The position numbers were made by a program, and so were the translations under genes. The notes beneath the pieces are model-generated. The model ran no database searches. It was not told the DNA's origin and worked only from the letters and a program-made list of their open reading frames with translations. Shown one piece after another: positions 1-64,000 of a stretch of DNA of 64,000 nucleotides (positions are counted from its first letter, which is position 1; every line of letters starts with the position of its first letter). Origin of the DNA: Romanomermis culicivorax (Eukaryota > Nematoda > Enoplea > Mermithida > Mermithidae); NCBI GenBank assembly GCA_963922205.1, contig CAWUHX010000509.1, forward strand, positions 1 through 64,000, written 5' to 3'.

Positions 1-344
1 CAAAAGCTAGCTTTCTTGTGTTTCATTCGATTCACGTCGGTTTTACTGCTTTAGGCTCCAACTTTTATTTTCTAGACAGAAGGTTTAATTTTTCAGTGTA
101 TTCAATGAACGTTCAGTCGAGAAAGCTTCAATTCAAAAACTAGGAAAGCAACCAAGAATTTAAATTCTTCAACCATCAATAATTTCTACTTGGATGAGTG
201 ATCGATCGGAGCTCGGGCCTCTGGCAAATCCGACCTATTTTCTGATCTCCGGCCTCCGGGCCGGAAGTACTTTTGAAAGTGGCCGGAGGCCAGAGGTTTT
301 TATCAGGTTCATTGTGATATGATAAATGATTAATCAGATATTTG

Positions 345-655
345 TTTTACTGCAGTGATTTTTTCTGCACAGTTCAGAGTTTTCAGGCTTTGTGCAGATT
401 TTTTTTTGTGATTTCTGCACATGAGCACAACTTTTTTTTTCTGCACTGGTGCAGGATTCTGTTTTTTAGTCATGATCAGATATACTCTCCTATAATGTAC
501 CAGTCATTGATTCTATACTTCTAAAATCAATAATTTTTATTATTTTAAGACTTTGAAATGTCTAGTCAAAAACTATAAATTCGTTCGAATTTGACATTGA
601 ATTATACATTTCATTTGCTTTTTTCTTATATTCACTATTATAATGTTGTAACAGG
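345..655. repeat. relic of the CTGCAC-rich hAT-like MITE
   Basis: This stretch is recognisably the same repeat as the complete 456-bp copy at 20440-20895. It shares the alternating CTGCAC and poly-T blocks, the phrase CAGTCATTGATTCT, and the phrase AAGACTTTGAAATGTCTAGT. The copy is diverged and its right end runs into another CACTGTTTTT-starting repeat at about 656-770. Neither end has a clear target duplication, so only membership of the family is claimed. Confidence 0.6.
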
Positions 656-780
656 CACTGTTTTTTCCCCAAATCGTGCTTTTGGGGGGAGAAAATTCGG
701 AAAAGAGAAAAAAACTTTGGGCTTTTTCCCTATTTGAGAAAGAAAATCTTGGGATGGGGAAAAAAGAAAAGATGCATTTT
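656..780. repeat. CACTGTTTTTTCCCC dispersed repeat
   Basis: A block starting CACTGTTTTTTCCCCAAA with alternating poly-T and GGGGAAAA tracts. Similar blocks occur near 45196-45330, 49857-50060 and 51360-51420, so it is a dispersed repeat, probably the end of a non-autonomous element. No coding content is visible. Confidence 0.45.
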
Positions 781-1222
781 AGAAGGTTATTGTCTCAAAA
801 TTTTCCGGCGATTCCGGTCGATTATAACTTTGATAATCATTATAATGTATAACCTAGCTCAGGCTTTTAGCATGTATACCTTCACTTCTCACTTAATCTA
901 TAACAGTTTTCATCTTCCTGAACAAATTATCTCATGTTTTAATTAGTAATCTTCAATATTTTATCTTGATGATGATGATTATGATGATGATGATTTTAGT
1001 CGCAAGGGCACTAAGCACTTGATCACTTGATTACTAACTTGATCACTGTCTGTTGCTGCATCGCTTGTTTCATGAAAATTTTCTCTAACTGTATGGCATT
1101 CAGCTTTTTGGCTGATTTGCCTTTTAGCTTGAGGTTTTTTTCACAATAACAGTGGATGAAGCAGTATTAGACAATGCCATAACTTTTTGCACTGACTCAT
1201 CCACTCTGGACTGCTGCAACTT

Positions 1223-1687
1223 TTAGTCATCAGCAATTGCCTTTGCAGATGTCATTGGCAAATTTTCTGCCACACTCCTGCCTAGCAGATCATCATGACT
1301 CAGAACTACTGATCTCAGATGTTCACTCACCATTGATTCCTGATATTTGTCGCCATTGATCTTTGACAATATGGCAAATAATGAATTGATCATCAATTGC
1401 ATTTTCTCCATATTTCGATCAATTTTCTGGCACCAATTGTAATCAAATCCATGGTAATTTGGCGAATTTCGATGGTGATAATTATCAAAATTTGATCGCA
1501 GTTGATCACAGTAATCGACTCGAATTTTTGCTATAAATGGATCAACAATATCGTAATTGATTCCAGAATTGGGCACATTCTTCTTACTTGGCATCTCAAC
1601 TTCCCTTCTTTTTGAGAAACCTTCAGGCATATCAGAACTATGGTTGACTCTGTGCTTTTCAATGATGCAAGTGTTAGAAGCCACCAC
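1223..1687 (-). CDS. unassigned ORF, about 154 codons
   Basis: An uninterrupted minus-strand frame of about 154 codons encoding a hydrophilic, slightly basic protein with an internal helical-looking stretch (EKMQLMINSLFAILSK). I recognise no family. There is no visible cysteine pattern, membrane segment or catalytic motif. It could be an exon of a gene or transposon on the minus strand, or a chance frame; its amino-acid composition looks protein-like, which is the only reason to list it. A plus-strand bZIP gene begins about 2 kb away on the other strand and is not obviously related. Confidence 0.25.
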   Translation of the reverse strand: MVASNTCIIEKHRVNHSSDMPEGFSKRREVEMPSKKNVPNSGINYDIVDPFIAKIRVDYCDQLRSNFDNYHHRNSPNYHGFDYNWCQKIDRNMEKMQLMINSLFAILSKINGDKYQESMVSEHLRSVVLSHDDLLGRSVAENLPMTSAKAIADD

Positions 1688-1723
1688 TTGTTATGTCCTG
1701 TTAGAAGCCACCACTTGTTATGT
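1673..1723. repeat. two-copy 27-bp tandem repeat
   Basis: The phrase GTTAGAAGCCACCACTTG followed by TTATGT occurs twice in immediate succession, separated by CCT, giving a perfect short tandem duplication. It lies just upstream of the unassigned minus ORF. No function can be read from it. Confidence 0.75.
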
Positions 1724-3149
1724 TAGAAATCTTTGCTAAAATCCGAGGATGTCAGCAATATGACTAAAGAGTCTCTTGGCTTGTACCAAACTAGCTACCG
1801 TAGGTCACTCAAATGAGCTTCCTATTGGTAAAGGTTGATACAGTGCAACAGTTCTTTAGCAGATCTAACACAACCTTCAGTTGCTGTTCAGCAACTGGAA
1901 TCCAACAGCTTGCACCTGAAAAACTACCAGAATACTCCAGAGAACCTTACCCAATGGCTCCCGCACAAGTCGGGGATGTGAGACGGTGCTGTAGAAAAAT
2001 ATATGTGGCCCAATATAAAAGTCGATAAATAAACACCACTTGGCCGCCCCACTTTACTGGCGTAAAAATAACAATAACAAAGGATGACGGAGGGGCGGCT
2101 GGCACAAAATAAACATAAATTTATGAGAATGATCATAACGTATCACATATTACCTTATAAAGGCAGTCATGCCCATGTAATGACGCTTTCTCGCCGTTTT
2201 CACAATTTGCATGGATGGGATGCCTGCTACCGTAAGTGCATCCCCAACAATATCCAAAACGGAGGTAAAATGTTTGACCTCTTCGGCCAGTCAAATGGTG
2301 AAAAGATCATGATCAATCATTGGCATTTGCAGAAGAATGTGCTGAAAAATTGCATTTTCCGACGTTTTACAGGCCATGAAATCAAAATTTTTCAGCGCTG
2401 GGCATCGAATAAGTTACTTTTGGCAAGTTGTTGATTTCTCACTCAAAACTCAGGAAATTCTATTTTAAAAGTCAGGAAGTGAATTAAATACAGGGGAAGT
2501 AACTTTTGTCATTTTTCTGATGAAATTGAGCTAATTCATCGATTTTAGAGCAAGAAACTAAAAATAATCTGTGCAACGAAATTTTTTCCCCAAGTTACAG
2601 ATCAACCTGGCTTGTGCTGAAAAACCTGATGATTGATTTGAATAATGACTGATCTAATATGTGAGCCTTATTATTATATGTGTGATTAAGAATGCATTCA
2701 AAATAATTGATCTGCTATGTCGGCTTCTACTGTGATTTTGAAGAGTCTCTCTGACTAAATTTGTTGAAAAAAAACTGTTTTTTGACTATCACATTAAATA
2801 ACAAACTTTTTAGTTTTGGCTCGTTGAAATTCGTATTGGCCTGTAAAATTTTGACCCCAGGAGTCAAATGGCCTGCCGAGAGAAAATGAAGAAAAAAACG
2901 TTAGCCAAAGAGGGATAGGGAACCAGATTTATAGTACTTTTATCTTTTACAAAATAGATAGCATGCAGTCAAATTTGATTTTCAAGCTTCAGAGTCTATA
3001 CACTTTTTAGGACGTGCCATTGTACCTAGAAAACCTGGAAGGTCAGGGGAAAAATATACATGGAACCATAAAAAGTCGGAGAATTTTAAAAAGTACATTC
3101 TGGTGCGTTTTATAAGGTCAAAATCTCAAAATTTTCTAGTGCGTCGCAC

Positions 3150-3660
3150 TGATTGATTCCCTGATTTGATTGGTTGGTTGATTTCCCAAATAGTGGGTCG
3201 ATTCCCTGGTATGATTGAGTGGTTGGCTGATTTCCTGGTCAGTTCGTTCATTGATCCCTGATTTGTTGGTTGATTCTCTGTTCGGATTGGTGTGTTGATG
3301 GATTTTGTGGTTGGTTGTCGTTCATTGATCCCTGGTTGATTGTTCCTCTATTTACTTGATTGGTGGGCTGATTTCATGATGCAATTGTTGGTTGACTGAT
3401 TAATTGCTTGATTACCTACTTAGTGGTTAGTTGGTTGGTTGGTTCCTGCTTAGTTGGTCGTTTATAGTTCATTGGCTCCCTGGTTTGCCGTTTGATTTCC
3501 TGATTGGTTGATTAATCGATGTTCTTGCTGGTTAGTTGATTCTCTGATTTGTTGGTTGCTTTATAACCTGATTGCTTGGTTGATTGATGGATTGTTCCAT
3601 GATAAGTTGGTTGGTTGGTTAATTTCCCAGTTGGTTGATTATCTAGTCTTTAGTAGTCAT
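3150..3660 (+). repeat. degenerate GGTTGATT minisatellite
   Basis: About 500 bases built from imperfect repeats of TTGGTTGATT, TCCCTGATT and related words, roughly 12 to 20 bases apart and strand-asymmetric (G and T on the plus strand). It ends about 220 bases before the acceptor of the first recognised bZIP exon, so it probably sits in that gene's upstream intron. Frames across it give Trp/Leu-rich low-complexity peptides that are not credible proteins. Confidence 0.75.
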
Positions 3661-3884
3661 TGGTCTACCTCCAAGTCCTCCATCCCTGTTCTGCTGTTAA
3701 AATCGGTTCACACACAAAGCATGATCTGTAGCTGAGAATCAATTCATCTGGTACCGAAGTCGCCTTATCTGGTATCGAGTTGCGTCCAGTTGAACCTGTT
3801 GTCCAGGCATAAATTGATCAGATTGTTACCCCAAATGCTGAACTGTATATTTTCTGTAACTTTGTGGACCTAATCATTTTCTAG

Positions 3885-4065
3885 ATCCTTTGTTTCTTAT
3901 CGTCAACCGAACAAAGTACGACGTCTTCCTTCGATACTTCAACCAACTTGCCATCGATTTCTGACACCTCGTCAACTCCATTGTCACTGAAATTGAACGA
4001 GAGCCCTCCGTTGGTCGAATCGTTAGACAGCGTCACAATTTCTACTCCTGAAATAACCAATTTGG
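3885..4065 (+). CDS. bZIP gene exon (Ser/Thr-rich)
   Basis: Preceded by the acceptor CATTTTCTAG and followed by the donor GGTGAGCG. The frame is open from the acceptor and leaves one base (phase 1) at the end. It encodes about 60 residues rich in Ser, Thr and Pro without hydrophobic segments. No zinc finger of the kind found at the N-terminus of vertebrate ATF2 is visible here; it could lie in an earlier exon. Confidence 0.65.
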
Positions 4066-7000
4066 GTGAGCGTATCGATTTATTTTCGGCCCATAAAAGT
4101 CATCTATTCTTGGAATTTCTGGGATTTCAAACTTGACATAAATTATATTCTTGACCTTTATTGTGAACGGCGACCGAGCTTGACCACCGATGATTCCTGC
4201 ATGCACTCGCCAACGATCGTTGTAAAAACTTCCGCAAAATTTGTTCACTCAAACTATCAATCGACGACTTTGTTTGTTTTTTTTATTTCTTTAGTCAACC
4301 AAGTATCTCCGATATCAAGATTCGTAACACCTCCGCCGACTGCCGATGTTCTAGACGTTGTGCTTCAACTTTCGGAAAAGCCTGATCGTCCGGATATTAC
4401 CCAGAAATTCGAAGTGCAAGTCAATAATGATTGTGAAGAACCTTTTGCTCGTCCACATTTGATTGTTTTAGAGAAAAAGTAAGCTTTCATATAAAATTTG
4501 TTTCATTACCTGAATTATTTATCGATCAATCTTTGCATTATGTTTTGGTACATGAACATCACATGCTTTCGAGCTCTACTTTTATATAATTCTAGCATTT
4601 CTTCTTCGCTTTGCAACAAAAATATATCGTTAGACACGCCAACGTTACTTCCAGCGTCTGTTTCTACAGTCGCCCAATCGGATCACGTTTACGACTCGTC
4701 CATTCCCGGACAGCTCTCTTTTTTGCCCAATAATTTGATTACTTCTCATCCTGCAGCGCCTAGAAACCTGACAATTTTATCGCCGGAATATCCAAAACGA
4801 CCTGCGTCGACAAATCCTTCTATGTCAGATGTCAATGTGCCGATAAAGCGTGGTAAAATTTCAACACAACGATCTTTGGAGTACGGTGACAAGCCGACAG
4901 ATTCAGCAAACGCTTATAAAATTATAACCGTCGACGGACGATCGATGCTAATGTTGGCTTCGGAATACGAATCTTTGGTCAAAGCTGTAGACAATGGGAA
5001 TACGTGAGTCAATAGTTTTTTAGAAAATAACAAGTTCTACATTTTTTTTTGTGAATAAATCCGTGATAAATTTCATAAATTATAAGTGCTGAGTGCTGAG
5101 CAATGTCAGATTCTCTTGCTGATGGTAGATAGGGTTCGGTCGGGATTAGCTAATCAGAATCCCGAAAAAAGTGGTCGGGACGGGATCAGCATTTCTTTGG
5201 CACTTACGAGTGTGTATGAAGCTATAATTTGACTCATTTCAACATTTGTGAATAACGTTTAAAAATTTCAGTATGGAATTTCTGATTACATGTTTGTGAT
5301 GGACTGATGATGAGCTGCTAACAGAATTAGATCATGTTGGTTAAAATGACTTCACCGTCATTCGATGAAACATTTCAATTTTCATCTAAATACAATCGTG
5401 TTTCCATTTACCTAAATTTAATTCAAGAAATGTGAATCGTAAAACTTTTGATGTTCTGGAAAGGCTCTTCATTGGATCAGCATAGCTGATTCTAAGGTAG
5501 TGATGTGCGCCAGGAAAATTTCCATATCCGGATATCCGTGTGTTTTGCACCTTCCGATATCCGAATATATCCTGACATAATTAATGTTGTTTGCGAAGAG
5601 GTAAAAAGAAGCCACATATTAAGTAATAATATACACTGGGTCAACTACAATACTACTGAACATTTTCTTGCTGAAACTGCGCAATAATGTAGGGTCTATT
5701 CCCAAGTGAGCGATTCCCAAGTGAGCGACTCCCAACTGGGCGATTCTCAATTGAGCGATTCCCAAGTGAGTGAATTCCCAAGTGAGCGAATTCCCAATTG
5801 AGCGATTCCATGTAAATGATTCCCCATTGAGCGAATTCCCATGTGAGCAAAGTCCCAATTGTGCGATTTCAAACGAGCGATAGAAAATGATATAACACTT
5901 TCTCCACATTTTCCTTCTTTCCCTTATATATATGTTTGTATTTATTTCTTTTTTCTTTCGTTCTGTGTGTTGCTTATGTTTTGGTTGATGTATGTTTTTG
6001 CATTTTTATCTTTTGTCTCTGCATTCTTTCATTTCCTTTTTTATTGTCATCTACTTTTTTCTTTTTTACTCATGATACAATACATTACTAGTTGTCATTT
6101 TTAATAAGCATTGTCTCTCAAGTAATTCTTGCACAGTTTGGCATGCACTATTTCCTATTTAATTTTATTTTTTTGTGATTTTTCCTCATTCTTACCTACT
6201 TTTAATCTTAGTTTTTTCTTTTACTTCTTTATCTTTCTTTTTCTATTCTCCTGATTCTTTCTTTTTTGTTATTTTTTCTTCCTTTCTTGTTGCTTTCTCT
6301 GTCTTGCCTCTTCTTTTTTGTCACCTTTTCATGTTTATTTTCTTTTTCTAATGCTTTTCCATCTATTTTTTCTTATTTTTAATGTCTTCGTTTTTTTTGA
6401 CGCTTCCTTTCTCTTGATGTTTCTTTTCTTACAATATTCTTTTGTTTATATTTTTATGAAGATTTTCACGCTTACAACAATGAAAGACTCAAGCATGCCG
6501 AACTGTAAAAGAATTATATGAAAGACTACAGTTATTTAAAATGACAACTTGTAATGTATTGTATCATGAGCAAAAAAAATTAGATGACAAGGAAGAAAAT
6601 GAAAGAAGGCAAAAGATGAAAATGTCGAAACATACATAAACGAAAATAAAAGCAATAAACACAGAAAACGGAAGAAAGAAGAAATGTATGCAAAGAAAAA
6701 TATAAGGTAAAGAAGGAAAATATAAAGTATATGTTATTAAATTCTCGATTGCTGATTTGAAATCGTCCAATTGGGAATTTGCTCATTTGGGAATTGCAGT
6801 GCAGCACCTAACTTCTCAGTAACCTTTACTTATTCTTGAACAGTGAAAATATCCAGATGTCCGCATATTTTTCATATCAGAACAAACATGCACTTAGTGG
6901 GGGGGGGCAGAGCCTGGGAATTATCCCTGGGCTGGGCCTCAGGTCAGGGATTTACTGTCAGACAATTTTGGCGAACCAGTCTTTAGCTGTACAATCAGTG

Positions 7001-10000
7001 GTTGCATACATGCACCCGGGTAGGGGTCCCAGGGGATAGAAAATGACCAAAATTGGTCCTAGGTAATTTTTTTCTTCAGAACTCAGGCATACGGTAATTT
7101 TTTTACTTTAAAATGGAATTTTATTGCCTCTTGTATCAATAATTACTCAACAAAGTTCTCGGCTGACATTAATCATAAACTGTCTTTTGAATTGATTTTT
7201 TTACCTAATCTTTTCAAAATGTTTGTTGCATTTTACTTCGCCAAATTTTTGGCCTGTAGTAAACTTTTGCCAAACTTTTGGCCTATAGTAAACTTCTGCC
7301 AAATTTTTTAGGGTAGGGTAAATTCATACCTTGTCCATCCATAACCTGTGTGCATGTATGAGTGGTTGCAAGCTTTTTGTGGTTGTCGAATAAACAGGTT
7401 GTCATTAACACATAGACTTAATGTCTAGTCAGTAAAGGCTGCGGTCAGGGATTTACTATCTGACTTTTTTTATTTTGATTCTGTTGTCAATAGCCAGCCA
7501 CTAAAGTCTTTTCTGGAACAAGACTTGCATGTGGCTCGACAAGCAGGTAAGGCCTCAGGCTATTGTATTGTGTAGGAACTTGTCAGTATCTGTATGCATA
7601 TAATGAACAAATATTTTTGAAACCTAAAATCCAGTTAATGCTGATTGCTATATTATATCTCAAAATATAATTTTTAAATTTGTTTTTCAGTTATAAGATA
7701 GAACCTGCAATAATTTTTGTATACCCATTACAAATTGTACAAAAGATAGATAAACAATTGATAAGAGCAATCATAATATATGGTATAATATGCAGTAAGC
7801 AATAACAAATCTTATAATATGAAGCTAGCAATAAATAATTGTTTTTCATCCCTTGTTTTTTTCTTCTCCTGACTTGGATCATCTGTACGAAGATGATTTG
7901 CTGCTACCTAGGCTTTCGCACATTTTCCAGCTTTGAATATTTCAAGATCATTTGGCCCATTTATTCTTAGACGCAGTAGTGCATCTGGGCTGAGTCCTTC
8001 TAGGTTTGATCACCTTGTGAACGAATGTGATTCGTTACACTAAAACCATGTTCAGCGTCAGTGCTTCCTATTGGCAGAATCAGTATAATTTGCAGCAACT
8101 TCTTTATATTTTCACCCAAAATTAAATTAGTCAATGGTCCATAAAGTTCTGCTAAAATTCTATAGCTTCTGTGTTTGTGAATCGACTTTAATCATCAGCT
8201 TCCATTATCTGAAGAAGTAATAGTGTCCATTCGGAAACTGTAACCGAAGGATCAAATTGAAATTGGGCAGTCGAAGCATGCATCTTTTCTCTGCCATAAA
8301 ACAAAATTTGTGATTCTACTTGGGGAATGTTTGTAGGTGCCAAAATGTCAAAGTCTTCCATGTTTCCCACTGGGAAATAACTGTGTATTTCACTTATTGC
8401 ACTTGTCAAAAATGTTTCGCAGAAAGAATCCAATCTTGGAATCTTCTCTCTGGTCCAAGTTCAATTGTTTGCCATTGAACAGAAATTGAAGAATGGTATT
8501 GGGCAAGAGTCCTGTTGAGTCAGAACACACAACAATACTAAGATAGAATGTCATAAAGCTGCCAAAATTTGATTTGAGTTCTTCAAATGTGCTGAGCATC
8601 TTTTTCTCATATACTTCAACTCCAATAAGCAAGCCAGATCGTTGTAATTTTCTTGACCAATGTGATAGCATCTCAAAAACGTCAGCAGTAAATGCCAATG
8701 CAATCCAAAAATTCTTATTTTTCAGCTTTTTCGATAATTCAGCTGCCTGACTTTGAGTTTGACATGAAATTGGTAGATCGATTGAAATTGCCTCCAAATC
8801 AGTTATCAAAAGGTACCGAGTATCATTCAGGGTTTTCAGTGCTGCGAATGCTGAACTTATCCATCTTGCTTGAAAAACATAGGAAACTTTATACATTTTG
8901 GCATTTTGGGCTGCAGCTAGTGCTTGTAGATGTGCATTGCACTTGTGTCCGTAGTGGTTGTAGAAATTGTGGATCTGATTCACCTTATCTTCAAACTCTG
9001 CATAGTAGTGCACATCTTCCAAGGCTCGTCGGATGGCAAGGTGAAGCCTATGGTCCATGCAGTGGATGCTGTATAATTCCCATTGGGTCTAATCATTGAT
9101 AAGTTTCACGAGACCACCTTTTTTGCCTATGAGAACTGCAGCACCATCTGATGCACATCCCCATAAATTTTTCTTCATACACTGTGTAAAGGCATTTGGC
9201 TCATTATCCCAGGCCTCTAATAATTTCGCAAGCAAGGCTGCTGCACTTTCATCAGCATCCAATTCTATCAATTTATAGAAATAAACAATTGAGGCATTGT
9301 CTTCTAAAGCTTGTATGTATACAATTAGGTAATAGTTTTGGCCAGAGTCTGTAGAGCTATCAATGATGATTGACAAGGGGTTATTTGTTATATATATTGG
9401 TGTTCTATAGAATGGTCCGGCGCAGAGCGCCGGAAAAATTTTTTGATTTTCACTTTCTAAAACGCTGGAAAATGAACCTTCATAACGTTGGGAAATAAAT
9501 TAAAATCAGACTGATGAAGCGTAAAACGCTGAAAAATAACGCTGGAAAATTAATCTCTCCAACAGATAATTCGTGAACAAATGTTTTGAAATCGCGCTCT
9601 AGAGTAATGTCTTCAATTTCCACCTTCAATAAACGCAAAAGTTCAGATTGCAAACGTTTAAAAAATTCCTATCATCGAGGGAAAAAATTGAGAGACTTGA
9701 TGAAAAATCTCTATTTTCGGCGACATAATTGACTGTAAACGATTAGAAAATGAAACGAGCTAACTTGATTGATAGAAACTGTTGAGCATTAATTAGTAAG
9801 TCGAAGTAGATATGCTAACGGCCGTGCCTGATAGAATATAGTTATAATTATACCCATGACCGTCGCAAAGCGCCGGAAAATTTTGAGATTTTGTCCTTTT
9901 AAAGTCCACCAAAACGCATCCTTTCGGTTTAGAGTTACTACCTCAATGGGGGGGGGGGACCCCCCCTTGTGCACGGCCCTGATGGGAGCAGTCTCAGCTC

Positions 10001-13000
10001 ATACATGTAACAGAGCCCTGAGGTCTGGGAGGTCGGGCGACTTTTTTGGGGCCGGGGATCACTGATTTTCAAAATTTTAGGGGGAGGGGTCTCTGAAGAA
10101 AAAAAATTTGATTTTTCACCTAAAAAGCCGGAAAACGGTTCAAAAAATGTAATATTAGTTTTAAAAACTGTAAAAAATGTATCCATGACGCGGAGCGCCA
10201 AGAAAATTTACATTTTCGACCACTTTTGTTCAAAAATTGTCATTTTTCATCAAAAAATTGACATTTTTCAGTTATTTTTCCAACCAAAAGTATGGGGGTC
10301 CCAATGACTACCATAGGGCTAGCCATAGGATTGAAAAATCTCGGGGGGGGGGGGGTTCGCCCAATATCTAGCCATATGGCTGACGATTTCTGAGGGGGGT
10401 TCCTATAGAACTTCTATCCTCAATTACATGTATGTGTCAGCTGTAAATCTGTTAAGGGAATAGTCTGGAGTTGAATCAGCTGGCACATCAAATTTTCGAA
10501 GTAGATTTTAAGTTTCTAAAAAAAGTTAAATTCTACTACATTGCTGATTCACTGAGCAAATAATTCGTGCTTATTTCCTTCTAGGATGAGAATATTTTCT
10601 TTTGTATGAATTTTTGATTTTGAATCTCAAACACTGCATTCATAATTGTTCTGGCACATCTGGTTTCCCAATAGATAAACTGCTGGTGATGCATTACTTA
10701 AATGTAGCTTTGCATATTTTTAAGCTTCAAACTTGAGTACCTTATGAATGTTGCCCTGAATGAAATGTTCCAGAAATATTCTGAAGACAGCTTTGAAATC
10801 AACTGCTAAAATTGACTAAAAAACAGCTAAATCCATTTTAGAGAGAAGAATGATGTCAAACAGTGAATTTAGCAATGAGAAAAATTTTTACCTCTGAAGT
10901 CTGGATATAATTTTCCGAAAATTCCACATTGTTCTGCTGAAGCTCGCCTGCGGTAAAATACAATGTTGATGAGTGATTCCTTGATCAGAATGAGTTCTGG
11001 TGTGAGTTTTAAATATGGCACTTGTTCACTGAGCTTGATGGAAGGCAAACAATCATGAACATAAAGCAAAGCCACAGTATGTGGGCGTTTCCAAGGAATC
11101 CAAAGAGCATTGGGGTATGGCAAGTAAACTTTTGTCTGTATGTAACAAAGGGACTGTCGACCTTCAAGTCTGCATTACTGATTTACTGATGCCAACTCCT
11201 CCAAAGACAGAATATGAATAGGCTATATGTGAATTCCACAAATTTGTAACCAGCTCAATTGTTGATCCTTTTGCACATTTTTGGTATGCTGAGATTACGC
11301 AAATTTTTCTTCAAGTTGTACAGTATCTTGGTCAACGGGTCGTTTCTTCCCAAATGTTCAATGAATTCATTTTTTAGGCTTTGTCGAATCATCTGCATTG
11401 ATTTCATTGATTACACATGCTTTGCAAATTTGACGCATGGCAATCATTAATATGACAGCTGTAGTCATGTGAAGGTCAATGGAGTTTTTAAGCAAGGACC
11501 ACCAACAGCCAGTCATTACAGCACGTACACAAAATATTGCATTTAAAACAATGCTAAATTTGTGAGCACGTACCTTCTTCTTTACAAAATGAATTGTCCA
11601 ATCAAATTAACTAATGCTGTTATGAGGCCAAAAATGTTAAGTTAGCTAGCAGAATAACTTTTTAAGTCAAGCACCAATGACAAGGAGAAATATTTTTCAA
11701 TCTATTGTGGTTCTATTACAAACAAGTTTTAATAGAAAATCAACATTTGGTGTTGTGTCAGATGTTTTTTATTCCATAAATCACCATTAGGATCCTATTT
11801 ATTGCACACATAAGTCAAAAAAATAGCCAAACAGCATTTATTTGCTCCATTATTGATAAATCAATATTCACACTGCACATTAAAAGTGCCAGTCAGTAGA
11901 AATAACTGAACATCTTGTTGGTATCCTGAATAAACTGTACTTTTATAAAATTACGGGAAAAATTTGCTAACCCAAAGATTTAGGGATTTATCCCGGGCCC
12001 GAAACTGGTACCATGCAGATGTATGCATCAGGATATCCGTTTTTCAAAATATCCATCCAGATATCCAATGCACATCACTATTCTAAGGTATGTTAAATCA
12101 GATTATTTTTATAGGAGTTTAAATCTTTCAGCAGGGAAATTAATTCTCTGTGAAGTTTGAACAACTACGACAAGTTTGCGGGTATGACCTGATTCGAGCA
12201 GAATTTCGCCAAAGCGGGCATTTAAAAAGTTCAAGGGACTTATGCTAAAACTAGCTTGTGCTTAATCTACTCTGAAAATGTATATTTTTATCCAACTAGC
12301 ATCTAATTGATATGCTAAGGGTCTATATGATGCAACTTTGTGGTACTAAGCAGGGTTCATACACAACCTGGGAAAGTCAGGGGATTTTTTTCAGCACCTG
12401 GCAAACCTGGGAAACCCCGAAAGTCAGGGAATTTTTTGGAAAATGTGTAGTGTGTGAAAAATATGTCGGAAAATTTATTCCAGTGCATTTTAACAGGTCA
12501 AAACCTCAAAATTTTATTTTCTATTATGATTTTGATCATTGCTTGCTCTAATCCAGCTCGAGGGTAACCATAAGCATGTCTACTCAATTTATTAGTTAGC
12601 GTTCAATACTTGTTACCAACTAGAATGTCTCACCTTGTGGTTTTATCGGTTTATCTTTCATATTGCGCATTAGTATTTGATGAAAATGAAGATTTTTTCG
12701 ATTTTCCCCCGAATTTTTCTGCGGTCTTCACAAATTTTCAAACTTTGTGAACATAATTTTTTTGATCTAAATAATCTGAATTTTTGGTTGCTTTTCTGAT
12801 GTTACAAATTAAGTGGCATTTTTTCAATATGATATTTTGCATTTCGTCCAACTAGTATGAAAAATGATTGAATTGAATGAAAAATTAGGCCACTTATCAT
12901 GGAAATGAATGTCGAAAAAAATCATTCTCCAGTTTTCTAGGATCAAAACTCTAAAAAAAATTTCGGCGCTTCGCGCGGGAAGTCTATTTATGAATTTTGT

Positions 13001-16000
13001 TGTTTCACCCAAACTTATGAAACATCGTTGACTTCAGGCTGATCTTTTAGCTGGTGTGCAGGTTCATATCATTCGCAAATTGTTCATGAATGAACAACAT
13101 TAGGCCGGAAAAGTCAAATTTTAAATCATGAAATCGTCCTGAAAATATTGATCTTCCAAGGTTCTAAACTATCGGTATCCGAAAATTCTTCCAAGGCTTC
13201 GCGCTGGAAGAAAGAATAACTCACATGCAGTCTATGATTCTTCATTTTAGCCAAGCATGGATATGTCAGCCATCGAATTTGTATGCAATTTAGGTTTTCC
13301 TTGCTTTGATTTTATGTTAACCTGTTACTATGAATTTTGATAAAGTCTTACCATAATCTGACGCAAAAATGAAAAATTTTTGTTTTCTCTCCATTTTCGA
13401 TAAATTACTAACTGTAGAAGCATGAGTATGTTCAGAAAAGCTCAGAATGCATAAATGAAGCATATGGTGGCATTTTTAAGTAGAAAAAATGATATTGTGA
13501 AATTGGCGAAAAATTTTTTCACTTATTTCGCCAAATGGCGAAAGGGTATCTGCAAAAAAACAGTGCTAACAACCCTACCCGATTTTTAAAATATAGTATG
13601 ATAGTTAAAAGTTATTAAAGTCCACGAGCCCTCTGTGGATCATGCATGATATTTTTGTACCCAATGTTTGACTTCGTTGAACAGATTTTCTTAAGATTGT
13701 CAACACATATTCTGAGTACCTTGTTTATTATTTGTGTTCCTGTCGTGATTTGTAACCGTTTTTTTTCCATTTCTGAGTTATGATTACTACTTGTACTTGA
13801 TAATACTTACGTGTTGCGTACAAATAATTCATGTTCGATATCTAAATCACGAAGACGTATAAAATCGACTTGAAGTTCGCTAATATACGTATTATGTTCA
13901 TTACTGGGAAATTTTCATAAAATACCTGGAAACCTGGGAATGTCAGGAGATTATTTTTGGCCAAGTGCGTATGAACCCTGACTAGAACCATGAGTGTATG
14001 GTGAATCCCAGCTAGTGATCTAGTGTCGTCTACCTAGCAATATTGTCTTTTAACATATGGCTTCAGTAGTTATTTTGAAACCACTCGACAGCAGTAAAAA
14101 TTTTGTTGTTGATCATAAATTGGAACCTTGCTGTCATTTGTTTTTCTTAGCTAATGAAATATTTCAACTTATAGTAACAAAAAATCTGCTGCTCAGAACT
14201 TCTGAAACAATAATGATCAGTTTCACAAATGACACTTCTGGGAGAATCCAACTCGAGGGTATGAATGGATGGACCTATAGTCTGTTTTTAATAAAATGCT
14301 TCCAGATGCAAAAGTGACACAAATCAGTACTGTCGTCGAAATTGTTCACATAAAGTTCTTACTGTAAAATTTTTCACTCGAAAAATCGCTTAGGGTCAGG
14401 CCAGTATGCTCAGAAATTTCTAGCCCTTCATGATACTTTGTTCATCAGAAAATCACAAAAATCTGAAATAATACTTGCTTTCCACTTTCATTATTTGGAA
14501 GCATTTCAAGAAAAACAGACTATATGTTCAATTTGTTGACAGTATGCTAGGAATCGATCAACCGGTGGCTGTAAACTATGACTAAACTCTCAACTCAACT
14601 CGATAACTTTTTTAAAAATACTTTCTGTCCGACGCGAGAAATGTCCAAAAAAATCTCGCGCGGCTAAAAAAATATCCGCTGCTCTGCGCAGAAAAAGCTA
14701 AGCAAATGACCAGCGCTGTGGCGCGATGCGCTGGATTATGAGATTTCAAGTTTCAAAGCACACCAATTGTATCACATCTTGATTTCCGAATTTTTTTTCA
14801 TCAAATGAAAACCATGTGCGGAAATCTTCTAATTTCCACCTTTTTTCATAACAAATAGCCTTAAATTCCATCTATAACTTCAATTACCGCGTTTTTTGTT
14901 GTAATACAGTATAGTGTGCGCACGCGCGGTAATTGAACAAGCAGTGCATACTTCATTTCATCTTTTTCCGGTTGCAAGCATTTAAAAAAAATAGACTATA
15001 ATCCCGATCCCGACCAACACTGACCTAATCCCGATCCCGAGAAAAATATGATCCGACCGAATCCAGGCGGCGGAAGCAAATTTTCTGGCAGATTGCCAGA
15101 ATTCTTTGCATTTTGGTTACCAGTTTCCAGCTCGAAATTTGCGTGATTTTTTTGTTTGCTTAAATTTGTCGAAAGTAGTTGATATCTAGATGATTTTTTT
15201 GGTCTTTTAGCATATTGACGGCAATTTGTAACTGATCAGCACATTTCCTAAGTCTGATTGGTAAGTCGTCTATTGCGCTCTGCTAAAATGGCTTGCGTTG
15301 AATTTCAGAAGCCATAGTTCCTCATCCATAACCGAATTTGAATTATCAAATATGGATAACACTTCAAAAACCATAAACGACCTAATTACGGACGAAGACC
15401 TCAAAAAGAAATATCTCGAACGTGATGAACTTCTGGAGAGAAATAGGTAACTTTATAACGTGTATTGATCATAAGTGATAGTGTTCAGTTTATTAATTTG
15501 TCTTCAATTTTCGTTCTCATCACTATAGAATCTCAGCGTCGAAATATCGAAGGAAAAAGAAAGAAGAGTTTTATATATTGGCCGAAAAAATGCAAATGCT
15601 AGAGGACGAAAAACGTCAACTTCAAGTAAAGCGCAGTATCTGATTAATTTTTGCAAATTTTCCCTTTTTTCTTGTTTTGTTTCAGTTTTTTCCTGTTGTG
15701 TTTCAGGCACAGATATTGGTCTTAAAGATGGAACTAGACCGAGTAAAAGAATTATGGGATGATCATACACGGAACCACAATTGCACTTCGAAACAGAATG
15801 CATCAACAGGTGAGACTCCTTCTGAGTCATAAAATATTTCGTCATTTTCAGTTACACACATTTTTCAAGACCTATAAATCCATGCATAGCACAACCTTAT
15901 TTCCTTTGAACACGATAAATAGTTTATTTTCAATAAAAAAATTTGGTAACATTAACAAACACGAAAACCGTAAAACAGGATTGAAAACGCCGAATGCCAC

Positions 16001-16267
16001 GTGGTTTCAAGCTCTTAATATTGATAAATCATTCTTTAATTACATCAACATTAGAGATGTACGCTTATCGGCTGTAGATTTTCATTTTTCATTGGTATTG
16101 ACGAATTCAGTTATAATACTTTTTTCGGTATTTAAGTTCAAACTATAATCGTCAAGGATTCTAACGGAGTTATGCGAGTCATGGAAATAGAGAAAAGTTT
16201 GTTGAAGTTATCGACTGGTCAGCCTAAATCGTTCATCCAGATACGCACAGTACAAAATACGAAATGA
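3885..16267 (+). CDS. bZIP transcription factor, ATF2/CREB5 type, seven exons recognised
   Basis: A host gene read from seven exons: 3885-4065, 4295-4478, 4596-5003, 15309-15446, 15529-15625, 15707-15809 and 16137-16267. All junctions are GT-AG and every phase matches, so the exons join into one open frame of about 414 codons ending in TGA at 16265-16267. The N-terminal exons encode Ser/Thr/Pro-rich, low-structure sequence typical of activation regions. The C-terminal exons encode the DNA-binding basic region and leucine zipper. Such proteins bind CRE-type sites as nuclear dimers. The 10.3 kb intron between exons 3 and 4 is transposon-filled, in contrast with 80-330 base introns elsewhere. 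The start codon is not in the recognised part. Assignment to the bZIP family is strong; the ATF2-like subgroup rests on zipper layout. Confidence 0.85.
4295..4478 (+). CDS. bZIP gene exon (Pro-rich)
   Basis: Acceptor TTTCTTTAG, donor AAAAAGTAAG. It takes the single base left by the previous exon and leaves two, and the frame is open throughout. The encoded stretch begins Pro-rich (TPPPTAD) and continues with a mixed charged segment. No named domain was recognised. Confidence 0.7.
4596..5003 (+). CDS. bZIP gene exon (disordered, basic patch)
   Basis: Acceptor AATTCTAG, donor TACGTGAGT. The exon accepts two bases and leaves two. It encodes about 136 residues, Ser/Pro-rich, with a basic KRGKI patch that might serve as nuclear localisation signal (inference). 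The exon ends immediately before the 10.3 kb repeat-filled intron. Confidence 0.72.
5699..6799. mobile_element. foldback element with minisatellite tips
   Basis: A long inverted repeat: 5699-6146 pairs with 6493-6799 and leaves a loop of about 350 bases. Matching landmarks include TTGGCATGC near 6140 against GCATGCCGA near 6493, and ACTCATGATACAATACATTAC near 6070 against its complement near 6550. The outer tip of the left arm is a minisatellite of TCCCAAGTGAGCGAT units about 16-18 bases long, with a shorter version on the right arm, which explains the unequal arm lengths. This is the layout of foldback transposons. Low-complexity frames in the arms are not proteins. It lies within the hAT element and so may be younger. 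Confidence 0.8.
7850..9376 (-). pseudogene. hAT-family transposase, broken
   Basis: Minus-strand fragments in shifting frames together look like a hAT transposase of the C17orf113/ZNF862-like type. From N to C: the piece 9376-9089 has the RNase H-like start IIIDSSTD and later ASDGAAVL; 9058-8390 begins MDHRLHLA and has ARWISSAF; 8433-8188 continues; and 8060-7860 ends with a dimerisation region containing AEHGFSVTNHIR and then RLRINGPND. Three or more frame breaks and stops prevent a continuous product. The N-terminal end is cut by the GCGCC-type repeat beginning about 9408. In an intact element this protein would cut and paste the flanking 5498-12080 ends. Confidence 0.8.
9408..10425. repeat. 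GCGCCGGAAAATTTT dispersed repeat patch interrupting the hAT transposase
   Basis: From about 9408 the transposase similarity stops and several copies of CGCNNNGCGCCGGAAAATTTT-like words appear, with G-rich runs near 9945-9965 and 10345-10355. The right side near 10395 again shows CCTATAGAAC, an inverted version of GTTCTATAG at 9400, which suggests inserted DNA with short inverted ends. The same family recurs at many places in the second half of the window. Confidence 0.5.
12351..13980. mobile_element. CAGGGTTCATAC inverted-repeat element, non-autonomous
   Basis: Starts CAGGGTTCATACACAACCTG and ends with the inverse GCGTATGAACCCTG, with internal pairs such as CCTGGGAAAGTCAGGG against CCTGGGAATGTCAGGAG. 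The 1.6 kb interior has no transposase. The CAGGG start resembles hAT-type termini, but the flanking bases (TACTAAG and ACTAGAA) are not a clean 8-bp duplication, so the superfamily is uncertain. Related remains appear near 3000-3130. Confidence 0.65.
14276..14524. mobile_element. 249-bp MITE, TATAGTCTGTTTTT ends
   Basis: About 30 bases at each end are inverted copies: TATAGTCTGTTTTT then AAATGCTTCCA on the left, and the complement at 14492-14524 on the right. No coding content. The ends start with TATA, so a TA target duplication is possible but cannot be separated from the repeat. A related pair lies at 16650-16828. Confidence 0.65.
15309..15446 (+). CDS. bZIP gene exon (start of basic region)
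   Basis: Acceptor AATTTCAG, donor ATAGGTAACT. It accepts the two bases left by the exon ending at 5003, which confirms that the 10.3 kb gap is an intron. The exon encodes a Ser-rich lead-in, an acidic segment and then ERDELLERNR, the beginning of the bZIP basic region with its invariant Asn. A Met at 15352 could be an alternative start for a short form, but the frame is open from the acceptor. Confidence 0.85.
15529..15625 (+). CDS. bZIP gene exon (basic region and first zipper heptads)
   Basis: Acceptor CACTATAG, donor CAAGTAAAG. Continues the basic region with ISASKYRRKKK, fitting the bZIP pattern Asn-x7-Arg when joined to the previous exon. Tyr replaces the more usual Cys or Ser before the Arg. 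The first zipper Leu lies ten residues after that Arg, at the canonical position, followed by Leu at seven-residue steps. Confidence 0.9.
15707..15809 (+). CDS. bZIP gene exon (distal zipper)
   Basis: Acceptor GTGTTTCAG, donor ACAGGTGAG. Joined in phase 0, it continues the zipper. Across both exons the heptad positions read Leu, Leu, Leu, Leu, Val, His, and the exon ends the coiled coil with ELWDDH then HNC, similar in layout to the His/Cys end of ATF2-type zippers. The remaining single base is completed by the last exon. Confidence 0.88.
16137..16267 (+). CDS. bZIP gene last exon
   Basis: Proposed acceptor TTTTTTCGGTATTTAAG, an AAG site behind a pyrimidine stretch. With the single base carried over it opens a 43-residue tail ending in TGA at 16265. 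The alternative CAG acceptor at 16110 would hit a stop after about 12 codons. The tail is not a recognised domain. No clear AATAAA signal was seen within the next 200 bases. Confidence 0.6.
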
Positions 16268-18515
16268 ATTTTTTTATTTAGTAAGATTTTTTCTACCGTC
16301 TTTCCGAAGTATGTGTAAAATGTTGATTATGGACTGATGATATGTTGACACGGAGTTTAAATTATTCTAAACGGCTGTTTTGTAATTTCGAAATCAGTGT
16401 ACATACTACATACTAGTAGCATTCATTTTTTATTGCAATTTTTCGTAATGTTATTGCCCGCCAGGTACAAAAATGGTATTTCTATCGTTGCCGTCAGAAT
16501 TTTTTTGTGTTAAGTTACGCCTATGCAAAATTCAGAGTTCACGTTTGTACTGGCGGCCGCAGTCGTAAAGCTTAGGTAATTGTTGTGGTCTATTTTTTCT
16601 GAATGCGGACTGGAACACAAAAATATGTTCAGGCTGGGAAGAATAACCCACAGTCTGTTTTTCTTGAAATGCATTCAGAAAGTGAAACCGGGAGGCGGGC
16701 ACTATTTTATTATTTCGCAGTTTTCTGATGCTAAACCAACAAACATCGAATGTTGGCAAGCAATTTTGAAGACATTACTTGTTTTTGTCATTTTTAATTT
16801 AACGTCATTTTATAAAAGACAGACTATAATATGTACGTTCACGGCATGTAGTCATGGGGGAAGAACCAAAAAACCGTTTTTCTCGAATTTCTTCATAACG
16901 ATAATAGATGTGGGGGGGAAACTGTGTCCCATTTTTCGTGAGTCGTACAGAGGCATATAGCAAACAAATCAAAAAAATTATTGGTCAAGTTTTGGCGTAG
17001 CCAGAAATGATAAGGGGAAAAATGAAAAGAACCAGGTTTTCCGAAATATGGGAGAAAAAACATGTTGAGAAAAAAATCCAAACGATTTTTTGATTCTCAG
17101 CTGCGCCCTATGATTAGTTTCGATGAAATATAGTCAGATTATGACTTTTGAACCATTTGTTTAAAAAAACTTATATCAAGCATGAAATTATTATGTTGGG
17201 TTTTTCCCCACATTGGTTTTTCATGTTGGTTTTTTCCCCCACACCTAGTTTGTTTAACGCCACAACTTTTTTCTTCGCTTTATCTTTTGCCAAGTGAGCA
17301 CACAGTGAAAGATATTGGCAAAAAAATCAAAATACACATGACAGAGCTCCAAAAACTCCAAATTTTAACAAAACATGATAGGTTTTTTATTACCCCACAC
17401 TGGTTTTTCTACCCCCTTCCACCCATTTGAAAACATACAGTAGGCTACAGTATGCCATTAACAACTGAAAATTTTTTTAATGCAGCGGCCTCAGTGGTGT
17501 CTATATGCGGAATATGTCAGAGGTTGCACAACTTCATAATACGGTCAACTGCGTGACGCCATAAGTGCCTTAAAAATGCGTGAAAATGGTTGACGTTTTT
17601 CGAAATTTTACGAAATTTTCAAAGTGCTTTTAAAACTTACCAAATGCTTCTAATTCTTTCAAACTTGGAATAAGAGCTCTTAGCAAGTACTCAACACGCT
17701 CTAAACGTCAATTTCCGATAATTCCTTTTTTATTGCCTGGTTTTTCTTTTCCCCCATATTCATGTGGTTTGTTTTTCCCCCATGTGACGGAGGTCTGGGG
17801 AGGTCTCCTAATCCTCATAATTTTAGGGTGTTCCTGAAGGAACAAACATTCGATATTTTCATCAAGAAAGTCCGGAATAATTAAAAAATAGTAATTTTTG
17901 TTCTTAAAACCGTAAAAAATGTATTCATGGCGCGAAACGCCGAGAAAATTGACTCTTCTCAGTATTTTTTCTACCAATAGTGGGGCTCCTAGATAGCCAT
18001 GGAATTGACAAATCCTGCGCGAATATCACCCAATGGCAGCCATATGGCCGATGGGCTCCTATGGCGGTCCCCCCTCAATTACGTATATGGCTTGCCGAAA
18101 ATTTCTTCCCGTCAATTGACTGTACGTGCATTGCCGGTTTTTCATGTGCAAAAGCATCTGTCCGGGGCTCATTTTGAAAAATTGATGTCCACAAGGGCTC
18201 GTTTTATCTCTTATTTGCTGTTTCCGACTGACGCCCGAACATACAGTCCAACGCACAAACAATGCCTACAAACTTCAAACACAAACAGTTTGTGGATTGT
18301 TTGAGAAAGGTTTGAAGACAAAAAAATACGCTCAACACTTCACAAACAGAGCATAAACAATCACCATCATGGCTCAAACAATTCACAAACATTTCTCAAA
18401 CACTGTCCTTTATAGTCTAACCGAAAAACATATAAACGTTATCTGTGTGTCATAAATCATGGGAACGGCTTATATTTGTCAGTTCCCCACTAAGCAAAGT
18501 GTAGCTCATACTGTA
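16268..18515. other. gene-free stretch with small repeat elements
   Basis: No credible gene. An inverted-repeat MITE of the TATAGTCTG family lies at about 16650-16828 (CACAGTCTGTTTTTC against the complement ending GACAGACTATA). CATGGGGGAA near 16852 and TTCCCCCATG near 17776 may be the ends of a further non-autonomous element. GCGCC-type hairpin repeat is present at 17830-18110, and a CAAAC-rich element begins at 18243. Confidence 0.5.
18243..18416. repeat. CACAAAC-rich element with TACAGTCC start
   Basis: Starts TACAGTCCAACGCACAAAC and is crowded with CACAAAC/CAAACA words in mostly one orientation, then ends near a CTGTCCTTTATAGTC stretch. The start resembles the terminal repeat of the insert in the Merlin gene (CAGTCCAGATCA) and the inverse of GGACTGTA at 44880-44887. 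The right boundary is uncertain. It belongs to the class of small elements whose ends are packed with short repeated words. Confidence 0.45.
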
Positions 18516-18910
18516 CACTACCAGGCGAAACTAACCCTCAAAAATTCGCGTCCTGGACGCGTCCAGGTCGCGTCTTTTTCGGCAGCACAAAGAAAACTTC
18601 CATCTTTCTTAGTAATTGACATTCATGCAACAACTGTCAATCATAGTTTTTTCATAATGTATAGTGGATATGCACTTTGTTTTGACCTACAGTATGACAA
18701 CAATTGACCTTTCGTTTATATCTGTTAAATAATGTGTGCATTATATAGGGAGGTAAGAAAGAAGCATCAGCGAAATTCTTTGGCTTTGTGTGACACAAGC
18801 ACATGGCCTGTCAATTTTATTGTCGGTATAGTGTGTTTTTGGCATCCTGGGTGCGTCCCGGACGCGTCCTGGACGCAACCGGCATAGACGGTTAGTTTTA
18901 CCTGGTAGTG
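18516..18910. mobile_element. 395-bp MITE, CACTACCAGGCGAAA ends, copy 1
   Basis: Ends are inverted (CACTACCAGGCGAAACTAAC at left, GGTTAGTTTTACCTGGTAGTG at right) with TA directly outside on both sides. Inside, next to each end, lie palindromic GGACGCGTCC-type words. An identically sized, highly similar copy lies at 52178-52572. No coding capacity. The TA flank suggests mobilisation by a TA-targeting transposase that is not in the window. Confidence 0.85.
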
Positions 18911-18939
18911 TACTTCTTTTATCTTATCAACAAGACAAA

Positions 18940-19063
18940 TGTAATGTAGATGATAGCGCATGGTTGTAAGTTCGAAATGTACACTATGTGTTATTTATTA
19001 TTACATATAAATTTATTCCATAATTCATTGTCTCAAGGATGTCTGGATTTCACATTTTGACAT
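18940..19063 (+). repeat. element 2 5' LTR, first piece
   Basis: Matches 43212-43333 of the whole 3' LTR (shared landmarks GCGCATGGTTGTAA and CAAGGATGTCTGGATTT). It ends in ACAT, the 4-bp target duplication of element 1, and resumes at 35379 with ACATTCCTAT. Confidence 0.92.
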
Positions 19064-19981
19064 TGTCACATTAAACGAAATGGGAGCCATGTCACATTAA
19101 CTGAATTGGCGATCAGTCACATTGATGGGAAAACCCATACCATATCCCATAGGGAATACAGCCATGACACTGCAAGTGACATGCTGTGACCCCGTTGGGT
19201 GGCTCGCTAGTACTTTCATTTCGGGGACCTAACCCAGCTGGTACTACCACAAGAAAACCCATGGTGTACCTCCGCCTTGTCCTAGGGTTCAGCTGTAGAA
19301 TAATGGACAATGGAGCTGGGTCAGGGGTGGCAATCCCTAGTCCTCATTCACTGAGAATGAGGGACTGTGCCATTCGTGGAATGGCTCACTGTAGGGGACC
19401 CGATTGTCAACCTAAATCCCCTAATTGGCCCTGACCTTAAGGGTCTGAGGGCTGTCTTAACTGAGGGTACTCTCATGGGAAAACTAGCTTAAGGAGGATT
19501 CCCACAAATATACCCTCAACAATAATAACCCCTGAGAAGACTCACTAAATCCTCTTCTCAAGGTACTCCGCGCTGGGTGATGGGTTCAAGGGTCAAAACG
19601 TGGGTCCTGCAGACGGCGGGGGAATGGGTTCGACAATCCGAAGCGATTCGGCGTGGAGGGTATGCGAATGTGAGTTGGCAGGTGACGGTATCAAAACGTT
19701 CCTCGGGGAGGCGACGGGGGTTCTTGATCAACAGGCGACAGGGTAAACTCCTAAGGTTGAGTTACGGTAACTGGCAACGCAAAGAGAGACGGAAGGCGAA
19801 TATGTAAATTTATTATAAAGGTGGCGGACGCAGGTACAATATGTAAATTATAATAAAACAACGCAAGCAAACGCAGGAATGCAGGCTGTAAAATGCAAAA
19901 GACGATTAGGCCCAAAAATCAGTGCAAAATTAACAAAACAAGCCGTTTTAAAGGACCCTGTAATCTACAGTATGCCTTGGG

Positions 19982-20174
19982 CCATACCTGTAAGACCTCC
20001 GACCAGTTGGGGGGGGGGGTAGAAAAAAGTCGAAATTTCTCCCAAAAAGGCCAAAAAACTTGAAAAATTTTTTAATTTTTTCCAAACTGGGGGGAAGGTG
20101 GGGGGGGGAATGATTTTGGGTATAGGGTTGGCCAAGTTGGGGGGTCCCCCCCAACCCCTCCCAAGTACAGGTAT
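19982..20174. mobile_element. 193-bp G-rich MITE, CCATACCTGTA ends
   Basis: Absent from the sister LTR. It starts CCATACCTGTAAGACCTCC, ends with the inverse TACAGGTAT, and is flanked by GCCTTGGG twice (19974-19981, 20175-20182), an 8-bp duplication. The interior has runs of G and C. Related copies are at 63676-63895 and, partially, 49405-49500. Confidence 0.85.
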
Positions 20175-20439
20175 GCCTTGGGTGGAGCTAAGACACACCT
20201 AAGCTAACTTCTGCAGCAGAAATTGCTGCAGAAGATGCCTATGGTCACATAGACATTTTCAAGTTCACAACGTTAAGCATTGGGGCAAGTTTTCACTCTC
20301 CATGCTTAGCATAGGAACGTCATCTAGTGAGAATTTCCAACTAGGCGTTTCACGTTGTGAAATGTCGCTAGTTTTTACTGATAAGAGGTGCAGGTAGTGC
20401 TCCAATGACAGGGATGAGCTCCGAGAGCTTATCTTCAAC

Positions 20440-20895
20440 CACTGTTTTTTTTTCTGCACAGTGCAGACTTTTTAGGCTCGGTGCAGAACTTTTTTTGGCG
20501 ATTTCTGCACTGGTGCAGAATTTTTTGAGTCATGTGTTTGACCACACTTATTCTTCTGTTATGTGTCAGTCACTGATTCTGAACTCTTAAAGTCAATTAT
20601 TTTTTATTTTAAGACTTTAAAATGTCTAGTCAAAAAACTACATTTGATTTGGCAGCTGCCGAAGATTTTGGTGAAAATGTTCTGTGAATTTATTTTGAAA
20701 TTCATATTATGAGAATGAATAAAATTTTGATGTGTAGGCAATTCTGATATCAACGAATTACACATTTAATTCGATGTTTTTCTTATATTCAGTATTCACT
20801 ATTATTTTATTGTAACAGGAGAAAAAAGCAGTGCACAAAATTTTTTTTGGATTTTCTGCACCCTGCAGAAAGCTGGGTGCAGAAAAAAAATATTG
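20440..20895. mobile_element. 456-bp hAT-like MITE, CACTGTTTTTTTT ends
   Basis: Absent from the sister LTR. Ends CACTGTTTTTTTTTCTGCAC and the near-inverse GGTGCAGAAAAAAAATATTG, flanked by TCTTCAAC on both sides (20432-20439, 20896-20903), an 8-bp duplication typical of hAT. It has no transposase. A relic of the same family is at 345-655. Confidence 0.88.
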
Positions 20896-21144
20896 TCTTC
20901 AACGGAAATTCTAGACTAGCCGGTTACATACGGTAGTCTACATGCGTAACAAAAAAATAACAAAACGTAATGGAAATAAAAGTGCAAAAGTAAAATAGAA
21001 ATGAAACATAAAAAGTACACACAGAAAATGCATGTAAAAATTATAAAAAGGAAAGCTAAAATTGATGTAAATTACTGTAACACATAACGGAAAAAATATG
21101 ATGTGAATCATGTGACGCTGGGCGAAATTTGTTGGCAGGTGACA

Positions 21145-21633
21145 CGGCGGTTGTTCGAACAAGGGCGTCCTCGTCCTTGTGTTGTTGAGTATGTGGCATG
21201 TCCGTGGAGGTCAAACGTCCAGGTAGACGTGATGGCGGGCGGTCAATGGTCCAGTGGTTTTTCGGGGCGTTTTGGCTCGTGGAGTTATTTCAATGGTGCA
21301 TGGAGTTGCTGATGTCAATGAGAAATGCATGGAGTTGCTGACGCCAATTGATCTGTTTGGTAATGTGTGGAGTTGCCATTTGTCAACTGATTTGTGAATT
21401 CTGTAACGAGACTCAAAGAACCATTTTTAGTGGCAAGATGTAGGCTATCGCACGGATGCGCCTGTAATATGAAGCAATACCCTAGTTTAGATGCATTGAT
21501 CGCTGCTCATTCTCTTCTTTACACTGCTGTTCCAGCATGGAGCAGGAGTGGGTATTCTGTGAGGGGCATGGCGGTCCTTCGAAAAAGGACGACCTCGTCC
21601 GTAAGTCGACTAAAGATGAGAGGAGCCACTTGA
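21145..21633 (-). other. element 1 region between integrase and 3' LTR
   Basis: About 490 bases without a credible gene. A phrase at 21145-21176 (GCGGT, TTCGA, AAGG, CCTCGTCC in order) recurs at 21568-21600, so the tail of the element is partly duplicated. A clear polypurine tract next to the LTR was not found; the nearest purine-rich run on the element strand is some 15 bases away. Confidence 0.5.
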
Positions 21634-22991
21634 TTAGGTGTCGAAGACCTCTGCATCAGGATGTGGGTCAACAAGATCTTGTGTAAAATTTTGGCTTGTT
21701 GATAGAATCAACAAGGGTGCCCTCTCAATTACCTGTGAAGTGGAAGGTATCTCCTCTGCTTCAGTAGGCTGATCAAGTGACACATAGCGTCTAAGCTGAT
21801 TGACATGCACAGTATCTTCTTGATCTGCCTCAAGCAGAATGGTGACATTAGGATATGCCACATTCCTTACAAAGTAGAACCCATCATAAATGGGCAGCAA
21901 TTTAGGCGTAAGGCCACGTTTGCTGGTGGTGCACAGTTTGAGCACCTGATCGCCAACTTTGTATGAGACATCTCTTGCCATGCGATCGTAAAACTGAGCA
22001 TAAGCCGCCTGTCATCTCTTAATTGGGCTCTGGATCAAGGTCAAGGCATTTGTAAAATGCCGTTTGACCTCCATATCATATGTGGAAATATCAATGATAT
22101 GGGCCGGAGGGTTGAATGAGAGCTCTGCATCAACAGGTAGCATGGGCGTATGACCATACATGAGCTCAAAGGGGGAATATCCTGTGGACTCATTCATGCT
22201 AATGTTGACGGCAAACACAGAATACGGCAGGTGTTCATCCTAATCAGTATGACCTTGGTGGACATACATACCTAGCCATGTAGCTAGCATTTGATTAGCT
22301 CTTTCCACTTCTCCATTTGTCATCGGGTGGTGGAGTGGATTTTCTTAGTTGTACAAATGGCAGTGATTTCAGTCATCAGTTTGGACGTGAAATCAGTGCC
22401 ATGATCAGACTGAAGAATCTGCGTTGCCCCATGTCTGCAGACAATTTGTGTAACAAAAAGGTGTGCTATGGTTTGCGCAGTAATATCCGGAGTAGCGAAA
22501 GCTTCAACCCATTTGGTAAAGTAGTCGATAAAGACTACAATAAAACAGTTGCCACTTTCACTAGTGGTCATTGGTCCCATACAGTCGACACCTACTCAAT
22601 GAAACAGCCCCGTAATGGTGATCAGTTTCAGAGCTGCTCAGGTCTTTTGTCTCGAGGGTTTATTCCATTGGCAAAGGTCACACTGCTGACAAAAGAGTTT
22701 TATGTCTGCACTGAGGGAAGGCCAGTGGTACCTGCGGGCTATAAGCCTTGCGGTACGTTTAGCACCAAAGTGTCCAGCGAGAATGTCATTATGGTGAGCC
22801 TCAATAATGGTAGTAACCATTGATCGGGGAATGACAATCTTGTTGGACTCGCCTGTCCACTTCTGAAGGATGTTATCCAACAGGTGATAGCCATTAACAT
22901 CATTCTGATCACTGTACAGTTTTAGTGACCTAAAAATGGAGGCTAGTTCCGGATCCTCAAATTGAGCTGCGAGAAGGTCAAGGTGCTGCAC
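21634..22991 (-). pseudogene. element 1 integrase, frameshifted
   Basis: Retroviral-type integrase in pieces. 22991-22638 carries the zinc-binding HHCC domain (HH...GHFGAKRTARLIARRYHW then CQQCDLC). 22580-22320 begins the catalytic core with FIDYFTKWVEAF (first Asp) and SDHGTDF (second Asp; His stands where Arg is usual). After a shift near 22320 the third acidic residue lies in a NGEVERAN-type motif. 22218-22012 and 21981-21634 give the end of the core and the C-terminal domain (KVGDQVLKL, then HVNQLRRYV). At least two frame changes and one stop separate the parts. It is the last gene of the element. Confidence 0.88.
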
Positions 22992-23579
22992 ACCAGTCGA
23001 TATCTCAGCATTAGTCTATGATCTGGCCAGGTGCTGCACCCCATCAGTGATCTTATTTGATCTCCCCAGGTGCTGTGCACCATCAGTGATCATCATTACT
23101 TGCCCCTCAGGTCTATAAAGAGGAGTATCGTCAATACTCTGACAGGTGAGAGAATTAGGATCTGGTAGGCCTGATAATGCATCAGCATTGTGGTTAGACT
23201 GACCTTTTCATGGCTGAATTGTCAGTTTGAATTCAGTGAGTGTGAGTCCCCATCCAGCTATCTGAGCAGAAGGGTTAGGTTTCTCCAACATTGCCATGAC
23301 AGTGGTATGGTCAGTCTGTACGACCACCTCATGTTGAAAGAGGTATGGTCAAAAGTGCTTGACGAAATGGACAACAGCGAGAGTCTCTAACTCTGTAATA
23401 GTGTAGTTCTTCTCAGCTGCCATTAACCCTCTACTGGCGTACGCGACAGGATGGTCGTATCCATTATGGTCCAACTGGCTCAGAACTGCTCCTATCCCTG
23501 AAATACTTGCATATGTTTGAAGGATGAAGGATTTCGTAAAGTCCGGATGGCGCAGAATAGGAGGGTTCCTTAACAGCCT
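22992..23579 (-). pseudogene. element 1 RNase H domain
   Basis: Follows the RT domain in the same order as other Ty3 elements. Visible motifs are ISGIGAVLSQLD, YASRGL, TELETLAVVHFVKHF and QTDHTTV. The first catalytic Asp of the usual TDAS motif reads Tyr here (QTYAS), and stops interrupt the frame around 23345 and 23205. The region 22992-23200 is a spacer with repeated GGTGCTGCAC-like phrases. Confidence 0.75.
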
Positions 23580-24476
23580 TCAGAGTTCATCAAATGCCGC
23601 TTGCTGAGGTTTGGACCACAGGAAGGTAACTTCCTTCCCTAGGAGCTTGGTCAGCGGCTCGCTGAGCCGGGCGCAACCAGGGATGAAAGGCCTATAATAA
23701 GATACAAGACCAAGAAAAGAATTGATGTCCTTGGCATTTTGTGGAATGGGTAGATCCTGGACAGCAGCCAATTTGACTTTATCCCGTTCTAGGCCATTCT
23801 GTGAGATACAGTAGTCTAGATATTCTACCCCAGAGTGCGAAAACTTGCACTTGCTCAGTCTGAGCTTCATTCCACCCTGACGGAGAAGCGTAAACACATC
23901 TGTCAGTCGCTCAAGCATCTGGGTGTGAGAGTTCCCGAACACCAAGATGTCATCAAGATAGGTCAAAGCTGAACGCCACTGCAATCCCGTGAGAAGCAGG
24001 TCCATGAGATGTTGAAACATCCCAGGGGCGTTGCAGAGACCAAAAGGCAGATAGTTGAACTCGTAGAGTCCAATAGGCGTGTTAAATGCCGTTTTCTCCT
24101 TGTCTGCCTCGGCAATAGGTATAGACCAATAGGCGTTAGCCTGATCAAGAGTAGTAAAGTATTTTATACCCTTGAATGTGTCCAGGATATCATCAATCCG
24201 TGGGAGAGGATAGACATCCTTTTTCATGACCTCGTTAAGACCACAAAAATCAACACACATCCAGTGTGACCCATTTTTCTTGCGCACCAGGATGGTATTA
24301 GTAGCCCAGGGGGAAGTACTAGGCTGGATAATACCTTTCTGCTGGAGCGCTTTGACTTCTTGTATGATGAGGTCCTTTTCCTTGGGCGCCGTGTGGTAAG
24401 GGAAATGGCAGACTGGGCGTGCTGATCTCATGGTGCACGAGGTCAGTGGAACCTGTGTCCTTCTAATCAATAGCAT
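23580..24476 (-). pseudogene. element 1 reverse transcriptase
   Basis: About 298 open codons of a Ty3/gypsy-type RT. In order: the fingers with SPWATNTILVRKKNG, VDFCGLNEV, YPLPRIDDIL; the palm with FTTLDQANAYW (first catalytic Asp), FGLCNAPGMFQ and the active-site YLDD; then thumb motifs KCKFSHSGVEYLD and INSFLGLVSYYRPFIP. All three catalytic Asp are present. It copies the element RNA into cDNA. The upstream linker frame is shifted relative to it near 24463-24476, so the domain is well preserved but not joined to an intact polyprotein. Confidence 0.93.
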
Positions 24477-24966
24477 AGAGGTCAGTGAATGCGGCCAGTA
24501 GATTGAGTAATGCTGTCTTGTCCTGTGAGGAAATATCAGGAGATATCACAGCATTTGCTTGGACCCACTTCTGGTCAAGAATGGTATCAGATTTGACTGC
24601 CGATCCCCGTGAGGAATCAGTGTGCATCTGCACATGACCGATGGTTGTGTGCGGGTAGAGAACCACTGAGGGTGTACTCAGGTTAACTACCTGTAGGGGT
24701 ATGCGACCATTAGTCACAGTGCTCACAGTACCAGCAAAATATACGCTGCGTTGTTGTCCCAAGAGGGGCTTATGGAAGAAAGCTACCTCGGGCACATCCA
24801 CATATAGTGAAGGTACAGGTGCAGTAAATTGTGTCAGCGAGTGAGGTTCAGGGACAATCAACTCCTGCAAGGGCAGCGCACCATGAGCAGAGTGGAGATT
24901 GTGGATGAGGCCCTCACACAGAACCCGAAGTTCCTTGAACTGGAGAAAGGATTTCTCCCAGTTCAA
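24463..24966 (-). pseudogene. element 1 protease-RT linker
   Basis: Same frame as the two protease frames upstream, separated from the nearer one by a single TGA. It encodes the region normally found between protease and RT in Ty3 polyproteins and corresponds to 40250-40740 of element 2 (shared order: a proline phrase before a Leu-Tyr phrase, then a beta-rich segment, then LLNLLAAFTDLYAID against LLRFLSKYPTLYV). Confidence 0.75.
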
Positions 24967-24984
24967 GCTGACACAATTGAACCA

Positions 24985-25530
24985 TCAGAGGAAGTTAGTC
25001 CCCAAGACTAGTTCAGCTGAACAATTCTCTTGAATTTGGACCTGAATCTGTTCAGAGACATCAGCCACTGTCATCGTGACATAGGCAGCACCTAGCAGTA
25101 GAATCAGAGACCCATTGGCTGCTATGGGGCAAGCTCTAGTCTCTGTGAGTACCAAGTCAGGTAACTGGACTGCCAACTTGTGATCCAGGAGTGAGAAAAC
25201 TGCTCCTGTATCAATCAGAGCTTTGGCTTCCACCCAATTGTTCAGGAGAACTCTGATATGAGGGGTCCTCATTTCAGTGGGGTAGAAAGCTGAGGCTACA
25301 TGACCTGGATCAGGTGTAGGGTCACCAAAACTCGACTCTGGTGTATTGGTTTGCTTCGGTATCAGCAAACAGGTGCCTCTGAGTAACCCTACCAGAGCAT
25401 AACCAACGGATGATTCTGGATTGGTCCGAGGAGTGGGATGAACCTGAACAGTAAGTACATGATCCGATCGCTCTCCTGAGCTCTGAGTAGCGCCTAAGGA
25501 TTCGACTTCTGTGTCAGAGAGTGGGGGCAC
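24985..25530 (-). pseudogene. element 1 second retropepsin-like protease
   Basis: Aspartic protease domain with active-site ALIDTGAVFSLLD, flap-region strands, and the C-terminal LVLGTNFL that matches the ILGxxFL signature of retroviral proteases. An acidic, Ser/Thr-rich lead (PPLSDTEVESLG) precedes it. It is in the same frame as the first protease 25579-26478 and separated from it by one TGA at 25579-25581. It corresponds to the single protease of element 2 (LIDTGAMYSLID). It would cleave Gag-Pol as a dimer. Confidence 0.85.
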
Positions 25531-25578
25531 TTCTAGTACAGGGGATGCAGGTGCATCTGAATCACTAGGCTCGCGGAA

Positions 25579-26478
25579 TCAACTTTTCCCTAGTGTAACC
25601 GGAGTATTTCCAGGTGGGGATCGAGGGCAGGTTGACCCGGACCTGGCCATTAAATGAGGACTGGCCCATCTAGAAGAGGTCCGACTACCTCTGGTCGACC
25701 CACATGATGAGGCGACAGAGGAAGCCCGCGAGGGTGGCCGAGAAATGGACGAAGTCCTTGATCTGGATCGAGACCCGGACCTGTGGGAGGCCCTTGATAG
25801 TGAATGTGTGTTCTCCCACGAGGGTTCGACCTGATCAATCTCAGCCGCTGTCAAGAGAAGTGGCATTTCTACCGCATTCAACGGACAGACATATTGTTGG
25901 TAATCAAATGTGATATTCTGAAATTGTTCTAGAAAGTCCAATCCCAGAATCAGGTCGACCAGTGCCCAGAAAGGAGACATAGTCTTACACACATGGAGAT
26001 GCATATCCACTCTCGTGTGTGGCTGACAGGTTCCAGGCAACATGATCTCATACAGTCCCGATAGGAGAGTATGGACGGCTTTCCCATTGATACTCATCAA
26101 TGGGTTAAAGTCATGCTGTTGCTGGAAAGTTATCGCCACTTTCGGACTTTCTTTAATCAAGGCCTTGTGGAGCGGTTGACTAATGATGGTCCGTGGACAA
26201 CCAGTGTCAAGGAAAGCCCGAGTTCCCTTGGCATCAACCAGCACAACAAAACACGCAGTGATTCTGTCTAACTGAGTCGGCACATCGTTCTGCACGTAAT
26301 GAAAACTGACCCAACATTGAACTTTCTGGAGGAGGTTCAACAGAGAGTATTGGCTAATAAACCAGATCTGTCTTTTGCGCAGGCGGTAGCTGAGATAATA
26401 GGAGAACCCAACATAGATGAGATATACTGTACCCGCCAGCATTGCCAGGGTAATGAGGGTGTTAAAGATCAACTGCAC
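25579..26478 (-). pseudogene. element 1 transmembrane segment fused to first protease, with Ser-Arg tail
   Basis: A 299-codon open frame. Residues about 3-30 form a hydrophobic membrane segment followed by RLRKRQ, a basic stop-transfer. Residues about 85-190 form a complete retropepsin: AFLDTGCPRTIIS active site and LILGLDFLEQF near its end. Residues about 230-280 are dense in Ser and Arg (SGSRSRSRTSS type). The membrane segment is placed like the anchor of the envelope-like protein encoded immediately upstream in another frame, and the same arrangement is found in element 2. If translated as it stands, the protease would lie on the cytoplasmic side. A single TGA ends the frame before the second protease. 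Confidence 0.8.
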
Positions 26479-26486
26479 CAGTCCAC

Positions 26487-27674
26487 TCAGAAGAGACAGG
26501 TCAGACCCCCGAGTCTTCTGAGTGGAAGAGACAGGTCAGACTGCTGATACTGCCAAGTCAGATCAAGGTAGCATTGAGCGTGGGAGCAAAGCTCAAGCAA
26601 CATGAAGCAAAAATTGTTAATCTCCGACTCCTTGATCTGCTGAGCCAGATAGTTCAGTTTGGCATTGACAGGATCCGAATGTGAGTCCTTTGCCAATCTG
26701 AACAAATGTTGGGTCAAATTGAATCTTCCGTGGATGGGTAGAAGAAGACCCTGATCCGTCCGCACTGTGTTTAACCCAAGGTCGGGACACAACTGGAAGA
26801 GGCGAGAGTTTCCCAGAATCTTCAAGGCAACTTGCAAATCATCGATAATGATATGGTTCCCTGACACAGAGGCAGTGTAATTGCCCTGGGGATGATAATG
26901 ACACTGTGCTGTAAAGTTTGTTGCAGGCCAAACGATTACCCCGTCCAGAGTAGTGCATTGACTTGCAGTGGGACTGCATCCACCTACATCTCCTAAGGTA
27001 CTTAGAGCTGTAGTGCCATCCCACGAAGCGACCTGTCCTTCCTCGATGAAGAAGTTAGTCACCCTCTTGCAGATGTCACTGCAGCACCATGAGTACATCA
27101 CGTCCAGCATTTGGTTTGTGCTATAAAAGCCAGGGCGTATTTCCACAAGCATTTGTAAACCAAACACCTTCATGCGATGTGCTAGCGTACAAGCCGGAGG
27201 TGCTAGATGCTGAGTGGTAATGACATCTGCAGTAATGCCCCTAGATTTGAAAAAACCAGTGTTGGTGCACACTTTACAGTTTCCCAAAGTGCACTTCCAC
27301 GCTACAGTAGTGATTGGATCAGAAGGAAAATACACTGTAACATTCATGCACCGGGGACTCCATGAAGATTTTGGTGGCTTGCATTCAACTTTTTGAGGTA
27401 GCTCAAGTGGATGACTGCTTCTTGAAAGACCACAAAATTGGTACTGAGTAGCATGTATTGCAGAGCTCATTCCTAAGAACAGTAGTGTCACGAAGGCCCA
27501 ATTTACTATGTACAAGCTATTTACAAATGGTGCTCGTAAATATACACCAATATGTACAGTGTCCGCCCATCGGGCGGGTTCATTCTTCGCCGTCGTCATC
27601 AGACAATATCGGTTCCTCCTCAGGGAAGTCGATGACCAAGCCTCCGAACAGGTGGACTTAGCAAAGAACGCCAA
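26487..27674 (-). pseudogene. element 1 envelope-like secreted glycoprotein
   Basis: A long open frame between gag and protease. A likely start ATG is at 27599-27597, overlapping the end of the upstream frame by 20 bases. A signal peptide (NWAFVTLLFLG, cleavage near SAIHA) is followed by a Cys-rich ectodomain with many Cys and several N-glycosylation sites. Motifs shared with element 2 include VCTNTGFF and GQVASW. The frame ends just after a CHAQCYLDL-like phrase, so roughly 180 residues that follow in element 2 are missing; a direct repeat GAAGAGACAGGTCAGAC flanks the break (26489-26541). The overall pattern looks like a viral fusion glycoprotein. Similarity to chuvirus-type glycoproteins is my suspicion only; a profile search is needed. 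Confidence 0.7.
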
Positions 27675-28408
27675 TCTTCAGGGACCACGGTGCAGTTGCC
27701 GTCGGGAATAGTGATGCCTCGATGACGCTGACGTCATCGTTGACAGTGCCCAACATCTCTCCAAAGGCGTTGGCGACCATGGGCGGCGGTTTGGCGGCGG
27801 CCACTGGTTGCTGCTAGGCAATCCCCGCCAGTGTTTGGGCTCCTGTCGTCGTCGTTGACAGTAACGCCGCAAAAACTGCTGTGGGCTGCGCGTTGCGACT
27901 CGCTTGTTCTACAGCGCGGCAGACGGCGTCCACTGCCAGCAATGATGGTTCAGCGTCCAACAGGATCTTGTCCACCGGGGTGGCACGAATAGTTTCGTCC
28001 GCGATAAACTCGAGCGCTCATCGAACAATGTTGGCCCCAATATCCACAGCGCCGCTGGCACCGATAGCACCATGTCAGCAGCCGTAAGCGCCTCAGCCTT
28101 GAACGGCTCGTTGAGTAGTGCCCATGGGAGGTGCCGATACTTTTAGGCCAAATCCGTTGACCAAACAGCCTGCATCGCGTCGGTGACAGATGAGGAATCT
28201 GTAAATGAGAAATCATTAAAGCTGGTGACTTATAAGGATATCTGATTTTCGGACCTGAAATGTCAGAAAAAGAAGGTAGTATACCTAGCAGATTCATCGA
28301 TTACAATTGACCGACGACCTCCAATGCGGAGTCTGTGGGAATTCTGGGTGGCGGTCCTTGGGCAATAAAATGGGCTGGAGGCACCAGTGTACCTTCTGTT
28401 GGTTGATA
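27580..28408 (-). pseudogene. element 1 Pro/Ala-rich linker after gag
   Basis: Between the nucleocapsid region and the envelope-like frame lies about 800 bases with coding-like but broken frames: an Ala-rich stretch around 27680-27960 and an acidic end (FPEEEPILSDDDGEE) that stops at 27582-27580, inside the first codons of the envelope-like frame. Similar Pro-rich sequence occupies the same place in element 2 (37560-38059). It might be the C-terminus of Gag. No enzyme motif is visible. Confidence 0.5.
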
Positions 28409-30097
28409 CTACGCGACCACGCTGACATCGCCAGTCATTTTCGGCGTCATTGAGGGGTTTACGCTGACCATAATTGCGTATTTCCGCGGTGGCGGCGGCA
28501 AGGCCGACAACTGAGTGGGTGCCGAAACCACTGCGGCTGCTGAAAACCCATTACTGATTACACAGACAGGATAACACAATTGTGAATGATCCGCCAGGTG
28601 TTCAGCCAGAACTTCATCATCCAGATCAAACATATCTGGGTGAGGAAGACCGTCGGCAGCCCCTATGGCATTATTTTGCTGCGGGGTTGGCTGATATTGG
28701 TTCCCTGTCCCACAAGGAGGTGGATTAGCATATCGCCGAAAATTCCCACTTGCCCCCTGAGGAGAGTAACCAGAATTACCAAAGTTAGTCTCACCAGGCA
28801 TTGTCCGAGTCCGATGTGGGCAGGCAGTGGCCCTGTGCACTCCTATTTGTCCGCAGTGCAGACAGGGTCTGTCGCATTAGTCAGTCGGGTGCACCCTTGT
28901 TCGACAAAAATAGCAACAGCCGGCACCAGTGGCGGTGGTGTTGCTGGGGCTGACGCTGTCGGGATGTTGGGCCCAGCAACTAGCATCGTTGTGGGTACAG
29001 CGTCCATGGTAGGAGCACATCTGTAAATGTGCCCCTGAGGGGCGATCACCAGCATTTTGGACGCGCACTGACAGCATCGTTGACCGCATCAGATTTCTCT
29101 GAGGCTGTGCTGTTTGCTGAGCTGTGAGTCGCGCAACATGAGCTATAAGCCGGGCCATCTCCGATTGTAAACGTCAAATCTCGTCAGACAGCTTTGCTGA
29201 CAGACGTTGAGCGGTGCCCGTTTGATTCGACATTGACCTGACGTTGTCAGGGGTCCTTTGTTCTGAAGAGAAAACATCATTAGATGGGGCAGTATACCTA
29301 ATATCATCCCGAAAAATCTGTGATTCTGCATAACAAACTGCTTTGAGAGTCTCTTCAAGAGTTGTAAACTCCCTGAACTTGATACTATCTCGAAGGACTG
29401 GTTTCAATCCTCGCAGAAAGATAGGTTTTATAATTGAATCCCTAACATCAGTCGCGAGATCTGGATAAGCCACCCTCGACAGTCTCTTAAGGTGCTCAAG
29501 GTAGACTATCGCAGACTCAGTTGGCTTCTGCAGATGATCTTGGATCAACTGCTGATGCAGATCTGAGTCACGCCCTACCGGAAAGTCTTTCCTCGGAAAA
29601 GCCATGAACTCTTCGTAGTGGGTAGGCTGTGGAGTACCACTGCTGAAGTCCCGGTAGGATGCAAGAGCAGGACCTGTTAGGCAAGACTCTAGAAACGCGA
29701 TTTTATATGCATGATCTGTTTCTGTTACGCCTTGAAGTGTAAAGAAACGGGTCAAGTTGAATATAGAATCCATTATAGACTCACCAAAAGTGCCCGAAAA
29801 GGCAGGAGGGGCCATGAAGCTGGACACAGGAGGGTGCCTCCTGCCATTCATAGCCTCCAGCTTTTGGTTGAGCGGTCCAAGGGCATTCTCAAATGCAGCT
29901 TGGACCTTATTCTTACTCTGTGAAGGTAGATCAATTTCTGACTTCATAGTTGAGGGTTCGTCTTCCTGTAAGGCAGCTAAGACTGATAATTGTGCCTGTG
30001 AAGCTATTCGATCAAACAGAATAGAGATAGGCTCACTGGTCTTTTTAAAACTAGGACTGAGACGGCAGGAACATCTAGGTGTCTCTATTTTGTGCAA
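28409..30097 (-). pseudogene. element 1 Gag (capsid and zinc knuckles)
   Basis: One reading frame with only two stops (TGA at 29174-29176, TAA at 28877-28879) codes for a Ty3-type Gag. Residues about 95-260 resemble a capsid (FSGTFGESIMDSIFNLTRFF, ALASYRDF, RDSDLHQQLIQ, YLEHLKRLSRVAYPD). The following part has a His/Cys phrase (CSYHGRCTHNDASC), then a zinc knuckle CYFCRTRVH interrupted by the TAA, then CLHCGQIGVH...C. The frame continues into a Pro/Gln-rich tail with DLDDEVLAEHLAD. Gag packages the RNA and builds the particle. The stop at 29174 could have come from CGA by methyl-CpG decay (inference). Confidence 0.88.
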
Positions 30098-33000
30098 ATG
30101 AGGTAAGTATTACTCTTGTGGTCTCGCAACGAAGAGGCGCGGGAATTACGAGATCGTTTACGCGATGGCGTTTTTGATGCTTTAACGCTTGTTCTTTACA
30201 ATAACTAGCGACCACTCGACGATGGGGCTAGAAAAGAACAAGGTTTTAGCCCTCAGAACGTCCAGAGAGATAGGCTAACTCAGAAGGGAATTTATTTGGT
30301 TGCCTATGTACTTGGAGAGGGGGTAACCCATCTGTAAAGAGAGGGAAATTATAGGTCCCAAATTTTAGTGAAGAACGATGGGGCTAGACCCAATTATTTT
30401 AAACCAAAAGTGAAAAAATTTTGAATGAAATGGTGGTTTCCCAACGGAAAAGAAGGATGACGTAAGGACTCGTGTACGGATAAACCCACCAAAAAGGGAA
30501 TTTTATTTGGAAGTTAAGTCCGTTGTGCTAGTTTACAAAACCTTGGATATGGGAGAGCTCCTAACCGGCAAAGTCCTACTTACCAGGAGTAGCGCCTGAA
30601 GTAGCTTAGGAATTAATAAGTAAAGGAGGACAACTTGAAGTAAACTTAGTGGGTGTAAATAGATAGGGACAAAATTAGTTTACACACCAGACTATGCAAA
30701 GGAGATGCACTATTATGCAATCAGCCTCACTCACTAGGAGCAGTTGCGATCTCTGAAAAGTGTTATGACTAGACAGGAGGTTCCCAAGGGGACGACATTC
30801 GCATGTATTCTACAACCCTGCCCAAAATGGGAATGCGGGTTTTGAACAGAACGGGAGCTCTCCAGGAGCATTATATACAGCTGGTGGCCGGGATTCCAAT
30901 CACTGAGATGAAGTGAGGTTTGCTCGGTCACCAGTTGGAGGCAAGAGCACCAGGTACCAAGGTGCTATTCTGACACACTCAGTCAGTTAATGGGTGGCAT
31001 GGGGGTCCTTGGCCCAGCTGTGCCTAATGGGAGAAGGGGATATGCAGGCTTCCTCCTATGATTCGAGGCGGGGCTCGAAGCATCTTGAGATCAGGGGTAC
31101 AGTCTGTCTCGATTAAATGAGTGTAAAGTGAGGAGCTAAGGTGGACTCAGTTGTAATGTGTTTAGGTGGACTCGAACACCTTCCCTTAGGGGGACTAGGA
31201 GTATTATGCTATATGGACAACCAACGGAGGCGGACTCAGGATTAAGGGCCACTCTAGCGGGGACATTATTAGGCCAGCTAACGAAGGCGTTTGAGTGTAA
31301 AGAATGATTACAGAGGGGCCTTTTACACTTTAGGCCCAACTGGTGGCTGTGCCGTAATTCCTGAGGAATTATTCCGGTGGGGACACTAAAGAAGATCATA
31401 GATGAGAAAGAAATGCGAGAATTTAGATAAGAAATTTACAGGGAGGTTGTCAACCCTTGCAGTTGTTAGACACAGGCAGTACTGACTGCAAATGCCTAAC
31501 AGTTGCGTAAGTTGAACAACCGATTTAGCTGAGGCTGAGTGTAACCTGTTCAAACCTGCAGTTAAAGCTTTGAAGGTAGTCACATGCTGATCAATCAGTG
31601 CCGCTACCTGGGCGGACAACCTGATCAGTATCATGGATGGAGTGCATCTCAGGATGAGTGAGCATGTCAACTGATGTTTCCCAGGCATCAGTGACACACA
31701 GACACAACCCTTGGACAAGAGCAGTAGGTGAAAGGGTCATATTCCAGCAGTCACCTATGACTCAAGTAGCATTTGTAAACCCACAGTAACCTGGTGCTGA
31801 CGTCAAAAGATGTGATATACACCACCACACACTCGGTGCTGACCTCAGGTGACTGGGATGTAAGTGGCATAGTCTCATATTGCAGTATGTACACCAAAGG
31901 TAAGAGCCTACGGCCACAGACCCCTTACGGCAACACAGAGCATTGCCATTGCTGATGCCAGAATAGGACTGTAAAGTCTCAATTCCGATACTGCAATATA
32001 AACATTATCATTGCGGACATCAGTAGGTAGGGCCCTAAGGCCAGCAACCCTGCTATGGCAACACGGAGCATCACTGTTGCTGACATTAAAAGGTAATAAC
32101 TGAGTTTCAGTTATCCTACAACAATGATATGAGATGCAGTTGTTGCAGATGCCAGATGTGTGGTTTGTAAGGCCTCACATCTCCGAACAACAACATGTAG
32201 CATTGTTGTTGCTGACATCAAAGACTGAAACTGGTCTAACCGACCAGTCCTAGTGCAACAACACGAACCTCTGCTGTTGCAGGCGTCAGAGAGACAGTGC
32301 CGTATGATCACCATCCTGCAATAACAACATGTCAGGTTGCCATTGCTGACGTCAGAGGTGGAGCCAGAGGGCCACCCACGCCTTAAAGCAACAGCAAGGG
32401 ATGCAGCTGTTGCAGATGCAGGGGGAGGATACAGAGAACCAGCAACCCCTTAATGGCTACATGATATGCAGCCATTGCTGACGTCAGAGGCATGACCCAG
32501 CTAGTCAAGCCTCGGTGCAACAGCAGCATGTGAGGTAGTTGCGGACGTCAGAGGTAGGGTCCCTAAGACACATCACCTCATAACAACAACACTGTAAACT
32601 GTTGTTGCTGACGTCAGTGGTCCGGATCGGTAAGATCATCACCATGTGCAATTACCTAAAGAGAGCGAAGAAGACCATACAGTAGGTGAAAAATAATAAT
32701 AATGACCTACTGAAGGTTCGCCAACTATGACGTATGTGTGACTGGTAAAAGAAATTTTTTTTTTCAGTTGAGAATGTTTGATTTAGTAGAAAGGAAAAGG
32801 ATGAAATTTTAATTTGTTTGTTTAGAAAGAAGAGAAAGTAGGTTATGAGTTTTTATTTGATTTGATTTTTGAGATGAGAAAATTTAGTGGGTGAAAAAAA
32901 GTTATTATAATTGGTGTCACACATTACGTATAGATGACGGAGAAAATAAAAAAAAGAGTAAATAAAATAGAATTTGAGGCTGAAGAGATAAGCAATGTGA

Positions 33001-33931
33001 TCTGCTAAGTACGGTGTTATATGTGTCAACAATATGATTTGGCTTGTTTGGCCGTAAAATGTGCAACTTGGCTAGTGCCCAGTGAAGATAAGAAAAGTTT
33101 TGAAAAAGTGTGTTGACACAAATACCAGACACAGATAAAAAATCACGACCACACTTGACATCCAGAATCAAGAGTGGAAGGAGTACTGTATCTCGTGATC
33201 AGAGACCCTGAAACCCTCAGGGGCTGTAAAACCTCATGGGCTGTGATACTCAAGTACCCATACCCAAGTATACTGTAGTCAGAGTACATGCAAATCGCAG
33301 TCATACTGTAACCAAATAGCCATACTGCGGTACAGTAACCTACTAGATCACAAGCAGTGAAGGGAGGCCCCAATTTTAAAGAAAATGGAAAAAAACATAA
33401 AAGAAGAAAGCTCAGAGGAGATTTAGGCAGAATACTCTATTCAAACTCGACTCTGGGAAATTGTGACTCTTGGGGATTGACTCTGGGGGAAAACCTAACA
33501 CCAGGGGATTTATTAAAGCTTACAGGCAGTACAACACGCATAAGGCGATAAATTACCCACAAGAATCATCAATTTGATCACTTGTTGGGTCTAATCCCGA
33601 CTTACAGTAATAAAACTCTGCTCAAACACGGTGCTGTTTGAGTTGGTGACAAAACTTGAACATAAGGGCCATTTCGGACCTAAGGAGCAGTGTACTTGCT
33701 TAAGGGACTTACAAGACTTACAAGAAGGCAAAAGATCATCCTAAGGGTCAGTAGTCCTACTCAGAATGCGAATTAGCTGACCTGAGAGAGGTTTCCCCAT
33801 TCAAGTGGCTATTCTCATGATTTGAGAGAGGTTTCCCCACTCAAACCAAAAGTTTACCAAATTGAAAGAGGTATCTCCACTCGAAAGGGTAAAAGGTTCG
33901 TTCCTAAGGACTGTGAAGCCAGACTTAAAGG
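30098..33931 (-). other. element 1 long untranslated leader
   Basis: 3.8 kb between the primer site and gag without a credible gene. Most LTR elements have leaders of a few hundred bases. It includes the hairpin array at 31940-32650, three copies of a GAGAGAGGTTTCCCC-type phrase at 33780-33880, and otherwise unique-looking sequence. Such leaders can carry packaging, translation or enhancer functions, but nothing here proves which. Confidence 0.7.
31940..32650. repeat. array of about eleven 66-bp hairpin units with CRE-like cores
   Basis: The word TTGC followed by TGACGTCA or a variant recurs at 31949, 32011, 32077, 32143, 32209, 32277, 32343, 32410, 32475, 32539 and 32605, giving spacings of 62-68 bases. 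Just before each lies an inverted repeat ending in that TTGC: for example GGCAA/TTGCC, GCAAC/GTTGC, CAACAA/TTGTTG, GCAACAGC/GCTGTTGC, ATGGCT/AGCCAT, AACAACA/TGTTGTT. The arms differ between units but stay complementary. Sequence between units is poorly conserved. Two weaker GGTGCTGAC units lie at 31793 and 31835. On the element strand the hairpins would be in the RNA leader. Confidence 0.85.
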
Positions 33932-33951
33932 TCGATTTTCCAGCCTCGCCA
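33932..33951 (-). other. element 1 primer binding site
   Basis: Directly after the 5' LTR, on the element strand, the sequence begins TGGCGAGGCTGG. TGG at this place pairs with the CCA end of a tRNA and the preceding bases look like a tRNA T-arm on the opposite strand (GTCGATTTTCC). The tRNA was not identified. Confidence 0.65.
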
Positions 33952-35378
33952 TGTCACATTAAACAAAATTGGAGCCAAGTCACATTAACTGAATTGGTGA
34001 TCAGTCACATTGATGGGAAAACCCATACCATATCCCATAGGGAATATGGCCATGACACTGCAAGTGACATGCTGTGACCCCATTGGGTGGCTCTCTAATA
34101 CTTTCATTTCGGGAACCTAACCCAGCTGGTACTATCACAAGAAAACCCATGGTGTACCTCAGCCTTGTCTTAGGGTTCAGCTGTAGAATAATGGACAACG
34201 CGGCTAGGTCAGGGGTGGCAATCCCTAGTCGTCATTCACTGAGAATGAGGGACTGGGCCATTCCTGGAATGGCTTACTCTAGGGGACCCAATTGTCAACC
34301 TAAATCCCCTAATTGGCCCTGACCTTAAATGTCCAAGGGCTGTCTTAACTGAGGGTACTCTCACGGGAAAACTAGCTTAAGGAGGATTCCCACAAATATA
34401 CCCTCAACAATAATAACCCGAGAAGACTCACTAAATCCTCTTCTCAAGGCACTCGGCGCTGGGCCACAGGTTCAAAGGTCAAAACCTGGGTCCTGCGGAT
34501 GGCGGGGGAACAGGTTCGACAATCCCAAGCAATTCAGCATGGAGGGTATGTGAATGTGAGTCCGCCCGCGACAGTATCAAAACGTTCCTCGGGGAGGCGA
34601 CGGGGGTTCTCGATCAACAGGCGACAGGGTAAACTCCTAAGGATGGGTTACGGTAACTGGCAACGCAAAGGGAGACCGAAGGAGAATATGTAAATTTATT
34701 ATAAAGGCGGTTGACGAAGGTACAATATGTAAATTATAATAAAACGATGCAGGCAAATGCAGGAACCCAGGCTGTAAAACGCAAAAGATTAGGCCCAAAA
34801 ATGAGTGCAAAATTAACGAAACAAGCCCATTTAAAGGGCCCCCTAATCTACAGTATGCCTTGGGTGGAGCTAGGACACACCCAAGCTAACTTCTGCAGCA
34901 GAAATGGCTGCAGAAGATGCCTATGGTCACATAGACATTTTCTAGTTCACTATGTTAAGCATTGGGCAAGTTTTAACTCTCCATGCTTAGCATAGGAACG
35001 TCATCTAGTGAGAATTTCCAACTTGGCGTTTCACGATGTGAATTGTCGCTAGTTTTTACTGATAAGAGGTGCATGTTGTGCTCCAATTACAGTGATGAGC
35101 TCGGAGAGCTTATCTTTAACGGAAATTCTTGACTAGCGGGTTACATACCATAGTCTATGTGCGTAACGAAAAAATAACAAAACGTAATGGAAATAAAAGT
35201 GTGAAAGTAAAATAGAAATGAAACATAAAAAGTACACACAGAAAATGCATGTAAAAATTATAAAAACTAAACGTAAAATTGACATAAATTACTGTAACAC
35301 AAAACGTGGTGAAAAACATAATGGAAAAAATATGATGTGAATCACATAAAGCTGGGCGAAATTTGTCGGCACGTGACA
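33952..35378 (-). repeat. element 1 5' LTR
   Basis: 1427 bases, TGTCAC...GTGACA, matching 19064-21144 apart from the two later inserts. In the first 260 bases I count about twenty differences by eye, so insertion was not recent. As the upstream LTR on the minus strand it would hold the promoter, but no confident TATA box was found on that strand. Confidence 0.92.
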
Positions 35379-36121
35379 ACATTCCTATTAATTTATTTGA
35401 AGTGTTCTGTTTTGATCGGCCCGCACCCCAGTAGCAGTTATTGACCAAATTAAAGACGCTCTAATTAATTTGCACATTGGCACCTGGCCCCAGAATCCAC
35501 ATGTAAACACACATTCTGTAGCTATATTAATTCTCCCCAAAAATCGTAAATCCACCTGCCCTGTAATAGAAAGTAGAAGCCCAACCCAGACACCAGTCTC
35601 AAGTGGAACAGTAGTTGTGGTTCATACAGAAGCATATATACACACAAGTAATAAATACAGAAGCACATAGGTGTGGTTAAGTCCATCCTAAGCAAGGAAG
35701 CAAGTGTAATAAAAGTGTGGAATGCATACGATAGGTAAAAAGCATTGAAGGTGTGGTTAAGTAAGCATGCAGTATACGAAAGCATAAGAAGCAGGAAGTG
35801 AAGATTGGTGGAAAGTGAATTGGGGAGGAGACCCCCCACATACCAAGGGAGTGGCCAAAGCAGAAGCCGTATATAAAGCAGAGAGAAGCGTAAAATCATC
35901 AGAATTGAATCCATGTTGTATTTTATGCCAAGCTTTTTTGTGAAGCAGAAGCCATTCATTTTGTTGTGCATCGACGTAAGGAGTCTGTCGGTGATTTGTT
36001 TATATTTGTGTAATATTATCATATCACTCATTGATCATTCGTGTCCCCATGGAAAGCACGGAAGAGAAAGCACGGGCGTTTTCAGAGTCAAGTAAAAGTA
36101 TAGATAAATCTGGGCATTACA
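35379..36121 (+). repeat. element 2 5' LTR, second piece
   Basis: Continues the LTR begun at 18940 after the 4-bp duplication ACAT. It matches 43330-44067 and ends GGGCATTACA. Contains TATATAAA at 35870-35877 and AATAAA near 35648. Together the pieces are about 863 bases without the duplicated ACAT, against 856 in the 3' LTR. Confidence 0.92.
35870..35877 (+). promoter_or_regulatory. TATA box of element 2 LTR
   Basis: TATATAAA, preserved at the equivalent place in the 3' LTR (43823-43830). Its position about 245 bases before the LTR end fits an LTR promoter for the plus-strand transcript. Confidence 0.65.
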
Positions 36122-36539
36122 TATTTTGAAGGCCGTACCCTACCGTAACCATTGAAACTCCCTGCCCCATTAAGGTGCATCCTTTTCCAGGCAACCCTAA
36201 GAAGTAATCATACACATAAGAGCTATCTCCTACAGTAGAACAATTAATTCTTAAATATCAAACTGGAAAGTACCTTTAACGAAACATTAAGTGATACCTT
36301 TTTACAAATCAAACCTGAAGCAAAAACTGAGACCTCAAGGCAAAATCCCAATGCAAACTGAGAATGACCCATCAAACTCAGGATCACTTAGAAGAAATCA
36401 TTAGAGAACAAATAAACAAACCATATTCCAAGCATTTTTGAACCCTCCGAACTTAATTCAACCAAAATACAGTAAACCCCACCCTAATTGATGACTTAAG
36501 AACAGCCAATATCCGCATTAACATGGCAAACAATTTTTA

Positions 36540-37560
36540 TGTGAAAGGTACAATATTCACGGGTGGAGTGACCCAATGTTTTGGTGAATGAAGTAAACAA
36601 TTAGAGCAATTCATTATACTCCAAGGCATGAAGGATACTGACGGACAATTAAAGTTAGTATGTTTAGAAATTCATTTCGGCAGAGCAGCATTAGCAAAAT
36701 TCAACAGTTTAGCAGATTCTGAAAACCCGCCCCATACATATGAGCAGTACAAAATCGCATTACATTCTTCCTTCCCAAATAATAGAGACACTGAGTTGCA
36801 TCAACAATTTTTACGAGAGAGAAAACAAAAACGATCAGAAACAGTAACAGAATTTTTGTTCAACCTTGAGGATTTAGCAACCCTCGCCTACCCCAACTTT
36901 AATTCGGAGGTGCCAGAAATGATCATAAAACCCCTTTTTGTTGAAGGCATGCAGGATAAAATTAGGGAAGCATTAAGTATAGAAGGTTCACAACCCTAAA
37001 AGAAATGTCAGACGAAGCAGCTTACATCGAACAGTAAATTCTTAGAAATGAACCAAAATCCAACAACCTACCATTCATACCTCCCAAACCCAAACCCATC
37101 TTTTCATTAACAAACAACACTGACCAACAAGGCCTTTTGCATCACTTAAAACAGCAAGTAAAAGATTTACAGTCGCAGATCAAACAAAATTCACAACCCC
37201 AGCCACAGAGTAACAACAACAGTTTTAATAACAACAACGGTTTCAGAAACAACAGCAGTTTCAGGCAGCCTACATGTATTCAATGGGGCCAAATTGGTCA
37301 TGTAGCTTGAAACTGTAACTCATCAGGAACATGAAAATCATGTGAAATCTGTTTTTACAATAATCACTTTACCCAGGACTGCAAGAGCCGATGCATCCAT
37401 TGTTACCAAACAGGCCACAGATCCGACCACTGCATAACTAAAACTTATTCCAATGTTCAGTGTTTTCTATGTAAACAGAGAGGCCACACAAGCAGGTATT
37501 GCCCCAACCAACAGAGTTGTAATGTACAAAATTGTATTGAAGACAGACAACCCCAGCCCC
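36540..37560 (+). pseudogene. element 2 Gag with zinc-knuckle array
   Basis: Decayed Gag. The best frame, 36628-36999, carries capsid motifs homologous to element 1 (RDTELHQQFLRE, TVTEFLFNLEDLATLAYPNF, MIIKPLFVEGMQ). After frame breaks and an Asn/Gln-rich stretch (37180-37260), three clean CCHC knuckles follow between about 37335 and 37510 (CEICFYNNHFTQDC, CIHCYQTGHRSDHC, CFLCKQRGHTSRYC), with a fourth degenerate one before them. Element 1 has fewer recognisable knuckles. The protein would package element RNA. Confidence 0.85.
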
Positions 37561-38059
37561 TAATGAACATTGATGATCCCGCCCTTCACTCCAAACTGCC
37601 CACCATACATAGCCGCCCCCAGCATACTTTAGGAACCATCATGCGGGCCTGCCACTGATGCAGCAAAGAGGAATACATTCACAATCTGGACCTACCAGAC
37701 TGGTGCAGCATGTCACCACCTTTTACACCACCCCCAAGCCATTACCTACCATTCCTGCCACCTACCAAATCCCTAGAAAATGTCCCTGCCACTCGCCCAC
37801 CAACCAAGAAAAGCCGAAATCTTCTCTCCTTACTCCATGGGCTAACCAACAAACCGTACTAATTTCACCCCTGCAAAACCCTACTCCCCACCCCCAAAAG
37901 TATGAACATTCTGACCCAATCATGCAACCCAACTTCTCAAATTCTGCAAACTGTTCAGATATCAAACCAACCAACCCCACCACCGATGCCTACACCACAC
38001 TGACGCGGGGCCCACCAAATCACACTGACCGCCAAAACACAACATGCTGCCCCCAATAA
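37561..38059 (+). pseudogene. element 2 Pro-rich linker after gag
   Basis: A Pro/Thr-rich stretch (open in one frame at 37658-38059) follows the zinc knuckles and ends 16 bases after the ATG of the envelope-like frame. It takes the place of the Pro/Ala-rich linker in element 1. No motif recognised. Confidence 0.45.
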
Positions 38060-39486
38060 AAATCATTATTGGTTTCTTTGTTGTGTTATACTTTGTATAA
38101 TAATTCCATCATCTTGTCATGCGCAATTTCAGCTCTGTGGAACCTCATTGAGCCATCATTTGGTCAGCATACCAAAAACTGTATCATGTATGCCCCCTTC
38201 TACAATAGACAAACCCATACAGACATTTGGAAAAATCTATATTCCCTCCACCAAACCTCACATAACAGACGCATACAAGTGTAGTATTCCCAAAAGGAAA
38301 ATTTGTACCAATACTGGATTTTTTGGGTCAAAAAGCATCATTTTGGACCAAACCAAAATGGAAAACCTAACCCCACATGTTTGCAAGGCAACCATTATAG
38401 GCAAAGAGCACAATAGACAAAAACAAACAACTTGCTAAGCGTAGAATACACATGGTGTTGCACAGACTATTGTATGTCTGTCACTAATGTCATTGTAGAA
38501 ACTGGACAAGTAGCTTCATGGAATAGAAAATCAATAACAGGTACATTAGGCGACCTGCGGTCATGCAAGCCAACATCAGGTCATAGTGTAACAGCCGATG
38601 GAGCCAATATCTGGAATGAGACCACTTTTGAAAACTTATGCCCCTTCAAATACAAAAATACTTACCCCATGCCCTCTTTTCCAACCTAAACTGCCCCCAA
38701 ACCCAAGACAGTGATCTAACTGAACAAGGTATTATTGTACAGCTAGACAAAAGAACACCACACCACAATGCTTTTTTAACCCCACAACTTAATGAAACCC
38801 CAACTACATTATAGGACTTCGATGATTTTGAACCCATCAATGCAAAACTAGATTACCTAGCGGACAAAATTCAGGAATTCGAAATTCAAAATTTCAAAAA
38901 CGAATGGAATGAGTTATGCAGACAAGCTCAATGTCATCTTGATTTAGTGTGGCAAATCTTGCCCCTTGATGCAACACTTGGCGCGCGTGCATTTTTACAA
39001 AGGATGGACATAATTGCAGAATTCACAGGAGATGCCCTCACAATCTGGCCCTGTAAACAGGTAAATGCATCAAAAGTCTTTTACAAACACAAAATCAATG
39101 AGACTTGCTACAAACTCCTACTTATCCTTGTAGGGACTGACATTATGTTCTCAAATTCAGGAGGGAATGATTTGACCCCTTTCTCCCAAAGTGTTGACTG
39201 TCACCACATGCATGTTGCCTTATACAAACAAAATAATACATGGATCAGTGAAACAGGATTCCCACATGTAACTGATCTCCCCTTAGAAATAGTATGGAAT
39301 GAAAACTTCTCCCTCTTACACTTCAATACACCAACAATTTTTCATGACCAACTTGCAACAATATCAACAAACTTACTTTTTTTGAAGCAAAACATCTACA
39401 AAACCACACCCTCCAAAGCATTGTTAACAAACTCGTTAATTACACCACCCAAATGTCTCTTAATTCCGATACAGTATACACCATGA
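38044..39486 (+). pseudogene. element 2 envelope-like glycoprotein ectodomain
   Basis: Begins with ATG at 38044 and a hydrophobic signal-peptide-like stretch (KIIIGFFVVLYFV). Frame breaks follow, then 38148-38438, 38432-38689 and 38947-39486 code for the same protein as 26487-27674 of element 1: CTNTGFFGS, WCCTDYC, GQVASW, TLGDL, and a Cys-rich region. The last part, missing from element 1, includes GARAFLQRMD, a GDALTIWPCK phrase and further paired Cys. This arrangement of signal peptide, Cys-rich ectodomain and downstream anchor is that of a viral envelope protein. The frame of the anchor is offset by -1, with a run of seven T at 39377-39383 at the place where the frames cross. It is a broken relic. 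Confidence 0.7.
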
Positions 39487-40262
39487 TCTTAGGCAGTGGT
39501 CAAGCAATCAGCAACACACTTTCCGGTGCCGGTCGAGGCATAGAGCATGTCGTAACAAGTACTACCCAAAGCCTCACGGATGGGTTGAATATATTACTAA
39601 AAGGGCCCTTGCAAATACTTATCAACCTAGCTGTCATCATTGTTGTCATCGCAGGCATCTTTTATTTCTTCCTTATTTTGTGTAAATATTTCCCTTACCC
39701 TAAGCATCACATTGCCGATGAACATACATACAAAATGCCTTTAGATAACAGGCGGTTACCCGAGACCATCCATCCCTCATTTGGTCATGCCCTCTTAGAA
39801 TTAGCCAATTGTCATGAAGCCCAAACTCAACAGAAATACGTCCTTGTTGACATCAATACTCCAAGGACCCCTGCAATCGAACTTATCAATCAAATACACC
39901 AATCAGTCTCCAATAAACCCCCAACAACCATACTTGAGAAACATACCCCTCACATTCTAATTACACTGAACGGGAAGCTATTCACCAAAAGCTTGATTGA
40001 CACTGGTGCCATGTACTCCCTCATTGATTCCCATATTGCTGAAGCCCTACAGATAGACATGAAACCTCCACTAGTGCAAGCAAAAGCAGCAAACAACTTT
40101 CCCATCCACTTCATAGGAACAACTTTTGTTACAGTAATCGCCCAAACTATCCAAGAAACTATAATGGTACATGTCCAAAAAGATTGCACAGCAGACATAC
40201 TTCTTCAGCCAATTTTTAGAATACACCATCAACAACCAAAAGTCCCAAGTAAAATTTGGTGA
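39453..40262 (+). pseudogene. element 2 membrane anchor fused to protease
   Basis: A single uninterrupted frame of 269 codons. Residues 1-48 look like a membrane-proximal stem with many Ser/Thr and Gly. Residues about 50-75 are a strongly hydrophobic transmembrane span (LAVIIVVIAGIFYFFLILC). A cytoplasmic segment follows, then at about residue 175 the protease active site SLIDTGAMYSLID. Because no stop lies between the span and the protease, the two are physically one product. Open coding for the stem extends upstream to about 39360 in the same frame. Element 1 shows the same join. The end of the frame at 40262 is shifted against the RT frame. Confidence 0.85.
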
Positions 40263-41420
40263 TGTTATACTCCCTTGTGATGGCCTAGAATACAGCCCCC
40301 TGTCGACCTGTTGCGGAATCTATCTGTATGAGAAATTAGAATTACCACCACAAACTGTTACCAAATTCACTGTCCCCTTACCCAAATCATACCTACACAT
40401 CAACCAACTCGAATTTACCCCAAAAGCTAGACAAAATGCTAAAGTCCATTTCCCCGCTTGCATATCAGGGAATCAAAACAGTCATATACGCATTTCGGTC
40501 TTAAATACACAGGACATTCCCCAGACCCTCTACTCTGGCACATGCATTGGCCCAGTTTCAGGGTTCATTCAAAAAGCAAACTCGCCCACCAAACTACTTC
40601 TTCCTGTGCCGAACAAGCAGAACGGCTTTGATACTTTCACATGGTTAAGAGAAAACGTTAATTTAACCTCAAGCAACCTCACTGAAGCGGAGAAAAATCA
40701 ACTCTTACGCTTTCTATCCAAATACCCCACCCTATATGTGAACTCCAAAATGGATGTAGGTCAAACCACACTTGTCTCCCACAACATTGACACTGATAGC
40801 TCCCAACCCATACACAGACATCTTTTTGGGACATCCCCAAAAGAAAAACAAATTATCCAAGCAGAGGTGGAACAACTCGCAGCAGCTGGTGTAATTAGCC
40901 AAAGCAATTCCCCGTGGTGTACCAACACAGTTCTTGTCCCCAAAAAAGATGGTGGACATCCCCTATGCATTGATTTCTGGGGCCTGAATAAAGTGACCAA
41001 AAAAGACACATACCCACTACCCTGTATTGACAAAATCCTAGACACCTTGCATGGAACGAAGTACTTTACATCCCTAGACCAGTTTAATGCATATTACTCC
41101 ATCTCAATTGCAGAAAGTGACCAGAAAAAACAGCCTTTAACTGTTCAGCCAGACAATACCAATTCAATTACCTCCCTTTTGGCCTCACAAATTCCCCTGC
41201 CACATTCTAATGGTTAATGGACGTTATCCTTTCTGGATTGCAATGGAACACCTGTCTCATGTACCTCAATGACGTCTTAGTCTTGGCACAATCCCATGCT
41301 CAAATGTTAAGACACTTAGACATCATCATCACTCGTTTTTCAAAAGCCTGATTAAAACTTAATATACAGAAATGCAAATTTTGTCAACCCCAAGTCCAAT
41401 ATCTGGGCCACAAGCTCGAA
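40171..41420 (+). pseudogene. element 2 protease-RT linker and reverse transcriptase
   Basis: 40171-41217 is one open frame: linker, then RT motifs SPWCTNTVLVPKKDGG, CIDFWGLNKV, YPLPCIDKILD, FTSLDQFNAYYS. After a shift near 41140 the second half carries the active-site region, in which YLDD is replaced by YLND (about 41262-41273), so a catalytic Asp is lost. Thumb motifs (KCKF, VQYLGHKLE) follow to 41420. Clearly homologous to the element 1 RT. Confidence 0.88.
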
Positions 41421-41990
41421 AGAAGTCAAATCATTTCTCGACTTACCCTCCTATTACCGCAGATTCATCCCCAGTTGCTCTCAAATCTCCACCCTACTTA
41501 CTGCATTACTCAAGAAAAACTCCGAATTTTCGTGGTGCCCCGAACAACAGACTTCCTTTGATAAACTCAAAGAGTTGCTCATTCATGCACCAGTCTTTCA
41601 ACACCCGGATTTTAGCAAGCCCTTTAGTTTGCAAACTGACGCATCAAAGCTCTGAATTGGTGCAATTTTAAGCCAACTCGATAGCAAAGGTCTTGATCGG
41701 CCCATCACTTTTGAGAGCCCTACATTAAAACCCACACAACGTAACTACCCCATAACAGAATTAGAAACCCTTGCAGTAGTCAAATTCATTAAACATTTTC
41801 GCTCCTATCTGTTCCAACAACATGTCATTGTCCACACAGACCATACTGCAGTCCAGGCAGTCCTGTGAAAAGAAAATCCCTCCCCTCAAATTGCCCATTG
41901 GGGACGAGTCCTCTCTGGCATTCAACTTGACATTCGGCCTAAGAAAAACATGGCTAACGGGAATGCAGATACCATCTCCCATTTCCCATC
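41421..41990 (+). pseudogene. element 2 RNase H domain
   Basis: Broken frames with PDFSKPFSLQTDAS (first catalytic Asp retained), IGAILSQLD, TELETLAVVKFIKHF and HTDHTAVQAVL. At least two stops interrupt it. Follows RT in the usual order. Confidence 0.75.
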
Positions 41991-42089
41991 CCGCACAGCA
42001 AAACCATCTTTTGATATTGATCACCTTGAAACATGACCTGAGATATCTACTGTCAATACCATCCTTGAAGCTGAAGCCTCCGAGCAGGA

Positions 42090-43150
42090 AGGAGAACAGA
42101 AAAATTTCACAGAACTCCAACCCACTGATCCAACTGTCAAGGCAATCTTGACCAAACTTACCCATAAACATCCCCTTACAATGATCAAATTCGCAGTTTA
42201 TCACAATATTCTATTTCCTATAATTGACAAGCAACCGAAACTATACATCCCAAAATCACAAATCCATGATCTAATTGCAGCTCACCATGACAGCAAGTTT
42301 ACAGGCCATTGCATGGGGCTATTACCCCTAACTGAGGGAGGGAGTTGATTCATTGTCATATTTATTGACTATTTGACCAAATATGTGGAGGCCTTCCCAA
42401 GCCCTGACATCACAGCCACCACCATTGCCCAGTTATTTGTAAACAAAATTGTTTGCCATCATGGCTCTCCAAAAATCATCCACTGTGATCATGCATCAGA
42501 TTTTGTTTCTGATCTTTTTACCTGAATCACCGACCTGTGCAATACCCAGAAAGTTCACACAACTCCATATCACCCTATTGCCAATGAGGAAGTAAAACAC
42601 TGTAACTAAACCCTCGCCATCCGTATCGGCATGTATATCAACTCCAAACATACTGATTGGGACACCTATTTACCCTTCGCTGTTTTTTCAATCACCATTC
42701 ATAAAAATGATAGCACTTCCAACCCCCCAATTCGAATTACTTCATGGTTGACAGCCCAGTTTACCATCTGACACAGCATTAAATTTTCTGCCCACCTCCT
42801 ATATGGTCGACCTTGATGACTACGCTCTCGGTGTCAAATCTCATTTTACTCAAGCCCTCTCCACTGTTCAGAAAAATTTACAAAAACCACAAACCCAATA
42901 TACAGTTCAGTACAATAAACATGCCCATGATGTCCACTACCAGTCAGGTGATCTTATTTTATAGAAAAATAATTCTTGCAAGCAAAGGCTTACCCCTAAA
43001 TTTTAACCCCACCAAAATGGGCCCTATACAGTCACCAGCTTCCTATACCCTAATGTTACACCCAAACATTCCCTCAAGAATACCACTTTTATGCTCCATG
43101 TAAATGAAACAACCCCTTTCTACCCCCAAGCAGCTTCTACCAAAATTACC
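42090..43150 (+). pseudogene. element 2 integrase
   Basis: Begins with the zinc domain (AAHHDSKFTGH), but the Cys pair half appears deleted, since GGS...FIVIFIDYLTKYVEAFP of the catalytic core follows almost at once near 42340. The second catalytic Asp is in HCDHASDF and the Glu in NEEVKHCN. A C-terminal domain at 42813-43103 resembles that of element 1 (YNKHAHDVHYQSGDLIL). Several stops and shifts. Confidence 0.82.
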
Positions 43151-43198
43151 CCGACCACTTCTCACCCTCAAACCCCTTGAATGAGGACGTTCAACTTC

Positions 43199-43211
43199 AG
43201 AAGGTAGGAAA
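43199..43211 (+). other. element 2 polypurine tract
   Basis: AGAAGGTAGGAAA lies directly before the 3' LTR start TGTGATG, the expected place for the plus-strand primer in reverse transcription. Confidence 0.65.
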
Positions 43212-44067
43212 TGTGATGTAGATGCTAGCGCATGGTTGTAAATTCAAAATGTACGCTATGCGTTATTTATTACTGCATATAAATTTATTATATAATTCAT
43301 TGTCTCAAGGATGTCTGGATTTAACATGTTGACATTCCTATAAATTTATTTGAAGTGTTCTGTTTTGATCGACCCACACCTCAGTAGCCGTTATTGACCC
43401 AATTAAAGATGCTCCAATTAATTTGCACATTGGCACCTGGCCCCAGAATCCACATGAACACACATATTCCGCAGCTATATTAATTCTCCCCAAAAATCGT
43501 AAATACACCTGCCCCGTAATAGAAAGTAGAAGCCCAACTCAGACACTGGTCTCAAGTGGAACAGTAGTCACAGTTCATACAGAAGTATATATACACAAGA
43601 GTAATAAATACGGAAGCACATAGGCGTCCTTAAGTCTATCCTAAGCAAGGAATCAAGTGTAATAATAGCATGGAAAACATATGATACATAAAAAGCATTG
43701 AAGGTGTGGTTAAGTTAGCGTACAGTATACGAAAGCAGAAGAAGCAGGAAGTGACGATTGGTGGAAAGCAAATCCGGAAGCAGACCTCTCACGTACCAAG
43801 GGAGTGGCCAAAGCAGAAGCGGTATATAAAGCAGAGAGAAGCGTAAAATCGTCAGAATTGAATCCATGTTGTATTTTATTTTAATGTTTTTGTGAAGCAG
43901 AAGCCATTTATTTTGTTGTGCATCGACCTAAAGAATCCGTCAGCGAGTTGTTTATATTTGTGTAATATTATCCTATCACTAGTTTATTGTTTGCGTCGCC
44001 CTGGACCATAGAGAAGCACAGGCGTTTTTGGAGTCAAGTAAAAGTATAGATAAATCTGGGCGTTACA
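43212..44067 (+). repeat. element 2 3' LTR, intact
   Basis: 856 bases from TGTGATGTAGATG to GGGCGTTACA. It contains in one piece what is split in the 5' LTR, and so serves as the empty-site reference for element 1. TATATAAA is at 43823-43830. CAAA follows at 44068-44071. Confidence 0.93.
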
Positions 44068-44071
44068 CAAA

Positions 44072-45620
44072 GAGTAACAGACATAACGTTTGTTGATACT
44101 GCAGAATAGTTTATTTGTACTATGCTGCATTCATTTCAAAATGATCAATGCAGTGCTGAGAATTTTGACCTATGCAACTTTACTGGAAATTAGCATATCA
44201 ACTTAAATGATCTTGGAATGATTGGAAAGAGTAATCATCAAGGGGTTCAGTACCATGAAAGACAAATTTATCGAATAGTGCCAATGAGTGGATGGTAGTT
44301 TGACCGTGACAATGCTGCATTTTTCATTTCCAAATGAATAATGTATAATTAAGCATTCAGTTAAGTAAATTTTTCTATAAATTGTTGATCTGCAAAATTG
44401 TCAATTATGATATGAAACTTTGCTAATTTTCCATTTCAAATTGTTGGATATCCAGGGTGTTTTTCTGCATGTACACACACATGATAGATAAAGAACCTGC
44501 ACATAAAACTACAGTAACCACAATTGGGCTGCTCGATTTGTGTATATCACAATAATTTTTCAGTATGTATATTCAACAATAAAGGAACACACACCATACA
44601 AAGTAGCATAACTTTTGGCATAATAGGCTCACATCTATTAACCTTGTCAACTCCCGACATGGGCCACCAGCTGTTCTGCTTCTATTACTGCCACCACAAA
44701 CAATCCACAAATGATTCACAAACACTTCGAGAAAGGGTCACAAACATCTTTCAAACACGGGACAAACAAAATTGCTTCAAACACTGTTTGTGCTGTTTGA
44801 GAATTGTTTGAGCAAAGTTTGTCCAATTGTTTGAGAAGTGTTTGAATCTCAAACACAAATGCGGCATTGTTTGTGCCCTGGACTGTAAGTTTCTAAAGGG
44901 TCATTTATACTTGCCTTTTCCGCAGAACAGAACAGAATGCAATCAACGTAACGGAATAGAACCGAAATTTCCGTTCTGTTCCGTTGGAGCTTGCCATCAG
45001 TTGTTCTCCGCAAAATCGCACTTATACTTTCTGATTGAAAGTGGAAATTGAAACTGAAACAAAAATTGCGCAATTTTATTAATTTCAGTACACAAAAATT
45101 TTGCTTGCATTCGTCTTTAATTTTAATTTGAGATGGAAATATCAACAACCCCGCAAAAAAATTGGATTTCATTTTGGGGCTGGTTTTTCTGACCATTGTT
45201 TTTCCCCAAATCTTGCTTTTGAGGGGAAAAATTTGGAAAAAAGTAAAGAAATTTTGGCCCTAGGATCAGACACACACTGCAAGAATTTTTCATGGGTGTC
45301 CTCGGACTTTTCATCAAGGGGGCAGAAGGGATGGGTGAGCAAGGAAACAAAAAAACGTTCTGCAAGCATGTTTTTTCTACAAAATATGCATAAAAATTAT
45401 CAAAAAAGCCATGTTGGAAAATGTTCAGGCAGGGGTGTTTTTTTCAGGACAGATGGGGCCCCCAGCCTCGGGTAGGGGAGTATACTCCCCTATCCGTACT
45501 AACGTATTTTACCCCCCCCCCACCAATTTTTTCTCATTTTTGCTTGTTTTTACCCAGTTTTTAGGCATAGACTTTTATTAACACGATGATAACCAATGTT
45601 ACATATGTTGTATGCATATG
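44072..45620. other. gene-free stretch between element 2 and Merlin remains
   Basis: No gene supported. 44690-44887 is crowded with CAAACA and TGTTTGA words and ends GCCCTGGACTGTA, resembling the ends of the CAAAC-rich element at 18243. 44920-44990 contains inverted GAACAGAAC/GTTCTGTTC phrases. 45190-45340 is a copy of the TTTTTCCCC dispersed repeat. Confidence 0.5.
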
Positions 45621-45624
45621 TAGG

Positions 45625-47491
45625 TTATTGAAAAGGCATGAACATGGCAATAAGATTTAAAATGCAATCAAAAGGACATTCGTTTGACGTATAATGCCAC
45701 ATGAGTTCGGATATAATATAGGAGTCAAGCATTTTGCAAGACATACCACACTGACGTTTATTTCTAACCTTAGCAGAATGCCACATGCATTCCACATTCT
45801 GCGAATGCGCACCAGAATCAGGATTGACAAAATTATACCAATGATTTAGGGTCATATGAGTAAAACCCAAATTTTGAATTTTGTTGTACCCCTTCCACTT
45901 ATCAGACATAATAATCGAACCCAGATGAATTTTTTTGCCAATGATAGGTACAGTCCAGATCACAAGTAACGTGTGTTTTTGCTTGTGGGGTGCTTGTCAC
46001 AAGCACCAATTTGGCAAGCTCTTGGCAAGCAGTCCACAAGTGAAGCACTTGTGGATTGCTTGTGGAACGCTTGTGGGTAGCTTGTCCAAGCACTTGTGAG
46101 TCGCTTGTCGAGTGCTTGTAGGTTGCTTGCCAAGTGCTTGTGACCTGCTTGCCAAGCACTTGTGAATCGCTTGCCAAGCGCTTGTGAATCGCTTGCCAAG
46201 TGCTTGTGAGTCGCTTGCCAAGCACTTGCAGCTGTGAGTGTGAATGTCAGTTGGAATATATTCATGAAGGCAATTATTTATTAGAAGTCTGTCGGTGTAC
46301 TTTGAGGATGTTCATAACATGCGGCTTTTCTAAAGCTTTTTTCGGAGAGAAAAATGTATCATAGGTTTTTCAAAATATGCTCCCTGCTGTACATGCATAA
46401 AAACGGAAAAAAGTAAACTTTTTCTTAAAATTTTCTTAATAATTAATTACAGTGAAAAAGCAAGTGCTATTTTATATTTTTGAAACTGTCAGCTAAAATA
46501 AATTGGACTAAAAATTTGTGAGGATGCCCAAACAGCCTGTAACAATTCTTTTTGAAAAAATTCCACCAGACAAGCTCTGCCAAAAATTTTGACTACATTG
46601 CTGTTGTCATTTTTCCGATTTATAAGCATTTCATGAAAGCCTTACTGTAGCAGACCGATTGTTTCATATCATCAACATATTTCACGTCTACAGTAATCCA
46701 TTTCGATGTATCTCTTCTGAGGAATTCTTCTGTCGGAAAAGACAAAGGCGTCCCTAAACGTGAAGAATAAGGTCATAAAAGAGTGTCTGTTGTGCATTGC
46801 TTGTGAAACACTTGCGGATTACTTCTCCAATGCTTGTAGAGTGCTTGTGACCTGCTTGTGAAATGCTTGTGGATTGCTTGCACAAGCACTTGTGGGTTGC
46901 TTGGCAAGTGCTTGTGAGTTGCTTGTGGCAAGCAACAAAATGACAAGCAATCCACAAGCACTTGGCAAGCACGTCGCTTGCCAAGCGCTTGTGGACATGC
47001 CACGTTACTTATGATCTAGACTGTAGCAACGTGGCGGGGCTACGATTGGGAACAGCTAGCAAAAAACATGCCTTCGTTTCCCTACATATACCGCCAAACA
47101 CCCACTGCTGAGGAAGCATGGGACCGGTGTGATTTTTTCGTTTGGCAAACAATGTTTCGTCGATTTCTACTGTCATCCCCACGCCTCTTATAGGTTCCGT
47201 GTTTTGCTCCATGCGCCATTGACATACCTCACGCATATAGTTAGCCCAGTCAATTGCCGCATGTTCACTCAAACCAAGCTCTTCCTCACAAGACTTCACA
47301 GATGACATTTCTTTTGACCAACAGTAGATGAAAAAAAGTGCCTGATGGAATGGTATTCTTGAACATAGAATGAAATGACAAATTTTGCAATAGAAGTGGC
47401 CAAGGTATAGTACGTAAGTACCCCCTATCTCCTCTATGTGCATATGGCAAGGATATGGAACAGATGCATTGGCAAATTTTAGGGTGTCCAA
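45625..47491 (-). pseudogene. Merlin (IS1016/ISXO2-like) transposase split by an insert
   Basis: Two minus-strand pieces make one DDE transposase of the Merlin superfamily. The N-terminal piece 47491-47026 has CEEELGLSEHAAIDW, VEIDETLFAKRK (first catalytic Asp), LPQQWVFGG and LLAVPNRSPATLL. The C-terminal piece 45948-45625 has GSIIMSDKWKGY (second Asp), FVNPDSGAHSQNVECMW (Glu) and LDSYIISELMWHY. Between them is a TA-flanked insert (45951-47023); leaving out the insert and one TA, the two pieces are in the same frame. The start codon and the ends of the Merlin element were not found. Confidence 0.88.
45951..47023. mobile_element. 1.07 kb TA-flanked element with CTTGTGG/CAAGC arrays
   Basis: Inserted in the Merlin gene. 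Ends are inverted (CAGTCCAGATCACAAGTAAC at left, complement of CAGTCTAGATCATAAGTAAC at right) with TA on both sides (45949-45950, 47024-47025). The outer 270 bases on the left and 220 on the right are packed with near-palindromes such as CAAGCGCTTG and CAAGCACTTG spaced about 10-20 bases. The middle is AT-rich and non-coding. ORFs read through the arrays in several frames are artefacts of the repeats. Confidence 0.88.
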
Positions 47492-47589
47492 ATTTCAAAA
47501 TTTTCTTTAAATACATCAACTTTCTAAACTGCTTCATAGAAGTAGTTGTCAGAAACTTGTACTCGTAGCTTTTCTAAATTTCAAGGACA

Positions 47590-49557
47590 ACAGAAATTTT
47601 TGAACAGAAAATTTGAATCTAATTCTTGAAGTAAATTTCTAGAAAATACATTTTCAAGCTTCACCGCACTATTTTTTTTCTTCCCCATTTTCCCCCCATT
47701 CTCCCCAAGTCATTTTTTGCATGAAAATGCTCATATACACTTTATTCAAGTGTTTTTGAGCTTTTTAGAACATTCTGATATTTTTAGAGATATTAACTCA
47801 TTAAAATTGAAGAGAAATTAAAATTTTCGAGTTTAAAGTCTACACATTGTGTAACAAATTTTATAGCAGACTATCCAATAGCATAGTGACTTTTAATTAG
47901 ATAGGAAATCGGCTGTTTAGGTACTACAATGAGAAGTCAGAAGCTAAAGGACATGTTATGTTTCTGGTGCACGGCGCCAGAAAATTTTTTGGGCGTTAAC
48001 ATTCTGCGGTGCTGGTAAATCGATTTTCCCAACACTTACATATTCCAAGAATTAGATTCGAAATTTTTGTTCAAAAATGTTAATTTTTAGGAATTCATCT
48101 TTTGAAAAATTTTTAAATCAGTTATTTATTCGTGAACTTTCAAAAATTTGACTGAAAACAGTGTTTTTTGGTACTCGTTGCATTTGTACTGGTACAAACA
48201 ACCTCTCAAAAACTGTTTGGACTCCAAAATTTGCGAAAAATTTCTAAAAAGAGCATTCATTGTTATGCAATGCAACAAACATGCCGTGAAATACGTTGGC
48301 TATTTTCACAAGACACATAGGAAGGCTACCAATTCAGACACATAAAACACTTGATCATGAGACACAGAATATGCACTAGTGAAATACTCCACAAAAAGCT
48401 TTTATTATAACAAACAAGTCCATTATTGATACTGAATACTGATGGCTGTTGAAAGACACAAAATTTTTTTGTCCTAAAATTTTTGTTTGTACCAGTACAA
48501 ACGAAGGCAAAATTTTTGTTTGTACTCTAGACCATTTCGTTTGTAAACTACAAACAAAAAAACACTGACCGAAAAGCAAAAATACTTTCATTAAGCTTAC
48601 AAATTTAATTTATGTTAAGAGGGAAACAATTGCTTCGAAAAGTTTAGAAAGTTGATGCGTTGATCTTCCTCAAAAAATGTGTCGATGGAAAAGTGCAGAT
48701 CTTCATTAAATATAAAGATGAAATAACCAATTAAAACATGAGGTAACATTTTTAGGGTGATAAAAACTATTAAAGATCAAATGTTAAGTGAAGGTAGACA
48801 TGCTAAAAGCCGCGCCTGAGCTAGGTTGAATAATATGATTATTGAAGTTATAACTGGCGCGAAGCGTCGTAAATTCCGAGATTCGGACCCACCAAAATGC
48901 ATCTTTTGTATCGGATCCCCAAATTTTTTCTTTTTCCGCATTTTCCGAAAATTTTCAACGTTTCCAACAACAATTATAATATGGCCTGAGTTCTGCATTT
49001 GTGGTATATACGCAAACATTCTGGTGTTTTCGTAGTGACTAAATTGCAAAAATGAGGAAAATACTAGTCTGGTAAGCCACATTGAGTTGTGAACAACAGA
49101 TGGGTATTCAACAATAATTGAAAGCATATTAATGATAGATTTTCTATGAATTGAACTGCCGTTAACATTTCTGTGATCCATGTTAAGAATATCGAAATCA
49201 ATTCATTTCTTGTTTCTGAACGCCGGAACAAATTTTGGGAGTCTGGAAAATGAGTTTTTGCAACATCTGAATGTAAATTTAAATCCGACTTATAGATTGT
49301 AAATAGCTTCTCATTTCGCTGAAAAAATTTTCGAACTTTTATGTTCTAAAACGCTGGAAAATGAATCTATGCAACAGACATTGCTGAATAGGAGCTTCAA
49401 ACAAACCTGTAAGAAGTCCCACCAGTTGGGGGAGGGTTAAACTCAAAAATTTGGGGGGGGGGTTCCAAAACTTTCAAGTTTTTTCGAGGTTTTTGGGAAA
49501 AAGTAGCTACTTTTCTGCAAATAAGAATAAGAAATGGGATATTTCAATAGATAGAAA
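47590..49557. repeat. mosaic of dispersed repeats
   Basis: 47640-48140 matches 52590-52930 (landmarks TTCAAGTGTTTTTGAG, CATTCTGCGGTGCTGG and GATTTTCC) and partly 50030-50120. 48783-48910 matches 9795-9930 and, inverted, 785-900 (landmarks GACATGCTAAAAGCC and GCGCGAAGCGTCG). 49200-49400 carries ACGCCGGAACAAATTTT-type sequence. A partial CCTGTAAGA G-rich MITE lies at 49405-49500. No gene. Confidence 0.65.
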
Positions 49558-50491
49558 AGCCGTAGGCATACTTAGCCGCAACGGGCGAAAAAGTCTGCGG
49601 CTCGCACACTTTTTTGCGGTTTTCAAAAATTGCGACCCGCAAGTCACCCGCAAAACCGCAATACGATTGCGGTTGGCAACCCGCAACCGCATTGCGGTTT
49701 AGTGCGGTTTATCGACCCGCAAAGAGTTCTCGAGTGGAGTACTTTTTGCGGTTCTGGCAGCCGCACTTGATACAGTATATGGCGTTTCGCGCTGAATAAC
49801 ACTGAATACCTGATCTTTATCAACTAGAAAACTCAATTATTTCCAGAATTTGCTTTGTCCAGTGTTTTTTTTTCTGCAAAGGAATCTTTTGAGGAGAAAA
49901 ATTCGGGAACAAAGAATAAAATTTATGCAAGGTTCTCATTGTCGAAAAAATTTTCGGGAATCGGAAACTGAAAAGATGTATTTTGGTGAACACTGTTTTT
50001 CCCGCCGGCTTTTTCGTCAAATGGCGATAGGGGTAAAAAATTTTTCCCCAATTTTCTAAAGTCTTTTTTCGCTTAAAAATGCTCATAGACGGTTTATTTT
50101 AGTGTTTTTAAGCTTTTAAAACATGATGTTTTTAGAGCGGTTGATTTTTTCCACATGAGAACCGGACCCAAAATTTTTTTTCTCATTTTCCAAAAATTTT
50201 CCCCATTTTTAAAAACGCTTGTAATGTGCCTACCTACGGATGCTTTTCCATGCAATTAGGAGCATACCCAAGCATTTTGACGCTTTTGGATTCGGAAACC
50301 TACAACCTTGCATCTCTTAAGTAATTTCCGGTTCGAAATTGCGGTTAACTATGCTTACAATTGCGGTTTTCCGGTTCCGCATTTTTGCGGAACCGCGGGA
50401 AAGTATGCCATTGTGAGAGCCGCAACCGACCCGCAATTGCGGGTCGCAAAATTTGCGGCCGCAAAAAAACCGGTCAAGTATGCCTACGGCT
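49558..50491. mobile_element. 934-bp element, AGCCGTAGGCATACTT ends, CCGCAA arrays
   Basis: AGCCGTAGGCATACTT at the left is inverted at 50476-50491 (AAGTATGCCTACGGCT). AAA lies outside both ends, which would fit a 3-bp duplication. The outer 170-200 bases on each side carry many TTGCGG, CCGCAA and GACCCGCAA words in both orientations. The interior (49857-50060) contains a TTTTTTTCTGC/TTTTTCCCGCCGG repeat block that may be a later insert. No transposase. Confidence 0.82.
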
Positions 50492-51359
50492 AAACTGTTG
50501 AACGTTAATTTCTACGGCCGCATCTGATAGAAAACAACAACTATCATACATACGCATACCAGCGCATGGCGCCGGAAAATTTTTACCGAAAATGAAAATC
50601 TTGCCGAAAGCTTTTTCCTCATATTGTTTTTTCCTTAGAACATAGAAAAACCGTGATTGCGACGGAAAATTGCGTATGAGAACAAGAAAAGTGTTTCCGG
50701 CTCGTTAAATTTGCCAAAAAAAATTTTACAGCATCAAAATAGATGCGAAATTCGCTCAAATATCGAAAATAAAAATTGAATTTTTCCGTCGGAGTACGCG
50801 TGCAGATGGAGCATCCGAACCGAAATTTTTTTGCACGACGCAATCGAAATGCTTCGGTTCGGTCCCCTTCGGTTGACTTCACTTAAGGCGGAATGTCACT
50901 TCACGCTTCCCGCGTCACGCTGCAGTTAAAAGAAAAAATGGACCAATCAAAATCGAGCGTGAACCGCTCGCCCGCTTCCGAAGTGACATATACCAAGCGG
51001 GCAGACCGCGAGCGGTGTCGCGCGTGATGACCGAAATCCCCGCTAGCAATCCTACTGTAGTTTTTCAGGCGCCCGCTAGTTTAGAAATTTTTCTATCCTA
51101 GCGGGCACCGCTTGCACCGCATTGTTAATTTTAAACCATTTTCATCGTGGTTTTTTGCAAAATTATTGTTCATTCGGCGATTTTAATCGAATTTATTGCT
51201 AAAATAAATCTTCCCAACGAGTTTAAATTAACAATTCGTAAAAAAGTGCAGAATTTCTTAAATTCCGATTTTTTTTCAATTTTTAACCAATTTTTGTGCT
51301 TGGCTACTATTTCTTTCAGGGTTTTTTCGCGCTGAGCAACCAAATTTTTCCTGAGAGCC
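50492..51359. other. gene-free stretch with one GC-rich patch
   Basis: 50515-50600 is a copy of the GGCGCCGGAAAATTTT repeat. 50880-51130 is unusually GC-rich, with ATGTCACTTC at 50886 inverted as GAAGTGACAT at 50979 and many GCGGGC/GAGCGG words. No reading frame is convincing. The rest is AT-rich without features. Confidence 0.45.
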
Positions 51360-52177
51360 AGTGTTGTTTTTTTCCCGCCGGCTTTTTCGCAACTGGGGAA
51401 GAGGGCGGTGTTTTTTTAGCACGGACAATTGTGCCAATTGGCACAAGAGGCCAAGAAAATTTAAGTCAATGGCAAAAAAAAATTTCTCTGAAAACTGCGA
51501 AAAGGTTTCGGGCCAAAAGTGTAATAAAAATTTTACGCATCAATTTTTTTGTAGAAATCGTTCTCAACTAGCTATGTCAGTCAGATAAGAAAAAACTATG
51601 CAAAGAAATGATTCACTACGAGCCAAATGGAATGCTGAGAAAATTTAAATGACTAGAATTTTTCAGGAAGTTCACATTTTAATTCAATTTTCGACTACGA
51701 ATATTTATAAAAACAACTATGTAAAGACACTAGAGAAAATAAGGTCGAGAATTGTCTACTTTTCGGTCGAAACATCGTTCCAACGATATTGATTTTTCTA
51801 TTTGAATCGATCCAACTCAAAAAGTGAATTTCAGTTTTAGATCCCAATACGACTAGTCCCTAATGAACAGAGAATATTCAGAATTTTTTTTATCCATCAG
51901 TCATTGACAGCCTATAAAGTTTGCTGCGACGATACCACCACAGTGCTTGATGAGAACTCGTTCACGTTCGGGTCAAGTATTAATTAATTATTATATTCAT
52001 TGACCCAGCGTGAAGCGCCGAAAATTTTTTGCATTTTCAGTCTCTACAACGTCTAGAAATCGAGGAAATTTAGTGTTTGACTAGCCAGAAATGTTGTGCC
52101 AATTGGCACAAATGCTCAACATTCATTGTGAAATTCCAATTTTTTTGTGTGAAAAACCTTTTTTGCCACCAAAAATA
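51360..52177. repeat. dispersed repeat, uninterrupted paralogue of the EnSpm target
   Basis: About 650 bases of this block (51530-52170) align by eye with 52895-53367 and continue, past the EnSpm element, with 63378-63560. Landmarks include GACAGCCTATAAAGTTTGCTG, TATTCATTGACCCAGCGTG and GTGCCAATTGGCAC. It therefore shows what the EnSpm target looked like. No gene. Confidence 0.78.
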
Positions 52178-52572
52178 CACTACCAGGCGAAAGTAACCCT
52201 CAAAAATTCGCGTCCGGGACGCGTCCGGAATGCGTCTTTTTCGGCAGCACAAAGAAAACTTTCATCTTTCTTAGTAATTGACATTCATGCAACAACTGTC
52301 AATCATAGTTCTTTCATAATGTGTAGTGGATATGCACTTTGTTTTGACCTACAGTATGACAACAGTTGACCTTTCGTTTATATCTGATAAATAATGTGTG
52401 CTTTATATAGAGAGGTAAGAAGGAAGCCTCAGCAAAATTCTTTGGCTTTGTGTGACACAAGCACATGGCCTGTCAATTTTATTGTCGGTATGGTGTGCTT
52501 TTTGCGTCCTGGGTGCATCCGGGACGCGTCCTGGACGCAACCGGCATGGACGGTTAGTTTCGCCTGGTAGTG
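52178..52572. mobile_element. 395-bp MITE, CACTACCAGGCGAAA ends, copy 2
   Basis: Same length and nearly the same sequence as 18516-18910, TA on both sides, inverted ends CACTACCAGGCGAAAGTAAC and CGCCTGGTAGTG. It interrupts the dispersed repeat block just beyond its GTGCCAATTGGCAC palindrome. Confidence 0.88.
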
Positions 52573-53367
52573 TATACTGGAAAGGGTCAAATTTTTTTTC
52601 TTTTATAGACACATTATTCAAGTGTTTTTGAGTTTAAATACAAATAGAAGAAAAAATTGAAATTTTCGAGTTTGAAGCCTAATTTACAAGCAGCAAACAA
52701 TCGAGTAGCTTAATGATCCTGAATTAGATGAGAAATCAACCATCCCAAACAACATGTTAATCTTTCTGGCGTTAAGTGCTGGAAAACTTTTTTAGGGTAC
52801 TGACATTCTGCGATGCTAGAAAATCAATTTTCCGAACATTTATTTCAATTATAAGATTCGAATTTTCTATTCGAAAAGTTTGATAAAAAGTTAACGTTTA
52901 ACGCATTAATTTTTTGTAAAAATCGTGCCCAAATCTATTTTTCAGCTCACCATGATGTCAGTGAGATAAGAAAAAACAGTGCAACAAAATAGTTCATGAA
53001 AATCCTAAAGAAATAGAATGCTGATAAAATTTAAATAGGTCTTAAATTGTTCAGGAAGTTCAAATTGATTCAATTTTCGACTACGAATATCTGTGTTATT
53101 TAACAACAATGTAAAGACTAGAGAAAATAAAGTCGAAAATCGTGTAAATTTTAGATTCAAACATTGTACCATTATCAACGATATCGATTTTTCTGTTTGA
53201 ATCAATCAAACACAAAAAGTAAGAATTTCGGTTTAAAATCAGAATCTGACTGAATGAACAGTGAATATTCAGAATTTCTTTTTACTCACCAGTCTTGACA
53301 GCCTATAAAGTTTGCTGTAACGATACCAATACACTGTTCGAAGAGAAACAGTTCGCGTTCAGGCCAA
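52573..53367. repeat. dispersed repeat block, left half of the EnSpm target
   Basis: 52590-52930 is the copy of 47640-48140; 52895-53367 is the copy of 51530-51990. It is cut at 53367 by the EnSpm element and resumes at 63378. No gene. Confidence 0.72.
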
Positions 53368-53379
53368 CCCGCATTGTTC

Positions 53380-53700
53380 GTCTTACATTATCTTATATTT
53401 TATCTTGTAAGATCCTAATAAATACCGTGCAAGAATCTGGGTCGATCTGTTAAGATTTTCAACCCAATAATGTAAGATCTTTTGGCCATAAGAAAACGTA
53501 CAAGATCTTAGGAGATCTTAACATCAGTTGCACAAGATCGTGAATGGAACAAGTACGACACAGAAAGATCTTACATAAGAAGTTACATAAAGATCTTATA
53601 AGAAGTTGTACAAGACAGTGGGTCGGGATTTTTCCAGATTGTGTAAGATCTTTCAATAGTAAGATCTTTTCCTTTTTAAGCAAGATATTTTAGTTTCTTG
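53380..53700. repeat. left subterminal AAGATCTTA array
   Basis: About ten words matching TAAGATCTTA, GTAAGATCTT or AAGATCTTATAAG in both orientations within 320 bases. The mirror array lies at 62925-63320. Best explained as transposase binding sites. Confidence 0.82.
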
Positions 53701-54152
53701 CAAATTTCTTACAATCATGTTAATTTCCTTAAATTTTTTTATTCATGAAATGTAAAAATAACGGAAACGTGAAATTAATTACACATCATAAAAACAAAAT
53801 GATGTAAATTACTAATTGGAAATAAACGCAACGCAGAATGAACTTGAAAAGTTTTCTGATCAATATATGTATAGTTTGTTTTGTAAAATCAATTCAAACA
53901 TTTCTTCAGTTATGCATGTTTTCCACACCAAACTATTTTTCATATTTCTCAGAAAACTTGTATAAAAAAAGTATTTTGTTATGCGGCACGATTTACTGCA
54001 AAGACTTTTTCACAAAAGGTAAAAATGCACATAATATCGTCACTATCCGAGAAAAAGTTGATTGATACAATTTTTTTTAAAACTGAGTTTTTGGTATGAA
54101 TATTGATCGGTAAATAAGTCGACAGTACATCATGATTTATGCTTACATCACA

Positions 54153-57100
54153 TTATGTTTCATTGGTGTCTACATCGTAGTAATTATCCAATTCTCGGAC
54201 GTTACGCAGGGTGGAGCTTTTTTCGTCAATGGCGTATTTTTTGGCGGCTTTGTGAAGGGGACTTCTTTTCTTGATTACGCGTTCATCCTTGACAGCCTCC
54301 CACGAAATCTTCCAGTTTGACACTGGAGGTTTGCCAGCATCCAATAGCTGCCAATACAAACAGTCGTTGGATATATTCCTGGAAAAATTAGAGTACGAGT
54401 ACATAAGAAATGTTTGACTTTCCATATTTTTCACGAAAATGCTTCATCATTCCAAAATATATATGCGTGAAATTTTACAAAGAAAATTGCAAAAAACTTG
54501 ACAAAAAATCACAAAATATGTGTTTAATTTAACAGATTATCTTGTGAAAAGCCACCAAGTATTTCTTAACTTTTATTTTTAATTCAAATTTTGGTTTTGT
54601 AAAAATTACATTCGTACGTCCACGGTAGAGGTTTTAGGGGTATTGGATTATGTCAACAAATGATATATAGTAAAAATTTGAGTAGGAATTACATATAGTG
54701 ATTTTGTGCAATTAATAACGTTTTTTACTAGTATAACAAAAATTTTTTTTTGTTTTAAAATTGATACATAGCAAAAATTTACAATAATGTTACTGTACAG
54801 CAAATTTTCAGTTCTAAATTATTGCTATATAGCAAAAATTTTCATACATTTTTTACTGATATAACAAAGTTTTTAGCTTAAAACTGCTATATAGCAGAAA
54901 TTTCTAAAAAGTTTAGGGTATAGTAATCCAAACCATTCAAATGCCTTTTGGGAAGGTGGGACTACAGTAACATGCCGAAGTTTACGTAACTAAATCATGT
55001 CTTAAATTCTCGATTTGAACAGGGAAGATCTTACCCTCGATTATATGAATCTAACCCCCACTGGTTGATGGCTTGTATCACCGTGTTGATGACCTGATGT
55101 TTCACAGTTTGCTTCTGCCCTTCTTCCAGCTGGACTTTTATTTGCTTGGCAGCTTGATCGATTTCCTCAACCAAGATCCAAGGGGTTTGATCAATTAATG
55201 GCCAACATTGGGCTAACCAATAATCACCAACTATTTCTAGAACAAATTATCAAAATGTATTTTACAATCATAGTGTATGCTACAGATATAAGCTATAGCT
55301 ATTTTAAAATTTACTTTTAAACAAGGTGACTCCTTCTGGGTCCTTATTATTCAAGTACCGCTGACGACCCTTCACCTGTTGCGGTATTTGATCTGCATCA
55401 GTCAAATCACCAGCGTGGGGTTCACGTAAAACCTTGGCCATTTGCCAATGACGCATGTTCCTATCTCCCCAAACTAGTCGACAGAAAGCGATTCCGAGTT
55501 TCGATAGATCTCGGCTTTTCGTACTAATGATTTCATTAATTTGGTTTGTAATATCTACGCCGCGATAAAAAACCTGAACAGTTAGAAATTATGCATGAGT
55601 CAATGAAAGTTTATAAAGAAAACACAATTTGGACATTCGAAGTTTTTTAATACTTTATCCGATTCTCCACAAAGCTTTATAACTGAGCCTGATGTGGAAA
55701 GACGGGTCGGGTTTGACGGATTTTTTAAGGATACTAGCATCGATTTCATACGACCAACATCAGTTGCCAAACTTCGTAGCATTGCAGTGACATCATCTTC
55801 AAATTTTTTTTGATGATGCAAAAGCATATCGAGCTTTTCCACTATGCAATTTGTCGAATCGTTATTCTTGCATAATAAATTCTGCTGCTTCATAGTGTCA
55901 AGGTCAAGCAGAATGGACGAAAAATTCTCATGGTTCGATGTCGTCGTTTCTATAAACAGAAAAAAACAACAACATCACGTCGTATAATTGTGCAGAACTG
56001 TACCGCACAATAGAATAAATGACGTATAAAAAAACAATGAGCAGATAAGTAAAAGTATACCTTCAATAATCGAAGGCTGTTGCTTCTGATTTTCGTAATT
56101 GAAATTCCCCTGTGGGACGTAATCATCATTTTCTATGTTCAATCTGTCTTCAGATTCTTGATCCAGCTCTGCGGTTGCGTTGCAAAAGCAGTCGTTCGCT
56201 TCTTCCACGACTGACACATTGCGTAAACCGAACCCTTATACAACACCTTGTTCCAAAAAAATGTCATGATATCGCCTAAACTAATTAAAAATGTATGCAT
56301 CAGTTTCCAGTATCGTTACAAAAATTAAGCCTTATGCTTACTCCTCATTATAACTTCTATTTGAGCCTAGAATGATGCAGTTTGTTGCACCAGACACGTA
56401 AAACTATGTATAGTATCAAAGAGCTGAATTTCATTCAACTAACACATGTAAACGCTCAAGAAATTCGCTGTGGAGAGGGTCGGCGATCAGAATCCGGAGG
56501 ACGGTGTGGGGAATCCAAAATTTTAATTTTTACCTGGAAATGTAACAAGAATGCTGCATTTTGGAGCAAAAACGCTACAAAAAATGCAAATTTCAGACAA
56601 AAAAATCAAAAATGACACCTCTTTCTAAAAAAATTCAAAAAATTGAGGCCACTGTATAATTTTCACCGTTCGGGCAAGGGGTGCCAAAATCTGAGTGGGA
56701 GATAGCGGACCTGGGATGGGGTGTTCGCCCACTCCTCCCCCTCTTACATGTATGACTAGCTGTGCAGTAAGCTGAACGGCGATGCAAATAATTTAATGTA
56801 TTTTGTCTTTCAAATGTTAGTCATTTCTGTCGCAATTGAGAAAAAATGGATAAAATTTCACCAAATACAGGATGTCATTTTGTCAGTTTCTTAGAAAAAC
56901 TGGAGAAAATGTTGTCCATAAGAAAAATTTTGGCTGCATGGAGCCAGATAGACAGTCTGTGTAATGCAAAAAACCATATCTTGGAATTACATATTTGTAA
57001 AGAGTTATAAACAGTGAATGCGGATAGTTTTTTGACCCGCCCTGTATGAAGAGAAAATCGAAGAGTATTTTGCAGATTTATTTCATGTTTAGAATATTTT

Positions 57101-57780
57101 ACATAAAATTACTCACAAAGCATTGGCAGGAGTCAAAATTCGTAATTTTTGAAAATTGAAAAAAATTCAATGCCGTCACACCATTCATCTTGATTACAAA
57201 TGATGAGATATAAAAATCTTTAAAAATACGAGATAAGCTATGCTGACTGAAACCTTCGTTAAATCAAGGGGGACATATTCTTTGATAAATCATTAAAAAC
57301 TTTATTGGATTTCTTGATAAATTGCCGTCGAGCACAGTAGAAAATCATACAAAGATTATTCCATGCAGTGAAAAAACATGGCAAATCCAAAAATTTGAAT
57401 TTGAGCATCATAGCTCAATTCTTTTCAAAAAGATCTACCGCAAATTTGCCATGAAAATTGAAAAAAAAATTAATGGTTAGTGACTTAGTTTCATCCATAC
57501 CTTTCTTCCAATTTTGCCTTTGAGATACGTTGTCGACTTCCGCAGAGCTTTCAGGGAAAAATCGCGATGCTAATCTACCTGCCAGGTGAACCATGCAGGC
57601 CTGTCGATTATCATCAATAATGATCACGTGCGAAAAAACAATATCTGAAATCATAGTTGCATAAAAGAATTAGATCATAGTACAAACGAAAGTTTTAAAA
57701 TACCTCGTAAGGCGGGAGCAAAACGTTTGGATATTCTTAAGTCACATGGTCCTTTTTGCGGTACATTACTCCTCGCCGAA
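54153..57780 (-). CDS. EnSpm partner protein of unknown function, spliced
   Basis: Six minus-strand exons join with matching phases and no stop: 57644-57501, 56234-56061, 55949-55654, 55573-55315, 55230-55035 and 54378-54153; a further first exon ending at 57704 is likely. Every intron is GT-AG. The product of roughly 450 residues begins near a VFSHVIIIDDNRQACMVHLAG segment, has an acidic stretch, a helical region of coiled-coil type (KLDMLLHHQKKFEDDVTAMLRSL), a compact domain with KLGIAFCRLVWGDRNMRHW, then Trp-rich and basic C-terminal parts (IKKRSPLHKAAKKYA). I do not recognise the family. EnSpm elements often carry a second, DNA-binding or regulatory protein; that role is an inference from position. 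Unlike its transposase neighbour it shows no visible lesion. Confidence 0.72.
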
Positions 57781-58291
57781 AATTAATTCATTATTTAAAA
57801 TTCGACGCCGTAATCAAACAAGCATTAAAACGAAAATTGAGCTAAAAATGAAACTTTCTGACTGAAGATAATAACTATGTAAATATGTAATGCTAATAAC
57901 AACATAGAGCTCGTAAAAATATGACACGAAGGTACGACAAGGACATTCAGAACGAGTCATGTTATTATTGCAGGCAACTGGAGCCTTCTTTTACCGGCCA
58001 AGTCAGGTAAAGAAAATATATGCAACAATAACCTCAAAACGTCCAAAACACAACTGGCCATAATATTACGTACAAGGTGCATACCACAATAATTTTGAAC
58101 AAGATTTCAAAATTGGCCGGTTTCCCACCCGTTTAGACAACATGGAGGATATGCCAACAACACACAGAAGGATATACAGAACATACCGTTTTTTAGATAG
58201 GACCAAAAATTTTCGTTGGCTCGCCTACTATTTTTTTACAATGAGGCTATATTTTTTACACAACAGTTGACGTTTAGACGCGTAAACAAGC

Positions 58292-58313
58292 CTCAGATCT
58301 TGCAAGATCTGAG
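58292..58313. promoter_or_regulatory. 22-bp perfect palindrome in the divergent intergenic region
   Basis: Half-site CTCAGATCTTG followed by its exact complement. It contains AGATCTTG/CAAGATCT, the core of the subterminal array words, and lies between the two divergently transcribed genes of the EnSpm element. It could be an autoregulatory binding site (inference). Confidence 0.45.
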
Positions 58314-58730
58314 AAAAGGCATAGGAGAAGTACTTTTAACCATATCATTTTCCATTTCTTAGTCAAATTGTGCTCTTCTGAACGAATGAGGTTGTGATTT
58401 TTTCATTCTACTTTTTGAGGTTTTTTTGATGGGTAATGACTTTAACATGGCCCATCTATGGCTATTTATTAGCCAAATCTTTTCAATAGTGATGTTCTTC
58501 TTTTTAACGTGTTTTTTTCTGTGATGAACGTGAAGGCGGACGACTTTTGTTTGTTTTTTATCCGTTTTGCTGCCATAATGTTTTTAATTTGAAATTTTCA
58601 AGGTTGTTGTTTTTTGGAAAATGTGGTTTTTTTCACGGCAATACGGTCGCTTGGCAATGCTGTGTTGTTATTACTTGTTAGATTTGAATCACTATATAAT
58701 TCGTTGAATATTATTCAGACGTGTAATTAT

Positions 58731-59662
58731 TAGGAATGTATCGGGTACTCGGACAAAATCGGTCCCAATGATTTTCCTGGCTCCCGTTCCGTCCTGGAGT
58801 CAAACTTTCGATTTTTTAGGACTCAGACTCGACGTTTTTCCGATTTTTCATTGGGCCTCCATCAGGTCCAATTTTTTTTGATTTTTTAAAACTTCTTATA
58901 CGCAAATGAACGTTTTTATCAAAAAAAAACGCTCAGTGCTCAAATTAGCTGATCAGAATTGATTAACTCAAATTCTTCAGAATTTGGCTTCAAAAACTTA
59001 TTTCAAGTCAGCTTTTCTATGTAAAGAAACATGATAAAATAATTGAAAATATAGCTTTGGTTCACGATCTAAAACATAGTGTATTCATACTTCATATTTA
59101 TAGGATATTTTCTAACTGTTATAAATTATACAAAAATTGTAACTTACCATGAAAACTTTCATTTTAATGCAAGACAACTGCTTCACTACTATAACACCGG
59201 CACGTTAAAGATTTTGCGTCAGGATAATGATTGCTCATATGTTGGATTTCTCAAAATAATATACTCGTTCATCAGATTGTGATACTAAGAACAATTCACA
59301 TTTTTACAACTTATGTAGTTTTGCGATGAATTTACAGGAATATTAGTAGTGCAAAACGGTTGATTTTACTGGTTGCAAAAAGATCTTTTGTGAACATGCA
59401 AAGCGGTTGGCAACAACCAACCTTCCAAAACAACGTCTGGGCTACGAGCAAACCAAACAACGAATATTTTAAAACCAACTAATCATGGTTTTATCAACGT
59501 AGCATACCATATACATATGTTTGCAATTTGCATATACACTTAAACAAGGTTCATAAAATTTTCATACATTACATGTACCTTTGAACTTTTAAACACTTTG
59601 TACAGGACCCGGACCAAAAAGCGGCCCGAAAAATTGGAAAATCTGGTCCCTATACATCCTTA
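58731..59662. mobile_element. 932-bp hAT-like MITE nested in the EnSpm element
   Basis: Begins TAGGAATGTATCGGG and ends with the inverse CCCTATACATCCTTA. Flanked by GTAATTAT (58723-58730) and GTAATTAC (59663-59670), an 8-bp duplication with one change. Both tips contain GGTCC/CGGACC words. It occupies the intergenic space between the two EnSpm genes and so inserted after the EnSpm element. No transposase inside. Confidence 0.75.
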
Positions 59663-60289
59663 GTAATTACTCGGCGTGTTCTTTAACTTTATTTGCACTA
59701 AAATTTATGTTTTTTAGGCTGCAATTATGAATATTAGTAATCCGTGCAGCAAGCACTGCAGGCCGCATAATAATTTGTTGCAGCTTTCAACTAAATTTTG
59801 TTCATTCAGTCAAAGAAATAAAAAGTGCCAATATGATTTTGAAATCGATGATTCACCATCCGGATCAGACTTTATGTTGTAGTGTGTTTTCCGCCAATTT
59901 TTTATCGTTTTGTCAAAGCGCGTTAGAGGTCCGCAGGTGGCAAGTGGAGAGAGCAACGCGGACCACCAGTAGCCATCTTACTGTAGCGCACGTTGGTACG
60001 CGTGCGCTGGTCTCTCTCAATTGTTATTATTAGTGTTATAATTTTGTATGTTTACTTACTAGTTGTGCGCCCCGTCGGCTACCACTTGTCTATACTCGCC
60101 ACCTCCCGCCACGCCTTTTGCCTTTTCTCTTGCTCCTGCGTGGGAGTTGATTTTGTTTTTATTCTTTTCGCCCGTCTTCGTTTTGTTCATCCTCGCCTTT
60201 CAATCTTGCGTAACAAGGGAGACAATTAAAGAAAGCAGATCTTTCTTTAATTGTTGGAGTAATTAGTGTTGGGGTTTAAGTACCAGTAA

Positions 60290-62818
60290 TTAGTTCATCG
60301 GGTAAACGTGGGCATGGGAAGCACATACATTAAGGACTCAACCTCGGAATCCCAATCCTGCTCAGGCCGCATCATCACCGCCCCATACAGACCAAGATAC
60401 AACATTTACTAACGAAGTTCCACGTGCTCCATCACCTGTTGCTGACGAACAACACAGTGTTTCGGATTTACATTCCGTTAAAAATACTGATTCAACTACA
60501 AATGATGATGATGATGACAACGACAGCATACAAGAAGAGTCGGTTCGAAATTTCTCCAGTGAACATGAGACGAGTGAGGACGATGAGATTGAACAAGAAG
60601 CTCTTTGGCTTTGTGATAAAATACGTTGCAAACTTTCGAAAGAAGATTTTGCTTGTCTTCTGTTATTCGTACAGCGCCGATTTAGAATCACGGATGTAGC
60701 CCTTACAGGGATATTAAAAATCTTCAAACTAGCCTTGCCTGAATCAAACTCAATTACCAACGCAAAATCGTTAATAAAATTAGCTGAAACAGTTCTAGTG
60801 GACAAAAATCAAGATTCGGCCAAAATTATTAAAATTTGTGAGGATTGTAAAACTGTGATTGTAAGCCAATGTAATTTACCAAATTGCGGCCTTCAAAATG
60901 TACCTCAGCTTGGCAATGAATTCATTACGCATAACGTTGAGAATCAAATAGCGAATATTTTAAGAACTCACGGCGCCGAAATATTTACTTATTGGTATGA
61001 AACGGGGGACGTTGATTTGCATACAGATATTGTTACCGGTGCTTACTATCGATCTATTTGTCGTCCAAACCCATCTGCCAACTCAATTTTGACAATTCAT
61101 TTGTTGCTGAATGCTGATGGAGCACGTTTGCGAAATAGCAGATCAGGATCATTGTGGCCTTTAGACGCTATAATTGTGGAGTTACTGCCTAAGTTGAGGT
61201 ACAGTTATGAAAATACTGTTTGTTTGGCAATGTGGTTGGGTAGAAAGAAGCCCGATTGGAATATTTTCTTAGCAGATTGTATAAAGGAACTCAAGAACCT
61301 TGGCGATGCTGGTTTTACTTTCAAAATTTCACTGACTGTTTTCCATTGTAAAGTAAAAGTCCTTGGTACAGTACTCGACCTACCAGCCAAGGCAAGTATT
61401 TGGAATGTGAAACAGTTCAATGGAAAATATGGATGCATGGACTGTTGCCACCCAGGTCATTCTGAAAATGGTTTACACCGATATTATCCTTTTGCGAATC
61501 ATATGCCGAAAGATTTTTCGTTTAACGAGATGGCTTGGGATAAAGTTGCTTCAGGACCTGACGTTGACTATTATGGAATAAGAAGCAAGCCCATGATTTC
61601 TACCTTAGCCAACCCAGGATTACAAAATCCAATCGATTTCATGCACCTTATGTATGAAGGCATAGCTCAAATATTTTTCAATGTTATGTTTGGACAGCCA
61701 AAAGACGAATGCGAAAAACGATGGCACATAAAACCCAGCCTTTTGAAAAATGTTGATTCTTATCTACGTTCCAGTCGTTGGCCACATTCTTTCAACGGAC
61801 TGTTGGTTTAGCTACAGATTTCAAGTCATGGAAAGCAACAGAGTCAAAAAATTTTTTATTATACGCTATGCTACCATCAACTGTTAGTATTTATGATTCA
61901 CAGGAAACAATTGATTTTTGGCATTATTTGGCCCTTTTATGTGAAATTTGTCGAATTTCTTCTGCGGATTTTGTCAATGGCAATGATATTGTTCTCTTGA
62001 AAAACCTGATAAAATCATTCCAACATTTATTTACAACTTTTTTCGCTGAGAAACGACAAACAATTAACGTGCACGCATTATCCCATGTGCCAAAGTACAT
62101 TGAACTGTATGGTCCAGTACAGGGTTACTCGGCTTTCGTATTTGAAGGCATATTGTCATTTTATTCTCGCTTAGTTACAAGTGCTCATGGATCGTTATCC
62201 CAAATTTCGAAAAGATACGTGATGGAGAAAGCAACGCGCAAGTAGGCACTCGAAAAATCAAAACAAAATACTGAGCTTGGTCAAACCATTGGTACTTTTT
62301 TTCAACGAAAATATCGAGAGCAACTGACTGTCATTAGGTCAAAATACACCTTATCATCTATCGAAAAAGAAATATTTTATGATATTGCTGGAGAAATTGC
62401 GACAGTGGTCGACTCAACAGCTGTATATTCTATGAATGGCGTAACTTTTATGGCTGAAACAAAAGCACATCTTTTGAACGTTTCAAACAATTTTATTATA
62501 TTGAAAAATTCACACCGCAGTGGATTATTGTATGGAAATGTTCAGTTAATTTTTTCATTTAACGAACAAATCTACGTCACTTACAAGCATATCGTCGTAT
62601 TGGAAACCAATATGGCAGAAATCGCGGCAAAACCTAGTAATGACGTATTACATAACTTGCTTTCTAAGAAACTTTACGGAAATTTTTGCTCAAAAGTGTC
62701 CCTTGAAAACACTATCGATATTTGCAAAGGCGATGACGTGGTTAATTTGTGTGTGTATATGCCCGTTAATGAAGACCACTATTTAGTCCCTATTTGTCAT
62801 AAATTTGAACATAACTGA
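60290..62818 (+). pseudogene. Tnp2-like EnSpm transposase, nearly intact
   Basis: A long plus-strand frame open from about 60290, with an acidic lead (NDDDDDNDSIQEE), then the conserved transposase body from 60735: NADGARLRNSRSGSLWPLDA, ENTVCLAMWLGRKKPDWNIF and a GCMDCCHPG Cys motif, then a NPIDFMHLMYEG phrase. These match the Tnp2 family, with its DG motif and SLWP segment. The frame shifts by one base near 61780-61800, continues to 62242, meets one TAG at 62243-62245, then stays open to TGA/TAA-free end at 62818. The C-terminal part begins ALEKSKQNTELG. Only two lesions separate it from a full-length protein of about 830 residues. The true start, possibly in an upstream exon, is not settled. 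Confidence 0.85.
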
Positions 62819-62924
62819 AATATGACTGCGCTTTTAAATTGTATTTTTGAGTACACTTAGTCGTTTGTTTTGGAATGAAGAAGTGTCATACCAGTTATTG
62901 CTCTTGTTAAAGCGAGTCACTGAT

Positions 62925-63320
62925 CTTACAAGATCTTATAAGAAAAGTAACAAATCAGCTATGTTATCTTAAAAATTATCTTATTATTTTTTTTGCATAT
63001 CCATGTTGTGAATCTTTGAGTACATTACCCTAAGATCTTACAAAATTTTGCTGATTCATGAAGAAATTTAAGAAAGATACAAGATATGTACATATTTTCT
63101 TTATCTTAGAAGATCTGATGTTGTTCTCCTCGTTTCTTATGATAGTACCTTTCTTATAAGATCTGTTGGAAGATCTTAACAAAACCAGTGCATTTCTTGC
63201 TGAACACCCTAAGATCTTATTGTATCCTCTCAAAATTTGATATCTTATAAGACCTTAAACACAAAATGCGGTTTTTCAAGATATGTTTAAAGATATTTTC
63301 ATATCTTAAGGAAAATCGTT
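62925..63320. repeat. right subterminal AAGATCTTA array
   Basis: Mirror of the left array: about a dozen words such as ACAAGATCTTATAAG, CTAAGATCTTAC and TTATAAGATCTG within 400 bases, ending about 55 bases before the right terminal repeat. Confidence 0.82.
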
Positions 63321-63377
63321 TATTCTTACGAAATTTTGTCAGAACTTGCAGGTGTTTTGTAAGATGGAGAATGCGGG

Positions 63378-64000
63378 AAATCTACGAATAGGAATTATTA
63401 TATTCATTGACTCAGCGCGAAGCGCCGAAAAATTTTGGCGTTTTCAGCCCCTAAAACGTCGAAAAATCAAGGAAATTTTATGTTTGACCAGCCAAAAATT
63501 TTGTGCCAATTGGCACAAACGCTCAAAATTTTTTGTGCCATTCCAAATTTTTTGTGCCAAAATCCATGTTTTGGCCCAAAAAAACACTGCTTGGGGAGTC
63601 AAATCTGCTGGGGGTCAGCAAGAATCTGCTTGGGTTGGGGTCAACCCCCCCCCCCCCCACGTGCATGTATGGCTGTAAGACCTCCAACTAGTGGGGGGGG
63701 GGGAATCCGAAATTTGGGAGAGGGGGTCGAAAAAAGCCGAAGATTTTCCCAAAAAAGGCCAAAAAACAACACTTGCAAATTTTTTTTTTAATTTTTTCCA
63801 AACTGGGGGGGGGGGTTGGGTGATGTTGGGTATATGGTTGGCCAAGTTGGGGGAGGGGGTTCCTCCCCCGCCAACTCCCCCCAAGTACAGGTATGTTTTC
63901 CAGCGTTCTAGAATCTCAAGATTCACAACAAATTTTTCGGCGCTAGGCGCCGTCGCCGAACAAGTTGTTCTTTTCACATTAACCTTCTCGTTTACTCTCA
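63378..64000. repeat. right half of the EnSpm target repeat and a G-rich MITE
   Basis: 63378-63560 continues the repeat cut at 53367 (TATTCATTGACTCAGCGCG, then GTGCCAATTGGCAC at 63503). 63676-63895 is a copy of the G-rich MITE seen at 19982 (GTAAGACCTCC at left, AAGTACAGGTAT at right). The last 100 bases contain another GGCGCTAGGCGCC hairpin. No gene. Confidence 0.72.

What the first reader, a model, noticed from the sequence alone, without database searches (positions are those of the whole stretch)
26487..43211. Two related Ty3 elements carry an envelope-like gene between gag and pro-pol
In both elements the order is gag, zinc knuckles, Pro-rich linker, signal peptide plus Cys-rich ectodomain, membrane anchor, protease, RT, RNase H, integrase. 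The ectodomains are homologous (CTNTGFF, GQVASW and WCC motifs are shared), and the two elements differ in LTR sequence and orientation, so the layout is ancestral rather than a rearrangement of one copy. Retroviruses and known envelope-bearing Ty3 lineages such as errantiviruses place envelope after pol. I do not know of a described lineage with this order, but I could not search. If real, it is a separate solution to making an enveloped particle.
Basis: partly seen in the sequence, partly recalled or inferred. Interest (0 to 1): 0.88.

Follow-up and report, generated by a model that had tools for sequence, protein, structure and literature searches.

The report
Retroelement with envelope inside its polyprotein
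Two old virus-like jumping genes in an invertebrate genome belong to a recently active group that carries a virus-type membrane-fusion protein in the middle of one long protein, between the shell protein and the copying enzymes; a similar layout was reported once before, in giant planarian elements.

Summary
Both window elements are Ty3/Gypsy elements with gag, a glycoprotein-like region, then protease, RT, RNase H, integrase. In the same genome 27 of 27 mapped relatives have env before protease (25 of 27 also gag upstream); in 9 of 27 one open frame covers every matched part from gag to integrase, and its stop lies 9-31 bases before the 3' LTR, so no env follows pol. Six of 20 measured LTR pairs are identical. 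Env dN/dS is 0.07-0.11, near that of RT. Env matches Pfam PF24664 (Monjiviricetes fusion glycoprotein, E 8e-20 to 4e-19 in four families) between a signal peptide and one anchor. One metagenomic protein shares env-protease-RT order, so the layout is ancestral. Best reading: a membrane-threaded Gag-Env-Pro-Pol polyprotein, flavivirus-like in layout; processing and particles are inferred. This is a compact variant in another animal, probably a nematode. Element A lacks the core of its ectodomain and lies inside B's 5' LTR.

The parts
19064..21144 (-). element A 3' LTR, with later insertions inside
   Evidence: direct repeat of 33952-35378, 85-93% identity in three blocks
33952..35378 (-). element A 5' LTR; starts TG and ends CA on the + strand
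   Evidence: flanking ACAT at 19060-19063 and 35379-35382
29174..30109 (-). element A gag (capsid)
   Evidence: Pfam Ty3_capsid E=1.5e-5, below its cut-off; matches gag in 19 of the 20 loci
28409..28876 (-). element A zinc-knuckle-like C-X2-C-X4-H-X4-C and start of linker
   Evidence: read from sequence; no Pfam hit
27450..27515 (-). element A signal peptide, ends SSAIHA
   Evidence: read from frame 26487-27677; same place as in the other families
26490..27449 (-). element A ectodomain, truncated: core fusion part missing
   Evidence: 41% identity to L015 env over 324 columns, ends at residue 336 of that 646-residue piece
26404..26475 (-). element A membrane anchor, in another frame than the ectodomain
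   Evidence: comparable by eye to the anchor of L015
25579..26403 (-). extra protease-like segment (DTG, ILGLDFL) and Ser/Arg-rich tail, seen only in A
   Evidence: weak Pfam gag-asp_proteas E=0.042; no tblastn match in the loci held; whole genome not searched
24991..25275 (-). element A canonical protease
   Evidence: PF13975 E=3.4e-5, below its cut-off; homologous to protease of the other families
23580..24545 (-). element A reverse transcriptase
   Evidence: PF00078 E=1.5e-27
23286..23579 (-). element A RNase H
21634..23015 (-). element A integrase region
18937..19063 (+). first part of element B 5' LTR, cut off by insertion of A
   Evidence: 18937-19064 is 90.6% identical to 43209-43336
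35379..36121 (+). rest of element B 5' LTR
   Evidence: 87.8% identity to 43332-44067
36592..36999 (+). element B gag
   Evidence: Retrotrans_gag E=1.3e-4, below its cut-off; 71-81% identity to family-3 loci
37335..37658 (+). element B zinc knuckles
   Evidence: zf-CCHC E=5.6e-10 in relative L018
38061..38123 (+). element B signal peptide, ends SSCHA
38124..39608 (+). element B ectodomain, frame broken in several places
   Evidence: PF24664 E=8.8e-9 at 38980-39297
39609..39677 (+). element B membrane anchor, same frame as protease
   Evidence: hydropathy in relatives
39936..40205 (+). element B protease
   Evidence: PF13975 E=9.3e-5, below its cut-off
40798..41568 (+). element B reverse transcriptase, broken frame
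41575..41868 (+). element B RNase H
42037..43060 (+). element B integrase region
43209..44067 (+). element B 3' LTR

Best explanation
A and B are decayed members of a compact (about 9.5 kb) Ty3/Gypsy lineage that encodes Gag, an envelope glycoprotein of Monjiviricetes type (probable class III fusogen), protease, RT, RNase H and integrase as one continuous polyprotein in that order. Shown here: order, frame continuity, signal peptide plus single anchor, purifying selection, recent transposition. Inferred: the internal signal peptide threads the chain through the ER membrane during translation; Gag stays in the cytosol, the ectodomain goes to the lumen, the anchor stops transfer, and Pro-Pol stays in the cytosol. 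Signal peptidase frees the env N-terminus; the element protease separates Gag from the signal anchor and Pol from the env tail. This puts Gag and Pol inside and the fusogen outside a budding particle, like the capsid-signal-glycoprotein-anchor-replicase order of flaviviruses. The fusogen would serve cell-to-cell or soma-to-germline spread.
For: Of 27 mapped loci, 10 have the start points of all domain matches in one frame, and in 9 that frame covers every matched part from gag to integrase; in one of the 9 the gag match is short. 74 of 131 scored RT copies lie in open frames of at least 2,400 codons. No stop between anchor and protease in the four family examples printed, so env cannot be a separate chain without cutting. 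Two hydrophobic segments and no others between knuckles and protease in 4 of 4 examples. PF24664 matches 6 of 6 env pieces. Env dN/dS 0.07-0.11 in 6 pairs that share one copy; linker 0.28-0.51, length differences 0 or 6 bases, no stop; RT 0.03-0.06 in 4 pairs. LTR pairs identical in 6 of 20 loci. No Met within 90 residues before mature env in 2 of 2 family-2 and 4 of 10 family-3 loci. P0015 has env-PR-RT-RH in one frame. P0004 keeps a signal-like and an anchor-like segment but no ectodomain.
Against: No RNA, protein or particle data. Met residues lie upstream of mature env in family 1 (-62, 7 of 7), in 6 of 10 family-3 loci (-17, inside the hydrophobic stretch) and in the one family-4 locus (-30, -35, -58), so separate initiation is not excluded there. 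The class III reading rests on weak profile matches (gB in PDB E=0.03; Pfam gB E=0.003-0.008), since structure prediction was off. No furin-type site in the four printed examples. The linker and tail are only loosely constrained. P0004's two hydrophobic segments barely pass the threshold (1.63 and 1.61 against 1.6). The first 20 loci were picked mainly for long open frames, so 9 of 27 is not a genome-wide rate.
Confidence: 0.68

Rival explanations
1. Env is made from a spliced subgenomic mRNA as in retroviruses and errantiviruses, and the frame continuity with gag is incidental.
For: Metaviridae Env is typically made from a spliced transcript (PMC12992720 passages); Met residues exist upstream of mature env in families 1 and 4 and in 6 of 10 family-3 loci.
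Against: No stop between anchor and protease in the four printed examples, so a spliced env would still run into Pro-Pol; linker frame kept without stops and with length changes of 0 or 6 bases; no upstream Met in 2 of 2 family-2 loci.
Confidence: 0.15
2. The glycoprotein is a passenger or serves another role (membrane anchoring of Gag-Pol, interference with related viruses), not entry.
For: P0004, inside the env-bearing RT group, keeps a signal-like and anchor-like pair without ectodomain; no furin site in four examples.
Against: Ectodomain dN/dS 0.07-0.11 and many Cys, Trp and Gly columns invariant over six aligned pieces of four families, as expected for a folded, used ectodomain.
Confidence: 0.14
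3. Rearranged or nested fragments make a false order in one locus.
For: A really is nested in B.
Against: Each element on its own, 27 other loci and an independent metagenomic protein show the order.
Confidence: 0.01
4. This is simply the Burro lineage of planarians, or its near kin, in another host.
For: Same in-frame env between gag and protease, also with mononegavirus glycoprotein hits (PMC6431247).
Against: Compact: about 7.8 kb between LTRs, and the scanned gag, env, protease-RT and integrase pieces of L018 show no BCL2, BIR, MATH or dUTPase match (linker and tail not scanned). Burro sequences could not be compared.
Confidence: 0.2

Closest known systems
Burro / GYPSM1 giant Gypsy-like elements of planarians (Arkhipova and Yushenova 2019, PMC6431247)
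   Same: In-frame env homology between gag and protease in one polyprotein; hits to mononegavirus glycoproteins.
   Different: Burro exceeds 30 kb with a 4,873-residue ORF1 and several cargo domains; here about 9.5 kb, frames of about 2,330-2,580 codons, no cargo seen in the scanned pieces, another host.
Atlas virus and nematode belpaoviruses (PMC9094657)
   Same: Single polyprotein holding Gag, Pol and Env in a nematode.
   Different: BEL/Pao, Env last, phlebovirus-like class II Gc.
Anakin, mosquito BEL/Pao with a chuvirus glycoprotein (PMC7642597)
   Same: LTR element that captured a glycoprotein of the same broad viral class.
   Different: BEL/Pao; the passages read do not state env between gag and pol.
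TelKA elements of bdelloid rotifers (PMC5408684)
   Different: Paramyxovirus F type, third frame after pol (passages).
Errantiviruses (gypsy, ZAM)
   Same: Env-bearing Ty3/Gypsy.
   Different: F-type env, separate frame after gag and pol, spliced mRNA (PMC12992720 passages).
Flavivirus and hepacivirus polyprotein (layout only)
   Same: Capsid, internal signal peptide, glycoprotein, anchor and enzymes in one chain (recalled); HCV core ends in the E1 signal peptide (PMC5402940, start of abstract in listing).
   Different: Unrelated viruses; a resemblance of strategy only.

Membership tests
Ty3/Gypsy (Metaviridae) | TG..CA LTRs with short target duplications | tested here: met
   4-base duplications in 18 of 20 loci by a script that required TG/CA and could slide the LTR ends by up to 6 bases; 11 of the 18 needed no sliding, the other 7 are weaker, 2 had none
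Ty3/Gypsy (Metaviridae) | order protease-RT-RNase H-integrase | tested here: met
   27 of 27 loci; Pfam domains in L018 pieces
Ty3/Gypsy (Metaviridae) | RT within the Ty3 tree | tested here: inconclusive
   hits carry Ty3-type domain sets and one is named Ty3-gypsy; the tree used 56 of those hits and no reference set
Errantivirus | env as separate frame after pol | tested here: not met
   where the frame is intact to its end, the stop lies 9-31 bases before the 3' LTR in families 1-3
Errantivirus | baculovirus F-type env | tested here: not met
   Pfam gives PF24664 and no F-type family up to E=1
Monjiviricetes-type fusion glycoprotein | match to PF24664 over its cut-off | tested here: met
   6 of 6 env pieces match, best E 7.8e-20; the four score 68.5-70.8 bits against 27 and cover 155-244 of 653 profile positions
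Monjiviricetes-type fusion glycoprotein | signal peptide and one C-terminal anchor | tested here: met
   hydropathy only, 4 of 4 family examples
Monjiviricetes-type fusion glycoprotein | class III fold | not testable with these tools
   Structure prediction switched off; weak gB matches
Burro-type elements | env in frame between gag and protease | tested here: met
   description in PMC6431247
Burro-type elements | giant size and cargo domains (BCL2, BIR, MATH, ankyrin) | tested here: not met
   about 9.5 kb; none in Pfam scans of four L018 pieces that leave out linker and tail
Burro-type elements | sequence kinship of RT and env | not testable with these tools
   no Burro sequence at hand
Belpaovirus (Atlas-like) | C-terminal Env in the polyprotein | tested here: not met
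   Env internal in 27 of 27 loci

The most novel reading that the evidence does not exclude
A minimal enveloped retroelement whose whole virion comes from one polyprotein threaded twice through the membrane (Gag in, fusogen out, Pol in). It would be a flavivirus-like gene order invented by a reverse-transcribing element. In it the membrane hairpin itself is part of the assembly machine, since one relative (P0004) has dropped the ectodomain yet kept signal-like and anchor-like segments in frame.
Probability: 0.5. Interest if true: 0.8.

Novelty: new variant of a known kind. Interest (0 to 1): 0.62.

Why it matters
How LTR elements gain and express an envelope is an open question in retrovirus origins. 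This group suggests that a captured fusion glycoprotein can be kept for a long time inside the Gag-Pol chain, with equal Gag:Env:Pol output and no splicing needed. Unlike the giant planarian case it is compact, in at least four families, and young enough (identical LTR pairs, many open frames) that RNA and protein tests in the host are practical.

Tried and rejected
A local rearrangement was rejected, since 27 of 27 mapped loci share the order. Gag or host origin of the middle frame was rejected (Pfam). A search of 5.8 billion proteins with A's 395-residue env frame scored none of 991 candidates at E<=0.01; a profile of six longer env pieces then gave 3 of 3,845 candidates, so the first miss is best laid to the truncated query. 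Two IMG/VR scans found no relative. An in-frame stop between gag and env in the mapped family-4 copy looked like a possible read-through signal; 2 of 2 other family-4 copies do not share it, so it is taken as decay. Whether A's extra protease-like segment occurs elsewhere in the genome could not be tested. Fold prediction was off. Placement in a named Ty3 clade was not tested.
Full report
What is in the window. Element B runs on the + strand and element A on the - strand. Both hold gag, knuckles, a glycoprotein-like region, protease, RT, RNase H and integrase in that order. B's ectodomain piece matches Pfam PF24664, Monjiviricetes_fusion, at E=8.8e-9. A's frame 26487-27677 gives no Pfam match: it aligns to residues 18-336 of a 646-residue env-to-protease piece of L015 and then stops, and the anchor follows at once in another frame. 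Both copies are broken. Whole-window self-comparison shows that A (19064-35378) lies inside B's 5' LTR: B's LTR start is at 18937-19063 and its rest at 35379-36121, with ACAT on both sides of A. The B LTRs are 87.8% identical and the A LTRs 85-93% in blocks, so these are old insertions, and A came after B.

Other copies. A search of the window's own genome (359 Mb, 595 contigs) with PF24664 gave 2,320 candidates, of which 68 were scored and 68 of 68 were over the cut-off; 0 of 14 control genomes matched, but the eight control genomes that the tool names are prokaryotes, so that is a weak control. I mapped 27 of the 68 places; the first 20 were chosen mainly for long open frames. Tblastn of 21 window pieces put env before protease, RT, RNase H and integrase in 27 of 27, with a gag match upstream in 25 of 27. 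In 10 of 27 the domain matches all start in one frame; in 9 of 27 that frame covers every matched part from gag to integrase, though in one of the 9 the gag match is short. Where the frame is intact to its end, the stop codon lies about 9 bases (family 1), 10 (family 2) or 31 (family 3) before the 3' LTR. LTR pairs were measured in 20 loci: identity 97-100%, exactly 100% in 6. An RT query found 8,059 candidates, 131 scored, at 99-100% identity; 74 of 131 lie in open frames of at least 2,400 codons. These frames were not each checked for env, but a frequent length, 2,486, is that of mapped env-bearing locus L018.

Families and spread. The 20 loci fall into family 1 (7: L009-L014, L025), family 2 (2: L015, L021; nearest to A), family 3 (10; nearest to B, gag 71-81% and env pieces 72-89% identical) and family 4 (L027). 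Env pieces of families 1, 2 and 4 are 55, 42 and 36% identical to that of L018, family 3. A profile of six env pieces found 3 of 3,845 candidates at E<=0.01: one from Romanomermis culicivorax, a mermithid nematode (P0001), one filed under a gammaproteobacterial MAG on a 1.4 kb contig (P0002) and one from JGI (P0003). A protease-to-integrase query gave 5,049 hits, of which the best 120 were listed. An env profile over those 120 and P0001-P0003 matched 1 of the 120: P0015, a 1,424-residue JGI protein with env, protease, RT and RNase H in that order. The top hit, P0004, has gag, knuckles, protease, RT and integrase but no env match; between knuckles and protease it has a signal-like segment followed by ATA and an anchor-like segment about 40 residues later, both just over the hydropathy threshold. 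In a quick RT tree of 64 rows (8 pieces of ours, 56 of the hits), the env-bearers plus P0004, P0007 and P0014 form one group (SH-aLRT 91; 100 without family 4). P0004 lies inside it by forks of 81-91, so loss of the ectodomain is the simpler reading. P0007 and P0014 are partial and their env state is unknown. The env tree of 11 rows agrees on families 1+3 and puts A with family 2 (85/92), but its deep forks are weak.

The glycoprotein. In 4 of 4 family examples exactly two hydrophobic segments lie between the knuckles and the protease: a signal peptide and, 505-520 residues later, an anchor followed by a tail in frame with the protease. PF24664 matches 6 of 6 env pieces (E 8e-20 to 4e-19 in the four listed). 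Weak matches to herpesvirus gB, Borna virus G and the rhabdovirus fusion domain point to class III. Within family 3, in pairs that share copies, dN/dS is 0.07-0.11 for signal plus ectodomain (6 pairs), 0.28-0.51 for the linker, 0.02-0.45 for anchor plus tail, 0-0.14 for protease, and 0.03-0.06 for RT (4 pairs). Between families synonymous sites are saturated.

How it probably works. Because nothing stops translation between anchor and protease in the printed examples, Env can only be released by cutting a longer chain. The signal peptide inside the chain gives the right sides: Gag and Pol in the cytosol, ectodomain in the lumen. A separate start codon is less likely: no Met in the 90 residues before mature env in 2 of 2 family-2 loci and 4 of 10 family-3 loci, and the Met positions elsewhere are not shared between families (20 of 22 loci given had the motif). 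Cutting, budding and entry are inferred.

What was known. [quoted passage not shown] PMC9094657 (passages) has a single Gag-Pol-Env chain in a hookworm BEL/Pao element. PMC7642597 (passages) has a chuvirus glycoprotein in BEL/Pao; PMC10084718 (passages) found no clear capture of such a glycoprotein by Gypsy. PMC5408684 (passages) has a paramyxovirus-type env after pol in rotifers. PMC12992720 (passages) gives errantivirus env after gag and pol. PMC12440569 (abstract and section 12) reports no envelope in Troyka. In the listings of ten paper searches I saw no compact element of this kind; the library misses most subscription papers and nearly all preprints.

Host. A COX1 copy reads without stops with AGR=Ser and TGA=Trp, and AAA falls where Lys is expected (recalled), as in many protostomes. 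With the Romanomermis hit closest to family 1, a nematode near the mermithids is likely; this is inference.

Noticed in passing
window 25579-26403 (-): Element A has an extra protease-like segment (DTG, ILGLDFL) plus Ser/Arg-rich stretch between anchor and canonical protease; not found in the fetched relatives.
   Followed up: partly
window 19060-19063 and 35379-35382: Element A sits inside the 5' LTR of element B, flanked by ACAT, so it inserted after B.
   Followed up: yes
G000 C180, C122, C81: Copies spaced about 8.37-8.41 kb apart, close to element length minus one LTR: tandem elements sharing LTRs, or an assembly effect; one frame on C122 reads 3,612 codons.
   Followed up: no
L009, L015, L018 and P0015, tail between anchor and protease: A short motif roughly (F/L)G.ALLELA recurs in the cytosolic tail across families.
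   Followed up: no
L009 1336-1408 and L018 1322-1433: Gag homology begins before the first ATG of the frame, so the start codon or a spliced leader is unclear.
   Followed up: no
P0004 residues 386-660: A relative with signal-like and anchor-like segments but no ectodomain between gag and protease.
   Followed up: partly
L036 (G000 C117:992573-993922): COX1-like frame readable with the invertebrate mitochondrial code inside a 1 Mb contig: mitochondrial insert or mis-join.
   Followed up: partly
window 46048-46228 and 46790-46993: Short repeated arrays with reading frames beyond element B.
   Followed up: no
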